IMG/VR virus record: IMGVR_UViG_3300005613_000119
Location: 1 to 45,300 of that record
Direction: 5' to 3' (one strand)
Origin: a virus
DNA length: 45,300 nt
The translations under genes were made by a program, and so were the position numbers. Below the pieces are notes generated by a model, which saw only the letters and a list, made by a program, of their open reading frames with translations, was not told the DNA's origin and made no database searches. Shown here one piece after another: positions 1-45,300 of this stretch. Within the stretch, counting starts at the first letter, position 1, and each line of letters begins with the position of its first letter.

Positions 1-1
1 A

Positions 2-805
2 GAAGATTCACAAGCAAAAGCAAATAAAATTATCTCAATTGCTGAAAATCGTAAAGATTGTGTTGCTGTAATTTCACCATACAGAGGTGCAGTAGTTGAT
101 ATTACAAATACAACCACACAAACAAATAATCTAATAGATTTCTTTTCTCCACTTTCATCTTCTTCTTATGCAATCTTTGATAGTGGATATAAGTACACTT
201 ATGATCGCTTTAATAACTTGTTCCGCTACATTCCCTGTAATGCTGATGTTGCTGGATTGATGGCAAGGACTAATGTAACTGCATATCCTTGGTTCTCTCC
301 CGCTGGACAGCAGAGAGGTGTTCTGAATAATGCAATCAAATTAGCATACAATCCAAATAAAGCACAAAGAGATCTTCTCTATGGCGCAAGAGTGAATTCC
401 ATCATCAATCAACCTGGAACTGGCATTCTTCTCTTTGGAGATAAGACTGCTCTCTCATATGCATCAGCATTTGATCGCATCAATGTTCGTAGACTGTTCC
501 TGACTGTAGAGCAAGCTCTTCGTAGATCTGCTGAGGCACAACTCTTTGAACTGAATAATCAAACCACCAGAGCAAACTTTGTTAATATCGTTGAGCCATA
601 TCTACGAGATGTTCAGGCAAAGAATGGTGTATATGATTTCCTAGTTATTTGTGATGCCACAAATAACACTCCTGATGTAATTGACAATAATGAATTCAGG
701 GCAGATATTTTCCTGAAGCCAACTAGATCCATTAATTATATTACCTTGACCTTTGTTGCCACTAGAACTGGTATTTCCTTCGAGGAAGTAGCAGGTAGAG
801 TCTGA
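2..805 (+). CDS. gp18: Tail sheath protein gp18, C-terminal part (5' end outside window)
   Basis: The frame is open from base 2 to the TGA at 803-805, so the real start lies upstream of the window; the first in-frame ATG or TTG here is internal. About 267 residues are visible. The text around IFDSGYKYTYDRFN and RYIPCNADVAG, followed by NITLTF-like strand-rich sequence and a FEEVAGRV end, matches the C-terminal half of T4-family contractile sheath proteins, which includes the conserved inner domain that packs on the tail tube. It lies directly ahead of the tail tube gene, as in T4. Family assignment is firm; the missing N-terminus cannot be judged. Confidence 0.93.
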   Translation, partial: EDSQAKANKIISIAENRKDCVAVISPYRGAVVDITNTTTQTNNLIDFFSPLSSSSYAIFDSGYKYTYDRFNNLFRYIPCNADVAGLMARTNVTAYPWFSPAGQQRGVLNNAIKLAYNPNKAQRDLLYGARVNSIINQPGTGILLFGDKTALSYASAFDRINVRRLFLTVEQALRRSAEAQLFELNNQTTRANFVNIVEPYLRDVQAKNGVYDFLVICDATNNTPDVIDNNEFRADIFLKPTRSINYITLTFVATRTGISFEEVAGRV

Positions 806-841
806 TCATAAAATAATCAACAATAAAAGGAGGTACTAAAC

Positions 842-1486
842 ATGTCTACACTCAGAACAATTACTGGATTCAAAGAAAGACTCTCTGGTGGTGGCGCAAG
901 ACCTAATCTATTCGAAGTTGAAATTCCAAACTTTCCATCAGAACTTCAAAGTTTCTGGAATACCGGATCAGGACAAGAAGCAGAAACATTTAAGTTTCTC
1001 TGCAAAACTGCCAATCTACCTGCATCAAATGTCAATCCAATTGATGTTCCATTCCGTGGTAGAATTCTAAAAGTTGCTGGAGATAGAACATTTGATCCTT
1101 GGACAGTAACTATCATCAATGATGAGGACTTCAAACTCAGAACTGCATTTGAACGCTGGATGAATGCAATCAGCAAACTAGAAAATAATACTGGTGCCAC
1201 TAATCCTTCTTCTTATATGACTGATGCATATGTTCATCAATTGGGTAGAGGTGCTGGTACTGTCAATTCTACTAACAACTCAGATGCATTGAACGGATCA
1301 GCAATCCAACCACTAAGAAGTTATAAATTTTATGATATTTTTCCAACCAATGTTGCTCCAATTGATCTATCTTATGATAGTGCTGATACAATTGAAGAAT
1401 ATACAGTAGAATTCCAAGTTCAATACTGGACTGCTGGTCAAGGATCTGATAATACTTCTGACGCCACTGGGGTTACAATCTCCTGA
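842..1486 (+). CDS. gp19: Tail tube protein gp19
   Basis: A 214-residue protein beginning MSTLRTITGFKERLS, with the beta-rich pattern of the T4 gp19 tail tube family (NLFEVEIPNF near the N-terminus, GRILKVAGDRTFDPWTVTI in the middle, FYDIFPTNVAPIDLSYDS near residue 180). It would stack as hexamer rings to form the inner tube of the contractile tail. It is longer than T4 gp19 (163 aa), as is common in cyanophages. A strong AGGAGG Shine-Dalgarno lies about 8 bases before the ATG. It sits 36 bases after gp18 and 30 before gp20, and its stop codon overlaps a late-promoter box. Confidence 0.93.
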   Translation: MSTLRTITGFKERLSGGGARPNLFEVEIPNFPSELQSFWNTGSGQEAETFKFLCKTANLPASNVNPIDVPFRGRILKVAGDRTFDPWTVTIINDEDFKLRTAFERWMNAISKLENNTGATNPSSYMTDAYVHQLGRGAGTVNSTNNSDALNGSAIQPLRSYKFYDIFPTNVAPIDLSYDSADTIEEYTVEFQVQYWTAGQGSDNTSDATGVTIS

Positions 1487-1492
1487 TAAATA
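1486..1492 (+). promoter_or_regulatory. Late promoter box (ATAAATA) for gp20
   Basis: GATAAATA overlaps the gp19 stop codon and lies 24 bases before the gp20 ATG. It matches the T4-type late consensus TATAAATA recognised by gp55-loaded RNA polymerase, with the relaxed first base usual in cyanophages. Confidence 0.6.
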
Positions 1493-1516
1493 GTACATTA
1501 TTAGAAAAAATAAATT

Positions 1517-4459
1517 ATGGCTAGACTTTTTGGTTTTTCAATTGAAGACTCAAATAAGAAATCATCTTCTATATTGTCCCCCATTCCTCAAAATAATGAG
1601 GATGGGGTTGATCATTATCTAACTAGTGGATTTTTTGGTTCTTATGTTGACATTGAAGGAGTATATAGAACAGAATTTGATTTAATAAAAAGATATAGGG
1701 AAATGTCTCTTCATCCAGAAGTAGATAGCGCTATAGAAGACATTGTTAATGAAGCTATAGTTTCAGATACTAATGATTCACCTGTTCAAATTGAATTGTC
1801 AAATTTAAATGCCAGTGATGGACTAAAGAAAAAAATAAGAGAAGAATTTAAATATATACTTGAATTATTAGATTTTGACAAAAAAGCTCATGAAATATAC
1901 AGAAATTGGTACATTGATGGAAGGTTATATTACCATAAAGTTATAAATCTTAAAAATCCACATGAAGGAATTCAAGAATTGAGATATATTGACTCAATGA
2001 AAATGCGTTATGTGAGGCAAGAGAAAAAAATAAAAAAGGATGATATAAATCAAAATTCTACAAATAGATTAATCGGAAATCAAAATCCGATGAATTTTAA
2101 ATTCCCAGAAATAGAAGAATATTTCATCTATGATCCAAAAAGTTCATATCCGATTGGTGGTGGAACTGCAAATATGGGAAATGCTTCACCGGATCGAGGA
2201 GTAAAAATTGCAAAGGATGCAATTACTTATTGTACTTCTGGACTAATTGATAGAAATAAAGGAACTACTTTATCTTATTTGAATAAAGCTATCAAGGCAT
2301 TAAATCAATTGAGAATGATTGAGGATTCATTGGTAATTTATCGCCTGTGTTTAATCGGTGATTCACGAGTCAAAACAGATAATGGATATTCATACATCAA
2401 AGATATTAATGTTGGTGATATTGTTTATGCGTATGATAATAGAGTTGATGCTCTAGTCAAAACTCCAGTCACTAATAAGTGGTTGACTGGAAAAAAGAAA
2501 ACTTATACAGTAAAATCAAAGCATCATAGCATTACCGGAACAGATACTCACCCTGTTCTCGTTTATGATTCTAATACAAAAGAAGTTAAGTATGTACCCA
2601 TTAAGGATCTAATTCCTAAAGTGCATTCACTGACTTATATCAAACCAGAATCTACGAATGATATTGTATTGTTCAATGATGTGAGAGAGAAAGCATACTC
2701 AATTGTTAATACTGAATTCTGGCCAACATTTAAACTAGAAGGAAAAGAAAAATTTATTAAAACTTTATCAGAAAAAACTGGCGTAAAAGAATCAAAAATT
2801 AAAAATTTCCTCTATGGCTTACAACATTTAGAAGAATCGAGTCTAGTTAAACTTAAAAAAGAGTTCGAAGAACTAAATGATATTGAGTATAACGAGAAGT
2901 ATGAAGGATTCTGCAATAATGAGCTTAGTCTCCCTGAGTTTGTAACTCCGGAGTTTGCTCGTCTATTTGGATTCTTGCTTGGCGATGGGTCTGTGAGTAA
3001 ATACAGAGTTGTTTTTGCTGAAGGAGAAGACAAAGAGCAAAATCTTTATTATGCAAATCTTATGAGAACTTTCTTCGGAAATTGTACAAGATATGATTCA
3101 AAGAATAGAAAATACACCAACTACACCACAAGTAATACTCTTGCTGCAGAACTACTAATTTCTCTTGGTTATATTCCAGGAGCAAAAAATAAGAGAATTC
3201 CAAGTTGGGTATTTAATGCATCAGATGAAATCAAGCGACAACTTGTTCTTGGTCTATTGGATGCTGATGGTCATTATCGTGATCTTGTGAATGGATTCTC
3301 ATGTGAAATTTCATTGTGTAATAAACAACTTATTGAAGATATCAAAGAGCTTTGGACTTCTATTGGTTTATGTTCTGGTCAGATTCGCCATAGAATTAGG
3401 GAAGAGCAGATGAGAATCGTTGGCGAGGAAAAAGAACCTCGATTGATGCCAGCATCAGAATCTTATGAACTATATCTAAGTGAATATGAACTTCCGAAGT
3501 TTGAGAAAATTATGTATGTTGAGTATCATTCCGAAGAGGAAGTTTATGATATAGAAGTCGAGCACGAAAAGCATAACTTCGTGGCTAACGGCATTGTGGT
3601 GCACAACTCAAGAGCACCCGAGCGTAGAATTTTTTACATTGATGTTGGTAATCTACCAAAAGTAAAAGCAGAGCAATATCTTCGTGATGTTATGATGCGT
3701 TATCGTAACAAACTCGTGTACGATGCAAGTACAGGGGAGATACGTGATGACAAAAAATTCATGAGTATGCTAGAAGATTTCTGGCTCCCACGCCGCGAAG
3801 GAGGTAGAGGAACAGAAATTGATACGCTACCTGGAGGACAAAACTTAGGTGAAATTACTGATATCAATTATTTTCAATCAAAACTATACAAGGCACTAAA
3901 TGTCCCATCATCAAGAATTGATGGAGATAGCGGTTTTAATTTGGGGAGATCTTCCGAAATACTCAGAGACGAATTAAAATTTAGTAAGTTTGTTGGAAGG
4001 CTCAGAAAGAGATTTTCTAATATGTTTAGTGATATGCTTAAAACTCAATTAATTCTAAAAAATATCATTACACCAGAAGATTGGGAATTAATGAATGAGC
4101 ACATTCAGTATGATTTTCTTTATGACAATCATTTTGCCGAATTGAAAGACTCGGAATTAATGACAGATCGTTTGAATATGCTGTCAATGGCAGAACCTTA
4201 TATTGGAAAGTATTATTCCCAAGATTATGTTCGTAGGAATATTCTTCGCCAAACTGACCAAGAAATTGTCGAACAAGATAAACTCATCAAAAAAGAAATT
4301 AAAGATGGAATTATACCAGATCCAAGTATTCCAGTAGATCCGAATACGGGAATGCCGATACAAGACGAGGACAATATCCAGGGTGAATTAGGAAAAGTCC
4401 CATTAGAACCACAACCAAAAGAAAAATCTATAGACATCCCATCTGGAGGGGAAATATAA
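1517..4459 (+). CDS. gp20: Portal vertex protein gp20 with in-frame intein
   Basis: A 980-residue precursor. Residues 1-277 and 698-980 join to a 560-residue portal protein, near the usual cyanophage gp20 size. The N-part has LISPIPQNNEDG-like sequence and ALNQLRMIEDSLVIYRL; the C-part resumes at SRAPERRIFYIDVGNLPK and runs through LEDFWLPRREGG and LPGGQNLGEI, the most conserved gp20 block. The portal is the dodecameric ring at the head vertex through which DNA enters and to which the tail attaches. Residues 278-697 are an intein set exactly between YRL and SRAPERR (separate entry). Without splicing the portal would be interrupted in its core, so splicing is presumably efficient. Arginine codons just after the intein favour CGT/CGC, unlike the AGA elsewhere in the gene. 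Confidence 0.95.
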   Translation: MARLFGFSIEDSNKKSSSILSPIPQNNEDGVDHYLTSGFFGSYVDIEGVYRTEFDLIKRYREMSLHPEVDSAIEDIVNEAIVSDTNDSPVQIELSNLNASDGLKKKIREEFKYILELLDFDKKAHEIYRNWYIDGRLYYHKVINLKNPHEGIQELRYIDSMKMRYVRQEKKIKKDDINQNSTNRLIGNQNPMNFKFPEIEEYFIYDPKSSYPIGGGTANMGNASPDRGVKIAKDAITYCTSGLIDRNKGTTLSYLNKAIKALNQLRMIEDSLVIYRLCLIGDSRVKTDNGYSYIKDINVGDIVYAYDNRVDALVKTPVTNKWLTGKKKTYTVKSKHHSITGTDTHPVLVYDSNTKEVKYVPIKDLIPKVHSLTYIKPESTNDIVLFNDVREKAYSIVNTEFWPTFKLEGKEKFIKTLSEKTGVKESKIKNFLYGLQHLEESSLVKLKKEFEELNDIEYNEKYEGFCNNELSLPEFVTPEFARLFGFLLGDGSVSKYRVVFAEGEDKEQNLYYANLMRTFFGNCTRYDSKNRKYTNYTTSNTLAAELLISLGYIPGAKNKRIPSWVFNASDEIKRQLVLGLLDADGHYRDLVNGFSCEISLCNKQLIEDIKELWTSIGLCSGQIRHRIREEQMRIVGEEKEPRLMPASESYELYLSEYELPKFEKIMYVEYHSEEEVYDIEVEHEKHNFVANGIVVHNSRAPERRIFYIDVGNLPKVKAEQYLRDVMMRYRNKLVYDASTGEIRDDKKFMSMLEDFWLPRREGGRGTEIDTLPGGQNLGEITDINYFQSKLYKALNVPSSRIDGDSGFNLGRSSEILRDELKFSKFVGRLRKRFSNMFSDMLKTQLILKNIITPEDWELMNEHIQYDFLYDNHFAELKDSELMTDRLNMLSMAEPYIGKYYSQDYVRRNILRQTDQEIVEQDKLIKKEIKDGIIPDPSIPVDPNTGMPIQDEDNIQGELGKVPLEPQPKEKSIDIPSGGEI
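2348..3607 (+). mobile_element. LAGLIDADG intein in gp20 (420 aa)
   Basis: Residues 278-697 of the precursor. Splicing blocks are visible in order: block A begins CLIGDSRV with Cys1; block B contains GTDTHPVLVYD with the TxxH motif; block F is VYDIEVEHEKHNF; block G is ANGIVVHN, ending in His-Asn, followed by Ser as the +1 nucleophile. Between them are two dodecapeptide motifs of a LAGLIDADG endonuclease, LFGFLLGDGSV and LVLGLLDADGH, each with the catalytic Asp. Everything needed for both splicing and homing is present, so this looks like a full-length active intein. Its removal restores a continuous portal protein. Confidence 0.93.
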
Positions 4460-4461
4460 AC

Positions 4462-4468
4462 ATAAATA
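4462..4468 (+). promoter_or_regulatory. Late promoter box ahead of gp67-like gene
   Basis: CATAAATAA lies 24 bases upstream of the small prohead core gene. This is the same box and spacing as for gp20. Confidence 0.55.
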
Positions 4469-4492
4469 ATAAAAACTTACATTTTTAATCAC

Positions 4493-4645
4493 ATGGAAGA
4501 TTTAATGGACATGATTGCTTCTGATGAATCACCTTCTCAGATTAGCGATAAAATAAAAGATATTTTATATTCAAAATCCGCAGAAAAAATAGATCAATTT
4601 AGACCAGAAGTTGCTGCGTCTCTTTTTGGCGAAACGGAAGATTAA
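4493..4645 (+). CDS. Small acidic protein, probable prohead core protein (gp67-like)
   Basis: A 50-residue open frame beginning MEDLMDMIASDESPSQISDK and ending SLFGETED. It sits between portal gp20 and protease gp21, where T4 has the prohead core genes 67 and 68. The sequence is acidic and helical, with a central SDKIKDILYSKSAEKIDQFR segment and the ending FRPEVAASLFG that I associate with the short prohead core proteins of cyanophages. Its own late-promoter box lies 24 bases upstream. Function is inferred from position and composition: an internal scaffold component degraded by gp21 during head maturation. Confidence 0.65.
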   Translation: MEDLMDMIASDESPSQISDKIKDILYSKSAEKIDQFRPEVAASLFGETED

Positions 4646-4651
4646 TAAATA
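4645..4651 (+). promoter_or_regulatory. Late promoter box ahead of the 88-residue gene
   Basis: AATAAATAA starts at the last base of the preceding stop codon and lies 25 bases before the next ATG, the third late box in this head gene cluster. Confidence 0.5.
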
Positions 4652-4676
4652 ATTAAATAAAGTTATAATTAAAATA

Positions 4677-4943
4677 ATGCAAAGAACTAAAATTCTTTCT
4701 GATGTTGTTTTGACACCAACTACTGCTGGTACTGCTTCTAGTATTGGATCAGCAACTTGTGTTAGATTATATAATAACGATGTAGGTGTAGTTACTGTTA
4801 GTATTTCTACTTCCGTAGGAGCTGCAACTACTTTTAATTTTTCAATTCCTTCGTCAACAGTAGAATTTTTAGAAAAAATTCCCACTGATGTAATTTATAC
4901 TTCTTCACAAATTCAAGCAAATAGAGTAGCATTTACCAACTAA
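4677..4943 (+). CDS. Small beta-rich protein of unknown function in the head module
   Basis: An 88-residue protein beginning MQRTKILSDVVLTPTTAGTA. It is rich in Thr, Ser and Val, with alternating hydrophobic residues suggesting a small beta-sandwich; no catalytic motif, signal peptide or membrane segment is visible. It is driven by its own late-promoter box and lies three bases before gp21, so it is expressed with head genes. It may be a minor virion or head-decorating protein, but that is inference from position only. I do not recognise a named family. Confidence 0.7.
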   Translation: MQRTKILSDVVLTPTTAGTASSIGSATCVRLYNNDVGVVTVSISTSVGAATTFNFSIPSSTVEFLEKIPTDVIYTSSQIQANRVAFTN

Positions 4944-4946
4944 AAA

Positions 4947-6698
4947 ATGAAACTAATCACAGAAGAAATTTCTAAAGTAAAATTTATTACAGAAGAAAAA
5001 AATGGACAAAAATCTCTTCACATAGAGGGAATTTTTTTACAAGCTGACATACAAAATAGAAATGGTAGGTGTTACCCAATGGAAACTCTCGCCAGAGAGG
5101 TTAGTAGATACAATGAAAATTATATCGGTAAAGGTAGAGCACTAGGAGAACTTGGACATCCTTGTCTAAGTGAAGATGCAAAGCTACTTTCAGAAAGTAA
5201 TGGTTGGAAGCATATTAAAAACTGCGAAGAAGGAGAATTAGTTTATACCATAAATCCAGAAACAAAAGAAGTTGAATTACATCCAGTCAAAAAAGTTGTA
5301 ATCAATGATCATAATGGTATTATGTATACCATTAAAAACAGAGGTATCAACACCAAAGTTACTCCAGATCATCGTTTTTTGATTATCAATGGTAGAAACA
5401 ATCATGATCATAAGTTTGTGACTGCACAAGAAATTTATGAAGATCTAAACGGAGAAAATGTTTATAAGAAATGGTATATTCCAAAGTATTCTCTAGGTTT
5501 GAATGAGGAAGCTCCTGATACCTATGTGATACCAAAATCTTCTAATATTCAAGTCATCAACGAAAAGACCGAAAAGTATCTAGAAGATCTTGAAATTGAA
5601 TTCAATACCTTTGCTGCTTTTCTTGGCATTTACCTAGCAGAAGGTCACTGTAGCATTAGAACTAATGGTTCTTATAATGTTGGCATTACTCAAAATCAAG
5701 GAGAAAAAGCAGATCGAATCAAAGAAATTTTAGATTCAATTAAAGAATTAACTTGGCATGAGAGCTATTGTGATGGTAAAATTATTTGGACTTGTTATGA
5801 TAGAAGACTTGGTGAATATCTACACCAATTTGGTGATTGCTATTCTAAGTATATTCCAAGAGATTTTATAAAAAGTCTCAATTCTGATGTAGCAAGAATA
5901 TTTATTGATTATTTTGTTCTTGGTGATGGTAGAGGCGATCTACAAAAACAATATTCTAGATGTGATTGTTTTAGTGCATCAGAAAAATTAATTGATGATA
6001 TTGCTCAAATAGCTACTATAGCTGGCATTGGAGTTTCTAGATTTAGCGAAACTACCACAGAAAATTATGTGTTTGCTGGTAGAGTTATCAAAGCAGAAAA
6101 TAAAGTTCCACTATACTTTTGTCGTTTCCTAAACACTAAAGGAATTTATCTAGACAATAGATTCCTTGAGATGACTACCGAAGATTGGAATGATAAAGTT
6201 TATTGTATTCAGGTAGAAAATACCAACTTCATGGTAGAACAAAATGGATACAGCTATTGGACTGGTAATTGTGGTCCCACAGTGAATCTAGATCGTGTAT
6301 CTCATATGATCACTTCATTGAAAGAAAGTGGCAATAATTTCATTGGTAAAGCAAAAATTCTCGATACTCCTATGGGAAAAATTGCTTCATCTCTAATTTC
6401 AGAAGGAGTTAAACTTGGGGTGTCTTCTCGTGGAATTGGTTCTTTGGTAGAGCGTAATGGTGTTCGTTATGTCTCTGATGATTTTATGTTAGCTACTGCT
6501 GCTGATATAGTTGCGGATCCTTCTGCCCCAGATGCTTTTGTAAATGGAATAATGGAAGGAGTTGAATGGATATATGACGCATCTAGGAATGATTGGTTAA
6601 TGCAAAACATGAAAAAAAGAATCAATCATCTAGTTAATACTAAAGAACTAGAAGAAAAGAAAATTCAGCTATTTGATGAGTTTTTAAATTCCCTCTAA
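4947..6698 (+). CDS. gp21: Prohead core protease gp21 with in-frame intein
   Basis: A 583-residue precursor whose exteins (residues 1-72 and 442-583) total 214 residues, almost the size of T4 gp21 (212). The N-extein ends GRALGELGHP, the block that carries the catalytic His of the T4 prohead protease family (MEROPS S77). The C-extein begins CGPTVNLDRVSHMI and contains GVSSRGIGS, the block with the catalytic Ser. The enzyme is made as a zymogen inside the prohead and cleaves scaffold and capsid proteins after (I/L)xE. The intein is inserted two residues after the active-site His, so the unspliced precursor should be inactive. The gene follows the 88-residue gene by three bases and is followed by tandem late boxes for gp22. 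Confidence 0.95.
   Translation: MKLITEEISKVKFITEEKNGQKSLHIEGIFLQADIQNRNGRCYPMETLAREVSRYNENYIGKGRALGELGHPCLSEDAKLLSESNGWKHIKNCEEGELVYTINPETKEVELHPVKKVVINDHNGIMYTIKNRGINTKVTPDHRFLIINGRNNHDHKFVTAQEIYEDLNGENVYKKWYIPKYSLGLNEEAPDTYVIPKSSNIQVINEKTEKYLEDLEIEFNTFAAFLGIYLAEGHCSIRTNGSYNVGITQNQGEKADRIKEILDSIKELTWHESYCDGKIIWTCYDRRLGEYLHQFGDCYSKYIPRDFIKSLNSDVARIFIDYFVLGDGRGDLQKQYSRCDCFSASEKLIDDIAQIATIAGIGVSRFSETTTENYVFAGRVIKAENKVPLYFCRFLNTKGIYLDNRFLEMTTEDWNDKVYCIQVENTNFMVEQNGYSYWTGNCGPTVNLDRVSHMITSLKESGNNFIGKAKILDTPMGKIASSLISEGVKLGVSSRGIGSLVERNGVRYVSDDFMLATAADIVADPSAPDAFVNGIMEGVEWIYDASRNDWLMQNMKKRINHLVNTKELEEKKIQLFDEFLNSL
5163..6269 (+). mobile_element. LAGLIDADG intein in gp21 (369 aa)
   Basis: Residues 73-441 of the precursor. 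Block A starts CLSEDAKLLSE; block B has KVTPDHRFLI with the TxxH pattern; two LAGLIDADG helices appear as FLGIYLAEGHC and YFVLGDGRGD; block F is VYCIQVENTNFMVEQNG; the C-terminus is YSYWTGN followed by Cys+1. The residue before the terminal Asn is Gly rather than the usual His, a known but less common variation. Extein junctions are clean: removal leaves GELGHP joined to CGPTVNLDRVS. Confidence 0.92.
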
Positions 6699-6708
6699 TT
6701 TTATAAAT

Positions 6709-6720
6709 TATAAATAAATA
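6709..6720 (+). promoter_or_regulatory. Tandem late promoter boxes for gp22
   Basis: TATAAATA at 6709-6716 overlaps a second ATAAATA at 6714-6720, about 35-46 bases before the gp22 ATG. The first is a perfect match to the T4 late consensus. No comparable box was found directly before gp23, so this promoter probably serves the gp22-gp23 pair. Confidence 0.65.
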
Positions 6721-6754
6721 TAGATTTAATACATAGCTAAATCGGAGAGTTCAA

Positions 6755-7993
6755 ATGTCTCGTGGAAAAAATTTACAAGAAATGGAAGTAGGCACAAAGC
6801 AATCCAGATCTGCTGTAAATGCAAATGCAAAGCCAGCAGAGCCAATGCAGCACCTAACTACTAATATTCCTGATGGCCAAAGCGCAACTGGTTGGGAAGA
6901 CCTAGGTGGTCCTAGACCAGAAAATTATAAGTCTGATGATGATTCAGCAAAGTTCAAAGATCCTGCTGCTACACTAAAGAGTGTCAGTGATGTGGTAAAT
7001 TCTAACGCTAAAGCCGCAGAGGCCATGCAAAAAATGGCAGTAAAAGAAGAAGCGGAAGAAGAGGAAGAACTTGAAAATGAAATTGACGAAGAACTCGAAG
7101 AAGATCAAGAAGAAAGCCTAGAAGAAGGCAACTATAAGAAGAATAAAAAGCATATGGAAGAAGGTGATAAAGATGATGAGGAAGACGAAGACGAAGACGA
7201 AGAAGAAGATGAAGATGAAGATGAAAATGAAGAAGATGAAGAATTAGACGAAGATTTTGATATCGAAGAAGATGTTCAAGCTTTAGTGGAGGGAGAAGAT
7301 CTTTCCGAAGAATTTAAAAATAAAGCAAAAGTAATTTTCGAAGCTGCTCTTCGTACAAAGGTCGAAGAAATTCGTGATGCTCTTAATGAGCAATATCAAA
7401 ATGTATATGAGCAAAAATTATATGAAGAGGTTAGTTCCATGCGGGACGAACTTCAAGAGCGTGTAGATTCTTATCTAGAGTATGTTTCTGATGAATGGAT
7501 GCAAGAAAATGCTCTTGCTATTGAATATGGAATTAAAGAACAGTTAAGTGAATCTTTCTTGAGTAATCTCAAGAATCTTTTTGAAGATCATTATGTACAA
7601 CTACCTGAAGAAAAATATGATGTACTAGAGAATATGGTAGATAAACTTGATGAGATGGAAACAAAACTCAACGAGCAAATTGAAAGAAATGTCCAACTTA
7701 ACAGACGCCTTTCGGAGTCGGTTGCTGACAGAATTTTTGATGCGGTTTCTGATGGCCTAGCCATCACACAAAAAGAAAAGCTCGCTTCGCTTGCCGAAAG
7801 TGTTGAGTTTGAGAGTGAAGGAGAATATCGTGAAAAATTGGAGACTCTAAGGGAATCATATTTCCCAACTAGAAATACGACTCCAACTGCTCAACCTGAA
7901 ACTCTTTCAGAAGGTGTAGTTTCATCTAATGAGGATTATTCCCCATCGATGAACACATACATGAAAGCCCTTTCTATGTTGGCTAACAACTGA
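6755..7993 (+). CDS. gp22: Prohead core scaffold protein gp22
   Basis: A 412-residue, extremely acidic protein. Residues about 85-185 are dominated by Glu and Asp, including long runs of E/D, and are followed by a helical, coiled-coil-like region (residues about 185-345) with regular Leu, Val and Glu spacing. The position between gp21 and gp23 and the composition fit the major scaffolding core protein, which fills the prohead and is degraded to small peptides by gp21. It is longer than T4 gp22 (269 aa), mainly because of the acidic stretch. A GGAG ribosome site precedes the ATG. The C-terminus, NTYMKALSMLANN, resembles the gp23-binding tail of other scaffolds. Confidence 0.9.
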   Translation: MSRGKNLQEMEVGTKQSRSAVNANAKPAEPMQHLTTNIPDGQSATGWEDLGGPRPENYKSDDDSAKFKDPAATLKSVSDVVNSNAKAAEAMQKMAVKEEAEEEEELENEIDEELEEDQEESLEEGNYKKNKKHMEEGDKDDEEDEDEDEEEDEDEDENEEDEELDEDFDIEEDVQALVEGEDLSEEFKNKAKVIFEAALRTKVEEIRDALNEQYQNVYEQKLYEEVSSMRDELQERVDSYLEYVSDEWMQENALAIEYGIKEQLSESFLSNLKNLFEDHYVQLPEEKYDVLENMVDKLDEMETKLNEQIERNVQLNRRLSESVADRIFDAVSDGLAITQKEKLASLAESVEFESEGEYREKLETLRESYFPTRNTTPTAQPETLSEGVVSSNEDYSPSMNTYMKALSMLANN

Positions 7994-8043
7994 TTTTAAG
8001 ATTAAATCAAACAAAAACAAACACATTTAAGAGGTAAAAGCAA

Positions 8044-9462
8044 ATGTTCCAATCCGAGCATCTGCAAGAAAAGTGGGCACCGCTTCTAAACTATGATGGT
8101 CTAGATCCAATTGGAGATTCCCATCGTAAAGCAGTAACCGCTGTCTTGCTCGAAAATCAAGAAAAATTCCTAAGAGAAGAACAAGCCTTCTCTAGTGGTG
8201 TACTCATGGAGACACCAACAAATTCAGGTAACGCCGCTGGAGCTAGCGGTGGATTCAGTGGCAGTGCTACTGCTGGTGGCCCTGTTGCTGGTTTCGATCC
8301 AGTTCTTATTAGCTTAATTCGCCGTTCTATGCCTAATTTGGTGGCATATGATTTAGCAGGCGTTCAGCCAATGACTGGACCCACTGGACTAATTTTCGCA
8401 ATGCGTTCACGCTACGATAATCAAAGTGGCGATGAAGCATTCTATAACGAAGTAAATAGTGCTTTCTCTGGCACTAATGCTAATAACAGTGCAACTAATG
8501 CTACTGATGCAGTTGCTGGTCTTGGTTCTACTGGTGGTTCACAAACTGGTAGCAATCCTGGAATTCTAAATCCAGTTGGCACTGCTTCATCCCTTGGTTA
8601 TACTGTTGGTCAAGGAATGAACACTGGTGATTCTGAAGCACTAGGTTCTGATGCTGGTGGCCAATTCAACGAAATGGCTTTCTCCATCGAGAAAGTTCTT
8701 GTCGAAGCAAAGTCCAGAGCACTAAAAGCCGAGTACAGCCTTGAGCTTGCCCAAGACCTAAAAGCAATTCATGGTCTAAATGCTGAAGCGGAACTAGCAA
8801 ATATTCTCTCTACAGAGATTCTTGCAGAAATTAACCGCGAAGTTATCCGCACCATCTATAAGGTTGCAGAACAGGGTGCTGCTAATAATGTAGCAACTGC
8901 TGGTGTATTTGACCTTGATGTCGATTCTAATGGTCGTTGGAGTGTAGAGAAGTTCAAGGGTCTACTCTTCCAAATCGAGCGCGACGCAAACGCAATCGCA
9001 ATTAGAACTCGTAGAGGTAAAGGTAATGTAATCATGTGTTCTTCTGATGTTGCCTCTGCTCTAACTATGGCAGGTGTACTTGATTATACCCCAGCCCTAA
9101 ATGCAAATCTAAATGTAGATGATTCTGGCAATACTTTTGCTGGAGTATTAATGGGCAAGTATCGTGTTTATATCGATCCTTATTCTGGTGGTACTAATCC
9201 CGGTGCTAATGGTGGCCAATACTATGTCGTTGGCTACAAGGGTACTTCACCTTATGACGCTGGTCTCTTCTATTGCCCTTATGTTCCTCTCCAGATGGTT
9301 CGTGCAGTTGGTGAAAACACTTTCCAGCCAAAAATTGGATTTAAGACTCGCTACGGTATGGTAGCGAATCCATTTGCTGAAGGTCTTGAGAGAGGTCTTG
9401 GTCGCCTTCAAATTAATAGCAACCGCTATTACAGGCGTGTTCAGGTAAAGAATCTCCTCTGA
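8044..9462 (+). CDS. gp23: Major capsid protein gp23
   Basis: A 472-residue protein of the T4 gp23 family, an HK97-fold shell protein. Recognisable blocks are FDPVLISLIRRSMPNLVAYD, VQPMTGPTGLIFAMRSRY, the helical SRALKAEYSLELAQDLKAIH and the C-terminal LGRLQINSNRYYRRVQVKNL. The N-terminal segment is expected to be removed by gp21; an LME tripeptide at residues 54-56 fits the (I/L)xE rule, just before a Gly/Ser-rich arm with SGGFSGS and AGFDP. Codon use is less AT-biased than neighbours (GGT, GCT and CGT common), as expected for the most abundant product. A GAGG ribosome site precedes the ATG, and a strong terminator follows the gene. Confidence 0.97.
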   Translation: MFQSEHLQEKWAPLLNYDGLDPIGDSHRKAVTAVLLENQEKFLREEQAFSSGVLMETPTNSGNAAGASGGFSGSATAGGPVAGFDPVLISLIRRSMPNLVAYDLAGVQPMTGPTGLIFAMRSRYDNQSGDEAFYNEVNSAFSGTNANNSATNATDAVAGLGSTGGSQTGSNPGILNPVGTASSLGYTVGQGMNTGDSEALGSDAGGQFNEMAFSIEKVLVEAKSRALKAEYSLELAQDLKAIHGLNAEAELANILSTEILAEINREVIRTIYKVAEQGAANNVATAGVFDLDVDSNGRWSVEKFKGLLFQIERDANAIAIRTRRGKGNVIMCSSDVASALTMAGVLDYTPALNANLNVDDSGNTFAGVLMGKYRVYIDPYSGGTNPGANGGQYYVVGYKGTSPYDAGLFYCPYVPLQMVRAVGENTFQPKIGFKTRYGMVANPFAEGLERGLGRLQINSNRYYRRVQVKNLL

Positions 9463-9483
9463 GAAATTTACCAAAATATAAAC

Positions 9484-9514
9484 AAGAGGGGGAAAAGTTT
9501 CTCCCTCTTTTTTT
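9484..9514 (+). terminator. Rho-independent terminator after gp23
   Basis: Stem AAGAGGG/CCCTCTT, extended by three further pairs around an AAAGTT-type loop, followed by seven or more T. It closes the head transcription unit. Confidence 0.85.
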
Positions 9515-9552
9515 ATGGCATGAAATTAAATAGTATAACTAATATAGCTCAG

Positions 9553-9559
9553 ATAAATA
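9553..9559 (+). promoter_or_regulatory. Late promoter box very close to the next start codon
   Basis: GATAAATAA lies only 9 bases before the ATG at 9569, far closer than the other late boxes in this window. It would give an almost leaderless transcript; the weaker TTAAATA near 9526-9532 could be the box actually used. Confidence 0.4.
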
Positions 9560-9568
9560 ATAGAAAAA

Positions 9569-10138
9569 ATGGTTGGAAATTTATACAATAATCAAATAGA
9601 GAATAGAAATTTTCTTTCTCCTACTCAATTTAAATTTACGATTACGAGATCTCCAAAAGTTGCATTTTTTACAAATACAGCAAATATACCATCTTTGTCA
9701 CTTGGCATAGCAAATCAACCTACCTATTTAAAAGATATCCCACAACCAGGAGATAAAATAAAATTTGAAGATTTTAATTTACGATTTATGGTAGATGAAA
9801 ACTTAGAAAATTACATGGAGATTCAAAATTGGATTAGAGGTCTTGGATATCCAGAATCACTAGATCAAATATATATTCTACAAAAACAAGATAAAAAACT
9901 AACTTCTAATGTAGATCCTGGTCTTAATCTTTATTCTGATGGAACATTACAAATTTTGACCAGTAACCAAACATCAAATTGCCAAGTAAAATTTTATGAT
10001 TTATTCCCCTATGATTTAACCACATTACTTTTTGACGCGACCACAAATGATGTAGAATTCTTTACAGCAGAAGTAAAATTCAAGTATACTTATTATGAAA
10101 TAACTGACAACAAAGGAAATTCTCTTTATGAATATTGA
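9569..10138 (+). CDS. Tail-tube-fold structural protein (position of cyanophage gp3)
   Basis: A 189-residue protein with NFLSPTQFKFTITRSPKVAF at the N-terminus, then IPSLSLGIANQPTYLKDIPQ, PGDKIKFEDFNLRFMVDEN and MEIQNWIRGLGYPESLDQI. This pattern of strands resembles the T4 gp19-like tail tube fold used by tube, baseplate initiator and tail completion proteins. In cyanophages a gene after gp23 is often annotated as the tail completion protein gp3, and this may be that gene, but I cannot separate gp3 from another tube-like protein by eye. No clear Shine-Dalgarno is present. The gene overlaps uvsY by 11 bases. Confidence 0.6.
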   Translation: MVGNLYNNQIENRNFLSPTQFKFTITRSPKVAFFTNTANIPSLSLGIANQPTYLKDIPQPGDKIKFEDFNLRFMVDENLENYMEIQNWIRGLGYPESLDQIYILQKQDKKLTSNVDPGLNLYSDGTLQILTSNQTSNCQVKFYDLFPYDLTTLLFDATTNDVEFFTAEVKFKYTYYEITDNKGNSLYEY

Positions 10139-10556
10139 AGAAATACAAAAAATGTGGAAAGAAGATTCTTATATAGACCCAGACAACCTACATTTAGAAT
10201 CTTTAAAAATTCCCCAATTACATTCCAAATATTATGAAATTTTTAACAATACTTTATTACTGAAGAAAAAAGCAATAGAAGAAAAGAACAAGCTAAGGCT
10301 AAAAAAATATGAATATTATACCGGAAAAGCCGACCCAGAAGAATACAAAGAAGTATACCAAAAAAAGATAAGAGATAAAGAACATTTACAGAACTGCATG
10401 AGTGCAGATGATGACATATCAAAATCATCACTAAAAATAGAATATTACGATGCTACTTTAAATTATTTAAGTGATATACTTAAAATGATTCATAGTAGAA
10501 CATATCAAGTAAAGAATTGCATAGAGTACCAAAAATATATATCTGGATATGGCTGA
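10128..10556 (+). CDS. uvsY: Recombination mediator UvsY
   Basis: A 142-residue protein close in length and layout to T4 UvsY (137 aa): MNIEEIQKMWKEDSYIDPDN at the start, YSKYYEI-like and KLRLKKYEYYTGKADPEEY in the middle, then SADDDISKSSLKIEYYDATL and MIHSRTYQVKN. The SADxD-to-SRxxxIKN spacing is the family signature. UvsY helps load the UvsX recombinase on ssDNA coated with gp32. It overlaps the preceding structural gene by 11 bases and uvsW by 8, so uvsY and uvsW are translationally coupled. Confidence 0.92.
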   Translation: MNIEEIQKMWKEDSYIDPDNLHLESLKIPQLHSKYYEIFNNTLLLKKKAIEEKNKLRLKKYEYYTGKADPEEYKEVYQKKIRDKEHLQNCMSADDDISKSSLKIEYYDATLNYLSDILKMIHSRTYQVKNCIEYQKYISGYG

Positions 10557-12024
10557 TGTAACGATTAAAAAAAAGAACGAAGTTTTCATAAAGCTGGAGT
10601 GTGAGCCACATATTTTATATGAATTACAGCCATACTTTACTTTTCAGGTACAAAGTGCAAAATTCATGCCTCAGTTTAGGTCAAATTCATGGGATGGGAC
10701 AATTCATTTATTATCTGTATCAACTGGAGAAATTTATGCTGGACTTTTAGATAGAGTTATAGCAAAAATAAAGCTATGTGGATATACATATGAATTTAAA
10801 GAAAATAAATATTATGGTCTACCATTTGAAATAAATGAAGAAATTTCATTAGAAGGAGTAAAGGGATATATGAATTCAATATGTTCATATACCCCATATG
10901 ACTATCAAATAGATGCTGTTTATGAATGCTTAAGATATAATAGAAAAACTATAATTTCACCTACTGCATCTGGAAAATCTTTAATAATATATTCATTAGT
11001 AAGATACTACACAAATAAAAATTTAAAGACTCTAATAATTTTTCCCACAACTTCATTAATTCATCAAATGCACAAAGATTTTTTTGAATATGGGTGGGAT
11101 CCAGAAAAATATTGTCATATGATTTATTCTGGGAGAGAAAAAAATACAAACTTTCCAGTTACTTTATCGACTTGGCAATCTATATTTAAAATGGAAAAAT
11201 CATTTTTTGAGGATTTTGATTGCGTAATAGTAGATGAAAGTCATCAAGCAAAATCAAAGTCTTTAATAGACATTATGAAAAAGTGCCACCATGCAAAGTA
11301 TAGATTTGGCTTTACTGGAACACTATCAAATGGAGGAAAAGATTCTCAAACGCATGAATGGGTAATTTCTGGACTATTTGGCCCAACTTACAAAACAATT
11401 AATACAAAAGAGATGATTGATAAAGGTAGAGCATCTCAATTGAATATTCATTGTTTATTGCTTAAACATCCACCTCAACAATTCGATGAATATGAAGAAG
11501 AAATTCAGTTTATAATAGGAAACCAAAAAAGAAATAATTTTATAAAAAATCTTGCATTGGATTTAAAAGGAAATACTTTACTATTATTTTCTAGAGTAGA
11601 GTCACATGGAAGACCTTTATATGAATTAATAAATAATCATAGTGAAAAAAATAGAAAAATATTCTTTGTTTATGGTGGAGTTAATGTTGATGAAAGGGAA
11701 AAGATAAGAGAAATTACAGAAAAAGAATCTAATGCAATTATAGTAGCAAGTTATGGAGTTTTCAGTACTGGAATATCAATTAGAAATTTACACAATGTAA
11801 TTTTTGCATCTCCAAGTAAATCTAGAATTAGAAATTTGCAAAGTATAGGAAGAGTATTGAGAAAAGGAAAAAATAAAGATAGAGCAGTCTTGTATGACAT
11901 TTCAGATGATTGTACTTATAACAATAGAAAAAATTATACATTAAATCATTTTATAGAAAGGATAAAACTTTATAGTGAAGAAGAGTTTGATTATGAAATC
12001 ATACCAATAAATTTAAATAAATGA
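10549..12024 (+). CDS. uvsW: RNA-DNA and DNA helicase UvsW
   Basis: A 491-residue superfamily 2 helicase, close to T4 UvsW (503 aa). Motif I is SPTASGKS (residues 137-144), motif II is DESH (229-232), motif III GFTGTLSNG, and motif VI QSIGRVLRKGK near residue 440. The N-terminal domain contains PQFRSNSWDGTIHLLS, typical of UvsW DNA binding. UvsW unwinds R-loops and branched DNA, shutting off origin-dependent initiation and promoting recombination-dependent replication. The start overlaps uvsY and the stop overlaps the next ATG by four bases. Confidence 0.95.
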   Translation: MADVTIKKKNEVFIKLECEPHILYELQPYFTFQVQSAKFMPQFRSNSWDGTIHLLSVSTGEIYAGLLDRVIAKIKLCGYTYEFKENKYYGLPFEINEEISLEGVKGYMNSICSYTPYDYQIDAVYECLRYNRKTIISPTASGKSLIIYSLVRYYTNKNLKTLIIFPTTSLIHQMHKDFFEYGWDPEKYCHMIYSGREKNTNFPVTLSTWQSIFKMEKSFFEDFDCVIVDESHQAKSKSLIDIMKKCHHAKYRFGFTGTLSNGGKDSQTHEWVISGLFGPTYKTINTKEMIDKGRASQLNIHCLLLKHPPQQFDEYEEEIQFIIGNQKRNNFIKNLALDLKGNTLLLFSRVESHGRPLYELINNHSEKNRKIFFVYGGVNVDEREKIREITEKESNAIIVASYGVFSTGISIRNLHNVIFASPSKSRIRNLQSIGRVLRKGKNKDRAVLYDISDDCTYNNRKNYTLNHFIERIKLYSEEEFDYEIIPINLNK

Positions 12025-12422
12025 TGGAAGAAGATTTTTATGCTAGTATAAAATTAATAAGTGGAGAAGAAATATTTGCAAAGATATCTCCATCTGAGGA
12101 AAATGGAAATCTTTGTGTTTTATTATTAGACCCAGTAATAATTAATGAAGTAAAAACAAGACATGGATATGCATATAAAGTAGAACCATGGATGAAAACA
12201 ACTAAAGATGATGTCTTTGTAATTAAATTTGAAAGTATAATTACAATAACTGAAACTAATGATGAAGAAATGATATTAATATATGAAAGATTTGTTAAAC
12301 AAAAAAATAAAGATGATATGCAATTAGGTATTAATCATTTTGAACTTACTAAAGATATGGGATATATTTCAAATATAAGAGAAGCAATAGAGACATTAGA
12401 AAAATTATTTAAGGAGCATTAA
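12021..12422 (+). CDS. Small Sm-like beta-barrel protein, conserved in cyanophages
   Basis: A 133-residue protein: YASIKLISGEEIFAKISPSE, then LLLDPVIINEV, VEPWMKTTKDDVFVIKFESI and a helical C-terminal tail. The order (strand, GEE/GQK turn, strand, L-x-x-P hydrophobic strand, return strands) recalls the LSm fold, and the protein at 23026 shows the same pattern, so the two may be paralogues. The start overlaps the uvsW stop as ATGA; a second ATG at 12024 is possible. No function is assigned; an RNA-binding role is only a structural guess. A perfect minus-strand promoter lies downstream and could give an antisense transcript into its 3' end. Confidence 0.75.
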   Translation: MMEEDFYASIKLISGEEIFAKISPSEENGNLCVLLLDPVIINEVKTRHGYAYKVEPWMKTTKDDVFVIKFESIITITETNDEEMILIYERFVKQKNKDDMQLGINHFELTKDMGYISNIREAIETLEKLFKEH

Positions 12423-12442
12423 TATTTTTGTTTTTGTATTCA

Positions 12443-12507
12443 GATCATTAAAGTTTATTAATAGTATATAATATTATTAAGTACTAGAATGATCTTCAAC
12501 GCTGACA
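12443..12507 (-). ncRNA. Candidate small RNA or antisense RNA with long AT-rich hairpin
   Basis: A minus-strand promoter with perfect boxes would start transcription near 12507. The predicted RNA enters a nested hairpin: outer arms AGATCATT/AATGATCT (12442-12449 with 12488-12495), then AGT/ACT, then TTAATA/TATTAA. No open frame longer than a few codons follows on this strand, and further transcription would be antisense to the 133-residue gene. No T-run follows the hairpin, so the 3' end is unknown. Prediction only. Confidence 0.35.
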
Positions 12508-12513
12508 AAGCTA

Positions 12514-12542
12514 ATTATACTCATATTTTATAGCCTTGTCAA
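12514..12542 (-). promoter_or_regulatory. Consensus sigma70-type promoter, minus strand
   Basis: On the minus strand, TTGACA (12542-12537) and TATAAT (12519-12514) are separated by exactly 17 bases. Both hexamers are perfect. It points away from gp55, toward the structured intergenic sequence. Confidence 0.7.
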
Positions 12543-12556
12543 CCCTTTCTATGCTG

Positions 12557-12586
12557 TTGCCATATTCAAAGTCTGTATGTTATAAT
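12557..12586 (+). promoter_or_regulatory. Sigma70-type extended -10 promoter for gp55
   Basis: TTGCCA at 12557-12562, an 18-base spacer ending in TGT, and TATAAT at 12581-12586 (extended -10). It lies 28 bases before the gp55 ATG and is back to back with the minus-strand promoter. It would let the host holoenzyme transcribe the late sigma factor. Confidence 0.7.
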
Positions 12587-12614
12587 CTAAACATATATAT
12601 TATTGTAAAAGATT

Positions 12615-13112
12615 ATGATCACAACAGCTGTCATGAAAAAAAGGAAGCGTAGTATACACTATGTCAATAACAAAGAATTTTTGGCTGCATTGATTGAGTA
12701 TCGATACTTAGTTAAACTCGCAAAAGAAAAAGATTTGCCCCAGCCAGTAATTCCAAATTATATCGGGGATTGCTTTTTAAAAATAGCAACACATCTTTCA
12801 TTTAAACCCAATTTTGTAAATTATATTTTTAAAGAAGATATGATTTCTGATGGGATAGAAAATTGTGTTCAATATATTTTAAATTTTGATCCGGAAAAAT
12901 CTTCAAATCCATTTGCTTATTTTACTCAAGTAATTCATTATGCATTTTTGAGAAGAATACAAAAAGAAAAAAGACAACTAGAAATTAAAGGAAAAATTCT
13001 AGAGAGATCTGGATTTGATGAAGTATTTGTTGATGACAATACAATTGGAGATAAAAATTATTCTGACTATAATTCTATAAAAGATAATATTCAACAAAAA
13101 CTTAGATATTAA
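12615..13112 (+). CDS. gp55: Late-transcription sigma factor gp55
   Basis: A 165-residue protein similar to T4 gp55 (185 aa): KEFLAALIEYRYLVKLAKE, then IGDCFLKIATHLSFKPNF, and the core SSNPFAYFTQVIHYAFLRRI followed by QKEKRQLEIK. This NPFAYFTQxxxxAFLRRIxKE block is the conserved sigma region 2-like core that reads the late -10 element. It replaces the host sigma on RNA polymerase and would recognise the ATAAATA boxes of this window. The ATG at 12633 (MKKRKRS) is an alternative start. A sigma70-type promoter lies just upstream, and the gene runs into gp47 with a six-base gap. Confidence 0.93.
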   Translation: MITTAVMKKRKRSIHYVNNKEFLAALIEYRYLVKLAKEKDLPQPVIPNYIGDCFLKIATHLSFKPNFVNYIFKEDMISDGIENCVQYILNFDPEKSSNPFAYFTQVIHYAFLRRIQKEKRQLEIKGKILERSGFDEVFVDDNTIGDKNYSDYNSIKDNIQQKLRY

Positions 13113-13118
13113 TTAAAA

Positions 13119-14156
13119 ATGAAAATAGCCGTCATTACTGACACACACTGGTCTTGCCGCAAATCATCAAAGTTATTTCAAGATTACTTTGAACTCTTTT
13201 ATAAAAATATATTCTTTCCCAAGCTTGAGGAACTTCAGATTGATACTGTAATACATATGGGAGATGCATTTGATAATAGAAAATCAATAGACTTTTATGG
13301 TTTAGAGTGGACAAAAAGAGTTGTATTAGACCCATTGTCAAAATATAATGTACACTTGATTAACGGAAATCATGATGTTTATTTTAAATCAACAAATAGA
13401 ATTAATTCCCCAGATTTGTTGTTAAAACAATATTCTAATATTAAAGTATACTCAGATCCTATTGAACTTAATATTGATGGATTAAATTTGCTTTTTGTTC
13501 CTTGGATAAACCAAGAAAATGAAAAGAAGACGCATGACCTACTAAGATCAACAAATTCTAAAGTTGTCATGGGGCATTTAGAGCTGAATGGATTTGAGGC
13601 CCATAAGGGACATATAATGGAAGATGGAATGGATCCAAATCCATTCAATAAATTCACGAAAGTTTTTTCTGGTCATTTTCATAATAGATCTGATAATAAA
13701 AAAATATACTACATTGGAAATCCATATGAAATTTATTTTAATGATGTAAATGAAACAAGAGGATTTGTAATCTTTGATACTAAAACACTAGAACATACTT
13801 ACATTGACAACCCATACAAAATGCATTATAATTTATATTATGATGATACTCCAGATCAAATTATAAATTTATCTGAGCTTGAAAATAAAATTGTAAGACT
13901 TATAGTAAGAAAAAAATCAAATGTAAAACAATTTGAAACTTTTATAGATAAATTATATCAGGCAAATATTTTTGAATTGAAAATTATTGAAAATTATTCT
14001 CTTTTTGAAGAACAAGAAGTTGATGCTGATCTAGAGGGAGAAAATACATTTTCTTTGCTACAAAAATTCGTAGACGAAAGTGAAGTAACTCTAAACAAAG
14101 GAGTATTAAAAAATATTTTAAGAGAAACATATACAGAAGCTTGCGAGTTAGTGTAA
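13119..14156 (+). CDS. gp47: Recombination nuclease subunit gp47 (SbcD/Mre11-like)
   Basis: A 345-residue calcineurin-like phosphoesterase (T4 gp47: 339 aa). All metal-binding motifs are visible: DTH at residues 8-10, GDA at 48-50, GNHD at 83-86, GHLE around His153, and GHFH at 185-188. With gp46 it forms the Mre11/Rad50-type complex that resects DNA ends for recombination-dependent replication and host DNA breakdown. The stop codon overlaps the ATG of the DUF3110-like gene as TAATG, so the three genes 47, DUF3110-like and 46 form a tight unit. Confidence 0.95.
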   Translation: MKIAVITDTHWSCRKSSKLFQDYFELFYKNIFFPKLEELQIDTVIHMGDAFDNRKSIDFYGLEWTKRVVLDPLSKYNVHLINGNHDVYFKSTNRINSPDLLLKQYSNIKVYSDPIELNIDGLNLLFVPWINQENEKKTHDLLRSTNSKVVMGHLELNGFEAHKGHIMEDGMDPNPFNKFTKVFSGHFHNRSDNKKIYYIGNPYEIYFNDVNETRGFVIFDTKTLEHTYIDNPYKMHYNLYYDDTPDQIINLSELENKIVRLIVRKKSNVKQFETFIDKLYQANIFELKIIENYSLFEEQEVDADLEGENTFSLLQKFVDESEVTLNKGVLKNILRETYTEACELV

Positions 14157-14425
14157 TGTTTTTAATAACGATAGATGGGAGAGAAGATGAAGGAGCGTAT
14201 TCCGTATTTAATTCGGAAGGAAATAAAGTAATTTTCTTCTTTCAAGAAGAAGATGATGCTGTAAGATATGCTATGATGTTAGAAGAAGATGGTATGCCAG
14301 AAACTCATATTATAGAATATGATGATGAAATGCTCATAAAAACTTGTGAGGTTACTGGAAATCTTTATACAATTATAACACCAAATGATATTGTAATTCC
14401 ACCAAAAATATATGATAATTTTTAA
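14156..14425 (+). CDS. DUF3110-like small protein
   Basis: About 89 residues if started at the ATG overlapping the gp47 stop; a longer form from 14141 is possible but overlaps gp47 more. The sequence FLITIDGREDEGAYSVFNSE, then IFFFQEEDDAVRYAMMLEED and GMPETHIIEYDDEM follows the pattern of DUF3110 proteins of cyanobacteria (short strand, E-x-EDDAxRxAxxLE helix, P-x-xE strand). Its function is unknown. Its place between the two nuclease subunits is a cyanophage-type arrangement and supports a cyanobacterial host. It overlaps gp46 by 14 bases. Confidence 0.75.
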   Translation: MFLITIDGREDEGAYSVFNSEGNKVIFFFQEEDDAVRYAMMLEEDGMPETHIIEYDDEMLIKTCEVTGNLYTIITPNDIVIPPKIYDNF

Positions 14426-16127
14426 GAAAGTAAGATTTAAGAATTTTTTGTCTTTTGGTAATTCTTTTACTGAAATAAATTTAAATGACCATCATAATAC
14501 TTGTGTAATTGGTCTCAATGGTAGTGGAAAGAGTACATTTATGGATGCTATTACTTATTCTCTGTTTAACAAAGCATATAGACCTGTAAATAAACCACAA
14601 CTAATCAATTCAGTAAATGAAAAAGAATGCTTGGTAGAAATTGAATTTATAATTGGAACTACGGAATGGAAAGTAAGAAGAGGACAAAAGCCAGCAATAT
14701 TTGAAATTTACAAAAACGGAGAGTTATTAGATCAAAGTTCTTCAGTGATTGATCAGCAACGCTGGTTCGAACAAAATGTCTTAAAAATGAATTATAAATC
14801 TTTTACTCAAGTCGTTGTTTTGGGTAATAGTAATTTTATTCCTTTTATGCAGTTGACGCCAGCAAGTCGAAGAGAAGTGATTGAAGATTTACTTGATATT
14901 AAAATCTTTTCTTCAATGAATGTTGTCGTAAAAGATAAAATTAAATCTATTAAAGATGACATTAAACTTCTTGAGATAAAAAAAGAATCTCTTTTTGATA
15001 AAGTAAAAATGCAATCTAACTTTATCGAAGAGATCGAAAAAGAAGGGAAAACTCAAATTCAAGAGAGAAATGAAAAGATTATTAAAATCGGTGAATTTTC
15101 GGTAGAAGCTGAAAATGAGAATATGTTATTATTAGAAAAGTCAGAAAATTTAAATTCTATTTTAACCGAACTTAGAGATAGTCCAAAAAAACTCAAGAAA
15201 TTGGGGTCACTAGAGGGAAAAATTTCACAGAAAATATCTACAGCAAAAACCGATAAAAATTTTTTCGATAAAAATTCAATTTGTCCAACTTGCACACAAG
15301 CAATCACTGCTGAACTCAAAGAAGAAAAAACAGTTCAGTTTGAATCAACGATCAATGAGCTAGAAAATGCATATGAAAAATTAAAAGACGCAATTTTAGA
15401 GGAAGAAGAAAGAGAACAAAAATTCGCAAAAATTTCGAAAGAAATTCTTAACATCAATCATAAGATATCTAATAATAATTTAAGAATCAAGCAATCAAAA
15501 ACTCAAATTAAAGAATTTACATCTGAAATTGAAAAAATTAAAGAAAAAATAGAAAACAAAAATGTTGAACATAATAAACTTAAATTACTAGAAAGTGAGT
15601 TGCTTAATATTAAAAATGAGTATATAGATAAAAAAGAAAAAATAGAATATTATGAGTATATACATTCTATTTTAAAAGATAATGGAGTAAAGTCTAAAAT
15701 TATTAGAAAATATCTTCCACTAATTAATCAAAATGTAAACAAATATCTTCAAATGATGGACTTTTATATTAATTTTAATTTAGATGAAGAATTTGGTGAA
15801 AATATTAAAACTCCAGTTTATGAAGATTTTAGTTATGGTAGTTTTTCTGAAGGACAAAAACAAAGAATTAATTTAGCCCTTTTATTTGCTTGGAGAGAAT
15901 TAGCTAAAATTAAAAATTCAGCAAATGTTAATTTGTTGATATTAGATGAAATTTTTGATTCTTCTTTGGATTCTTCTGGTATAGATGATTTTTTGAAGAT
16001 AATTAGGTATGTCGTTAAAGATTTTAATATTTTTGTAATATCTCATAAAGATGGAGTCAAAGACAAATTTGATAATATTATGGAGTTTCAAAAAAGAGGA
16101 AATTTTTCAATACTCAATAAAGTGTGA
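14412..16127 (+). CDS. gp46: Recombination nuclease ATPase gp46 (SbcC/Rad50-like)
   Basis: A 571-residue ABC-type ATPase (T4 gp46: 560 aa). Walker A is GLNGSGKST (residues 34-42); a zinc hook CPTC (Cys291 and Cys294) sits at the apex between two long coiled coils rich in Glu and Lys; the ABC signature is SFSEGQKQR near residue 479; Walker B is LLILDEIFDSS with Asp512-Glu513. It pairs with gp47 to process DNA ends. The gene is followed by a strong terminator that ends the uvsY-to-46 region. Confidence 0.96.
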   Translation: MIIFKKVRFKNFLSFGNSFTEINLNDHHNTCVIGLNGSGKSTFMDAITYSLFNKAYRPVNKPQLINSVNEKECLVEIEFIIGTTEWKVRRGQKPAIFEIYKNGELLDQSSSVIDQQRWFEQNVLKMNYKSFTQVVVLGNSNFIPFMQLTPASRREVIEDLLDIKIFSSMNVVVKDKIKSIKDDIKLLEIKKESLFDKVKMQSNFIEEIEKEGKTQIQERNEKIIKIGEFSVEAENENMLLLEKSENLNSILTELRDSPKKLKKLGSLEGKISQKISTAKTDKNFFDKNSICPTCTQAITAELKEEKTVQFESTINELENAYEKLKDAILEEEEREQKFAKISKEILNINHKISNNNLRIKQSKTQIKEFTSEIEKIKEKIENKNVEHNKLKLLESELLNIKNEYIDKKEKIEYYEYIHSILKDNGVKSKIIRKYLPLINQNVNKYLQMMDFYINFNLDEEFGENIKTPVYEDFSYGSFSEGQKQRINLALLFAWRELAKIKNSANVNLLILDEIFDSSLDSSGIDDFLKIIRYVVKDFNIFVISHKDGVKDKFDNIMEFQKRGNFSILNKV

Positions 16128-16147
16128 CAAAAAAAGAACTGTCCTAG

Positions 16148-16171
16148 AAACCACCAGATGGTGGTTTTTTT
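16148..16171 (+). terminator. Rho-independent terminator after gp46
   Basis: Perfect eight-pair stem AAACCACC/GGTGGTTT with the loop AGAT, running into a T tract. A TATAAT at 16175-16180 follows but without a recognisable -35. Confidence 0.85.
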
Positions 16172-16202
16172 GTGTATAATTTAAAAAATTGCATTTTTTT
16201 TT

Positions 16203-18314
16203 ATGAAACATAATCATGAGATTCATGGTAATCTGGCTCGTCTTCTGTCTACCGAAAACTTAAATATTGAACATTCGAATGTGGAGACTGCATCGTTCAA
16301 TGTGGAGACTAGAACTCTTGTACTTCCAATTTGGGAAAATGCATCAGATCTAGTGTATCAAATGCTTTTGAGTCACGAAAGCGCACATGCAATATACACA
16401 CCTAATGTAGATTGGAAAGAACTTACTGATGTCCCTATGCAATTTCTTAATGTTACTGAAGATGTCAGAATTGAAAAATTGATGAAGAAAAAATATTCCG
16501 GACTGAAAAAAACATTTTTTGGTGGATATAAAGAATTACACGAAAAAGATTTTTTTGAAATCAATGGCAAAGATCACAACAAATATAACCTAGCAGATAG
16601 GGTTAATTTATATTTTAAGATTGGTAATTTTATTAATATTATTTTTACCGAAGAAGAAAAAAATATTTTGAGTGAAATTGAAGATGCGGAGACATTTGAA
16701 GATTCTATTCGTTGTGCGGAAAAACTTTATGAGTACTGCAAACAGGAACACCAGAAAGAAACTGATTTTCAATTTTCTGTAGATGACAGTCAGGAAAATA
16801 ATGAAAAAAGTCAAAGTGGAGAAAATAATGTCAATGGATCAAATTCCGAAGAATTTGATCCAACTGGAGAAAAAAAACAAAATGGCGATAGTGCTGGTGG
16901 CGATGATAATGATCTAGAAGGAAAACCAGAAAAAGAAAAAACAAATAAAAGTAATAGAGAATATGACCCAACTTCAAATGGAGATTATGTGAAAACTGTT
17001 TCATCATTTGAGAAGGCAGTCAATACATTATCTTCTTCGACTACAAAAGATATCAATTATATCAGTATTCCAGAAATTGACATAGATAAAATTATTGTTG
17101 ATTGCAAAAAAATTCATAAATTATGTGAAACTTATTGGCAAAATAATCACTCAGAGTCTTGTTTTCATGCAGTAGATTATAGTTATAATTCATTCAAAAA
17201 TGCAGCAAAAAAAGAAGTTAATTATCTAGTTAAAGAATTCGAATGTAAAAAAGCAGCAGATTCTTATTCTAGGTCATCAGAATCTAAAACTGGAATATTG
17301 GATTGTAATTCTCTGCATTCATATAAATTTAATGATGATATTTTTAAGAAAGTAGTTACTGTTGCTGAGGGGAAAAATCATGGACTAATTTTTATTCTCG
17401 ATTGGTCTGGTTCTATGGCCGATGTGATTTTAGATACATGCCGTCAATTATTTAATTTAATCTGGTTTTGTAAAAAAGTTTCAATTCCATTTGATGTATA
17501 TGCATTTACAAATAGTTTTTCTTGTGCTTACGGCAAACATTCTAAGAATATTGAAAATTCTATGATTATTCATGGAAATTTTAATTTGTTGAATGTAATT
17601 TCTAGTAAAGTTAATTCATCAACTTTAGATACACACATGAAAAATTTGTATAGATTGGCTTATTATCATTCAGTTCCTTTCAGTGAATATGATTATCCTT
17701 CTAAATTATCACTTTCTGGGACACCATTAAATGAGTCATTAATTGCTTTGCATGAGATTATTCCAAAATTTAAAAAAGAAAAAAAAGTACAGAAAGTTCA
17801 ATGCGTTGTTTTAACTGATGGTGAAGCAAGTTCTTTGGCTAGGCTTCAGGATAATTATGCAGCTTCTATTGGTGATAATTGTTTTTTGCGAGATAAAAAA
17901 ATGAGAACTACATATAGGTTTCCAAGTTATTCATATTATTCCACCCATAAGTTTACTGATGTTTTACTTAAGCATCTCAAAGATGTATATCCATTTGTAA
18001 ATTTTATTGGAATTCGTCTTCTCCAGAATAACGAGATAGGTGCTTTTGTTCGTGGTCATTTGGATAATAATAATGAACTAAGTTCTTATGATAAAATTAT
18101 GTCAGAGTGGAAGAAGAATAAGTCTTGTGTGATTAATTGTAGTGGATATGATTCTTATTTTGGGATATATTCTCGCTCTCTAAATCAACTCAATGAATTT
18201 GAAGTTGGCGAATCAGCGTCTATTACAGATATTCGTAATGCATTTAAAAAGTCTCTTCAAACTAAAAAAATGAACAAAAAAATTCTTTCTCAGTTTATTG
18301 ATCTCGTAGCTTAG
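16203..18314 (+). CDS. VWA-domain protein with N-terminal HExxH motif (CobT-like partner of CobS-like ATPase)
   Basis: A 703-residue protein in three parts. Residues 1-190 contain LLSHESAHAIYTP, in which His58-Glu59-Ser-Ala-His62 is an HExxH zinc-protease motif. Residues about 190-265 are a low-complexity acidic and Asn-rich linker. The C-terminal part has a von Willebrand A domain with the MIDAS motif DWSGSM (Asp400, Ser402, Ser404), VVLTDGEAS near residue 540 and a LSGTPLNESLIAL segment supplying a MIDAS Thr. Layout and linkage to the AAA+ gene 78 bases downstream resemble MoxR/VWA and CobS/CobT pairs, where the VWA protein presents a substrate to the ATPase. Similar proteins are seen beside cobS in cyanophages. 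Whether the protease motif is active is unknown. Confidence 0.8.
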   Translation: MKHNHEIHGNLARLLSTENLNIEHSNVETASFNVETRTLVLPIWENASDLVYQMLLSHESAHAIYTPNVDWKELTDVPMQFLNVTEDVRIEKLMKKKYSGLKKTFFGGYKELHEKDFFEINGKDHNKYNLADRVNLYFKIGNFINIIFTEEEKNILSEIEDAETFEDSIRCAEKLYEYCKQEHQKETDFQFSVDDSQENNEKSQSGENNVNGSNSEEFDPTGEKKQNGDSAGGDDNDLEGKPEKEKTNKSNREYDPTSNGDYVKTVSSFEKAVNTLSSSTTKDINYISIPEIDIDKIIVDCKKIHKLCETYWQNNHSESCFHAVDYSYNSFKNAAKKEVNYLVKEFECKKAADSYSRSSESKTGILDCNSLHSYKFNDDIFKKVVTVAEGKNHGLIFILDWSGSMADVILDTCRQLFNLIWFCKKVSIPFDVYAFTNSFSCAYGKHSKNIENSMIIHGNFNLLNVISSKVNSSTLDTHMKNLYRLAYYHSVPFSEYDYPSKLSLSGTPLNESLIALHEIIPKFKKEKKVQKVQCVVLTDGEASSLARLQDNYAASIGDNCFLRDKKMRTTYRFPSYSYYSTHKFTDVLLKHLKDVYPFVNFIGIRLLQNNEIGAFVRGHLDNNNELSSYDKIMSEWKKNKSCVINCSGYDSYFGIYSRSLNQLNEFEVGESASITDIRNAFKKSLQTKKMNKKILSQFIDLVA

Positions 18315-18392
18315 GTCAATTTTATAAGTGGCACAATCACTATTAAATTTTTGGTTGGGTCAGTTATAATAAAAATGTTCAACACTTAGATC

Positions 18393-19502
18393 ATGTACAA
18401 AAAAATGACAGAAAAAGAAATCATTTCCGACCTTCTTGATATGTTTGGTGCGAAAATTACATCTGCTGATGTTCGTGCTTATTCTGCAATGAAGAATATT
18501 TCATATCCAACTATTACTCGCCGCCTAGATTCTTATAAGGTAGGTCATGGGAAATGGAATCTTGAGATTACTTCTGAGGTAGTGGATTCTATTGAAAAAT
18601 CTTATAATTCACCTTCAGTTACTCCAGCTATTGAAAAAAACTTAGTTCCAGAAAAAGATCCTGGATTTGTTTCTTTTGGGTGTTTTTCTGATATCAAAAA
18701 GATTATTTCATCTAATCTTTTTTATCCAGTTTTTATTACTGGTCTTTCTGGTAATGGAAAAACCATGTGTGTCGAACAGGCTTGTGCACATCTAAAAAGG
18801 GAATTGATTCGATTTAATGTTACTGTTGAGACTGATTCTGATGATTTAATCGGAGGGTTTCGACTTCAAAATGGCGATACAGTGTGGCATAATGGTCCAG
18901 TAGTTGAGGCAATGGAAAGGGGAGCGATTCTTCTTTTAGATGAATGTGACCTTGCATCAAATAAGATTATGGTTTTGCAATCTGTTTTGGAAGGGAAGCC
19001 ATTATTTCTGAAAAAAATTGGTAAGGTTATTCACCCAAAACCAGGTTTTAATGTAATTGCCACTGCAAATACAAAAGGTAAAGGTTCTGACGATGGTAGG
19101 TTTATTGGAACTAATGTTCTCAATGAAGCCTTCTTAGAACGGTTTAGTGTTACATTTGAACAAAATTATCCACCAAATTCTATTGAAATTAAGATCCTCA
19201 CTAAACTCGCAAAATCAATTCAACTAGAAGGAGAAGAAGAGTTTATTAAAAAACTAGTAAGTTGGAGTGATACGATTCGTAAGACATTCTATGATGGTGG
19301 GATTGATGAATTGATTTCTACTCGTCGATTAGTACATCTTCTCAAAGCTTATTCTATTTTCAAAAATAAATCAAAAGCTATCAAATTATCAATTGCTAGG
19401 TTTGACGATGATACTAAATCTTCTTTTATTGAGCTATACGATAAAATCGACGAGGATTTTATTAAAGAAGAAGAAACTATTGACAAATCTAATGAAGTTT
19501 GA
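18393..19502 (+). CDS. cobS: CobS/MoxR-like AAA+ ATPase
   Basis: A 369-residue protein. The N-terminal 90 residues resemble a small helical DNA- or substrate-binding region (SYPTITRRLDSYKVGHGKW). The AAA+ core has Walker A GLSGNGKT (117-124), Walker B LLLDECD (180-186), sensor 1 region ATANTKG and LNEAFLERF with a candidate arginine finger near 250. T4-like cyanophages usually carry this gene annotated as cobS, by similarity to the cobaltochelatase subunit. No other cobalamin gene is in the window; the immediate partner is the HExxH-VWA gene. I infer a MoxR-type remodelling role rather than true cobalt insertion. A TATAAT at 18365-18370 precedes it without a clear -35. Confidence 0.88.
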   Translation: MYKKMTEKEIISDLLDMFGAKITSADVRAYSAMKNISYPTITRRLDSYKVGHGKWNLEITSEVVDSIEKSYNSPSVTPAIEKNLVPEKDPGFVSFGCFSDIKKIISSNLFYPVFITGLSGNGKTMCVEQACAHLKRELIRFNVTVETDSDDLIGGFRLQNGDTVWHNGPVVEAMERGAILLLDECDLASNKIMVLQSVLEGKPLFLKKIGKVIHPKPGFNVIATANTKGKGSDDGRFIGTNVLNEAFLERFSVTFEQNYPPNSIEIKILTKLAKSIQLEGEEEFIKKLVSWSDTIRKTFYDGGIDELISTRRLVHLLKAYSIFKNKSKAIKLSIARFDDDTKSSFIELYDKIDEDFIKEEETIDKSNEV

Positions 19503-19527
19503 TATTATATTATTTTAATCTATTATT

Positions 19528-19911
19528 ATGTTTAGTCCAGAAGACGAATCGAATTTAATCTTGTCTAATATGAATAAAAATCAAAATGGAGAAGAGAAAT
19601 TTTCAAAGTATATTGATGAATTGTCTCATCAAAATGGGTTTTGGAAGTATAATGAGGACAAAATTCTCAAGGAATTAAAAGAATATATTTCTAGTACATA
19701 CAGTCAACATTATGTTGACGAATCTAATGGGGTAAAGCAACAAACATTAGATAAAATCAAGTATAATCGTCGAGAAGGTTTTTGTGCTGGAAATGTAACT
19801 AAATACATTGATCGCTATGATAGCAAGGGAACTCCTCGTGCAGATCTTTTCAAAGTTCTTCATTATACTATCCTTTTAATTAATCATCTTAATCTAATTG
19901 AAACCAAATGA
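19528..19911 (+). CDS. DUF3310-like small protein
   Basis: A 127-residue protein with STYSQHYVDESNGVKQQTLD, then REGFCAGNVTKYIDRYDSKG and RADLFKVLHYTILLINH. The pattern of a Tyr-x-x-His-Tyr segment, a GF-x-x-GNxxKYI-x-R turn and a DLxKxxHY helix matches the DUF3310 group found in many phages, whose role is not established. It lies between cobS and the sliding clamp gene and overlaps the clamp start by four bases, so it is probably expressed with the replication genes. Confidence 0.7.
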   Translation: MFSPEDESNLILSNMNKNQNGEEKFSKYIDELSHQNGFWKYNEDKILKELKEYISSTYSQHYVDESNGVKQQTLDKIKYNRREGFCAGNVTKYIDRYDSKGTPRADLFKVLHYTILLINHLNLIETK

Positions 19912-20576
19912 ATCTCTCTAATAATACTATTGTTATCCTGAAAAATTTTTCTGCAATTAACCAGTCTATTTTTGTTAGACAAGGAAATGTTCTTAAAACT
20001 ATGTCGGTGATGAAAAATGTTCTTGCTGAAGCTACAGTAGAAGAGGATTTCCCAAAAGATTTTGCGATTTATGATTTGAATCAATTTTTGAATGGGATTA
20101 GTTTACATGATAATCCTGAGCTTGATTTTTCTAATGATTCCTATTTGACAATTCGTGAAGGTAAAAGAAAGGTAAAATACTTTTTTGCTGACCCTTCCGT
20201 AATTGTCTCTCCACCAGAAAAAGAAATTGCATTACCCGATGATTATGTTGAATTTTATTTAGAGCATTCCCAACTAGAGAAATTACTAAAAGCTGCTAAT
20301 GTATATCAGCTACCAGATTTAGCAGCAGTTGGAGAAAATGGGACAATTAGTATGGTTGTTCGTGATAAAAAGAATGATACTTCTAATGAATTTTCTATTA
20401 TTGTTGGAGAAACAGATAAAGAATTTACAATGAATTTTAAAGTAGAAAATATCAAAATAGTCCCCGGACCATATGATGTGAAAATCTCTACAAAGCTTCT
20501 TTCTAGATTTGATAGTAAATCTAGAAAACTTAGATATCATATTGCCCTTGAGCCAGATTCTACTTTTTATATTTGA
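19908..20576 (+). CDS. gp45: Sliding clamp gp45
   Basis: A 222-residue protein close to T4 gp45 (228 aa). Recognisable segments are NLSNNTIVILKNFSAINQSI, FVRQGNVLKTMSVMKNVLAE, the FAIYDLNQFLNGISLHDNPE block and YHIALEPDSTFYI at the end. As a trimeric ring it tethers DNA polymerase gp43 to DNA, and in T4 it also activates gp55-dependent late transcription. The order 45-44-62-regA-43 is kept as in T4 except for the two genes inserted before 43. Confidence 0.95.
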   Translation: MNLSNNTIVILKNFSAINQSIFVRQGNVLKTMSVMKNVLAEATVEEDFPKDFAIYDLNQFLNGISLHDNPELDFSNDSYLTIREGKRKVKYFFADPSVIVSPPEKEIALPDDYVEFYLEHSQLEKLLKAANVYQLPDLAAVGENGTISMVVRDKKNDTSNEFSIIVGETDKEFTMNFKVENIKIVPGPYDVKISTKLLSRFDSKSRKLRYHIALEPDSTFYI

Positions 20577-20623
20577 TATTTTTGGGTATAAATTCTTTTG
20601 ATTAAAATTTTTATTTGTGAATT

Positions 20624-21562
20624 ATGAACAGTGATTTTATTTTTGTTGAAAATTATGCTCCTCAAAAAGTAGAGCAATGTATTCTTCCTCAGTCCATTAA
20701 GGACTTTTTTATTGATGTATGTAGTTCCGGAAAAATACCTAATATGATTCTTTCTGGTCCGCCAGGAATAGGAAAGACATCAACCATCAAGGCATTGGCA
20801 AATGAATTAGACCGTGATTTTATGATTATTAATGGATCAGATGAAAGATCTATTGATGTTATACGAAATAAAGTTAGAAATTATGCTTCTACTTTATCTT
20901 TGTCTAATACTGGAAAAAAAATTCTGCTGATTGATGAAGCAGATAACTTGACTAATGACGCTCAACTTGCTCTTAGGGCATCGATCGAGGAACTCCAGAG
21001 TAATTGTACATTTGTATTTACCTGCAATTATAAAAATAAAATTATTCCACCACTACATTCTCGTGCAGCAGTTATTGATTTCTCTATTCCAGCAAAAGAA
21101 AAACCAAAGCTTGCTGCCGAGTTTATGAAAAGGATCAATGAGATCTTAACAAAAGAAAAAATTGAATATGATACTAAAGCAATCGTTGGCCTGATTAATA
21201 AATATTTTCCAGATTTTAGACGAACACTAAATGAAATTCAGCGTTATTCTTCTGGGGGGAAAATAGATTCTGGAATATTAGCAAATGTTGCAGACATAAA
21301 AATTTCAAATCTAGTTGAATTCATGAAAAATAAAAACTTTACTGAAGTTCGTAAATGGGTAATCCAAAATATGGATAATGATTCAAATGTTATTCTTCGT
21401 AAAATATATGATACTTTATATGACATAGCTGTTGAATCTACTATTCCAGCTGCTATTCTGATTATTTCTAAGTATCAATATAGAAGTGCTTTTGTTGCTG
21501 ATAACGAAATAAATATTCTTGCTTGTCTTACTGAAATTATGTGTGAAGTTGAATGGAAATGA
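20624..21562 (+). CDS. gp44: Clamp loader large subunit gp44
   Basis: A 312-residue AAA+ protein (T4 gp44: 319 aa). Walker A is GPPGIGKT (45-52), Walker B is LLIDEAD (101-107), sensor 1 is FVFTCNY, and HSRAAVIDF stands where the SRC arginine-finger motif occurs. DFRRTLNEIQRY is the sensor 2 helix. Four copies with one gp62 load the gp45 ring. Its stop overlaps the gp62 start by ten bases, so the two subunits are translationally coupled. Confidence 0.96.
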   Translation: MNSDFIFVENYAPQKVEQCILPQSIKDFFIDVCSSGKIPNMILSGPPGIGKTSTIKALANELDRDFMIINGSDERSIDVIRNKVRNYASTLSLSNTGKKILLIDEADNLTNDAQLALRASIEELQSNCTFVFTCNYKNKIIPPLHSRAAVIDFSIPAKEKPKLAAEFMKRINEILTKEKIEYDTKAIVGLINKYFPDFRRTLNEIQRYSSGGKIDSGILANVADIKISNLVEFMKNKNFTEVRKWVIQNMDNDSNVILRKIYDTLYDIAVESTIPAAILIISKYQYRSAFVADNEINILACLTEIMCEVEWK

Positions 21563-21945
21563 ATTATGAATTAAAGGACTGGATGAATTCTTTGAATTTT
21601 ACTAAAGAAAATTTGATTGAAGGTGATCCAGATGCAATAAAGTCTTATTCTCCATATATTGTAAATAAGTGTCTTTCTGCTCACATTGATACAATTCTGT
21701 TTGCTAATGAAATGAATGTGAATTGTAATCTTAGTAAAGATATGCAATATTTATTTTATCTAAATAGTTTGAGAAAAAAGAAGAGATTTTCTTCTTGGAT
21801 CACAAAAGAAAAAATACTAAATTTAAAGTATATTAAACAATATTATGGATACAACGATGAAAAAGCATCGCAGGTTTTGAATATACTATCTAACGATCAA
21901 ATTAATTACATTAAATCTAGACTTGATATTGGTGGAACAAAATGA
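21553..21945 (+). CDS. gp62: Clamp loader small subunit gp62
   Basis: A 130-residue protein, shorter than T4 gp62 (187 aa) but of typical cyanophage size. Segments YELKDWMNSLNFTKENLI, YSPYIVNKCLSAHIDTILFA and SLRKKKRFSSWITKE are the family pattern. It is the single non-ATPase subunit of the loader. It overlaps gp44 at its start and regA at its end. Confidence 0.88.
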   Translation: MEMNYELKDWMNSLNFTKENLIEGDPDAIKSYSPYIVNKCLSAHIDTILFANEMNVNCNLSKDMQYLFYLNSLRKKKRFSSWITKEKILNLKYIKQYYGYNDEKASQVLNILSNDQINYIKSRLDIGGTK

Positions 21946-22379
21946 CTACTATTAATGAACCCCAGGTAAAATGGAATCCTGAAATGATGGTTGAGATAAC
22001 TTTATCTGAACCTGATGATTTTTTGAAGGTAAGAGAAACACTAACAAGAATTGGTGTAGCTTCTAGGAAAGAAAAAAAGTTATATCAATCAGTTCATATT
22101 CTACACAAACAAGGTAAATATTATCTTGTTAGTTTTAAAGAGCTTTTTGCTCTTGATGGAAAATATGCAAATTTAACTGTAAATGATGTTCAGCGTCGTA
22201 ATAGAATAATTAAACTTCTTTCAGATTGGGGTTTGGTTACTGTTGTTGATCCAAGTATAATAACTGATATTGCTCCGTTAAATCAAATTAAAGTTTTGCC
22301 ATACAAAGAAAAAGATGAGTGGATTCTTGAAGCAAAGTATTCGATAGGATCCAAAAAAAGAGTGACAGAAACCGAATAA
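21942..22379 (+). CDS. regA: Translational repressor RegA
   Basis: A 145-residue protein with the RegA core: EITLSEPDDFLKVRETLTRI, GKYYLVSFKELFALDGKYAN and VNDVQRRNRIIKLLSDWGLV. T4 RegA (122 aa) binds the start regions of early mRNAs, including those of clamp and clamp loader, and blocks ribosomes. The gene starts inside the gp62 stop (four-base overlap) and is followed by a terminator, so it ends the 45-44-62-regA unit. Confidence 0.93.
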   Translation: MTTINEPQVKWNPEMMVEITLSEPDDFLKVRETLTRIGVASRKEKKLYQSVHILHKQGKYYLVSFKELFALDGKYANLTVNDVQRRNRIIKLLSDWGLVTVVDPSIITDIAPLNQIKVLPYKEKDEWILEAKYSIGSKKRVTETE

Positions 22380-22384
22380 TTATG

Positions 22385-22411
22385 TGGGGAGTTCCGAACT
22401 TCCCATTTTTT
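22385..22411 (+). terminator. Rho-independent terminator after regA
   Basis: Stem TGGGGAGTT/AACTTCCCA with one G-T pair and a short CCG loop, followed by a five- to six-base T run. Confidence 0.8.
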
Positions 22412-22434
22412 ATGATTTTTGATATATATAAATG

Positions 22435-22480
22435 TATCAGATGCTTCGGGTCTGATATTTAACCTCGCTTTTAAAGGAGA
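22435..22480 (+). promoter_or_regulatory. Leader of hsp20: hairpin and strong ribosome site
   Basis: A seven-pair stem TATCAGA/TCTGATA (22435-22441 with 22451-22457) encloses a loop containing C(TTCG)G. AAAGGAGA, a near-perfect Shine-Dalgarno, follows at 22473-22480, seven bases before the ATG. A TATAAATG at 22427-22434 is a near match to the late box. The hairpin has no T-run, so it is not a terminator. Confidence 0.5.
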
Positions 22481-22486
22481 ATAAAA

Positions 22487-22918
22487 ATGAACACATTAGT
22501 AAGATACAACACTGGGAATATAGAAAAATTTTTAAATGATCTAGAGAAGTATTCAATTGGTATGGATGAGTGGATTCATAGATTTTCTGTATTACATCAA
22601 ACAGAATCAAACTATCCTCCATATAATGTAATTAGAGAAAGTAATGTAAAATTTAGATTAGAAGTCGCTCTAGCTGGATTCAATAAGAATCAGATTACTG
22701 TATATACAGAAAATAACAAGTTATTTGTCGAGGGAGAAAAAGAAGTAGATTCTGGTAAAGAATATGTCCATCAAGGTTTAGCACAAAGAGCATTTACTAG
22801 ATCTTGGACAATATCTGATGATGTTGAAGTAAAAACAGTAACATTTGAAGATGGACTTCTTTGCGTTCAATTCGAAAAAGTAATTCCAGAACACCAAAAG
22901 AAAAAAGTTTGGTTTTAA
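22487..22918 (+). CDS. hsp20: Small heat shock protein Hsp20
   Basis: A 143-residue protein with an alpha-crystallin domain in residues about 45-135: NVKFRLEVALAGFNKNQITV, NNKLFVEGEKE, the long loop KEYVHQGLAQRAFTRSWTIS and FEDGLLCVQFEKVIPE with the GLL-x-V signature. T4-like cyanophages commonly carry one; it is thought to act as an ATP-independent holdase during infection or head assembly. A strong ribosome site and a terminator on each side make it a single-gene unit. Confidence 0.93.
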   Translation: MNTLVRYNTGNIEKFLNDLEKYSIGMDEWIHRFSVLHQTESNYPPYNVIRESNVKFRLEVALAGFNKNQITVYTENNKLFVEGEKEVDSGKEYVHQGLAQRAFTRSWTISDDVEVKTVTFEDGLLCVQFEKVIPEHQKKKVWF

Positions 22919-22949
22919 GTAGTTTCACTTATTAAATATCGTCGGCGTT

Positions 22950-22992
22950 GGGAGAGAGAACTGGTAAAAGCCAGTTGACTCTCCCTCTTTTT
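22950..22992 (+). terminator. Rho-independent terminator after hsp20
   Basis: A long two-part stem: GGGAGAG/CTCTCCC outside and AACTGG/CCAGTT inside, with loop TAAAAG, followed by a T-rich tract. Its right arm contains the -35 of the next promoter. Confidence 0.9.
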
Positions 22993-23003
22993 TATGCTAT
23001 AAT
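22975..23003 (+). promoter_or_regulatory. Sigma70-type extended -10 promoter for the Sm-like gene and DNA polymerase
   Basis: TTGACT at 22975-22980, a 17-base spacer ending in TGC, and TATAAT at 22998-23003. It lies 22 bases before the ATG at 23026 and overlaps the right arm of the hsp20 terminator. Confidence 0.78.
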
Positions 23004-23025
23004 TTAAAAAACAAAAGAAGTACCT

Positions 23026-23325
23026 ATGGAAGATACTACAATCGAAGTTAACGATCCAATAAGAATTTTGATTCTAGAAAACGGACAGAAACTAATATCA
23101 AAAGTAGAAGAAGTAGTTGCTGATATCGGAGAGCCGGACTGTAAATTGCTGAATCCTTATTTAATTTGTTATGGTGATTTGACAAATTCAATAACTCTAG
23201 AGCAATGGTTATTTGATGTAGCAGATCAGCAAATATTCTTGATTAGTTCAGATAAGATATTAACAGTAATTGAATATCCAAAACCTATTATTCTCAAAAA
23301 ATACAAATCACTAATTAAAAAATAA
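23026..23325 (+). CDS. Small Sm-like protein upstream of DNA polymerase
   Basis: A 99-residue protein: PIRILILENGQKLISKVEEV, then CKLLNPYLICYG and a C-terminal strand region ending LKKYKSLIKK. It shows the same sequence of strands and the L-x-x-P element seen in the 133-residue protein at 12021, so I group them as one small family with an LSm-like outline. It has its own good promoter, and its stop overlaps the polymerase start as TAATG, so the two are translationally coupled. Function unknown; RNA binding is a guess. Confidence 0.75.
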   Translation: MEDTTIEVNDPIRILILENGQKLISKVEEVVADIGEPDCKLLNPYLICYGDLTNSITLEQWLFDVADQQIFLISSDKILTVIEYPKPIILKKYKSLIKK

Positions 23326-26300
23326 TGCGCTGGTACACTAATGTCAAACAACTTGGAAATAAAATATATGTTCGTGGACATGACGGAGAGAAAAAAATTT
23401 CTCATACAATTGAATACAATCCAACATTTTATGTTACATCAAATATAAAAACCAAGTATAAAACATTAGATGGAAAGTATGTAAAACCAATACAGCCAGG
23501 TTCTATAAAAGAGTCAAAACAATATATCGAAAAATATAAAGATGTAGAGGGTTTTGATATTTACGGTAATGAATCTGCCGTATATCAGTATATTTCGGAT
23601 AACTATCCTGAAGAGCATATTGATTATGATATTTCAAAAATGTCAATTTGGGCAATTGATATTGAAGTTTCTTCTGAGAACGGATTTCCGGATCCCAAAA
23701 ATTGCGATGAAGAAATTTTACTAATTACGATACAAGATTACACATCAAAAGAAATTTATACCTGGGGAACTAAACCACTAAAGAAAAAAATAAAAAATCA
23801 TAATTATTTTTATTGCAAAGATGAAACAGCGTTGATTTATTCATTTTTGAATTTTTGGCAAAATAATACTCCAGAAATTATTACTGGATGGAACTGCATT
23901 CCATTAGACTCAAATATTTGGACTTACGATAAAATAGTTAAATTAAAGAATGTTAAAGTGAATCAAAAATTATATGATAGTACTGTTACAGAATTATTTC
24001 CGAAGAGCAATAAAACTTCCGTTGTCCAAAAATTGTCTAATGGCGCAACCATAAAATCTTCATATGATCACATTTTCCCATATGTACTATGTGATAAAAA
24101 TAAGTATACAAATTTAGATGTAAATTCCCGAAAAACAAATACACGCTGTTCTGACATGTCAGTTAAGGAGGCAATGGAAAGCGAAGAAGAAAAATTTTTA
24201 TATGTCCCAACTAGAAAAAATTCAAATCTGGATAATCCAAATTATACTTATGATCAATGTTATTTGTTGGGCTTAATCTATACAGATGGATCGATGAAAA
24301 ATAAAAATAAACTAACAAATGGATTTACATTTTATCAATCCGATTGTGATTTTTTATCTGTTCTTAAAGAACAATATTCAATTAACAATAAATTAGTTGG
24401 GCCATACAGTGGATGCTTTCATGTACATATTCCACATAAAATTATAGGAAATGTAGATCCAATATACAATGAAAAAAATAAAAAAGAAATAAATTTAGAA
24501 CTTATTTCTACTTTTTCCGAAAAGCAATTCTACATGTTTTTATCTGGATTATTGGATGGGGATGGAACAACTGATGGTAAGTCTATTTCTTTTTGTAATT
24601 ATAATGATGATCTAGAAAAAATATATGAACTTTCTCTTTGGAATGGGATATTTAGTTCAATTCACAAATCTAAAAATACTATTCGTTTCATTGATATTGA
24701 TTTGAATAAGTTTAATTTGCTTAAAGTCAAACGGTGGGAGAAAATTGATGAAATAAAATCTGTTTCCAGAGATTCTTCGGAGCTTGCCTCACTTAAGCGG
24801 TTTAGGAAAATAGATGGTGGCTATTTGGTTAGGGTAGTTTCTTTTGATGAATCTGAAATTTCTGAGATGATGGATATTGGAACTGATACTCATTATTTTA
24901 TTTCTAATGGAGTAAAAACTCATAATTGTATGTATTATGACTTTCCTTATATTATTGGCAGAATGAATAGAGTCATAGGAGAAAAAGAAACAAAAAAATT
25001 ATCTCCATACAATTGGATTTCAAATAGAGATGTGGAAGTTCGTATTGGAGAAAAGCAAACAATTTATGATATTTTTGGAGTATCTATTGTAGATTATTTA
25101 GATTTATACAAAAAATATTCATTCAAAAAACCAGAAAATTTCAGATTAGACACAATTGCGTATAATGAACTTGGCCAAAACAAATTAGATCATAGCCAAT
25201 ATGAAACATTCAAAGATTTTTATAGTAATGATTGGGAAACTTTTGTTGAGTATAATGTTATAGACACAGAACTAGTCAATAAATTAGAAGACAAACTTCA
25301 CATGGTAGAATTGGCAATTATGCTTGCCTACGACTCTAAAACTAATTTTGAAGATGTTTTTTATCAAGTTAGGATGTGGGATACTATCATCTATAATTAC
25401 CTTCGGGAAAAAAATATTGTAATTCCACTAAAGACAGGAGTAAAAGAAAAGTCAAGTAAATTTGCTGGTGCTTTTGTGAAAGAACCAGTCCCTGGATCAT
25501 ATGATTATGTCGTGAGTATGGATTTAACCTCTCTATATCCACATATTATGATGGGAATGAATATAAGTCCAGACACACTAGTGGATGAAAGATTTTCAAG
25601 TGTGTCAGTGGAATCTATCTTGAATAAATCAATAGAGTTTCCAGAAAATCTAGAATATTCTGTTACTCCAAATGGTTCCATGTATAGAAAAGATAAAATG
25701 GGATTTCTTCCGGAGCTTCTAGAAAAAATGTTCCAGAAGAGGAAATTATATAAAGATAAGATGAAGGAACTTAAAAAAGAATATGAAAAAACGCAAGACA
25801 AGAAATTAAAAAAAATGATTTCTATGTATAGCGTAAAAGAGCAATCAATTAAAGTTTGTTTGAATTCTTGTTATGGGGCCACCGGAAATCCATATTTTAG
25901 GTTTTATGATTTGAGAAATGCAGAAGCGGTAACATATACCGGACAATTAGCAATTCGTTGGATAGAAAAAAAGTTTAATGAATATTTTAATAAAATATTG
26001 AAAACACAAGATGTTGATTATGTAGTTTATTGTGATACTGATTCTGCATTCTTAAATTTGAAACCATTGGTAAGTTTAGTTTATAAGAATAAAACACCTT
26101 CTAAATTACAAATTATAGATTTCTTAGATAAAATTTTTTCGACTAGTATTCAAGATTATGTAGATCAGTCTTATCGAGAGTTAGCTGAATATTTGAATGC
26201 TTATGCACATAAACTACATATGAAGCGCGAAAAAATTACAGATCGAGCTGTGTTTATTGCTAAAAAAAGGTACATTGCAAATGTATGGGATAATGAGGGA

Positions 26301-26858
26301 GTTCGCTATTCTAAACCAGAGTTATCTATGACTGGAATTGAGGCGATTAGATCTTCCACTCCTTCATTTTGTAGAGATAAAATTAAAAAGGCCATACAAT
26401 TAATCATGTCTTCTACTGAAGAAGAACTTATTAGTTATATTGAAAAAACTAAAATTGAGTTTTTCTCTCTGAGTGCAGAAGAAGTATCTTTTACTAAATC
26501 AGTAAATGAGTTGACTAAATTCAAATCAAATTTAACAATGTATACTAAAGGAACTCCAATTCATGTGAGGGGATCTATACTTTATAATCATTATATAAAA
26601 ACTCATAAATTACAAAAAAAGTATTCTATGATTAAAAATGGAGAAAAAATAAAATTTTGTTATCTAAAAATGCCAAATCCAATACAAGAAAATGTTATTG
26701 CATTTATACAAACACTTCCATCCGAATTCAAACTAGATAAGTATATTGATTATGAGACACAATTTGATAAAACTTTTTTAAAGCCACTGAAGGCAATTTT
26801 AGATATTATTGGTTGGGAAACAGAAAAGAAAATTACGCTTGATTCTTTCTTTGTTTGA
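23325..26858 (+). CDS. gp43: DNA polymerase gp43 (family B) with in-frame intein
   Basis: A 1177-residue precursor; without the intein (residues 191-534) the polymerase is 833 residues. Precursor numbering: Exo I is AIDIEVSS with Asp112 and Glu114; Exo II is split, with TGWN before the intein and CMYYDFPY after it (Asp539); Exo III is YNVID with Asp647. Polymerase motif A is DLTSLYPHI (Asp733), motif B KVCLNSCYG (Lys843), motif C YCDTDSA (Asp904 and Asp906). It replicates the genome with 3'-5' proofreading. The C-terminal residues TLDSFFV resemble the clamp-binding tail of T4 gp43. The gene is coupled to the Sm-like gene and is followed by uvsX with its own promoter. Confidence 0.97.
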   Translation: MRWYTNVKQLGNKIYVRGHDGEKKISHTIEYNPTFYVTSNIKTKYKTLDGKYVKPIQPGSIKESKQYIEKYKDVEGFDIYGNESAVYQYISDNYPEEHIDYDISKMSIWAIDIEVSSENGFPDPKNCDEEILLITIQDYTSKEIYTWGTKPLKKKIKNHNYFYCKDETALIYSFLNFWQNNTPEIITGWNCIPLDSNIWTYDKIVKLKNVKVNQKLYDSTVTELFPKSNKTSVVQKLSNGATIKSSYDHIFPYVLCDKNKYTNLDVNSRKTNTRCSDMSVKEAMESEEEKFLYVPTRKNSNLDNPNYTYDQCYLLGLIYTDGSMKNKNKLTNGFTFYQSDCDFLSVLKEQYSINNKLVGPYSGCFHVHIPHKIIGNVDPIYNEKNKKEINLELISTFSEKQFYMFLSGLLDGDGTTDGKSISFCNYNDDLEKIYELSLWNGIFSSIHKSKNTIRFIDIDLNKFNLLKVKRWEKIDEIKSVSRDSSELASLKRFRKIDGGYLVRVVSFDESEISEMMDIGTDTHYFISNGVKTHNCMYYDFPYIIGRMNRVIGEKETKKLSPYNWISNRDVEVRIGEKQTIYDIFGVSIVDYLDLYKKYSFKKPENFRLDTIAYNELGQNKLDHSQYETFKDFYSNDWETFVEYNVIDTELVNKLEDKLHMVELAIMLAYDSKTNFEDVFYQVRMWDTIIYNYLREKNIVIPLKTGVKEKSSKFAGAFVKEPVPGSYDYVVSMDLTSLYPHIMMGMNISPDTLVDERFSSVSVESILNKSIEFPENLEYSVTPNGSMYRKDKMGFLPELLEKMFQKRKLYKDKMKELKKEYEKTQDKKLKKMISMYSVKEQSIKVCLNSCYGATGNPYFRFYDLRNAEAVTYTGQLAIRWIEKKFNEYFNKILKTQDVDYVVYCDTDSAFLNLKPLVSLVYKNKTPSKLQIIDFLDKIFSTSIQDYVDQSYRELAEYLNAYAHKLHMKREKITDRAVFIAKKRYIANVWDNEGVRYSKPELSMTGIEAIRSSTPSFCRDKIKKAIQLIMSSTEEELISYIEKTKIEFFSLSAEEVSFTKSVNELTKFKSNLTMYTKGTPIHVRGSILYNHYIKTHKLQKKYSMIKNGEKIKFCYLKMPNPIQENVIAFIQTLPSEFKLDKYIDYETQFDKTFLKPLKAILDIIGWETEKKITLDSFFV
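23895..24926 (+). mobile_element. LAGLIDADG intein in gp43 (344 aa)
   Basis: Residues 191-534. Block A starts CIPLDSNIWTYDKI; block B is IKSSYDHIFPYVL; endonuclease helices are LLGLIYTDGSM and FLSGLLDGDGTT; blocks F and G are IGTDTHYFISNGVKTHN, with the terminal His-Asn, followed by Cys+1. Splicing joins TGWN to CMYYDFPYI, rebuilding the Exo II motif of the proofreading domain. All splicing residues and both catalytic Asp residues are present, so it looks active. Confidence 0.93.
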
Positions 26859-26867
26859 TGTTATAGT
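26839..26867 (+). promoter_or_regulatory. Sigma70-type extended -10 promoter for uvsX
   Basis: TTGATT, a 17-base spacer ending in TGT, and TATAGT, located across the gp43 stop codon and 21 bases before the uvsX ATG. The -35 is weak; the extended -10 compensates. Confidence 0.55.
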
Positions 26868-26888
26868 GGGGTCATCTAAGGTAAAATT

Positions 26889-27893
26889 ATGGATTTTTTA
26901 AAAGATATCGTCAAAGAAATTGGCGGCGAATATACACAACTTGCATCTGAAATTAATGAATCAGAAACATTTATAGATACTGGTTCTTATATTTTTAATG
27001 CTCTTGTTAGTGGCTCTATTTTTGGTGGAGTCTCTGGAAATAAAATTACTGCAATTTCTGGGGAAAGCTCAACCGGAAAAACTTTCTTTGCATTAGCTGT
27101 AATTAAAAATTTTCTAGATGAAAATCCAGATGGCTACTGCTTATATTTTGATACAGAAGCTGCAATTACTAAATCTCTACTTGAAAGTAGAGGACTTGAT
27201 GTTTCTAGGATAGTGGTCATTAATGTTGTAACCGTGGAAGAGTTTCGGACAAAGGCGTTAAAAGCTGTAGATCTATATCTAAAAAAACCAAAAGAAGAAC
27301 GAAAGCCCTGCTTCTTTGTTTTAGATAGCCTTGGAATGCTTTCCACCAATAAAGAGATCAAAGATGCACTTGAGGACAACGATAAAAAAGACATGACGAA
27401 AGCTGCATTAATTAAGGGAGCGTTTAGGATGCTTACTCTTAAGCTTGGCCAAGCAGAAATTCCAATGATAGTTACAAATCACATTTATGCAAATGTCGGT
27501 GGATATGGTCCCCCAACTTCTCAAAGTGGAGGATCGGGAATTAAGTATTCCGCATCGACTATTATTGAATTGTCAAAATCCAAGGAAAAAGATGGCACAG
27601 AAATCATTGGAAATATCATAAAAGCTAAAACATTTAAGTCTCGTCTGAGTAAAGAAAATCAAGAGGTTTTAATTCGTTTGTATTATGATGAGCGTGGACT
27701 TGACCGTTATTATGGTCTTTTAGAACTTGGTCAAATTGGTGGACTGTGGGAAAATAAAGCTGGTAGATATGAAATTGATGGTAAGAAAATTTATGGGAAA
27801 CAAATACTCGCAAACCCAAAAGAATACTTCACCGATGAGGTAATGCAAAAACTTGATGAAATCGCAAGAAAACAATTTAGCTATGGTAATTAA
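26889..27893 (+). CDS. uvsX: RecA-like recombinase UvsX
   Basis: A 334-residue RecA-fold protein, shorter than T4 UvsX (391) but normal for cyanophages. Walker A is GESSTGKT (58-65), CFFVLDSLGMLSTNKE is the Walker B region, and VTNHIYANVGGYGPPTSQSG is the loop 2 region that contacts DNA. It catalyses strand exchange in recombination-dependent replication with UvsY. The 3' end overlaps the oxygenase gene by 11 bases. Confidence 0.96.
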   Translation: MDFLKDIVKEIGGEYTQLASEINESETFIDTGSYIFNALVSGSIFGGVSGNKITAISGESSTGKTFFALAVIKNFLDENPDGYCLYFDTEAAITKSLLESRGLDVSRIVVINVVTVEEFRTKALKAVDLYLKKPKEERKPCFFVLDSLGMLSTNKEIKDALEDNDKKDMTKAALIKGAFRMLTLKLGQAEIPMIVTNHIYANVGGYGPPTSQSGGSGIKYSASTIIELSKSKEKDGTEIIGNIIKAKTFKSRLSKENQEVLIRLYYDERGLDRYYGLLELGQIGGLWENKAGRYEIDGKKIYGKQILANPKEYFTDEVMQKLDEIARKQFSYGN

Positions 27894-28443
27894 ATTAAAT
27901 AATTTTATTCATGTGTATGATAATGTATTAGACTCATCGACATGTGAATTTTTGATTGAATTATTCGAATCAAATACAGAAGAGCAAGAACGAGTCGAAC
28001 AAAATAAAATTCCAAATTTTACTCAGTTTAATCTCACTAAAAATTCTGAGCTATCTGATAAGGTAAAAAATACACATAATTTTCTTATATCTAAGGTATT
28101 TGAGTATAAGAAAAAATATTATGAGTTTGTTGATTCTCGTTGTTTTCCAGAATCTCATGCATTTGAACAATTTAGAATTAAAAAATATTCAAATGATGGT
28201 AATGACATGTTTGATACTCATGTAGATGTTACCGATTATGAATCTTCTAGGAGATTTTTATCTTTTATATGGTACTTAAATGATGTAGATGAGGGGGGTG
28301 AAACTGTTTTTTCTGATTTTGAAATAAGACCAAAAACTGGTAGAATGGTTGTCTTTCCTCCTTTATGGATGTTTCCACATAAAGGAAATGCTCCCATAAG
28401 CAAAGAAAAATACATTATGAGTACATACTTACACTATAAATGA
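27883..28443 (+). CDS. 2OG-Fe(II) oxygenase, prolyl-4-hydroxylase type
   Basis: A 186-residue protein using the ATG at 27883; an upstream in-frame ATG at 27853 would overlap uvsX by 41 bases and is less likely. The facial triad is visible as HVD (His113, Asp115) and His166 in MFPHKGN, with Lys176 in KEKYIMSTYL as the probable 2-oxoglutarate anchor, a Lys in place of Arg as in prolyl hydroxylases. The core FLSFIWYLNDVDEGGETVF is typical of the P4H family. Many cyanophages encode such enzymes; substrates are not known. It overlaps gp41 by four bases (ATGA). Confidence 0.88.
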   Translation: MVIKLNNFIHVYDNVLDSSTCEFLIELFESNTEEQERVEQNKIPNFTQFNLTKNSELSDKVKNTHNFLISKVFEYKKKYYEFVDSRCFPESHAFEQFRIKKYSNDGNDMFDTHVDVTDYESSRRFLSFIWYLNDVDEGGETVFSDFEIRPKTGRMVVFPPLWMFPHKGNAPISKEKYIMSTYLHYK

Positions 28444-29825
28444 TGGAAAAAATTGAAACTACCATTCTTAGAAATTTAATATTTAATGATGAATATACAA
28501 GAAAAGTGTTACCTTACTTAAAACCAGAATATTTTCAAGATTATTCACAAAAAATAATATTTTTTGAAATATGTTCGTTTGTCTCAAAATACAATAAGCT
28601 AGCTTCTAAAGAAGCATTGTTCATTGAGATGGAAAAAAGAACAGACTTAAATGAAACTTCTTATAAAGAAATTTTAGATATTATTAATTCTTTGGATGAT
28701 TCGCCAGTTGAGCTTCGGTGGTTAATTGATACGACTGAAAAATGGTGTCGTGACCGTGCAATTTATCTTGCGCTTATGGAGTCTATTCAAATCGCTGATG
28801 GGAATGATGAAAATAAAAATAGAGATTCTATTCCTTCTATTCTTTCTGATGCGTTAGCAGTTAGTTTTGATAATCATGTTGGCCACGATTATCTACAAGA
28901 CTACGAAAACAGATATGAGTATTATAATAAAACAGAAAGTAAACTTGAATTTGATTTAGAATATTTCAATAAAATTACAAATGGTGGACTTTCTCCTAAG
29001 ACACTTAATATTGCACTTGCTGGGACAAATGTAGGGAAATCTTTGTTTATGTGCCATGTAGCAGGATCATATTTACTGCAGGGAAAAAATGTGTTATATA
29101 TTACTCTCGAAATGGCAGAAGAAAAAATAGCCGAAAGAATAGATGCAAATCAGATGAATATTAATATCAAAGATATTAAAGACCTTCCTAAATCGGTATT
29201 CGAAAATAAAATTAATACTATTCTTAGGAAAACTCAAGGTTCTTTAATTATTAAAGAGTATCCAACTGCGTCTGCACATTCGGGTCATTTTAAGGCTCTT
29301 TTGAATGAACTGCAGCTTAAAAAATCATTCAAGCCAGATGTAATTTTTATTGATTATTTGAATATATGTGCATCTAGTAGGTATAAAGGAAATATTTCTG
29401 TCAACTCCTACTCTTATGTTAAATCTATTGCCGAAGAATTGAGAGGACTTGCTGTAGAATTTAATGTTCCTATATTTTCGGCAACTCAAACAACTAGATC
29501 TGGATTTTCTTCGTCTGATCCAGAATTGACTGATACTTCTGAATCATTTGGTCTTCCGGCAACTGCGGATTTTCTTTTTGCTTTAATTTCCACTGATGAA
29601 TTAGAACAATTAAATCAAATTTTAGTTAAGCAATTAAAAAATCGATACAGCGACAAATCAACCTATAAAAAATTCGTTGTTGGTATTGATAGATCTAAAA
29701 TGCGTCTTTATGATGTAGATCAAACAGCCCAAAAAGATATACTTGACTCTGGACAAGATGAAGAGTATAATAATGAGGAAGATCATTCTGATTTAAAACA
29801 AAAATTTAGGAGCTTTACTTTCTAA
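28440..29825 (+). CDS. gp41: Replicative helicase gp41 (DnaB-like)
   Basis: A 461-residue protein (T4 gp41: 475 aa). Walker A is GTNVGKS (195-201); Walker B is DVIFIDYLNIC; YITLEMAEEKIAERIDAN is the DnaB H1a/H2 region; FSATQTTRSGF is motif H3 and DRSKMR lies in the H4 region. It unwinds the fork ahead of the polymerase and activates primase gp61. No intein is present, although gp41 is a known intein host in marine phage data. The stop overlaps the mazG start (TAATG). Confidence 0.96.
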   Translation: MMEKIETTILRNLIFNDEYTRKVLPYLKPEYFQDYSQKIIFFEICSFVSKYNKLASKEALFIEMEKRTDLNETSYKEILDIINSLDDSPVELRWLIDTTEKWCRDRAIYLALMESIQIADGNDENKNRDSIPSILSDALAVSFDNHVGHDYLQDYENRYEYYNKTESKLEFDLEYFNKITNGGLSPKTLNIALAGTNVGKSLFMCHVAGSYLLQGKNVLYITLEMAEEKIAERIDANQMNINIKDIKDLPKSVFENKINTILRKTQGSLIIKEYPTASAHSGHFKALLNELQLKKSFKPDVIFIDYLNICASSRYKGNISVNSYSYVKSIAEELRGLAVEFNVPIFSATQTTRSGFSSSDPELTDTSESFGLPATADFLFALISTDELEQLNQILVKQLKNRYSDKSTYKKFVVGIDRSKMRLYDVDQTAQKDILDSGQDEEYNNEEDHSDLKQKFRSFTF

Positions 29826-30241
29826 TGGAAAACAATCAAAAAATTGATAGTCAAAAATATATTGAATTTGTCAAACAAACTACTAGCCCAGCAAGTTCTG
29901 ATGTTGATACTCTAGTTGAGCGAATTCGTGAACTTGATGGTGAAGGAGTTAAGTTGACTCATCTGTTGACCTTTGCTCTAGGTGCTTCTGCTGAACTCGG
30001 GGAAGCAGTTGAAATTATTAAAAAATGTCTCCTCCAAGGAAAAAAATTGGATGAATCCGCAACCATTCACCTCAAGAAAGAATTGGGAGATGTGACATTT
30101 TATATTGGACAGTTTTGTATTGCAATGGATATGACATTTGAAGATATCATGCAACTTAATTATGAGAAACTAAGCGTCCGATATCCAGAAGGTACCTTTA
30201 GTGTTTATCGTTCCGAAAACCGTCGCCCTGGAGATGTATAA
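29825..30241 (+). CDS. mazG: MazG-like nucleotide pyrophosphohydrolase
   Basis: A 138-residue all-alpha NTP pyrophosphohydrolase. Metal ligands follow the MazG pattern: Glu57 and Glu60 in ASAELGEAVEIIKK, and Glu86 and Asp89 in HLKKELGDVTFYI. The C-terminal RYPEGTFSVYRSENR is conserved in the short cyanophage form. Cyanophage MazG is thought to adjust host nucleotide pools during infection. It ends the gp41 unit and is followed by the structured element and the first free-standing endonuclease. Confidence 0.93.
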   Translation: MENNQKIDSQKYIEFVKQTTSPASSDVDTLVERIRELDGEGVKLTHLLTFALGASAELGEAVEIIKKCLLQGKKLDESATIHLKKELGDVTFYIGQFCIAMDMTFEDIMQLNYEKLSVRYPEGTFSVYRSENRRPGDV

Positions 30242-30252
30242 ATAATTCTGTC

Positions 30253-30354
30253 CTTTTGTACGGCAATACTCTACGGACAGCATTGGGTGCTTCTTATGAG
30301 GCACCTTTTGTTTTGCCAAAAATTATTCGACTAAATAATAATGCCGTACAAAAG
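30253..30354 (+). promoter_or_regulatory. Structured element 1 upstream of endonuclease gene
   Basis: Outer arms CTTTTGTACGGCA (30253-30265) and TGCCGTACAAAAG (30342-30354) are a perfect 13-base inverted repeat. Inside are a repeated TACGG, a hairpin GGTGCTT/AGGCACC with loop CTTATG (30286-30305) followed by a T-rich tract, and ACTAAATAATAA just before the right arm. The same arrangement occurs at 42179-42257 before an unrelated endonuclease gene. Confidence 0.7.
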
Positions 30355-30361
30355 AATAACA

Positions 30362-31297
30362 ATGGCAAGTATCAAAAAACTGACCACGGAAGAAATTATC
30401 CAGCGTTTCAAAGAAAAAAGAGATGACAAAGGAGAATTCTACGATTACTCCCAAGTCAATTATGTTAATACTCAAACAAAGGTCAAAATAATATGCCCAC
30501 TTCACGGTGAATTTCACCAATTTCCTAAGGATCACGCTAGGGGATATAGTGGATGCGTTAAATGTTCAACACAAAAACGAGAAATTACAAATCTAGAAAA
30601 ATACGGGACAAACTGTGTCTTTAAAAACGAAGAGATAAAAACAAAAATAAAACAAACAAATATAGAAAGATATGGAGTAGAAAATCCATCACAATGTCCA
30701 GAAATACACCAAAAGAAGATGGAAACTTGTTTGAAAAATTATGGATACGAATCTGCTTTAACATCTCCTATAGGAAGACAAAAAATAATACAAACAAATC
30801 TAGAAAAATACGGAGTTTCGTGTGCAATGAAACTTTCAGAAATCACACAAAAATCCGTAGCAACCAGAATTCAAAATGGAACCTACATGCCAAAAAATTG
30901 TTCATATGAATGCCGAGACTTCATGAGAACCTACATAAAACAAAAAAATTATGATTTAGATCAATGTGCATTTTCTGACTCGGAAAACAATCTACATGAA
31001 TGGGGATATCATGTTGATGGTAGATGGGTTCTTTATGACTTAGTTGTATTTGAAAAAGGTTTCAGGGGGAATAAAGACAGAATCATAGAAATTCTAGAAT
31101 ATCATGGTCCATTTCACTACACAGAAAAAGATGTATTAGAAAGAGGAGAGCAAAAAGCTACTCCATGGAAAGCCAAAACAATTACAATCAAAGAAAGTTA
31201 CGAAATCGACAAACTGAAAGAAAAATTTGCAAAATCTTTAACGACTAACTATACTGTAATTTGGCCTAGTAAATACCACGAAAATGACAAAGCATAA
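30362..31297 (+). CDS. Homing endonuclease, Vsr-like (EDxHD-type) with DUF723-like N-terminus
   Basis: About 311 residues from the ATG at 30362; an earlier ATG at 30341 lies inside the inverted-repeat arm, so the later start is preferred. Numbered from there, residues about 30-70 have a zinc-ribbon-like IICPLHGEF...GCVKCST segment of DUF723 type. Next come three repeats of the LEKYGxxxxxxxxxI form (NLEKYGTNCVF, NIERYGVENPS, NLEKYGVSCAM), probably DNA-binding. The C-terminal domain has GYHVDGRWVLYDLVVFEKG and IIEILEYHGPFHYTEKD, which fits the D, E and H residues of the Vsr-like/EDxHD homing nuclease family known from marine phage split-gene loci. It stands between mazG and a small cyanophage gene. 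Confidence 0.82.
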   Translation: MASIKKLTTEEIIQRFKEKRDDKGEFYDYSQVNYVNTQTKVKIICPLHGEFHQFPKDHARGYSGCVKCSTQKREITNLEKYGTNCVFKNEEIKTKIKQTNIERYGVENPSQCPEIHQKKMETCLKNYGYESALTSPIGRQKIIQTNLEKYGVSCAMKLSEITQKSVATRIQNGTYMPKNCSYECRDFMRTYIKQKNYDLDQCAFSDSENNLHEWGYHVDGRWVLYDLVVFEKGFRGNKDRIIEILEYHGPFHYTEKDVLERGEQKATPWKAKTITIKESYEIDKLKEKFAKSLTTNYTVIWPSKYHENDKA

Positions 31298-31427
31298 AAA
31301 CCTAACCATAAAACTCGACACACCAACAGCATTAGATTTTCTACAAACTCTCGATTCTTCTACATTTGGTTACAGTAAAGAACATGAACCCGAAAGAATC
31401 GCAAGACTTAGATCTCTTATGATGTAG
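31284..31427 (+). CDS. Small protein ending at an amber codon, possibly truncated
   Basis: A 47-residue frame, MTKHKNLTIKLDTPTALDFL then SSTFGYSKEHEPERIARLRS, ending LMM-TAG. It overlaps the 3' end of the endonuclease gene. The frame continues after the TAG for ten sense codons (LDQELEKLIV) before TGA, and the extension has the amphipathic helical character expected of the family's C-terminus. This could be a fresh nonsense mutation, readthrough, or simply the true end. A terminator follows. Function unknown. Confidence 0.55.
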   Translation: MTKHKNLTIKLDTPTALDFLQTLDSSTFGYSKEHEPERIARLRSLMM

Positions 31428-31465
31428 CTAGATCAAGAACTAGAAAAACTTATTGTTTGAATTTT

Positions 31466-31486
31466 ACCTCCTTCGGGAGGTTTTTT
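31466..31486 (+). terminator. Rho-independent terminator with TTCG loop
   Basis: ACCTCC-TTCG-GGAGGT followed by a T run: a compact stem with a stable UUCG tetraloop. It separates the replication/endonuclease region from the late cargo-like genes. Confidence 0.9.
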
Positions 31487-31488
31487 AG

Positions 31489-31496
31489 TATAAATA
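31489..31496 (+). promoter_or_regulatory. Late promoter box (TATAAATA)
   Basis: A perfect late consensus directly after the terminator T run and 24 bases before the ATG at 31520. Confidence 0.68.
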
Positions 31497-31519
31497 ATAA
31501 GAAAGCTGTATAAGTATAA

Positions 31520-32140
31520 ATGGAATTATTCATTGCAAAGTATTTGGTAGAAAATGGATTTGCTAATGATATCGTATCAGCACTAAAAATACTTTATTCC
31601 GCAAGTGATGATTGGTATGATGAACTTCTAAATGAGAATATAACAAAAGAATTGTCTGACATGAGAAGACAAATTCAGCAATTAACGCAAAGAGGAAAGC
31701 CAGTTCCCCCAGCGATGAGAGCAAAAGCTGCTGAATTGGCGAAAGAAGTCAGAGCATCTGCAAATATCGGAGCAGAATTGAATAGAGGAAAAACAAAAAA
31801 GAATAGAGTTCCTGGCTCTGGTAGCAGACCCCAAAAACCTGAGATGAGAGATCCTAGACTTGGACCAACAACACAACAAAGACAAGCTGATGCTGCCGCT
31901 ACAAGAATGGTAGGATCAGTAGAAAGAGGAGCAACTGTAATTAGAAGAAATTCGGATGGCACTACTACTAGAGTTTCTGCAAACTTTACTAGAGATCCAA
32001 TTAATGTAAGGTCTGATGCAACTAGAAAAGAAAGAAGATCTGGTAGTAGCAGAACAACTGAAAGACCTGAAGTTGGTAGGTGGAGTCGAAGTCGCTCTGT
32101 CGAAGATGCTCCCAGATCATTTAGAAGAGGAAATAGATAA
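31520..32140 (+). CDS. Basic protein, probable capsid-internal protein
   Basis: A 206-residue, strongly basic protein. The N-terminal helical segment ELFIAKYLVENGFANDIVSA, then LKILYSASDDWYDELLNE, resembles the short acidic helical module at the C-terminus of the basic protein at 43148. The rest is Arg-, Ser- and Thr-rich low complexity (MRRQIQQLTQRGK, RSGSSRTTERPE, FRRGNR) suited to binding DNA. An LVE tripeptide at residues 9-11 could be a gp21 cleavage site. It has a perfect late promoter. I infer an internal head protein packaged with or injected with DNA; no named family is recognised. Confidence 0.7.
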   Translation: MELFIAKYLVENGFANDIVSALKILYSASDDWYDELLNENITKELSDMRRQIQQLTQRGKPVPPAMRAKAAELAKEVRASANIGAELNRGKTKKNRVPGSGSRPQKPEMRDPRLGPTTQQRQADAAATRMVGSVERGATVIRRNSDGTTTRVSANFTRDPINVRSDATRKERRSGSSRTTERPEVGRWSRSRSVEDAPRSFRRGNR

Positions 32141-32141
32141 A

Positions 32142-32148
32142 ATAAATA
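32142..32148 (+). promoter_or_regulatory. Late promoter box
   Basis: AATAAATAA just after the preceding stop codon and 21 bases before the ATG at 32170. Confidence 0.55.
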
Positions 32149-32169
32149 AATGAGGAATTCCTAACAAGA

Positions 32170-33396
32170 ATGAAAAAGTTTTCGCAATTTATAATAGAAT
32201 TTCGTGGCTCTAGGGCATCAGAAAAAGCTTATCGTCTTGGCTTGACTTCTGATGGTCATGGAAACTGGGTAGATAGAAGTGGGAGAGTCGTAGCACAAAC
32301 AGTCGGTGGCGATCTGGAAATGATCCGCAAAAAAAGCCCCACCCCAGAAAAAGTAGCTCCAGGGCCAAAGGGTCCAAAGTCAGCACAAAAAGAAACTGAC
32401 AAATTGCCATCACCAAAGGAAAGATTAGGCATAAAATCGCCAAAGCAAGAGCCAGAACCCCCAGAAATCGACAAAGAAATTCCTTTAACTGTTGTGTTTG
32501 GTAGATTTAACCCACCAACAATTGGACACGAAAAGCTAATCAAAAAAGCAAAAGAAATTTCTTCTGGTGGAGATTTTAAAATATACCCATCAAGAACACA
32601 AGATACAAAAAAGAATCCATTAGATCCAGCTTCTAAAGTAAAATACATGAAAAAAATGTTTCCAGATTATAAGGAAAACATTGTAAATGATAATAAAATG
32701 AAGACTATATTTGATGTTTTGGTTGGAGCAAACGAAGACGGATATAAAAAGGTTAATATTGTAGTAGGATCAGAAAGACTTCCTGAATTCGAAAGATTGG
32801 CAAATCAATATAATGATCAAATATATTCATTTGACGAGATTAATGTAGTTCCTGCTGGTAATAGAGATCCAGATGCTGAAGGAGCAGCAGGAATGTCAGC
32901 ATCTAAACTGCGTAAAGCGGCGGTTAATGATAATTATCAGCAGTTTAAAACTGGTGTCCCAAAAAGAATGAAAGAAAAAGATGCACAGGCTATGTTTTTT
33001 GCCGTTCGGAGAGTAATGTTAGGCGAGAAGACGCCAAAAGAAAAAGTAACAGAAGTTTGGGAATATGCACCAAAGTTAGACTATGAACAACTCAGAGAGC
33101 AATATTATCAAAAAAATATATTTAAAGTTGGTGATGTAGTTGAGAATTTGAATACTGGTTTAGTCGGTGAGGTAACTCGTCGTGGAACAAATTACTTAAT
33201 TTGTGTTACTGAAGATGGTATTATGTTTAAGTCTTGGATTAAAGATTTGACAGAGTGGACTGAAGTTTCTGGAGTTCCAGCCGATCAAAGGTTAGTTGGC
33301 ACTGATTCTCATAGAGAGTATGTTATGAGAATGAGTGATACTGATAAAATTGAAAATTTCATAAAGAAATACAGAAAGAGCGTAAAGAATAAATAA
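32170..33396 (+). CDS. Nucleotidyltransferase (NMNAT-like) with apparent capsid-targeting N-terminus
   Basis: A 408-residue protein. Residues 1-10 (MKKFSQFIIE) resemble the T4 capsid-targeting sequence of Alt and internal proteins, which have an MKTYQEFIAE-like start cut after (I/L)xE. A Gly-rich segment with TSDGHGNWVDRSGR and a basic Pro-rich linker follow. Residues about 105-290 form a cytidylyltransferase-fold domain: GRFNPPTIGH (111-120) with the TxGH-type nucleotide-binding motif and GMSASKLRKA (241-250), equivalent to the ISSTxxR motif. The C-terminal part has a KOW-like strand region VGDVVENLNTGLVGEV. Cyanophages often carry such a gene, sometimes called NadM/NMNAT-like. Activity on NMN is inferred; the natural substrate is not proven. 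Confidence 0.82.
   Translation: MKKFSQFIIEFRGSRASEKAYRLGLTSDGHGNWVDRSGRVVAQTVGGDLEMIRKKSPTPEKVAPGPKGPKSAQKETDKLPSPKERLGIKSPKQEPEPPEIDKEIPLTVVFGRFNPPTIGHEKLIKKAKEISSGGDFKIYPSRTQDTKKNPLDPASKVKYMKKMFPDYKENIVNDNKMKTIFDVLVGANEDGYKKVNIVVGSERLPEFERLANQYNDQIYSFDEINVVPAGNRDPDAEGAAGMSASKLRKAAVNDNYQQFKTGVPKRMKEKDAQAMFFAVRRVMLGEKTPKEKVTEVWEYAPKLDYEQLREQYYQKNIFKVGDVVENLNTGLVGEVTRRGTNYLICVTEDGIMFKSWIKDLTEWTEVSGVPADQRLVGTDSHREYVMRMSDTDKIENFIKKYRKSVKNK
33389..33395 (+). promoter_or_regulatory. Late promoter box
   Basis: GAATAAATAAATT overlaps the preceding stop codon region, 31 bases before the ATG at 33427. Confidence 0.55.
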
Positions 33397-33426
33397 ATTT
33401 ATAAGTTTTTCCTAGAGTTTGTAACA

Positions 33427-35013
33427 ATGTCTGATCGTATCGTAGAAGGTCTAAATGAAATGAAACAGATTTATTTAAACTCTGTTTCTGGTCAAGTAAT
33501 TTCAGAGAGAAATGAGTATCTCCAATATATTGAAGAGAAGAAAGCAACGAAAGACTATGATGGAGATGGTGAGATAGAAAGCGGAGAAGAACACGCAGGT
33601 TCAGTTCATAATGCTATACAAAGAAACCTAGGTGGCATTCCAGATGGAAATCCACCAAAAAGAAGAAAAAATAATAAGATATCAGAGCAGGTTATAAATG
33701 TAATTGAGGAAGTGCAATATGAATTGCAACAAGAAGGATATGAAATCGAAGATATTGAAGAAGCGATTAAATATGCTTTAGTTGAATCAGAAGAAGGAAA
33801 TAATCGACTGTCAGTTATGAAGAGAGCAAAAAGGTTCCTCAAAAAAAATCTTAAGAGATTGAAAAAAAGTTTGAAGTATGCTGCAGCGGGTGGTGATCCA
33901 ATTAGTAGTACACCAAAAGATGACCCAAGACACAAAGAATTCAAAAGGGGACAGGAAGTAGCAAGAAGATTGAATAGAATGGGAACTAGAAGAATATTAA
34001 GAAGAGTTGAAACAAATATGGCAGAGTCTTTTTCTGATTGGAGAGGAGATCTATACGAAAGAATTGGTGATGTTGAATCAGACATAAAAAAAACCAAAGA
34101 GAATAAAATAATCGAGAGATCTAATATTGATAATAAGATCGAAATTAATCCCAATGTGAATATTGGAGAGCAAGTAGAACTATCTGAAGAGTATATCCAA
34201 GAAGTTGTTGATATTGCTTCTCAGTATTTTTATGAGCAAGGCTTAAATGAACAAGGTCTTGAGATGGTGATTGAAGAATTGGGGTACGATAAATTTATTG
34301 AATATGTTTTTTACATTTCTGAAGATTTTATTTTGACCGAAGCCAGGAGAGCAAAAAGAGTTCCAACTACACCAGAAGAAAGAGAAGAAAAGATAGCAAA
34401 AATCAAACGAGAAATTGATGCTAGAGAAGCAGCAAAGAAAAAACCAACCACAGCAAAAAAAGTTGTGACATCTAAAGGAAACAATACTGTAAAAACTGCA
34501 GTTCAAACACAATCCGAAAAACCACAACAGAAGTCGGAGCCAAAAGGATTCGAGAGAGCAGCTGGTCAAGTTAGAGATTTTGTAACATCACAAGAAACCA
34601 AAGATAAGCTGAAAGACATGGTAGGCGCAGCAGTAAGAAAAGCAAAGTCTGATATTGGTAGAACTGGAATGGCTGCAATTCATGCTACGGGAGCTGCCAA
34701 AAAAGCAAGGGGAAGAGGTGCATCTGCTGCTGGTGCTGCTGGTGCTGCTGCTGGCACTTTCATCCGTGGCTTAATGCGCGGTTCTACTGCCACTGGAGTA
34801 AAAGAAGAAATTGAAGCATTTCTCCTAGAAAAATCAGAAAGTCAACAACAACAAAAACTTTTTGGTCTAGCTCTTTCTGTCGTGAGGGGACAAACTCCAA
34901 GATCTGAAGTAAGTAAAGAAGTTCTTGATATCGTAGATGGAATGTCAGAAAAAGAAATTCGTAAGTTTGCAAAAACTCCACATAAAGGTCTACCAAAAAA
35001 AGTAGAGAATTGA
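33427..35013 (+). CDS. Large basic virion-associated protein with EF-hand-like loop
   Basis: A 528-residue protein. Residues 43-54 (DYDGDGEIESGE) form a canonical 12-residue EF-hand calcium loop (D1, D3, D5, E7, E9, E12 positions filled). A basic Arg/Lys segment follows (RLSVMKRAKRFLKKNLKRLK), then an acidic helical block near 245-300 (VELSEEYIQEVVDIASQYFY), then a Lys/Ala/Gly-rich stretch (GRTGMAAIHATGAAKKARGR) and an acidic helical end. Alternation of acidic helical modules with DNA-binding-like tracts is shared with the proteins at 31520 and 43148. An IVE at residues 5-7 may be a protease site. Late promoter upstream. I infer a structural or internal head protein; not a recognised named gene. 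Confidence 0.72.
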   Translation: MSDRIVEGLNEMKQIYLNSVSGQVISERNEYLQYIEEKKATKDYDGDGEIESGEEHAGSVHNAIQRNLGGIPDGNPPKRRKNNKISEQVINVIEEVQYELQQEGYEIEDIEEAIKYALVESEEGNNRLSVMKRAKRFLKKNLKRLKKSLKYAAAGGDPISSTPKDDPRHKEFKRGQEVARRLNRMGTRRILRRVETNMAESFSDWRGDLYERIGDVESDIKKTKENKIIERSNIDNKIEINPNVNIGEQVELSEEYIQEVVDIASQYFYEQGLNEQGLEMVIEELGYDKFIEYVFYISEDFILTEARRAKRVPTTPEEREEKIAKIKREIDAREAAKKKPTTAKKVVTSKGNNTVKTAVQTQSEKPQQKSEPKGFERAAGQVRDFVTSQETKDKLKDMVGAAVRKAKSDIGRTGMAAIHATGAAKKARGRGASAAGAAGAAAGTFIRGLMRGSTATGVKEEIEAFLLEKSESQQQQKLFGLALSVVRGQTPRSEVSKEVLDIVDGMSEKEIRKFAKTPHKGLPKKVEN

Positions 35014-35014
35014 G

Positions 35015-35425
35015 ATGTCAATTACATTTAATCAATTTTTCTCTAAAATAGATGAAGCCAATCTTGCTGGCTCTAGACCAAGACCAAGAGGTAAAGATGT
35101 CTTGACATCAGCGGAAAGAGCAAGAGTTAGTACAAGAAGAGACAGAACTCCAATTCAAAGAACTGGTGGCGGTGTATCTTATGTCACGATTTCACCGAAG
35201 AAAGAAGAAAAACCAGAACCTCCTAAAAATACATCAAAAACATATATTCAAAAGTGGATTCCTGGATTTCCGCCACCAAAAGATATGAAGGTTAAGTCTA
35301 GTAAAAAAATAAAACTAAAAAAACCGGAAAAGAAACAAAAAACTAAAAGAGTTAAAACAAGACAACTGACACTAAGACTTAAAGAGTTTGTGGAACTATA
35401 TCGCCAAAGCATCACAGAATCATAA
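35015..35425 (+). CDS. Small very basic protein with capsid-targeting-like N-terminus
   Basis: A 136-residue, Lys/Arg/Pro-rich protein. The start, MSITFNQFFSKIDEANLAG, resembles the targeting peptide of T4 internal proteins, with an IDE site at residues 12-14. The rest is low complexity (RPRPRGKDVLTSAERARVST, KIKLKKPEKKQKTKR). The ATG follows the preceding stop by one base, so it is cotranscribed and coupled with the EF-hand-like protein. The probable role is packaging with DNA inside the head; inference only. Confidence 0.68.
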   Translation: MSITFNQFFSKIDEANLAGSRPRPRGKDVLTSAERARVSTRRDRTPIQRTGGGVSYVTISPKKEEKPEPPKNTSKTYIQKWIPGFPPPKDMKVKSSKKIKLKKPEKKQKTKRVKTRQLTLRLKEFVELYRQSITES

Positions 35426-35428
35426 ATA
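35422..35428 (+). promoter_or_regulatory. Late promoter box
   Basis: CATAAATAT overlaps the preceding stop codon; the gene it serves starts at 35467. Confidence 0.58.
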
Positions 35429-35466
35429 TTTTTGGATAACATTCAAAAATCACAAAGGAGGACATC

Positions 35467-35646
35467 ATGGACTTTTTAGGGTCACTGGTAGAAGTCGTAA
35501 AGCCACTTCTCATTGCAGCAATGAACTCTTGTCATACTAAGCGTCTTGTAGTTGAATTACTTGAGCGTTATGTAAAAACCACTGATAATGATATCGATGA
35601 TTTAATTTCTGGCACTGTAAGAACTGCACTACTCAAAGACTGCTGA
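35467..35646 (+). CDS. Small conserved cyanophage protein (59 aa)
   Basis: A 59-residue frame, MDFLGSLVEVVKPLLIAAMN then SCHTKRLVVELLERYVKTTD and ISGTVRTALLKDC. It has a perfect AAAGGAGG ribosome site six bases before the ATG, its own late-promoter box and a strong terminator: an independent, well-translated late gene despite its size. The sequence is helical, with a hydrophobic first helix and two Cys residues. I recall very similar small proteins in cyanophages, always uncharacterised. A minor virion protein is likely; function unknown. Confidence 0.82.
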   Translation: MDFLGSLVEVVKPLLIAAMNSCHTKRLVVELLERYVKTTDNDIDDLISGTVRTALLKDC

Positions 35647-35666
35647 TAAAAATTAACATAGAAAAC

Positions 35667-35699
35667 AAAGAGATCTCAATAATATGAGATCTCTTTTTT
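35667..35699 (+). terminator. Rho-independent terminator
   Basis: Perfect 12-pair stem AAAGAGATCTCA/TGAGATCTCTTT with loop ATAATA, running into a T tract. Confidence 0.92.
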
Positions 35700-35700
35700 C

Positions 35701-35707
35701 ATAAATA
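35701..35707 (+). promoter_or_regulatory. Late promoter box
   Basis: CATAAATATT directly follows the terminator T run, 35 bases before the ATG at 35743. Confidence 0.58.
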
Positions 35708-35742
35708 TTCTTAGATAAAAAAATTAGTAAAGGTACACGAGA

Positions 35743-36585
35743 ATGGCACTCTGGGGAACAGCAGATAGTCTTTATTCTGTAGGAACTATTGAAGTTGATT
35801 ATTCTGGAAAGCAAGTAATTGGAAGCGGGACATCATTTACTGCTACTGGAATTTCGACTGGTGATATGATTACTATTGGAGCCGGTGGTACTTTTGGTTC
35901 CGCAATAATTTCTGGGATCACTTCCGATTTAGTAATTTCAATTGCAACCACACAATATCTAACTGGGCAGGTAATTTCCGGCGTTGCTTATTCTATTTCG
36001 GAAAAACCAATTTATACATTAGAGGATTCAAACTATTCATCTAATGTTGTTGGATTAACAACAACAGTACCAAAGCATAATGTATATGGTATTGACATCT
36101 ACGAAACTGGACTTCTAGCGCCAGGCGCATCTGGCTTGTCAACTCAATATGGTGGGTTTCATGCTGGTTGGGTTGGTATTCATACTTATGTTGATGCTGA
36201 TGGTAACTTCAGAGTTAAGACTGAGACTCTTGTTGCTATGTCAAGTATCAATGGAGGTACTTTCCCAACTTATTCTGCTGCTGGCGATGCCGATGACGAT
36301 ACAGTTCTAGTTGATGCTGCTATTACGATTACTTCTCAGCCTGCTTCCGTTGGTGTTGGTACTACCGAAACTGCAACATTCAGTGTAACTGCTTCCGTTG
36401 TTCCTTCTTATGCTCCACTAGCATATCAATGGTATGAGGAAGGTTCTATTCTTGCTGGAGAAACCGGAACTAGTGTGGCTATTGCAAATACCGATGCAAG
36501 TAAAGATGGTTATGAATATAATGTTGTGATTACTTCTGGTGATGTTACCGCAACTTCTGGTATAGCAACAATGTCTGTTTCATGA
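35743..36585 (+). CDS. Virion structural protein with C-terminal Ig-like domain
   Basis: A 280-residue, all-beta, Gly/Ser/Thr-rich protein. MALWGTADSLYSVGTIEVDY, followed by GSGTSFTATGISTGDMITI, is the start pattern of a cyanophage virion protein group. The middle has a HAGWVGIHTYVDADGNFRVK segment. Residues about 190-280 form an Ig-like domain: ITITSQPASVGVGTTETATF, LAYQWYEEGS and YNVVITSGDVTATSGIA with the conserved Trp. Ig-like domains decorate capsids and tails, as in T4 Hoc, and may bind cell surface glycans weakly. Late promoter and good codon use suggest an abundant protein. Confidence 0.85.
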   Translation: MALWGTADSLYSVGTIEVDYSGKQVIGSGTSFTATGISTGDMITIGAGGTFGSAIISGITSDLVISIATTQYLTGQVISGVAYSISEKPIYTLEDSNYSSNVVGLTTTVPKHNVYGIDIYETGLLAPGASGLSTQYGGFHAGWVGIHTYVDADGNFRVKTETLVAMSSINGGTFPTYSAAGDADDDTVLVDAAITITSQPASVGVGTTETATFSVTASVVPSYAPLAYQWYEEGSILAGETGTSVAIANTDASKDGYEYNVVITSGDVTATSGIATMSVS

Positions 36586-36591
36586 TAAATT

Positions 36592-36972
36592 ATGTTATTT
36601 ACCGAACTGAATGAGGAGAATTTTCTTTTATTTGCCATTAAAAATTATGAGAATCCTCAGGCAGTAACAAAAGAAGATTTTGATCGAGATCTAAATCATT
36701 TTAAATATATAAAAAGATTATTCAGAAGATATAAAAATACAGGTGTCCTGAAAACACACCTGTTGATTAATCATTTTGTAATTTTATATAATATATTTGG
36801 TGAAGCAACAACACCAATGTTGTTTTTTAAAATTGACACTGATCTTTGGTCTTATATGAAAACATTTGTGGTGTTTTTGAATCGATTACCAGAATATCCG
36901 AGAGGATATATACATGATATACCAATAGATCCATATTGCGCCAAAGAATTGGAGAAAATTTCAAATGAGTAG
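36592..36972 (+). CDS. Conserved phage protein of unknown function (LINHFVILYNIFG type)
   Basis: A 126-residue helical protein: YIKRLFRRYKNTGVLKTHLL, INHFVILYNIFGEATTPMLF and a C-terminal YIHDIPIDPYCAKELEKI. The LINHxxxLYNxFG core recurs in small proteins of many marine phages, mostly beside structural genes, and has no known function to me. A short repeat ACAGGTGT...ACACCTGT within the gene could form a hairpin but is coding. It overlaps the next gene by eight bases. Confidence 0.75.
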   Translation: MLFTELNEENFLLFAIKNYENPQAVTKEDFDRDLNHFKYIKRLFRRYKNTGVLKTHLLINHFVILYNIFGEATTPMLFFKIDTDLWSYMKTFVVFLNRLPEYPRGYIHDIPIDPYCAKELEKISNE

Positions 36973-37192
36973 ATTAGATAAAGTCATACAAATTGTTAGG
37001 GAGAATATGGTTGCAAATGCACCAGGTCAAAGTGGTGGATTTAGTGGAAGTTCAGAAGACCCAACAGCTGGATTTGATCCAAAAACTGAATTAGGAATGT
37101 TCCGCAGAACAATTGGTGGTTTGGTTGATAAAAGATCAAAGCAATATAATAAGAAATATGAAGCTTGGTTAAAATCTATGGGATTATTATAA
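36965..37192 (+). CDS. Small protein sharing the gp23 N-arm motif
   Basis: A 75-residue protein. Residues about 18-48 (NAPGQSGGFSGSSEDPTAGF, then DPKTELGMFRR) closely match the N-terminal arm of gp23 in this genome (residues 63-94, with SGGFSGS, P-x-AGFDP and RR in the same order). The N-terminal MSRLDKVIQIVRENM is helical and the C-terminus basic. I infer a virion-associated small protein that uses the same binding or processing signal as the capsid protein. Function unknown. It overlaps the preceding gene, indicating coupling. Confidence 0.75.
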   Translation: MSRLDKVIQIVRENMVANAPGQSGGFSGSSEDPTAGFDPKTELGMFRRTIGGLVDKRSKQYNKKYEAWLKSMGLL

Positions 37193-37194
37193 GA

Positions 37195-37201
37195 ATAAAT
37201 A
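37195..37201 (+). promoter_or_regulatory. Late promoter box
   Basis: GAATAAATAA just after the 75-residue gene and about 50 bases before the ATG at 37251, the longest spacing in the set. Confidence 0.48.
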
Positions 37202-37250
37202 ATGATGATATAATTTTTGTGAATAGATATCAAATAGTCAGATTCGCAAA

Positions 37251-37667
37251 ATGTCAGAAGAAGCAGTAAAAATTGCAGTTCTAGATCAAAAACTAACAGA
37301 TTTTGCGAATGTTGTTCGTAAGTTAGATGATGCTATAGAAAAACTCAGCGAAGTAAACTCTAATGTGATAAAAATGTTAGCTGTTCATGAAGAAAAAATA
37401 GAACAATGTAATAAATCAGATGATTTAATTGTGAAAATGATAGAAGATGTCAAAGAAAATAATTCCAGAGATCATAAAAATGTAATGGAAAGAGTAGAAA
37501 AAATAGAATCAAGAGTAGAAGAAATTAATAAAATCAAATGGATGACTGTTGGTTGTGGTGTACTTCTGGTAGTATTAACTGGAGCACTCGCCTCACTAGC
37601 TTCAGGTTGGTGGACTCCATCTGAAATGCAAAAACATCATGAAATTAAAAGTTATGTAGCTCCCTGA
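37251..37667 (+). CDS. Coiled-coil protein with C-terminal membrane segment
   Basis: A 138-residue protein. Residues about 5-92 form a heptad-like coiled coil (AVLDQKLTDFANVVRKLDDA, ESRVEEINKIK). Residues about 95-117 (WMTVGCGVLLVVLTGALASL) are a single hydrophobic helix, followed by a short polar tail with WWTPSEMQKHHE. The outline matches small phage membrane-anchored proteins seen in T4-like and T7-like marine phages, sometimes near lysis or structural genes. A spanin-like or holin-partner role cannot be excluded, but nothing specific supports it. Confidence 0.75.
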   Translation: MSEEAVKIAVLDQKLTDFANVVRKLDDAIEKLSEVNSNVIKMLAVHEEKIEQCNKSDDLIVKMIEDVKENNSRDHKNVMERVEKIESRVEEINKIKWMTVGCGVLLVVLTGALASLASGWWTPSEMQKHHEIKSYVAP

Positions 37668-37668
37668 C

Positions 37669-37697
37669 TTGACTGATTTGCGGTTGAGTGGTAGAAT
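37669..37697 (+). promoter_or_regulatory. Sigma70-type promoter for primase/nrdAB
   Basis: TTGACT, a 17-base spacer, TAGAAT: five of six matches in each box. It lies 26 bases before the gp61 ATG and probably serves 61-nrdA. Confidence 0.68.
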
Positions 37698-37723
37698 AAA
37701 AATTCTTGAAATGTCTATAAATT

Positions 37724-38698
37724 ATGGATTTTACTGATGTCAAGTACATTAATCTTTTGTCTAGTAGATTAGAAAAATTTACTAAAAAAAATTCAAATCT
37801 TTATAACTGTAGATGTCCAATTTGTGGAGATTCTAAAAAAAATAAATCCAGAGCAAGAGGATATTTTTACTCAGTAAAAAATAACACAAATTATAAATGC
37901 CATAATTGTGGAGTTAATATATCACTGAATAATTTTTTGAAGTCTTTTGATTCTACCCTGCACAAAGAATATTGCTTAGAAAAATATTCTTCTGGGTTTA
38001 CTGGAAAAAATTTTACAGCAGAAACTCCAAAGTTTGATTTTAAAAAACCAAAATTTAAGGCAAAGTTAAATTTACCAAAAGCTTCTGAAAATTTACAAGC
38101 AAATGAATATTTAAAAAATAGAAAATTAGATCCTAGTAAGTTTTATTATGCTGAAAAATTTAAAAAGTGGACAAATACTTTAATACAAACATTTGATTCA
38201 AAATCATTAAAGTATGAGGAACCAAGAATCGTCATTCCATTATACTATAAGAAAGAATTGATTGGATTTCAAGGAAGAGCAATTTATTCAAGTGGAGTTA
38301 AATACATTACGATTATGTTAGATGATGATGCTCCGAAGATTTATGGATATGATGATGTAAATTTGGATTTTCCGGTTTATGTTCTTGAGGGTCCGTTTGA
38401 TTCCACATTTATCCAGAATTCTGTTGCCATGTGTGGATCTGATCTAAACTCAACAAATCTAAATATTTCTCGTCCGATCTATGTCTACGATAATGAGCCG
38501 CGAAATAAGGAAATTCATGCAAGAATGATTTCCAGAATTGAATCCGGTAATACGATCGTGATATGGCCAAATTCAATTCAAGAAAAAGATGCAAATGAAA
38601 TGTTTATGTCTGGACTTGATGTTCAGTCTATTGTAGAAACAAACACTTACTCTGGATTAGAAGCAAAACTCAAGTTTAACGAATGGAAAAAGGTATGA
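37724..38698 (+). CDS. gp61: DNA primase gp61
   Basis: A 324-residue protein (T4 gp61: 342 aa). The N-terminal zinc module has CPIC (Cys31, Cys34) and CHNC (Cys59, Cys62). RIVIPLYYKKELIGFQGRAI and the TOPRIM-type YVLEGPFDSTF with its catalytic Glu, then YVYDNEPRNKE, follow. It makes RNA primers at the fork with gp41. It overlaps nrdA as ATGA when the later nrdA start is used. Confidence 0.94.
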   Translation: MDFTDVKYINLLSSRLEKFTKKNSNLYNCRCPICGDSKKNKSRARGYFYSVKNNTNYKCHNCGVNISLNNFLKSFDSTLHKEYCLEKYSSGFTGKNFTAETPKFDFKKPKFKAKLNLPKASENLQANEYLKNRKLDPSKFYYAEKFKKWTNTLIQTFDSKSLKYEEPRIVIPLYYKKELIGFQGRAIYSSGVKYITIMLDDDAPKIYGYDDVNLDFPVYVLEGPFDSTFIQNSVAMCGSDLNSTNLNISRPIYVYDNEPRNKEIHARMISRIESGNTIVIWPNSIQEKDANEMFMSGLDVQSIVETNTYSGLEAKLKFNEWKKV

Positions 38699-40995
38699 CC
38701 AACGGAATTAAAGTTCAAAAAAGAAATGGTACAATTGAGGGACTAAATCTTGATAAGATGCACATGATGGTTGAAGAAGCTTGTAGAGGTCTCTCAGGCG
38801 TGTCTGCATCACAGGTTGAGATGTCTTCTGGTTTGCAGATTTATGATGGAATTACTACAAATGAGATTCAGGAAATTCTGGTTAAGTCTGCTTCCGATTT
38901 GATTTCATTAGATTCGCCAAACTATCAATATGTTGCTGCAAGACTTCTTCTGTTTTCTATTCGTAAAAAGATTTATGGTGGGCGAATTGATCTCCCACAC
39001 CTAGAGGATCACATCAATTCTTGTGTTATGAAGCATGTTTATGATCATGATATTTACAATAAGTATTCTAAGGAAGAAATCGATAAGGCAAATTCCTTCA
39101 TTGATCATGATCGAGATTTTCTCTTTACATACGCTGGTCTTCGCCAGGTAGTTGATAAGTATCTGGTACAGGATAGGAGTTCTGGAGAACTTTATGAGAC
39201 TCCCCAGTTTGCTTATATTATGATTGCATTGACTGGTTTTTCGAACTATCCAAAGGAAAAGAGGATGTCTTATGTGAAACGGTATTATGATGCAATTTCA
39301 AAGCATAAGATTAATATTCCTACTCCAATTATGGCTGGGGTTAGGACTCCACTTCGCCAATACAGTAGTTGCGTTTTAGTCGACTCTGGTGATAGTCTAG
39401 ATAGTATTTTTAGCAGTGATATGGCCATTGGGCGATATGTTGCACAACGAGCTGGAATTGGAATCAATGCTGGTAGAATTCGTGCAATAAATTCTAAAAT
39501 TCGTGGTGGTGAAGTTGTCCATACTGGAGTAATTCCATTCCTTAAGAAGTTTGAATCGACAGTAAAATGTTGTACGCAAAATGGAATTCGAGGTGGATCA
39601 GCAACAACATTTTTCCCTGTGTGGCATAGGGAGATTGAAGATATTATTGTTCTTAAGAATAATAAAGGAACAGAAGATAATCGAGTTCGTAATCTAGATT
39701 ATGCAATTCAATTTAGTAAAATCTTTTATGAGCGTTTTATTAAAAATGAAGATATAACTCTATTTTCCCCTCATGATGTTCCAGGTCTTTATGATCTATT
39801 TGGTATGGATGGTTTTGATGAACTTTATGTTCAGTACGAAAACGATCCAGAAATTCCAAAGAAAGTTGTAAAGGCACAAGAACTTATTTTGGATATTCTG
39901 AAAGAAAGAGCTGAGACTGGCAGAATTTATATTATGAATATCGACCATTCCAATTCTCATGGATCTTTTAAGGAACAAGTTTCTATGAGTAATCTTTGTA
40001 TGGAAATCCTTTTGAGGACTGAGCCAATTAATCATATTGATGATGATCTAGGAAAAATTGCTTTGTGTATTCTATCTTGCATTAATGTTGGCGTCGTCAA
40101 GTCTGACAAAGAATTGGAACAACTTTGTGATATTAGTGTACGATTTTTGGATGAACTCATTGACCATCAAGATTATCCAGTCAAAGCAGCTGAAATTACC
40201 ACGAGAGGAAGTCGTTCTTTGGGTATTGGTGTTATTGGACTTGCACATTATCTTGCTAAGCTTGGTTTGAAATATGATGACCCAAAAGCCTGGAGTGCAG
40301 TGCATGGATTGTCGGAAAGTCTACAATACTATCTACTGAAAGCATCTAATGAATTGGCCAAAGAAAAAGGTGCATGTGATAATTTTGGAACTACAAAATA
40401 TTCGGATGGAATTTTGCCAATAGACACTTACAAAACACAAATTGATGAGATTTGTAATGATCCATATCAGCATGATTGGGAAGAGTTGCGCCGAGATATT
40501 ATGTCTTATGGCCTAAGACATACAACACTCACCGCTCAACCCCCAACTGAAAGTTCATCTGTTGTGTGTAATGCTACAAATGGAATTGAGCCACCACGAG
40601 ATTTCCTCTCAATTAAACAATCCAAAAAAGGCACACTGAAGCAAATTGTTCCACAGTATAATAAACTAAAAAATCATTATACTTTATTGTGGGACATGCA
40701 ATCCAACGAGGGATACATTAACATTGTTGCTATAATGCAAAAGTTTTTTGATCAGGCAATTAGTGCTAACTGGACTTACAATCCAGAAAATTATCCAAAT
40801 AAAGAAGTTCCAGTGACTGTTATTGTAAATGATTTTCTGTCTTGTTACCAAAAAGGACATAAGACAGCTTATTATCATAATACTTATGATGGAAAAACTG
40901 ATGATGTCTCTGCGGAAAAATTAAATGATCTAAGTGAATTAGTTTCTGAATTACTTCAATCTTCTTTGGAAGACTGCGAAGCTTGTAATGTATAA
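38695..40995 (+). CDS. nrdA: Ribonucleotide reductase class Ia large subunit NrdA
   Basis: About 766 residues from the ATG at 38695, which overlaps the gp61 stop as ATGA; an ATG four codons earlier is also possible. Conserved elements are KVQKRNGTIEGL (N-terminal), QYSSCVLVDSGDSLDSIFSS with the first active-site Cys, GIGINAGRIRAINSKIRGG, SNLCMEILLRTEP with the catalytic Cys-x-Glu, and the C-terminal CEACNV, whose CxxC pair re-reduces the active site. It makes deoxynucleotides for phage DNA. No intein or split is present, although nrdA often hosts them in marine phages. nrdB follows after 17 bases. Confidence 0.95.
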   Translation: MTNGIKVQKRNGTIEGLNLDKMHMMVEEACRGLSGVSASQVEMSSGLQIYDGITTNEIQEILVKSASDLISLDSPNYQYVAARLLLFSIRKKIYGGRIDLPHLEDHINSCVMKHVYDHDIYNKYSKEEIDKANSFIDHDRDFLFTYAGLRQVVDKYLVQDRSSGELYETPQFAYIMIALTGFSNYPKEKRMSYVKRYYDAISKHKINIPTPIMAGVRTPLRQYSSCVLVDSGDSLDSIFSSDMAIGRYVAQRAGIGINAGRIRAINSKIRGGEVVHTGVIPFLKKFESTVKCCTQNGIRGGSATTFFPVWHREIEDIIVLKNNKGTEDNRVRNLDYAIQFSKIFYERFIKNEDITLFSPHDVPGLYDLFGMDGFDELYVQYENDPEIPKKVVKAQELILDILKERAETGRIYIMNIDHSNSHGSFKEQVSMSNLCMEILLRTEPINHIDDDLGKIALCILSCINVGVVKSDKELEQLCDISVRFLDELIDHQDYPVKAAEITTRGSRSLGIGVIGLAHYLAKLGLKYDDPKAWSAVHGLSESLQYYLLKASNELAKEKGACDNFGTTKYSDGILPIDTYKTQIDEICNDPYQHDWEELRRDIMSYGLRHTTLTAQPPTESSSVVCNATNGIEPPRDFLSIKQSKKGTLKQIVPQYNKLKNHYTLLWDMQSNEGYINIVAIMQKFFDQAISANWTYNPENYPNKEVPVTVIVNDFLSCYQKGHKTAYYHNTYDGKTDDVSAEKLNDLSELVSELLQSSLEDCEACNV

Positions 40996-41012
40996 TTAAA
41001 AGAGGAGTATTT

Positions 41013-42161
41013 ATGGCATCAATAGAAGGAATGACAGTATTCAACACAAACAAAGTTAACACACTTAAGCAACCGATGTTTTTTGGTTCTCCACTTGGAG
41101 TGCAAAGATACGATGAATATAAGTATCCGGTCTTTGAAAAAATTACTCAGCAACAGTTGAGTTTTTTCTGGAGACCCGAGGAAATTAATCTCCAGAAAGA
41201 TCGTGCCGACTATCAAACACTTCGCCCAGAGCAGAAGCATATTTTCACTTCTAACTTGAAGTATCAAATTATGCTTGATAGTGTGCAGGGAAGAGGTCCA
41301 AATATGGTACTATGTCCGTATTGTTCTCTTCCAGAGCTTGAGGCTGCGATGACTGTATGGGGATTTATGGAGATGATTCATAGTCGTTCTTATACTTATA
41401 TCATTAAGAATGTATATTCAAACCCAAGTGAAGTTTTTGATACTATCATTGAAGATGAGAAAATCCTAGAAAGAGCTTCGAGTGTTACTAGTTCTTATGA
41501 TGATTTTATGCAGTCTGCTCAAGATTATAGCTCATCAAACTTATGGAAATTTAATAATGAAGGAGTTGATTTGGGTAAAGCTGAAGTTTATGAATTGAAA
41601 CGAAAGCTATATCGCGCAATAATGATTGTAAATATTCTTGAAGGAATTAGGTTTTATGTTTCGTTTGCTTGCTCCTTTGCCTTTGGTGAACTGAAACTTA
41701 TGGAAGGTTCTGCAAAGATTATTTCGCTCATATCAAGGGATGAAAATATTCATCTTAATCTTACGCAGAATATTCTCGCAAAATGGAAAAGTGGCGATGA
41801 TCCGGATATGGTTAAAATCGCAGATGAGGAATTGGATTGGACTTATAAAGCTTTTGATAAAGCAGTCAATGAAGAAAAAAACTGGGCTAAGTACATTTTT
41901 CAGAATGGAAGCATGATTGGATTGAATGATAAGCTTCTTTATAATTATATTGAGTGGATTGCAAATCGTAGGATGAAAGCTATTGGACTCAAGCCAGTAT
42001 ATTCAATTTCTGCAAATAATAATCCATTGCCTTGGACTGAAAATTGGATTTCTAGTAAAGGTGTACAAGTGGCACCACAAGAAGTGCAAATCACATCTTA
42101 TTTGGTTGGTGCACTCAATCAAGATATGAAGGAAAATCAATTTGCAAACTTTAAACTTTAA
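41013..42161 (+). CDS. nrdB: Ribonucleotide reductase class Ia small subunit NrdB
   Basis: A 382-residue ferritin-like protein. LDSVQGRGPN gives Asp89; GFMEMIHSRSYTYI gives Glu120, His123 and the radical Tyr127, aligned with E. coli NrdB Asp84, Glu115, His118 and Tyr122. EGIRFYVSFACSFAF and SRDENIHLNL provide the remaining iron ligands. A GAGGAG ribosome site precedes the ATG. It generates the tyrosyl radical for NrdA. A second structured endonuclease-associated element begins 18 bases after its stop. Confidence 0.96.
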   Translation: MASIEGMTVFNTNKVNTLKQPMFFGSPLGVQRYDEYKYPVFEKITQQQLSFFWRPEEINLQKDRADYQTLRPEQKHIFTSNLKYQIMLDSVQGRGPNMVLCPYCSLPELEAAMTVWGFMEMIHSRSYTYIIKNVYSNPSEVFDTIIEDEKILERASSVTSSYDDFMQSAQDYSSSNLWKFNNEGVDLGKAEVYELKRKLYRAIMIVNILEGIRFYVSFACSFAFGELKLMEGSAKIISLISRDENIHLNLTQNILAKWKSGDDPDMVKIADEELDWTYKAFDKAVNEEKNWAKYIFQNGSMIGLNDKLLYNYIEWIANRRMKAIGLKPVYSISANNNPLPWTENWISSKGVQVAPQEVQITSYLVGALNQDMKENQFANFKL

Positions 42162-42178
42162 CTAAATAGATAGGTCTG

Positions 42179-42257
42179 TTAGTACGGCAATACTTTACGG
42201 GCAGATTAGGTGCTCTTATGGGCACCTTTTCTATTATAAATAATAATGCCGTACTAA
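42179..42257 (+). promoter_or_regulatory. Structured element 2 upstream of endonuclease gene
   Basis: Outer arms TTAGTACGGCA (42179-42189) and TGCCGTACTAA (42247-42257) are a perfect inverted repeat. Inside are a second TACGG, hairpin AGGTGCT/GGCACCT with loop CTTATG (42208-42227) followed by TTTT, and TATAAATAATAA before the right arm. It matches element 1 in order and loop sequence; outer stem bases that differ do so on both sides. Confidence 0.72.
42235..42242 (+). promoter_or_regulatory. Late promoter box inside element 2
   Basis: A perfect TATAAATA four bases before the right arm of the inverted repeat, 26 bases before the ATG at 42268. A transcript started here would lack the left arm and so could not form the outer stem. 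Confidence 0.6.
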
Positions 42258-42267
42258 TAGAATAAAA

Positions 42268-43071
42268 ATGGCTAAAAATAGTCCAAGAATTTATACATAC
42301 AAAATTACTTTTGAAGAAGTTCCTTATTATTACTATGGAGTTCATAAGGAAAGAAAATATAATGAAAATTATATGGGAACTCCACAAACACACAAGTGGA
42401 TGTGGAATTTCTATACGCCAAAGAAACAAATACTTCAATTTTTTGAATACACTGATTGTGGTTGGATGGAAGCACAACAGGTAGAAAAGCGATTAATAAG
42501 ACCTGTACATCAAACAGATAAATGGTGTTTAAATGAAGCTTGTGGTGGAAGAATTTCTTTAGAAATTTTGAAACGAAATCGAGAGTTGGGTATTGGAATT
42601 CATTCATTGTCTAAAGAAGAACACTTAAATGTTTGTAGATCTGGGGGAAAGAAATGTTATGAACTTGGGTTGGGAGTTCATGCACTGACTACAGAAGAAA
42701 AAAGTGAAATTGGCAAAAGATCTGGAAAATTTACATATGAAAATAAATTGGGATTTTATAGTTGGACAGAAGAAGAAAAACGGGAACATAATAGGAAAGC
42801 AGGAAAGAAAGCTTATGAATCTGGTGTAGGAATTCACGCACAGACTCATGAAGATAAAGTAAAAATGGGAATGAGGACATATCAGTTGGGTGTTGGTGTA
42901 CATTTATTGACAAGTAAAGAAAGAAGTGATTTTGGGAGAATTGGTGGAATTAAAACTTCTTCCCAAGTTTGGCAGTGTACGGTGACTGGCCATCAATCAA
43001 ATGCTGGTGCACTTTCTATATACCAAAGAAATAGAGGAATAGACACAACAAATCGAATAAGAATCAACTGA
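42268..43071 (+). CDS. GIY-YIG-like homing endonuclease with repeated DNA-binding modules
   Basis: A 267-residue protein. The N-terminal YTYKITFEEVPYYYYGVHKE segment is a variant GIY-YIG start, as in Seg-type phage endonucleases. Residues about 105-235 hold five repeats of roughly 30-35 residues built on GxGxHxLTxEEKxxxGxxxGKKxYE (for example LGVHALTTEEKSEIGKRSGK), a NUMOD-like DNA-binding array. The C-terminus WQCTVTGHQSNAGALSIYQR is typical of the group. It sits between nrdB and a late cargo-like gene, preceded by element 2. Activity is not shown, but the frame is intact. Confidence 0.82.
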   Translation: MAKNSPRIYTYKITFEEVPYYYYGVHKERKYNENYMGTPQTHKWMWNFYTPKKQILQFFEYTDCGWMEAQQVEKRLIRPVHQTDKWCLNEACGGRISLEILKRNRELGIGIHSLSKEEHLNVCRSGGKKCYELGLGVHALTTEEKSEIGKRSGKFTYENKLGFYSWTEEEKREHNRKAGKKAYESGVGIHAQTHEDKVKMGMRTYQLGVGVHLLTSKERSDFGRIGGIKTSSQVWQCTVTGHQSNAGALSIYQRNRGIDTTNRIRIN

Positions 43072-43084
43072 ACTATAAACCCCC

Positions 43085-43108
43085 AAAGAGCTATGAGGTT
43101 CTTTTTTT
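43085..43108 (+). terminator. Weak terminator after the endonuclease gene
   Basis: AAAGAGC/GTTCTTT stem with one G-T pair and a TATGAG loop, followed by a run of seven T. Confidence 0.6.
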
Positions 43109-43115
43109 ATAAATA
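43108..43115 (+). promoter_or_regulatory. Late promoter box (TATAAATA)
   Basis: A perfect late consensus at the end of the terminator T run, 32 bases before the ATG at 43148. Confidence 0.65.
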
Positions 43116-43147
43116 ACTCTAGTAAAATAAGAATTTTTTGTATAAAA

Positions 43148-44302
43148 ATGTCAAAATATCATTTAACCGAGGCATACGGTAATCTTTATAATCCAAGAAA
43201 AGCCGATGAGACATTCTATGAGAATCTAAGATTCGTAGATTATCTTATGCAAGAAGAGATCGAAGAAGTCATGGAATCTCTTCTTTGGGAATTTATGGAT
43301 TATGGTAATACTCTTGGTGAATCTTATGATCTGATTGAAGGTGTGTTTTCTGATGATGTGATTCTCGAAGAAGTTCTCACTGAGGCTAGAATGCCCCCCC
43401 AACGGATGGCGCAGAGAGCTGCAGAGAGAAAAGAAATACTAAAACAAGTTAAAGGTGAAAAAGCCACACAAAGAAGGCAAGCCAGAAAAGCTGCCGTAAC
43501 TGGTGCACTTAAGAAAGCTGGTGAGACTGTAAAGGGTGCTGCCACTGGCACTGGTAGTGCTGCTATGAGTGCCATGAGAGCTGGAAAGCAAGCCGCTGCT
43601 GGTGCTTATGAACGCGCCAAAGGTCTTCCCGGTAAGGCTATGGCGGCACTCAAAGGTCTTGTACGCAAAGGTGCTGCCGCAGCAGCAAGAAAAGGCAAAT
43701 CAATGGAAACGGCAGGTGAACGCCAACAGGCTTCTGGACTAGCTTCCCGTCAAGCTGGTAAGAGAGGTAGTGGTGGACAATACGAACTTTCTTTTGAACC
43801 AAGCACCAAAGAAAAAACAGGTGGCGTCAGGAAGGCAATTGGAAGTTTACTAAAACGAGCTGGACAAAAAGTTTATCGCGCAGTATCGAATAGTACCACT
43901 TCACCACAAGGCCCAAAAGCTCCTGCTTCGCAAGGTCCTCGTAGACCATATAGCCGAAAAGAAGTTGCAATGGCAAAAAAAGCAAAAGCAGCTGCTGGTC
44001 AAGGTCCAACTCAATCTCGTATAGGTGCTCCAGCTGGTACATTCACAACTCAAACTAAGTCTGGTGAGTCTAGACCAACTACTAAAAAATCCAGAAGAGA
44101 AACTGAAAAGAGAATTCAGAGATTGAATCCAGATGTTAAGCCAAGTCAAATGGGCGAAGATTACGAACTCCTAGCACAATACATACTAGAAGATTTCATT
44201 AATGCTGGTTATGCAGATACTTATGAAGATGCATTTGAGATTCTAGAAAATCTATCAGAAGGTTCTATCGTAGAATTGACTGAAATGTATCTAGAAGGCT
44301 GA
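43148..44302 (+). CDS. Lys/Ala-rich basic protein, probable capsid-internal protein
   Basis: A 384-residue protein in three parts: an acidic helical N-terminus (residues 1-78, MSKYHLTEAYGNLYN and EEIEEVMESLLWEFMD); a long Lys/Ala/Gly/Arg-rich middle (for example AALKGLVRKGAAAAARKGKS) resembling histone H1-like tails; and an acidic helical C-terminus, YILEDFINAGYADTYEDAFE then ILENLSEGSIVELTEM. LTE at residues 6-8 followed by Ala may be a gp21 site. It shares its module type with 31520 and 33427. Late promoter upstream, bidirectional terminator downstream. I infer a DNA-associated head protein; no named family is recognised. Confidence 0.72.
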   Translation: MSKYHLTEAYGNLYNPRKADETFYENLRFVDYLMQEEIEEVMESLLWEFMDYGNTLGESYDLIEGVFSDDVILEEVLTEARMPPQRMAQRAAERKEILKQVKGEKATQRRQARKAAVTGALKKAGETVKGAATGTGSAAMSAMRAGKQAAAGAYERAKGLPGKAMAALKGLVRKGAAAAARKGKSMETAGERQQASGLASRQAGKRGSGGQYELSFEPSTKEKTGGVRKAIGSLLKRAGQKVYRAVSNSTTSPQGPKAPASQGPRRPYSRKEVAMAKKAKAAAGQGPTQSRIGAPAGTFTTQTKSGESRPTTKKSRRETEKRIQRLNPDVKPSQMGEDYELLAQYILEDFINAGYADTYEDAFEILENLSEGSIVELTEMYLEG

Positions 44303-44320
44303 TTTTAACGCATATAAAGA

Positions 44321-44345
44321 AAAGGGAGCCTTGGCTCCCTTTTTT
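44321..44345. terminator. Bidirectional terminator between convergent genes
   Basis: AAGGGAGC-CTTG-GCTCCCTT stem with A-rich sequence on the left and a T run on the right, so it can act on both strands. It separates the basic protein gene from the minus-strand endonuclease gene, whose stop codon lies in the T run. Confidence 0.88.
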
Positions 44346-44760
44346 ATTCTTGAGATTTAATTACAATCTCGTAAAGTCGCTCTGCCTCGCTAGAAAAAAA
44401 CTTTCCTTCTACATTCGTATTGTAATAATCTTCTCTTAAAATTACATCTCGTTTAAATTGTTCCATGGTTTCATAGAAACTCATGGATTTTTTGTGTGGA
44501 CATAAGTATAGAATTTCACGGCGAAATTTATCTTTACCTAATTTTTTTACATCTTCTATTAATTCATCGCATGAGCCAAAATAATCTCGCCAATTACTTT
44601 CTTTTTTCTTTCTTCTTCCTGTTTTTTTATCTTTTCTTCTTTCCCAGAAATTCTTTTTTCCGATATATTTTTTTTCGTTTTCTAGATTTGTGATAAGATA
44701 AACAAATCCTTCCATGCCATTTGGCACTTCATCGATAATTTTTTCTTTTATGTACCACAC
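44344..44760 (-). CDS. GIY-YIG endonuclease (minus strand)
   Basis: A 138-residue protein, the only clear minus-strand gene. The initiation codon of the full frame is GTG; an ATG at residue 16, just before GFVYLITNLENEKKYIGKKN, is an alternative start. That segment is the GIY-YIG motif, followed by a basic loop (RRKDKKTGRRKKKESNWRDY) and helices with FRREILYLC and a catalytic-type Glu region (SFYETMEQ). Such small nucleases are common in cyanophages, annotated as putative endonucleases. A minus-strand ATAAATA box at 44813-44807 may drive it. No DNA-binding array is present, so homing activity is uncertain. Confidence 0.82.
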   Translation of the reverse strand: MWYIKEKIIDEVPNGMEGFVYLITNLENEKKYIGKKNFWERRKDKKTGRRKKKESNWRDYFGSCDELIEDVKKLGKDKFRREILYLCPHKKSMSFYETMEQFKRDVILREDYYNTNVEGKFFSSEAERLYEIVIKSQE

Positions 44761-44789
44761 TTGACAAATTTTATTATATGACTTATTCT
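44761..44789 (+). promoter_or_regulatory. Candidate sigma70-type promoter for the 55-residue gene
   Basis: Perfect TTGACA, 17-base spacer, TATTCT (four of six). It lies 35 bases before the ATG at 44825, between divergent genes. Confidence 0.5.
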
Positions 44790-44824
44790 TTGTTGGAATT
44801 CAAACTTATTTATGGAAGAATGAA

Positions 44825-44992
44825 ATGTCAACAGAAACTTTAGTTCTTGATATTAGAGATTGGTGCATTAATAGGTTTTGTGAGTTGACCAAAGAGGAAC
44901 AAGTCATAAACGCCATTGCTCTAGAGGAAGAATTTAGTGAGTGGCTGGGAAATGGATTGGATGGCGACATTGAAATCATCACACTAGATTGA
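44825..44992 (+). CDS. Small acidic protein (55 aa)
   Basis: A 55-residue frame: MSTETLVLDIRDWCINRFCE, then LTKEEQVINAIALEEEFSEW and LGNGLDGDIEIITLD. It is acidic and helical, with a possible GGAAG ribosome site about 8 bases before the ATG and a candidate promoter further up. The stop codon lies inside the -35 box of the next promoter. The frame is intact and has phage-like codon use, but I recognise no family. Confidence 0.6.
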   Translation: MSTETLVLDIRDWCINRFCELTKEEQVINAIALEEEFSEWLGNGLDGDIEIITLD

Positions 44993-45017
44993 CAGAGTAT
45001 AAATACTCACTTATAAT
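44989..45017 (+). promoter_or_regulatory. Perfect sigma70 promoter with a late promoter nested in its spacer
   Basis: TTGACA (44989-44994), 17-base spacer, TATAAT (45012-45017). Inside the spacer, TATAAATA (44998-45005) is a perfect late box, flanked by GAG/CTC. Both would transcribe the RlpA-like gene, early from one and late from the other. Confidence 0.78.
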
Positions 45018-45023
45018 ATGAGA

Positions 45024-45117
45024 TCCCACATCGGGAAATGATTTAGAGCCGTGGAAGATGCCCCTTGAGAAAGGGGTGTACCCCTCTTCTATACGGATGT
45101 AGAGTTCAATTAATTTA
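45024..45117 (+). ncRNA. Structured 5' leader RNA of the RlpA-like gene
   Basis: About 94 bases from the predicted start to the ATG. Stems: TCCC/GGGA (45024-45027 with 45033-45036); a rod of CCGT/ACGG (45049-45052 with 45093-45096), GAAGA/TCTTC (45054-45058 with 45085-45089) and CCCCTT/AAGGGG capped by a GAGA tetraloop (45061-45076). The 3' strand of that hairpin can instead pair as AGGGG-TGTA-CCCCT (45072-45085). No clear ribosome site is exposed. I do not recognise a named riboswitch class. Confidence 0.45.
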
Positions 45118-45300
45118 ATGCGTCTATTTTCAACTTTTCTTTTCGCCGTTGCAACACTGGGATTTGCAACCCCAGAGGCAAAGGCAGCAAGCGGATGTAC
45201 TTCCGCATCTTATTATGGAACACCTCAAGATGGATATGGTTATAGTAGTGGAAAACTAATAACTGCTTCTGGGGAAAGATTTTATCCAAATCAATTAACT
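45118..45300 (+). CDS. Exported RlpA-like double-psi beta-barrel protein, N-terminal part
   Basis: 61 residues before the window ends. MRLFSTFLFAVATLGFATPE is a signal peptide with a positively charged start, hydrophobic core and probable cleavage after AKA (EAKA, then ASGC). The mature part, SASYYGTPQDGYGYSSGKLI then TASGERFYPNQLT, matches the start of RlpA-type DPBB domains, in which TASGERF-x-x-N-x-LT is the signature. RlpA proteins bind or cleave denuded peptidoglycan at the septum. A phage version could help lysis, modify the host wall or be a virion protein. The gene has a strong early promoter and a late box. Confidence 0.75.
   Translation, partial: MRLFSTFLFAVATLGFATPEAKAASGCTSASYYGTPQDGYGYSSGKLITASGERFYPNQLT

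Follow-up and report, generated by a model that had tools for sequence, protein, structure and literature searches.

The closest described counterpart of the protease considered here is T4 gp21 (5jbl, Peptidase_S77), which has the same protease fold and triad but, unlike our protein, no intein. The construct in that structure reads GELNAPPRANVDP (GELNAP) and GVASRG where wild-type Tequatrovirus gp21 reads GELNHPPRANVDP (GELNHP) and GVSSRG. With Ala in place of both the wild-type His and Ser, the crystallised T4 gp21 appears to have been inactivated at two positions, the His that precedes the insert in our protein and, in the block beyond the insert, the first Ser. For a distant relative, SPN3US gp245, the published triad, aligned to T4 gp21, comprises H77, S153, and D178 (PMC5694885). 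The inteins TliVMA, PhoVMA, and PI-PkoII (7qsu, 7qst, and 2cw7; Z 23-25) resemble ours in having a HINT domain with an inserted LAGLIDADG endonuclease, but they reside in archaeal host proteins and are 16-20% identical to it over the aligned part. Among phages, the intein in gp51 (RDF) of mycobacteriophage Bethlehem is likewise of class 1, with Cys1, a penultimate Gly, and an endonuclease; it interrupts another host protein, and its splicing was measured, whereas the intein reported here is known from sequence (PMC5050341). The Bethlehem intein spliced completely with Gly, while a Gly-to-His change caused precursor to accumulate (Kelley 2016, PMC5050341); the effect of a penultimate change differs in direction among other inteins (PMC5050341). 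A penultimate His is common but not obligatory in class 1 inteins, some of which splice without it (PMC7664689, PMC5050341). As to location, same-site inteins are generally stated to be close kin and different-site inteins to be often highly divergent (PMC2814812), and mycobacteriophage inteins at several active-centre points were taken as independent invasions (PMC5050341).

We analyzed a 45,300-nucleotide stretch of an uncultivated virus record (hereafter, the window). Directly in the neighbourhood of its portal gene, on the downstream side, a single open frame of 583 aa (4947-6698) encodes a T4-type prohead protease gp21 (Peptidase_S77, phrog_207), as judged by its His-Ser-Asp triad, its fold, and the surrounding head genes. 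The gp21 flanks of the insert scored 100 bits against Peptidase_S77 (Pfam). A preliminary description of this DNA had placed an intein at 5163-6269, after GELGHP with its active-site His and ahead of the Ser block, and had pointed out a Gly rather than a His before the terminal Asn. The open reading frame, Pfam, and fold matches bear out these coordinates to the base; the flanking sequence is exactly as described, with Ser493 in GVSSRG downstream, and the penultimate residue is Gly440. The role given to the His also held, since it aligns with the Ala of GELNAP in 5jbl, and H71, S493, and D520 were invariant among 35 and 37 aligned relatives in two alignments. The insertion point lies two residues past His71, which is thereby split from Ser493 and Asp520, and at the downstream junction the codon of the terminal Asn (6267-6269) is followed by that of the +1 Cys (6270-6272). 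The features are listed in Table 1.

Table 1. Features of the gp21 gene and its intein, with positions in the window
Feature	Position	Strand	Basis
N-extein of prohead protease gp21, residues 1-72, ends GELGHP	4947..5162	+	ORF; Peptidase_S77, phrog_207
Catalytic His71 codon (Ala in T4 gp21 construct 5jbl)	5157..5159	+	Comparison with T4 gp21; invariant in alignments
Class 1 intein, 369 aa, Cys1 ... Thr-Gly-Asn, residues 73-441	5163..6269	+	Sequence, Pfam, alignment, fold match
Intein Cys1 (Cys73 of ORF), N-terminal nucleophile	5163..5165	+	Cys in 74/74
Splicing block B TPDH (Thr139, His142)	5361..5372	+	Alignment
LAGLIDADG motif 1, LGIYLAEG	5622..5645	+	Sequence, alignment
LAGLIDADG motif 2, FVLGDG	5913..5930	+	Sequence, alignment
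Block F Cys420, position F:4	6204..6206	+	Alignment
Penultimate Gly440 and terminal Asn441	6264..6269	+	Sequence
C-extein of gp21, first residue +1 Cys442, CGPTVNLDRVSH	6270..6695	+	ORF, sequence, Pfam
Catalytic Ser493, in GVSSRG	6423..6425	+	T4 gp21 comparison, alignment
Invariant Asp520, probable third triad member	6504..6506	+	Alignment

On the intein, Pfam recognised Intein_splicing (38.6 bits, E 1.2e-9) and LAGLIDADG_3, the latter at 22.0 bits, just below the 22.5 cut-off. The block B TxxH of class 1 inteins is found in VTPDH (residues 138-142), N441 is followed by C442, and two LAGLIDADG motifs with acidic residues lie within an endonuclease fold. An AlphaFold model of the precursor, built from 35 homologous rows (pLDDT 82, with a low-confidence stretch at residues 443-449), has the class 1 HINT fold: residues 71-441 matched intein-endonuclease structures with Z up to 24.8 (TliVMA), and the endonuclease region matched I-DmoI (Z 14.1 over model residues 218-398). 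The model also matched T4 gp21 (5jbl) with Z 17.3 and an rmsd of 2.2 Å over 135 residues drawn from both flanks of the insert. Since the protease fold is kept across the insertion in the model, inactivity would stem from local distortion of the loop rather than loss of the fold. It is plausible that the unspliced precursor is inactive.

We collected 74 distinct homologous gp21 inteins for which the sequence could be read across both junctions, mostly through IMG/VR scans started with the window intein; ten gp21 ORFs whose two splice junctions could not both be parsed, some of them near-duplicates of those listed, were left out. Most of the loci are on uncultivated contigs; one member comes from the isolated Nitratidesulfovibrio vulgaris phage SRB7757 (PV062637), which has a single gp21 place, and another from the 484-kb huge-phage record LR756508. 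The nearest relatives of the window intein are L001 (91% identity in the intein) and L002 (76%), while distant ones are about 32% identical. The SRB7757 and LR756508 inteins, about 32% identical to the window intein along the full length, share its gene, loop, and TGN end, but in these unannotated records they are inserted one codon further 3' and have a +1 Ser (HPS/C...N/S and HPD/C...N/S, respectively; slashes mark splice junctions). Cys1 is present in 74/74 of the gp21 inteins, the block F Cys in 72/74, and Thr or Ser at G:5 in 71/74; together with the terminal Asn, these residues make up the predicted splicing centre. When cellular genome contigs were scanned with the intein alignment, a gp21 extein was found at none of the 79 intein loci. 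The open-licence PubMed Central literature yielded no earlier report of a gp21 intein, and the open-licence papers examined that name both gp21 and intein place the intein in other genes. As a separate observation, four of the gp21 ORFs (L195, L206, L211, and L212) are about 890-920 aa long, with a C-extein that extends into a long coiled-coil-like tail, and are perhaps protease-scaffold fusions.

Compared with undecayed relatives, dN/dS in the intein was 0.08-0.16, indicating purifying selection, and that of the exteins was 0.06-0.15; against L001, it was 0.08 in both, and for the intein against L087, L088, and L090, it was 0.12-0.16. Together with the 74 homologues, this selection argues that the insert is not there by chance. 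In L002, the endonuclease region is shorter by 36 residues and much of its identity is gone, whereas the splicing blocks are as well matched as those of its neighbours, and L129 (158 aa) and L130 (151 aa) are mini-inteins that lack the endonuclease; both the decay and the mini-inteins are predicted by a homing cycle. Transfer via homing likewise predicts pairs in which intein identity is far above extein identity, such as L153/L155 (67% vs 31%) and L153/L165 (69% vs 31%). However, intein and extein similarity were moderately correlated (Spearman 0.41), so inheritance is partly vertical, a point against a pure homing account.

Other inteins and endonuclease-like ORFs were seen in the same records. 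A second window intein (2348-3607, 420 aa, LAGLIDADG, with the canonical penultimate His) is in the neighbouring portal gene, gp20 (YRL/CLIGDSRV...VHN/SRAPERR), and a third (23895-24926, 344 aa) is in the DNA polymerase gene (GWN/CIPLDSN...THN/CMYYDFPY). The portal gene of L001 (1-2511) lacks the window's portal intein and has a different, HNH-like one at another site (VYDA/CLAM...YTCN/STGE). By eye, window ORFs at 30341-31297, 42268-43071, and 44344-44760 (minus strand) are putative free-standing homing endonucleases, the last GIY-YIG-like, and a 566-aa ORF that directly follows gp21 in LR756508, the huge phage (L004, 5672-7372), is a putative zinc-finger homing endonuclease.

Across the family, the intein occupies at least four registers within seven residues of the catalytic His (GE/xxHP, HP/, HPx/, and HPxx/), each directly before Ser or Cys. 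With the His as position 0, 22/74 inteins, that of the window included, are inserted after +1 (HP/C or HP/S), 46/74 after +2 (HPx/S or HPx/C), and L130 alone after +3 (HPDS/S), while five (L122, L188, L190, L209, and L240) lie before the His (GE/[CS]xHP). In examples of each register read by eye, the loop from the His to a V/I-N-like motif was of constant length, so the shift in register is real relative to the protease. On the intein tree (quick IQ-TREE, with SH-aLRT support only), 10 register changes were needed, and starred branches alone required the HPx/ label to have been gained or lost at least seven times and HP/ at least four times. In an AU test, neither the HP/ inteins (p 6e-59) nor the GE/ inteins (p 3e-6) could be held to a single clade, and on these alignments a single origin of either register is rejected. 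Register labels nevertheless cluster on the tree, which suggests that shifts are occasional. L155 (HPA/S) and L159 (HP/S) have inteins that are 80% identical despite their differing registers. The 12 rows of the window's HP/C clade have L097 (HPD/S) as their sister, with further HPx/ inteins just outside; because HPx/ inteins surround the clade, a change into HP/ from HPx/ is the simpler reading for this part of the tree, depending on where the root lies. What is new here is an intein family with several registers around one catalytic His. We lean slightly towards one intein lineage that repeatedly re-inserts a codon or codons away in the same active-site loop, wherever a Ser or Cys codon exists, with a site that is not fixed as generally assumed; alternatively, the pattern may stem from repeated invasion by kin inteins.

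Of the gp21 loci retrieved with the C-extein, 79/80 were intein-free and the remaining one was truncated. An initial set of 115 distinct alleles lacking the intein, biased to near relatives, always had Asp or Glu after HP, and the window clade has its +1 Cys where these stand. An essential Asp or Glu at this position was rejected, as at least 120 intein-free GELGHPSGP alleles, with Ser there, turned up in a pattern scan, indicating that the residue after HP is tolerant of change. Two contigs, L493 and L494, carry GELGHPCGP uninterrupted by an intein and directly encode the spliced sequence GELGHPCGPTVN (HPCGPTVN); as read from these contigs, the exact spliced junction occurs in nature without splicing. 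The L493 and L494 proteases are 76-81% identical to those of the intein-bearing L090, L091, and L138 and about equally close to some Asp alleles, and they may be clean intein losses or alleles in which the Cys came first. L493 and L494 themselves are identical to about residue 165 and differ after it, as if the C-terminal part had recombined.

The window intein has Cys at F:4 and Thr at G:5, two of the three residues that form the class 3 signature, and in a class 3 splicing route Cys420 of block F would be the first branch nucleophile. However, B:12 is Phe, not Trp, leaving the WCT motif incomplete, and the N-terminal nucleophile Cys1 is present here as in 74/74 gp21 inteins. Furthermore, Cys ranks second commonest at F:4 in inteins at large (PMC4031507), and Thr at G:5 also occurs in gp41-1, a class 1 intein (PMC7664689). 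We therefore rejected class 3 chemistry, which is very unlikely for this intein, and assign it to class 1 on the strength of Cys1 and the Phe at B:12. Harder still to credit is a decayed intein in a non-functional gp21: the protease triad of the precursor is divided by 369 residues, but every splicing residue is intact in one open frame, the intein and exteins have the low dN/dS values given above, and no second gp21 match was found in the 45 kb record, itself a fragment.

The preliminary description had also suggested that splicing may serve as an extra zymogen switch before head maturation, and that the Gly, which often slows splicing, makes a timing role more plausible. An adaptive switch of this kind, with gp21 held inactive until the prohead is assembled, would suit an intein placed two residues downstream of the catalytic His, which it parts from Ser493 and Asp520, in a protease whose T4 counterpart is already produced as a zymogen (PMC9026906); the splicing rate of a phage intein is also tunable (PMC5050341). 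However, Gly is penultimate in 69/74 distinct gp21 inteins, the exceptions being exactly the five before-His ones listed above (L, K, N, L, and H), and in 59/63 inteins with scorable ends from cellular contigs. The Bethlehem intein, the one phage intein tested, is slowed by His and splices faster with Gly (PMC5050341). Given this family-wide pattern and the Bethlehem data, Gly is no reason to expect slow splicing in the window intein, and we rejected it as a mark of slow splicing. Because intein-free relatives are common, close ones among them, and two alleles directly encode the spliced sequence, head maturation needs no switch, and inteins habitually sit in conserved motifs (PMC2814812) in any case. 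An adaptive switch is thus improbable, and a timing role is not supported, as nothing found favours it over ordinary fast splicing; a regulatory side-effect of the splicing rate may exist.

Collectively, these findings suggest that the insert is very probably a selfish, mobile class 1 intein that splices itself out and carries a LAGLIDADG homing endonuclease; it would occupy the active-site loop of this T4-type prohead protease and be kept by homing, not by a need of the phage for delayed activation. After translation, Cys1 and Cys+1 would carry out an acyl shift and transesterification of the usual kind, Asn441 would cyclise, and GELGHP would be joined to CGPTVNLDR to yield mature gp21. The endonuclease is predicted to cut empty gp21 alleles of co-infecting phages, into which the intein would be copied. 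Its persistence could then be explained by homing, a conserved site, and the cost of imprecise removal; a phage requirement for delayed protease activation would not be the cause.

These results remove a weak argument, that a penultimate residue other than His means slow splicing, which could mislead annotation. They also provide a large natural series in which one intein type is found in four registers about one catalytic residue, with matching intein-free and apparent clean-loss alleles. This series makes it testable how inteins reach neighbouring sites and whether placement in an active site ever regulates the host protein.

Follow-up and report, generated by a model that had tools for sequence, protein, structure and literature searches.

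Introduction

Several homing endonuclease genes (HEGs) of T4-like phages are governed by complementary arms that lie around the late promoter of the gene. Read-through RNA hides the ribosome-binding site, and the late RNA is made without the 5′ arm (PMC2988022, PMC3014915). In IS10, a 69-nt antisense RNA—RNA-OUT—is directed against the translation-initiation region of the transposase; it blocks ribosome binding, and inhibition rises with copy number (PMC5006887). The cyanophage S-PM2 makes CfrI, an RNA of ~225 nt that is antisense to both psbA and a HEG (PMC2984593). As of a 2010 review, T4 itself was without any functionally characterised trans-acting regulatory RNA (PMC3014915).

Here we describe a composite element that precedes HEGs of T4-like cyanophages. 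We lean, by no great measure, towards regarding it as a portable two-RNA control cassette of free-standing HEGs.

Results

Two composite elements in a cyanophage record

The window (the whole stretch analysed, a virus record of 45.3 kb) comes from a T4-like cyanophage and has genes for a DnaB-like helicase, MazG, the small chain of ribonucleotide reductase and the prohead protease. The prohead core protease gene (Peptidase_S77; 4947–6698) has an apparent intein (matches to Intein_splicing and, weakly, to LAGLIDADG). A preliminary description of the window reported two similar structured elements, each standing before an endonuclease gene, and both are borne out by the sequence; each lies between a core-gene stop codon (MazG for element E1, nrdB for element E2) and the endonuclease gene (Table 1). 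Several parts had gone unnoticed: a 'AAATAATAA stretch' recorded there is a T4-type late promoter sequence, a second late promoter sequence lies just 5′ of each element, the hairpin and T-run make up an intrinsic terminator, and a helix, P1, crosses the helix formed by the long arms, P2. What had been listed as a 'second TACGG' is partly the 3′ strand of P1.

Table 1. Positions in the window of the parts of E1 and E2 and of the genes behind them; promoters and transcription starts are predictions.
Feature	Coordinates	Strand	Basis and remarks
E1 late promoter 1, TATAAATA	30237..30244	+	Sequence; overlaps stop codon of MazG-like gene
E1 P1 5′ strand, CTGTCC	30248..30253	+	Pairs with 30275-30280; predicted transcription start ~30250; P1 covaries across elements
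E1 P2 5′ arm (antisense arm), CTTTTGTACGGCA	30253..30265	+	Perfect 13-bp complement of 30342-30354
E1 P1 3′ strand, GGACAG	30275..30280	+	Complement of 30248-30253
E1 intrinsic-terminator hairpin, GGGTGC..GCACCT, and T-run	30285..30309	+	Sequence
E1 late promoter 2, ACTAAATA	30330..30337	+	Sequence; TAAATA here in all elements
E1 P2 3′ arm, TGCCGTACAAAAG; predicted 5′ end of late HEG mRNA	30342..30354	+	Start 30343 predicted from T4 spacing (PMC2988020)
E1 HEG, DUF7487 / PHROG homing endonuclease, 311 aa	30362..31297	+	Pfam PF24308 2.6e-17; phrog_12131 'homing endonuclease' 2.3e-22
E2 late promoter 1, CTAAATA	42162..42168	+	Sequence; directly 3′ of nrdB stop; missing from the L173 empty site after nrdB
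E2 P1 5′ strand, TCTGT	42175..42179	+	Pairs with 42201-42205 (one U-G pair); predicted start ~42174; ACAGA in sister L031
E2 P2 5′ arm, TCTGTTAGTACGGCA	42175..42189	+	15-bp helix with one G-U
E2 P2 5′ arm core, TTAGTACGGCA	42179..42189	+	11 bp with TGCCGTACTAA at 42247-42257
E2 P1 3′ strand, GCAGA	42201..42205	+	Pairs with 42175-42179
E2 intrinsic-terminator hairpin, AGGTGC..GCACCT, and T-run	42208..42230	+	Sequence
E2 late promoter 2, TATAAATA	42235..42242	+	Sequence; fits T4 late consensus (PMC3037559, PMC2988020)
E2 P2 3′ arm, TGCCGTACTAATAGA; predicted 5′ end of late HEG mRNA	42247..42261	+	Sequence; core TGCCGTACTAA 42247-42257
E2 HEG, GIY-YIG-like, 267 aa	42268..43071	+	phrog_314 'homing endonuclease' E = 4e-4 (weak); cyanophage relatives by tblastn

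In a chance control with the same geometry, randomised sequence of the Synechococcus phage S-SRM01 yielded arms of 10 bp at the longest, with only 0–6 hits per strand, so the arms of the window (13 bp in E1; 11 bp in E2, or 15 with one G-U) exceed chance. The downstream proteins do belong to different families, as had been claimed, and have no sequence similarity to each other (E = 2). No Pfam match was obtained with the 267-aa protein behind E2, and its GIY-YIG label expresses motif resemblance only. A tblastn-confirmed search of viral contigs found no relatives of the E1 endonuclease. When the elements were used in DNA similarity searches, E2 matched S-SRM01, and E1 had no true relative in cultured phages.

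Architecture and occurrence of the element

A descriptor scan took the place of a covariance model, because covariance models cannot represent the crossing of P1 and P2 and the sequence of P2 is barely conserved. The order of parts can be observed directly. Late promoter 1 (TAAATA) is followed after 4 nt by the P1 5′ strand, the P2 5′ arm, a few bases and the P1 3′ strand; then come a G+C-rich terminator hairpin with its T-run, late promoter 2 (TATAAATA) and, 4–5 nt further, the P2 3′ arm, which ends 5–17 nt from the HEG start codon. Among the 87 elements of the strict set the 5′ arm takes 61 distinct forms. In 83 of them TAAATA lies 3–6 nt ahead of P1, a TTT run is present at the terminator hairpin in 78, and the TAAATA of promoter 2 is found 4–5 nt before the P2 3′ arm in 93 of 109. 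The conserved bases are those of the promoters and the terminator; P2 has 42 different inner 8-mers among the 87 elements. In many cases promoter 1 shares bases with the stop codon of the gene before it, as in E1 and at 48435 and 51249 of S-SRM01, and the cassette therefore abuts the gene end directly.

Circularity was guarded against by a blind scan for 'TAAATA - hairpin with T-run - TAAATA' in which P2 was not used. Over everything fetched it returned 118 distinct sites; a script detected P2 in 109, and visual inspection added B23:241181, L258 and L272, making ~112 altogether. Five of the remaining rows are four ordinary terminator-promoter units (that in L113 appearing twice), and one is L227. 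At this last site (L227:306) the 5′ half resembles the GIY-YIG-type cassettes, the 3′ half resembles the HNH-type, and the P2 arms are mismatched; it is either a natural recombinant or an assembly chimera.

The metagenomic contigs are mutually related, with many sequences not independent, and most loci were obtained through endonuclease queries; it is therefore the whole genomes and the nrdB neighbourhoods that carry the association with HEGs. A set of 1.4 Mb, mostly not selected for HEGs, comprised 80 nrdB neighbourhoods, the window, S-SRM01, phage B23 and stretches of two marine phages. The blind scan found 10 distinct sites in it, of which 9 have P2 (12–16 bp), and all 9 stand before HEGs or their remnants. 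S-SRM01 (241 kb) has six elements, each before a gene of HNH or GIY-YIG type, with arms that are entirely different between elements, yet complementary. In B23 two elements were located by the P2 scan (41460 and 179662) and a third by the architecture scan (241181), all before endonuclease genes; the corresponding counts for HEGs or remnants are 2/2 in the window and 3/3 in the nrdB neighbourhoods. The preliminary description held that its reading would fail if the element preceded many ordinary genes. This was looked for in S-SRM01, B23, the window and the nrdB neighbourhoods and was not met.

Among loci collected with endonuclease queries, most of the 80 IMG/VR GIY-YIG loci have the element, and 80 loci of an HNH family unrelated to GIY-YIG gave 37 distinct composite elements. 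Leaders anchored at the gene start, with arms not required, have a perfect upstream complement of at least 8 nt in 46 of 59 distinct cases; of the 13 without one, most prove on inspection to have a P2 that includes G-U pairs, and in swapped-leader controls the complement lengths peak at 5–6 nt. An exact pattern search with TACGGCA arms gave 17 hits, eight real and nine by chance, and seven of the eight precede GIY-YIG-like genes, one being cut by the contig end.

The element thus accompanies endonucleases of several unrelated families (GIY-YIG, HNH and DUF7487-type), and the same P2 arms are found with unrelated endonucleases. PHROG or Pfam endonuclease matches were obtained for most of the downstream families tested; some have none, and their assignment rests on relatives or motif. 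The genes S-SRM01 gp114, B23 gp45 and Sf-CH5 gp200 are of the GIY-YIG/NUMOD3 type and are annotated 'translation initiation factor 2'. The suggestion that the element goes with endonuclease genes in general was too broad: none was seen in 67 loci related to the HNH gene gp066 of S-SRM01, many other HEGs of S-SRM01 lack it, and it is limited to T4-like cyanophages with TAAATA late promoters. No composite element was present in the stretches of ACG-2014f and S-N03.

Other arrangements occur as well. A second composite design before endonuclease genes runs GGGCAGCAAC, P2 5′ arm, GTTGCGTAAGTCCC, T-run, TATAAATA, P2 3′ arm, start (L085:933, L113:2907, L123:1794, L130:1567, L222:694, S-SRM01 77576 before gp152, L257 and L266); its 5′ arm is inside a terminator-like hairpin with nearly invariant flanks and no Rfam match. 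Simple T4-type hairpins (10–20 bp) with a single late promoter precede other endonuclease genes (S-SRM01 126123 and 142259, L150:5136, L192:2817 and L199:8155), so that simple and composite designs coexist in one phage group. In five contigs (L142:2947, L178:4741, L182:4776, L190:1561 and L210:4575) a recurring structural-type gene (MALWG...) has its late promoter flanked by short arms of 8 bp, mostly rich in A+T, without P1 or promoter 1 and possibly by chance.

Pairing at the RNA level

Selection for pairing, as first argued from two copies, is strongly supported: P2 arms unrelated in sequence are complementary in more than 100 distinct elements, and the outer-stem difference between E1 and E2 (TTTT/AAAA against TTA/TAA) is a genuine change on both sides. 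In 50 elements aligned with MAFFT, all five inner P2 pairs show double-sided changes (56 cells versus 20.3 in shuffles), and their covariation is 0.495 as compared with at most 0.193 for slid partners. On arms so variable MAFFT is reliable only for these five pairs, and P1 was therefore tested by script. The CCTG type of P1 has its CAGG partner in 24 of 30 elements, whereas CAGG occurs in just one of 16 in the TCTG group; the CTCT type has AGAG in 4/4 and the CCTT type AAGG in 5/6. With all types pooled, a swap test gave a mean weight of 4.7 against 3.8 for the control, a modest signal because P1 types are few.

Under a score that rewards Watson-Crick pairs only, the internal mismatches of P2 are G-U or U-G in 31 cases, A-C in one, and others in 16. 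Some of the G-U cases fall at a single conserved position, the junction of the P1 strand with P2, and not all are independent events. Judged from the sequences, the excess of G-U over A-C marks pairing as RNA, on the HEG-sense strand. Inverted arms beside a mobile gene might also be a DNA site for endonuclease binding, cleavage or recombination, but a double-stranded site does not predict 31 G-U against one A-C on that strand, nor arms that vary between copies with complementarity kept. Arm variation, G-U mismatches and the sharing of arms among unrelated endonucleases all disfavour the inverted-repeat reading, which we hold to be very unlikely.

The order 5′-P1, 5′-P2, 3′-P1, hairpin, 3′-P2 recalls HDV-like ribozymes, and a self-cleaving or self-splicing RNA was considered. 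There is no conserved catalytic core, the bases that are conserved belonging instead to promoter and terminator. Rfam had no match at the gathering score in the whole window, and an E-value 1 search of both elements gave sub-threshold chance matches and no ribozyme. With neither a family match nor a core, the HDV-like reading was dropped, and a catalytic RNA seems scarcely credible.

Two predicted transcription units and an empty site

The T4 late box begins at -13 (PMC2988020), so a start is expected 6 nt past the box. Measured in this way, the start of P1 relative to box 1 and that of the P2 3′ arm relative to box 2 are both at predicted transcription starts, and since P1 lies 3–6 nt past box 1 and the P2 3′ arm 4–5 nt past box 2, each unit would begin with its helix strand. 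Promoters and starts are assigned by analogy with T4 in the absence of transcript data, and promoter activity is an inference. The pairing attributed to a single structured element stands; what was taken for one fold is probably two transcription units with complementary RNAs.

That promoter 1 forms part of the inserted cassette can be seen at nrdB. In contig L173, which is from a related phage, a terminator and a late promoter come directly after nrdB, and the next gene is shared with the window; there is neither an endonuclease nor promoter 1. In the window the whole of E2 and its HEG is inserted between nrdB and the terminator seen in L173. Promoter 1 is absent from the empty site and must have arrived with the cassette, a conclusion that applies to the E2 site only. 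At the same nrdB site L135 has an intact element and an endonuclease remnant of 31 residues. In L196 an element precedes a gene whose start codon appears changed.

A terminator between paired strands could also act as a transcriptional attenuator, with alternative P1, P2 and terminator structures deciding whether polymerase reads through into the HEG. P1 and outer P2 share the same CTG bases and hence compete for them, and a G-U pair is conserved there, which speaks for such a device. The terminator stem is, however, overlapped by neither helix, and the P2 3′ arm, transcribed only past the terminator, is unable to decide termination; we regard attenuation as very unlikely.

A two-RNA model and its main alternative

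In the two-RNA cassette, late promoter 1 would give a short RNA1, predicted to be about 46–74 nt long (mean 57), in which the P1 stem-loop displays the P2 5′ arm ahead of the intrinsic terminator. In S-SRM01 such RNAs would have their starts near 17966, 48446, 51260, 55972, 62419 and 192434. Late promoter 2 would give the HEG mRNA, its first 8–16 nt being the P2 3′ arm and thus the complementary target; RNA1 would pair in trans with this 5′ end and hinder ribosome loading. Read-through RNA from upstream has both arms and would be self-silenced in cis. On read-through RNA of the early and middle periods the HEG would then be closed, and late in infection the ratio of RNA1 to mRNA would set how far it is held back. 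The existence of RNA1, its action in trans and translational repression are inferred, and the main gap is that no RNA has been observed.

Computed duplexes fit this model. An RNA1 binds its own mRNA with a mean of -22.7 kcal/mol, 7.7 better than the -15.0 for mismatched partners, and in an RNA1-by-mRNA comparison for S-SRM01 the own partner is best in each row. RNA1 of E2 scores -18.0 on the E1 mRNA versus -24.6 on its own, and RNA1 of E1 scores -14.9 on the E2 mRNA versus -21.6; the two share an arm core, so some cross-control is possible. Nested folding of read-through RNA, with the pseudoknot left out, gave P2 a mean pairing probability of 0.97 across 86 transcripts; the unpaired probability of the 20 nt ahead of the start codon is 0.26 on that RNA versus 0.68 on promoter-2 RNA alone. 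If these folds are right, the P2 block would be the cis block known from T4.

The serious alternative is a timing switch that works in cis alone, in which read-through RNA is blocked and promoter-2 RNA translated, with promoter 1, P1 and the terminator either incidental or insulating the HEG from upstream transcription. Such switches are well established for I-TevI, I-TevII, I-TevIII, mobE and segB (PMC2988022, PMC3014915). Some other HEGs of this phage group do have just a simple hairpin about a single late promoter in front of them (S-SRM01 126123 and 142259, L192, L199), the computed folds have P2 closing the leader in cis, and P2 with promoter 2 would be equally required by either arrangement and does not discriminate. 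The antisense model is also weakened by the competition of P1 and outer P2 for shared bases, by the modest pooled signal for P1, by ribosome-binding sites that are weak and by P2 usually ending short of the start codon. Against a purely cis switch, promoter 1 belongs to the inserted cassette at a fixed spacing to P1, P1 covaries and the T-run is kept; the simple hairpins in the same genomes lack promoter 1, P1 and the terminator, none of which a cis model predicts. We treat the cis-only switch as a tentative possibility that cannot be set aside. A separate antisense RNA is the best explanation for the additional parts that are conserved (promoter 1, P1 and the terminator), with the proviso that no such RNA has been observed.

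Discussion

Cutting rival genomes is how homing endonucleases spread; the reason for the tight control of their expression is still an open question. It seems to us an evenly balanced matter whether these phages hold a large family of small antisense RNAs dedicated to HEGs, each with its own target code, swapped between unrelated endonuclease families and limiting selfish-gene expression by dosage, in trans as well as in cis. The cassette predicts ~100 trans-acting RNAs in cyanophages, each with a defined target, and the cultured phages S-SRM01 and B23 should have several. It also provides a sequence signature by which unannotated HEGs can be found, among them genes that currently go by 'translation initiation factor 2' or as hypothetical, and it supplies naturally occurring RNA pairs whose codes are partly private. 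The S-SRM01 genome paper makes no mention of promoters, terminators or small RNAs, and a literature search, with subscription journals mostly outside its coverage, found no paper on such an element.

As in the switches of I-TevI, I-TevII, I-TevIII, T4 segB and Aeh1 mobE, a late promoter lies between the arms and close to the 3′ arm, and, in silico only, the ribosome-binding region is hidden on read-through RNA and open on late RNA. Unlike those simple hairpins, the cassette includes a further late promoter, the crossing helix P1 and an intrinsic terminator; its 5′ arm is a predicted transcription unit of its own, and one module serves several endonuclease families. With IS10 RNA-IN/RNA-OUT it would share a short RNA complementary to the start region of a selfish-element mRNA—complementarity and predicted starts fit, the RNA itself being unobserved—whereas in IS10 the opposite DNA strand encodes the antisense RNA, with pairing along 35 nt, and here the RNA would come from the same strand, upstream, and pair over 8–16 nt. 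Like CfrI, it would involve an RNA of a T4-like cyanophage tied to a HEG; unlike CfrI, it is on the sense strand, 5′ of the HEG, and has a predicted terminated RNA with a matching mRNA 5′ end. In the strict sense the cassette is neither a T4-type switch, in view of its extra parts, nor an IS10-type system, the RNA being on the same strand. Its cis half resembles, by analogy, the control of T4 I-TevI and of mobE, and its antisense-RNA half, which is inferred, would be new.
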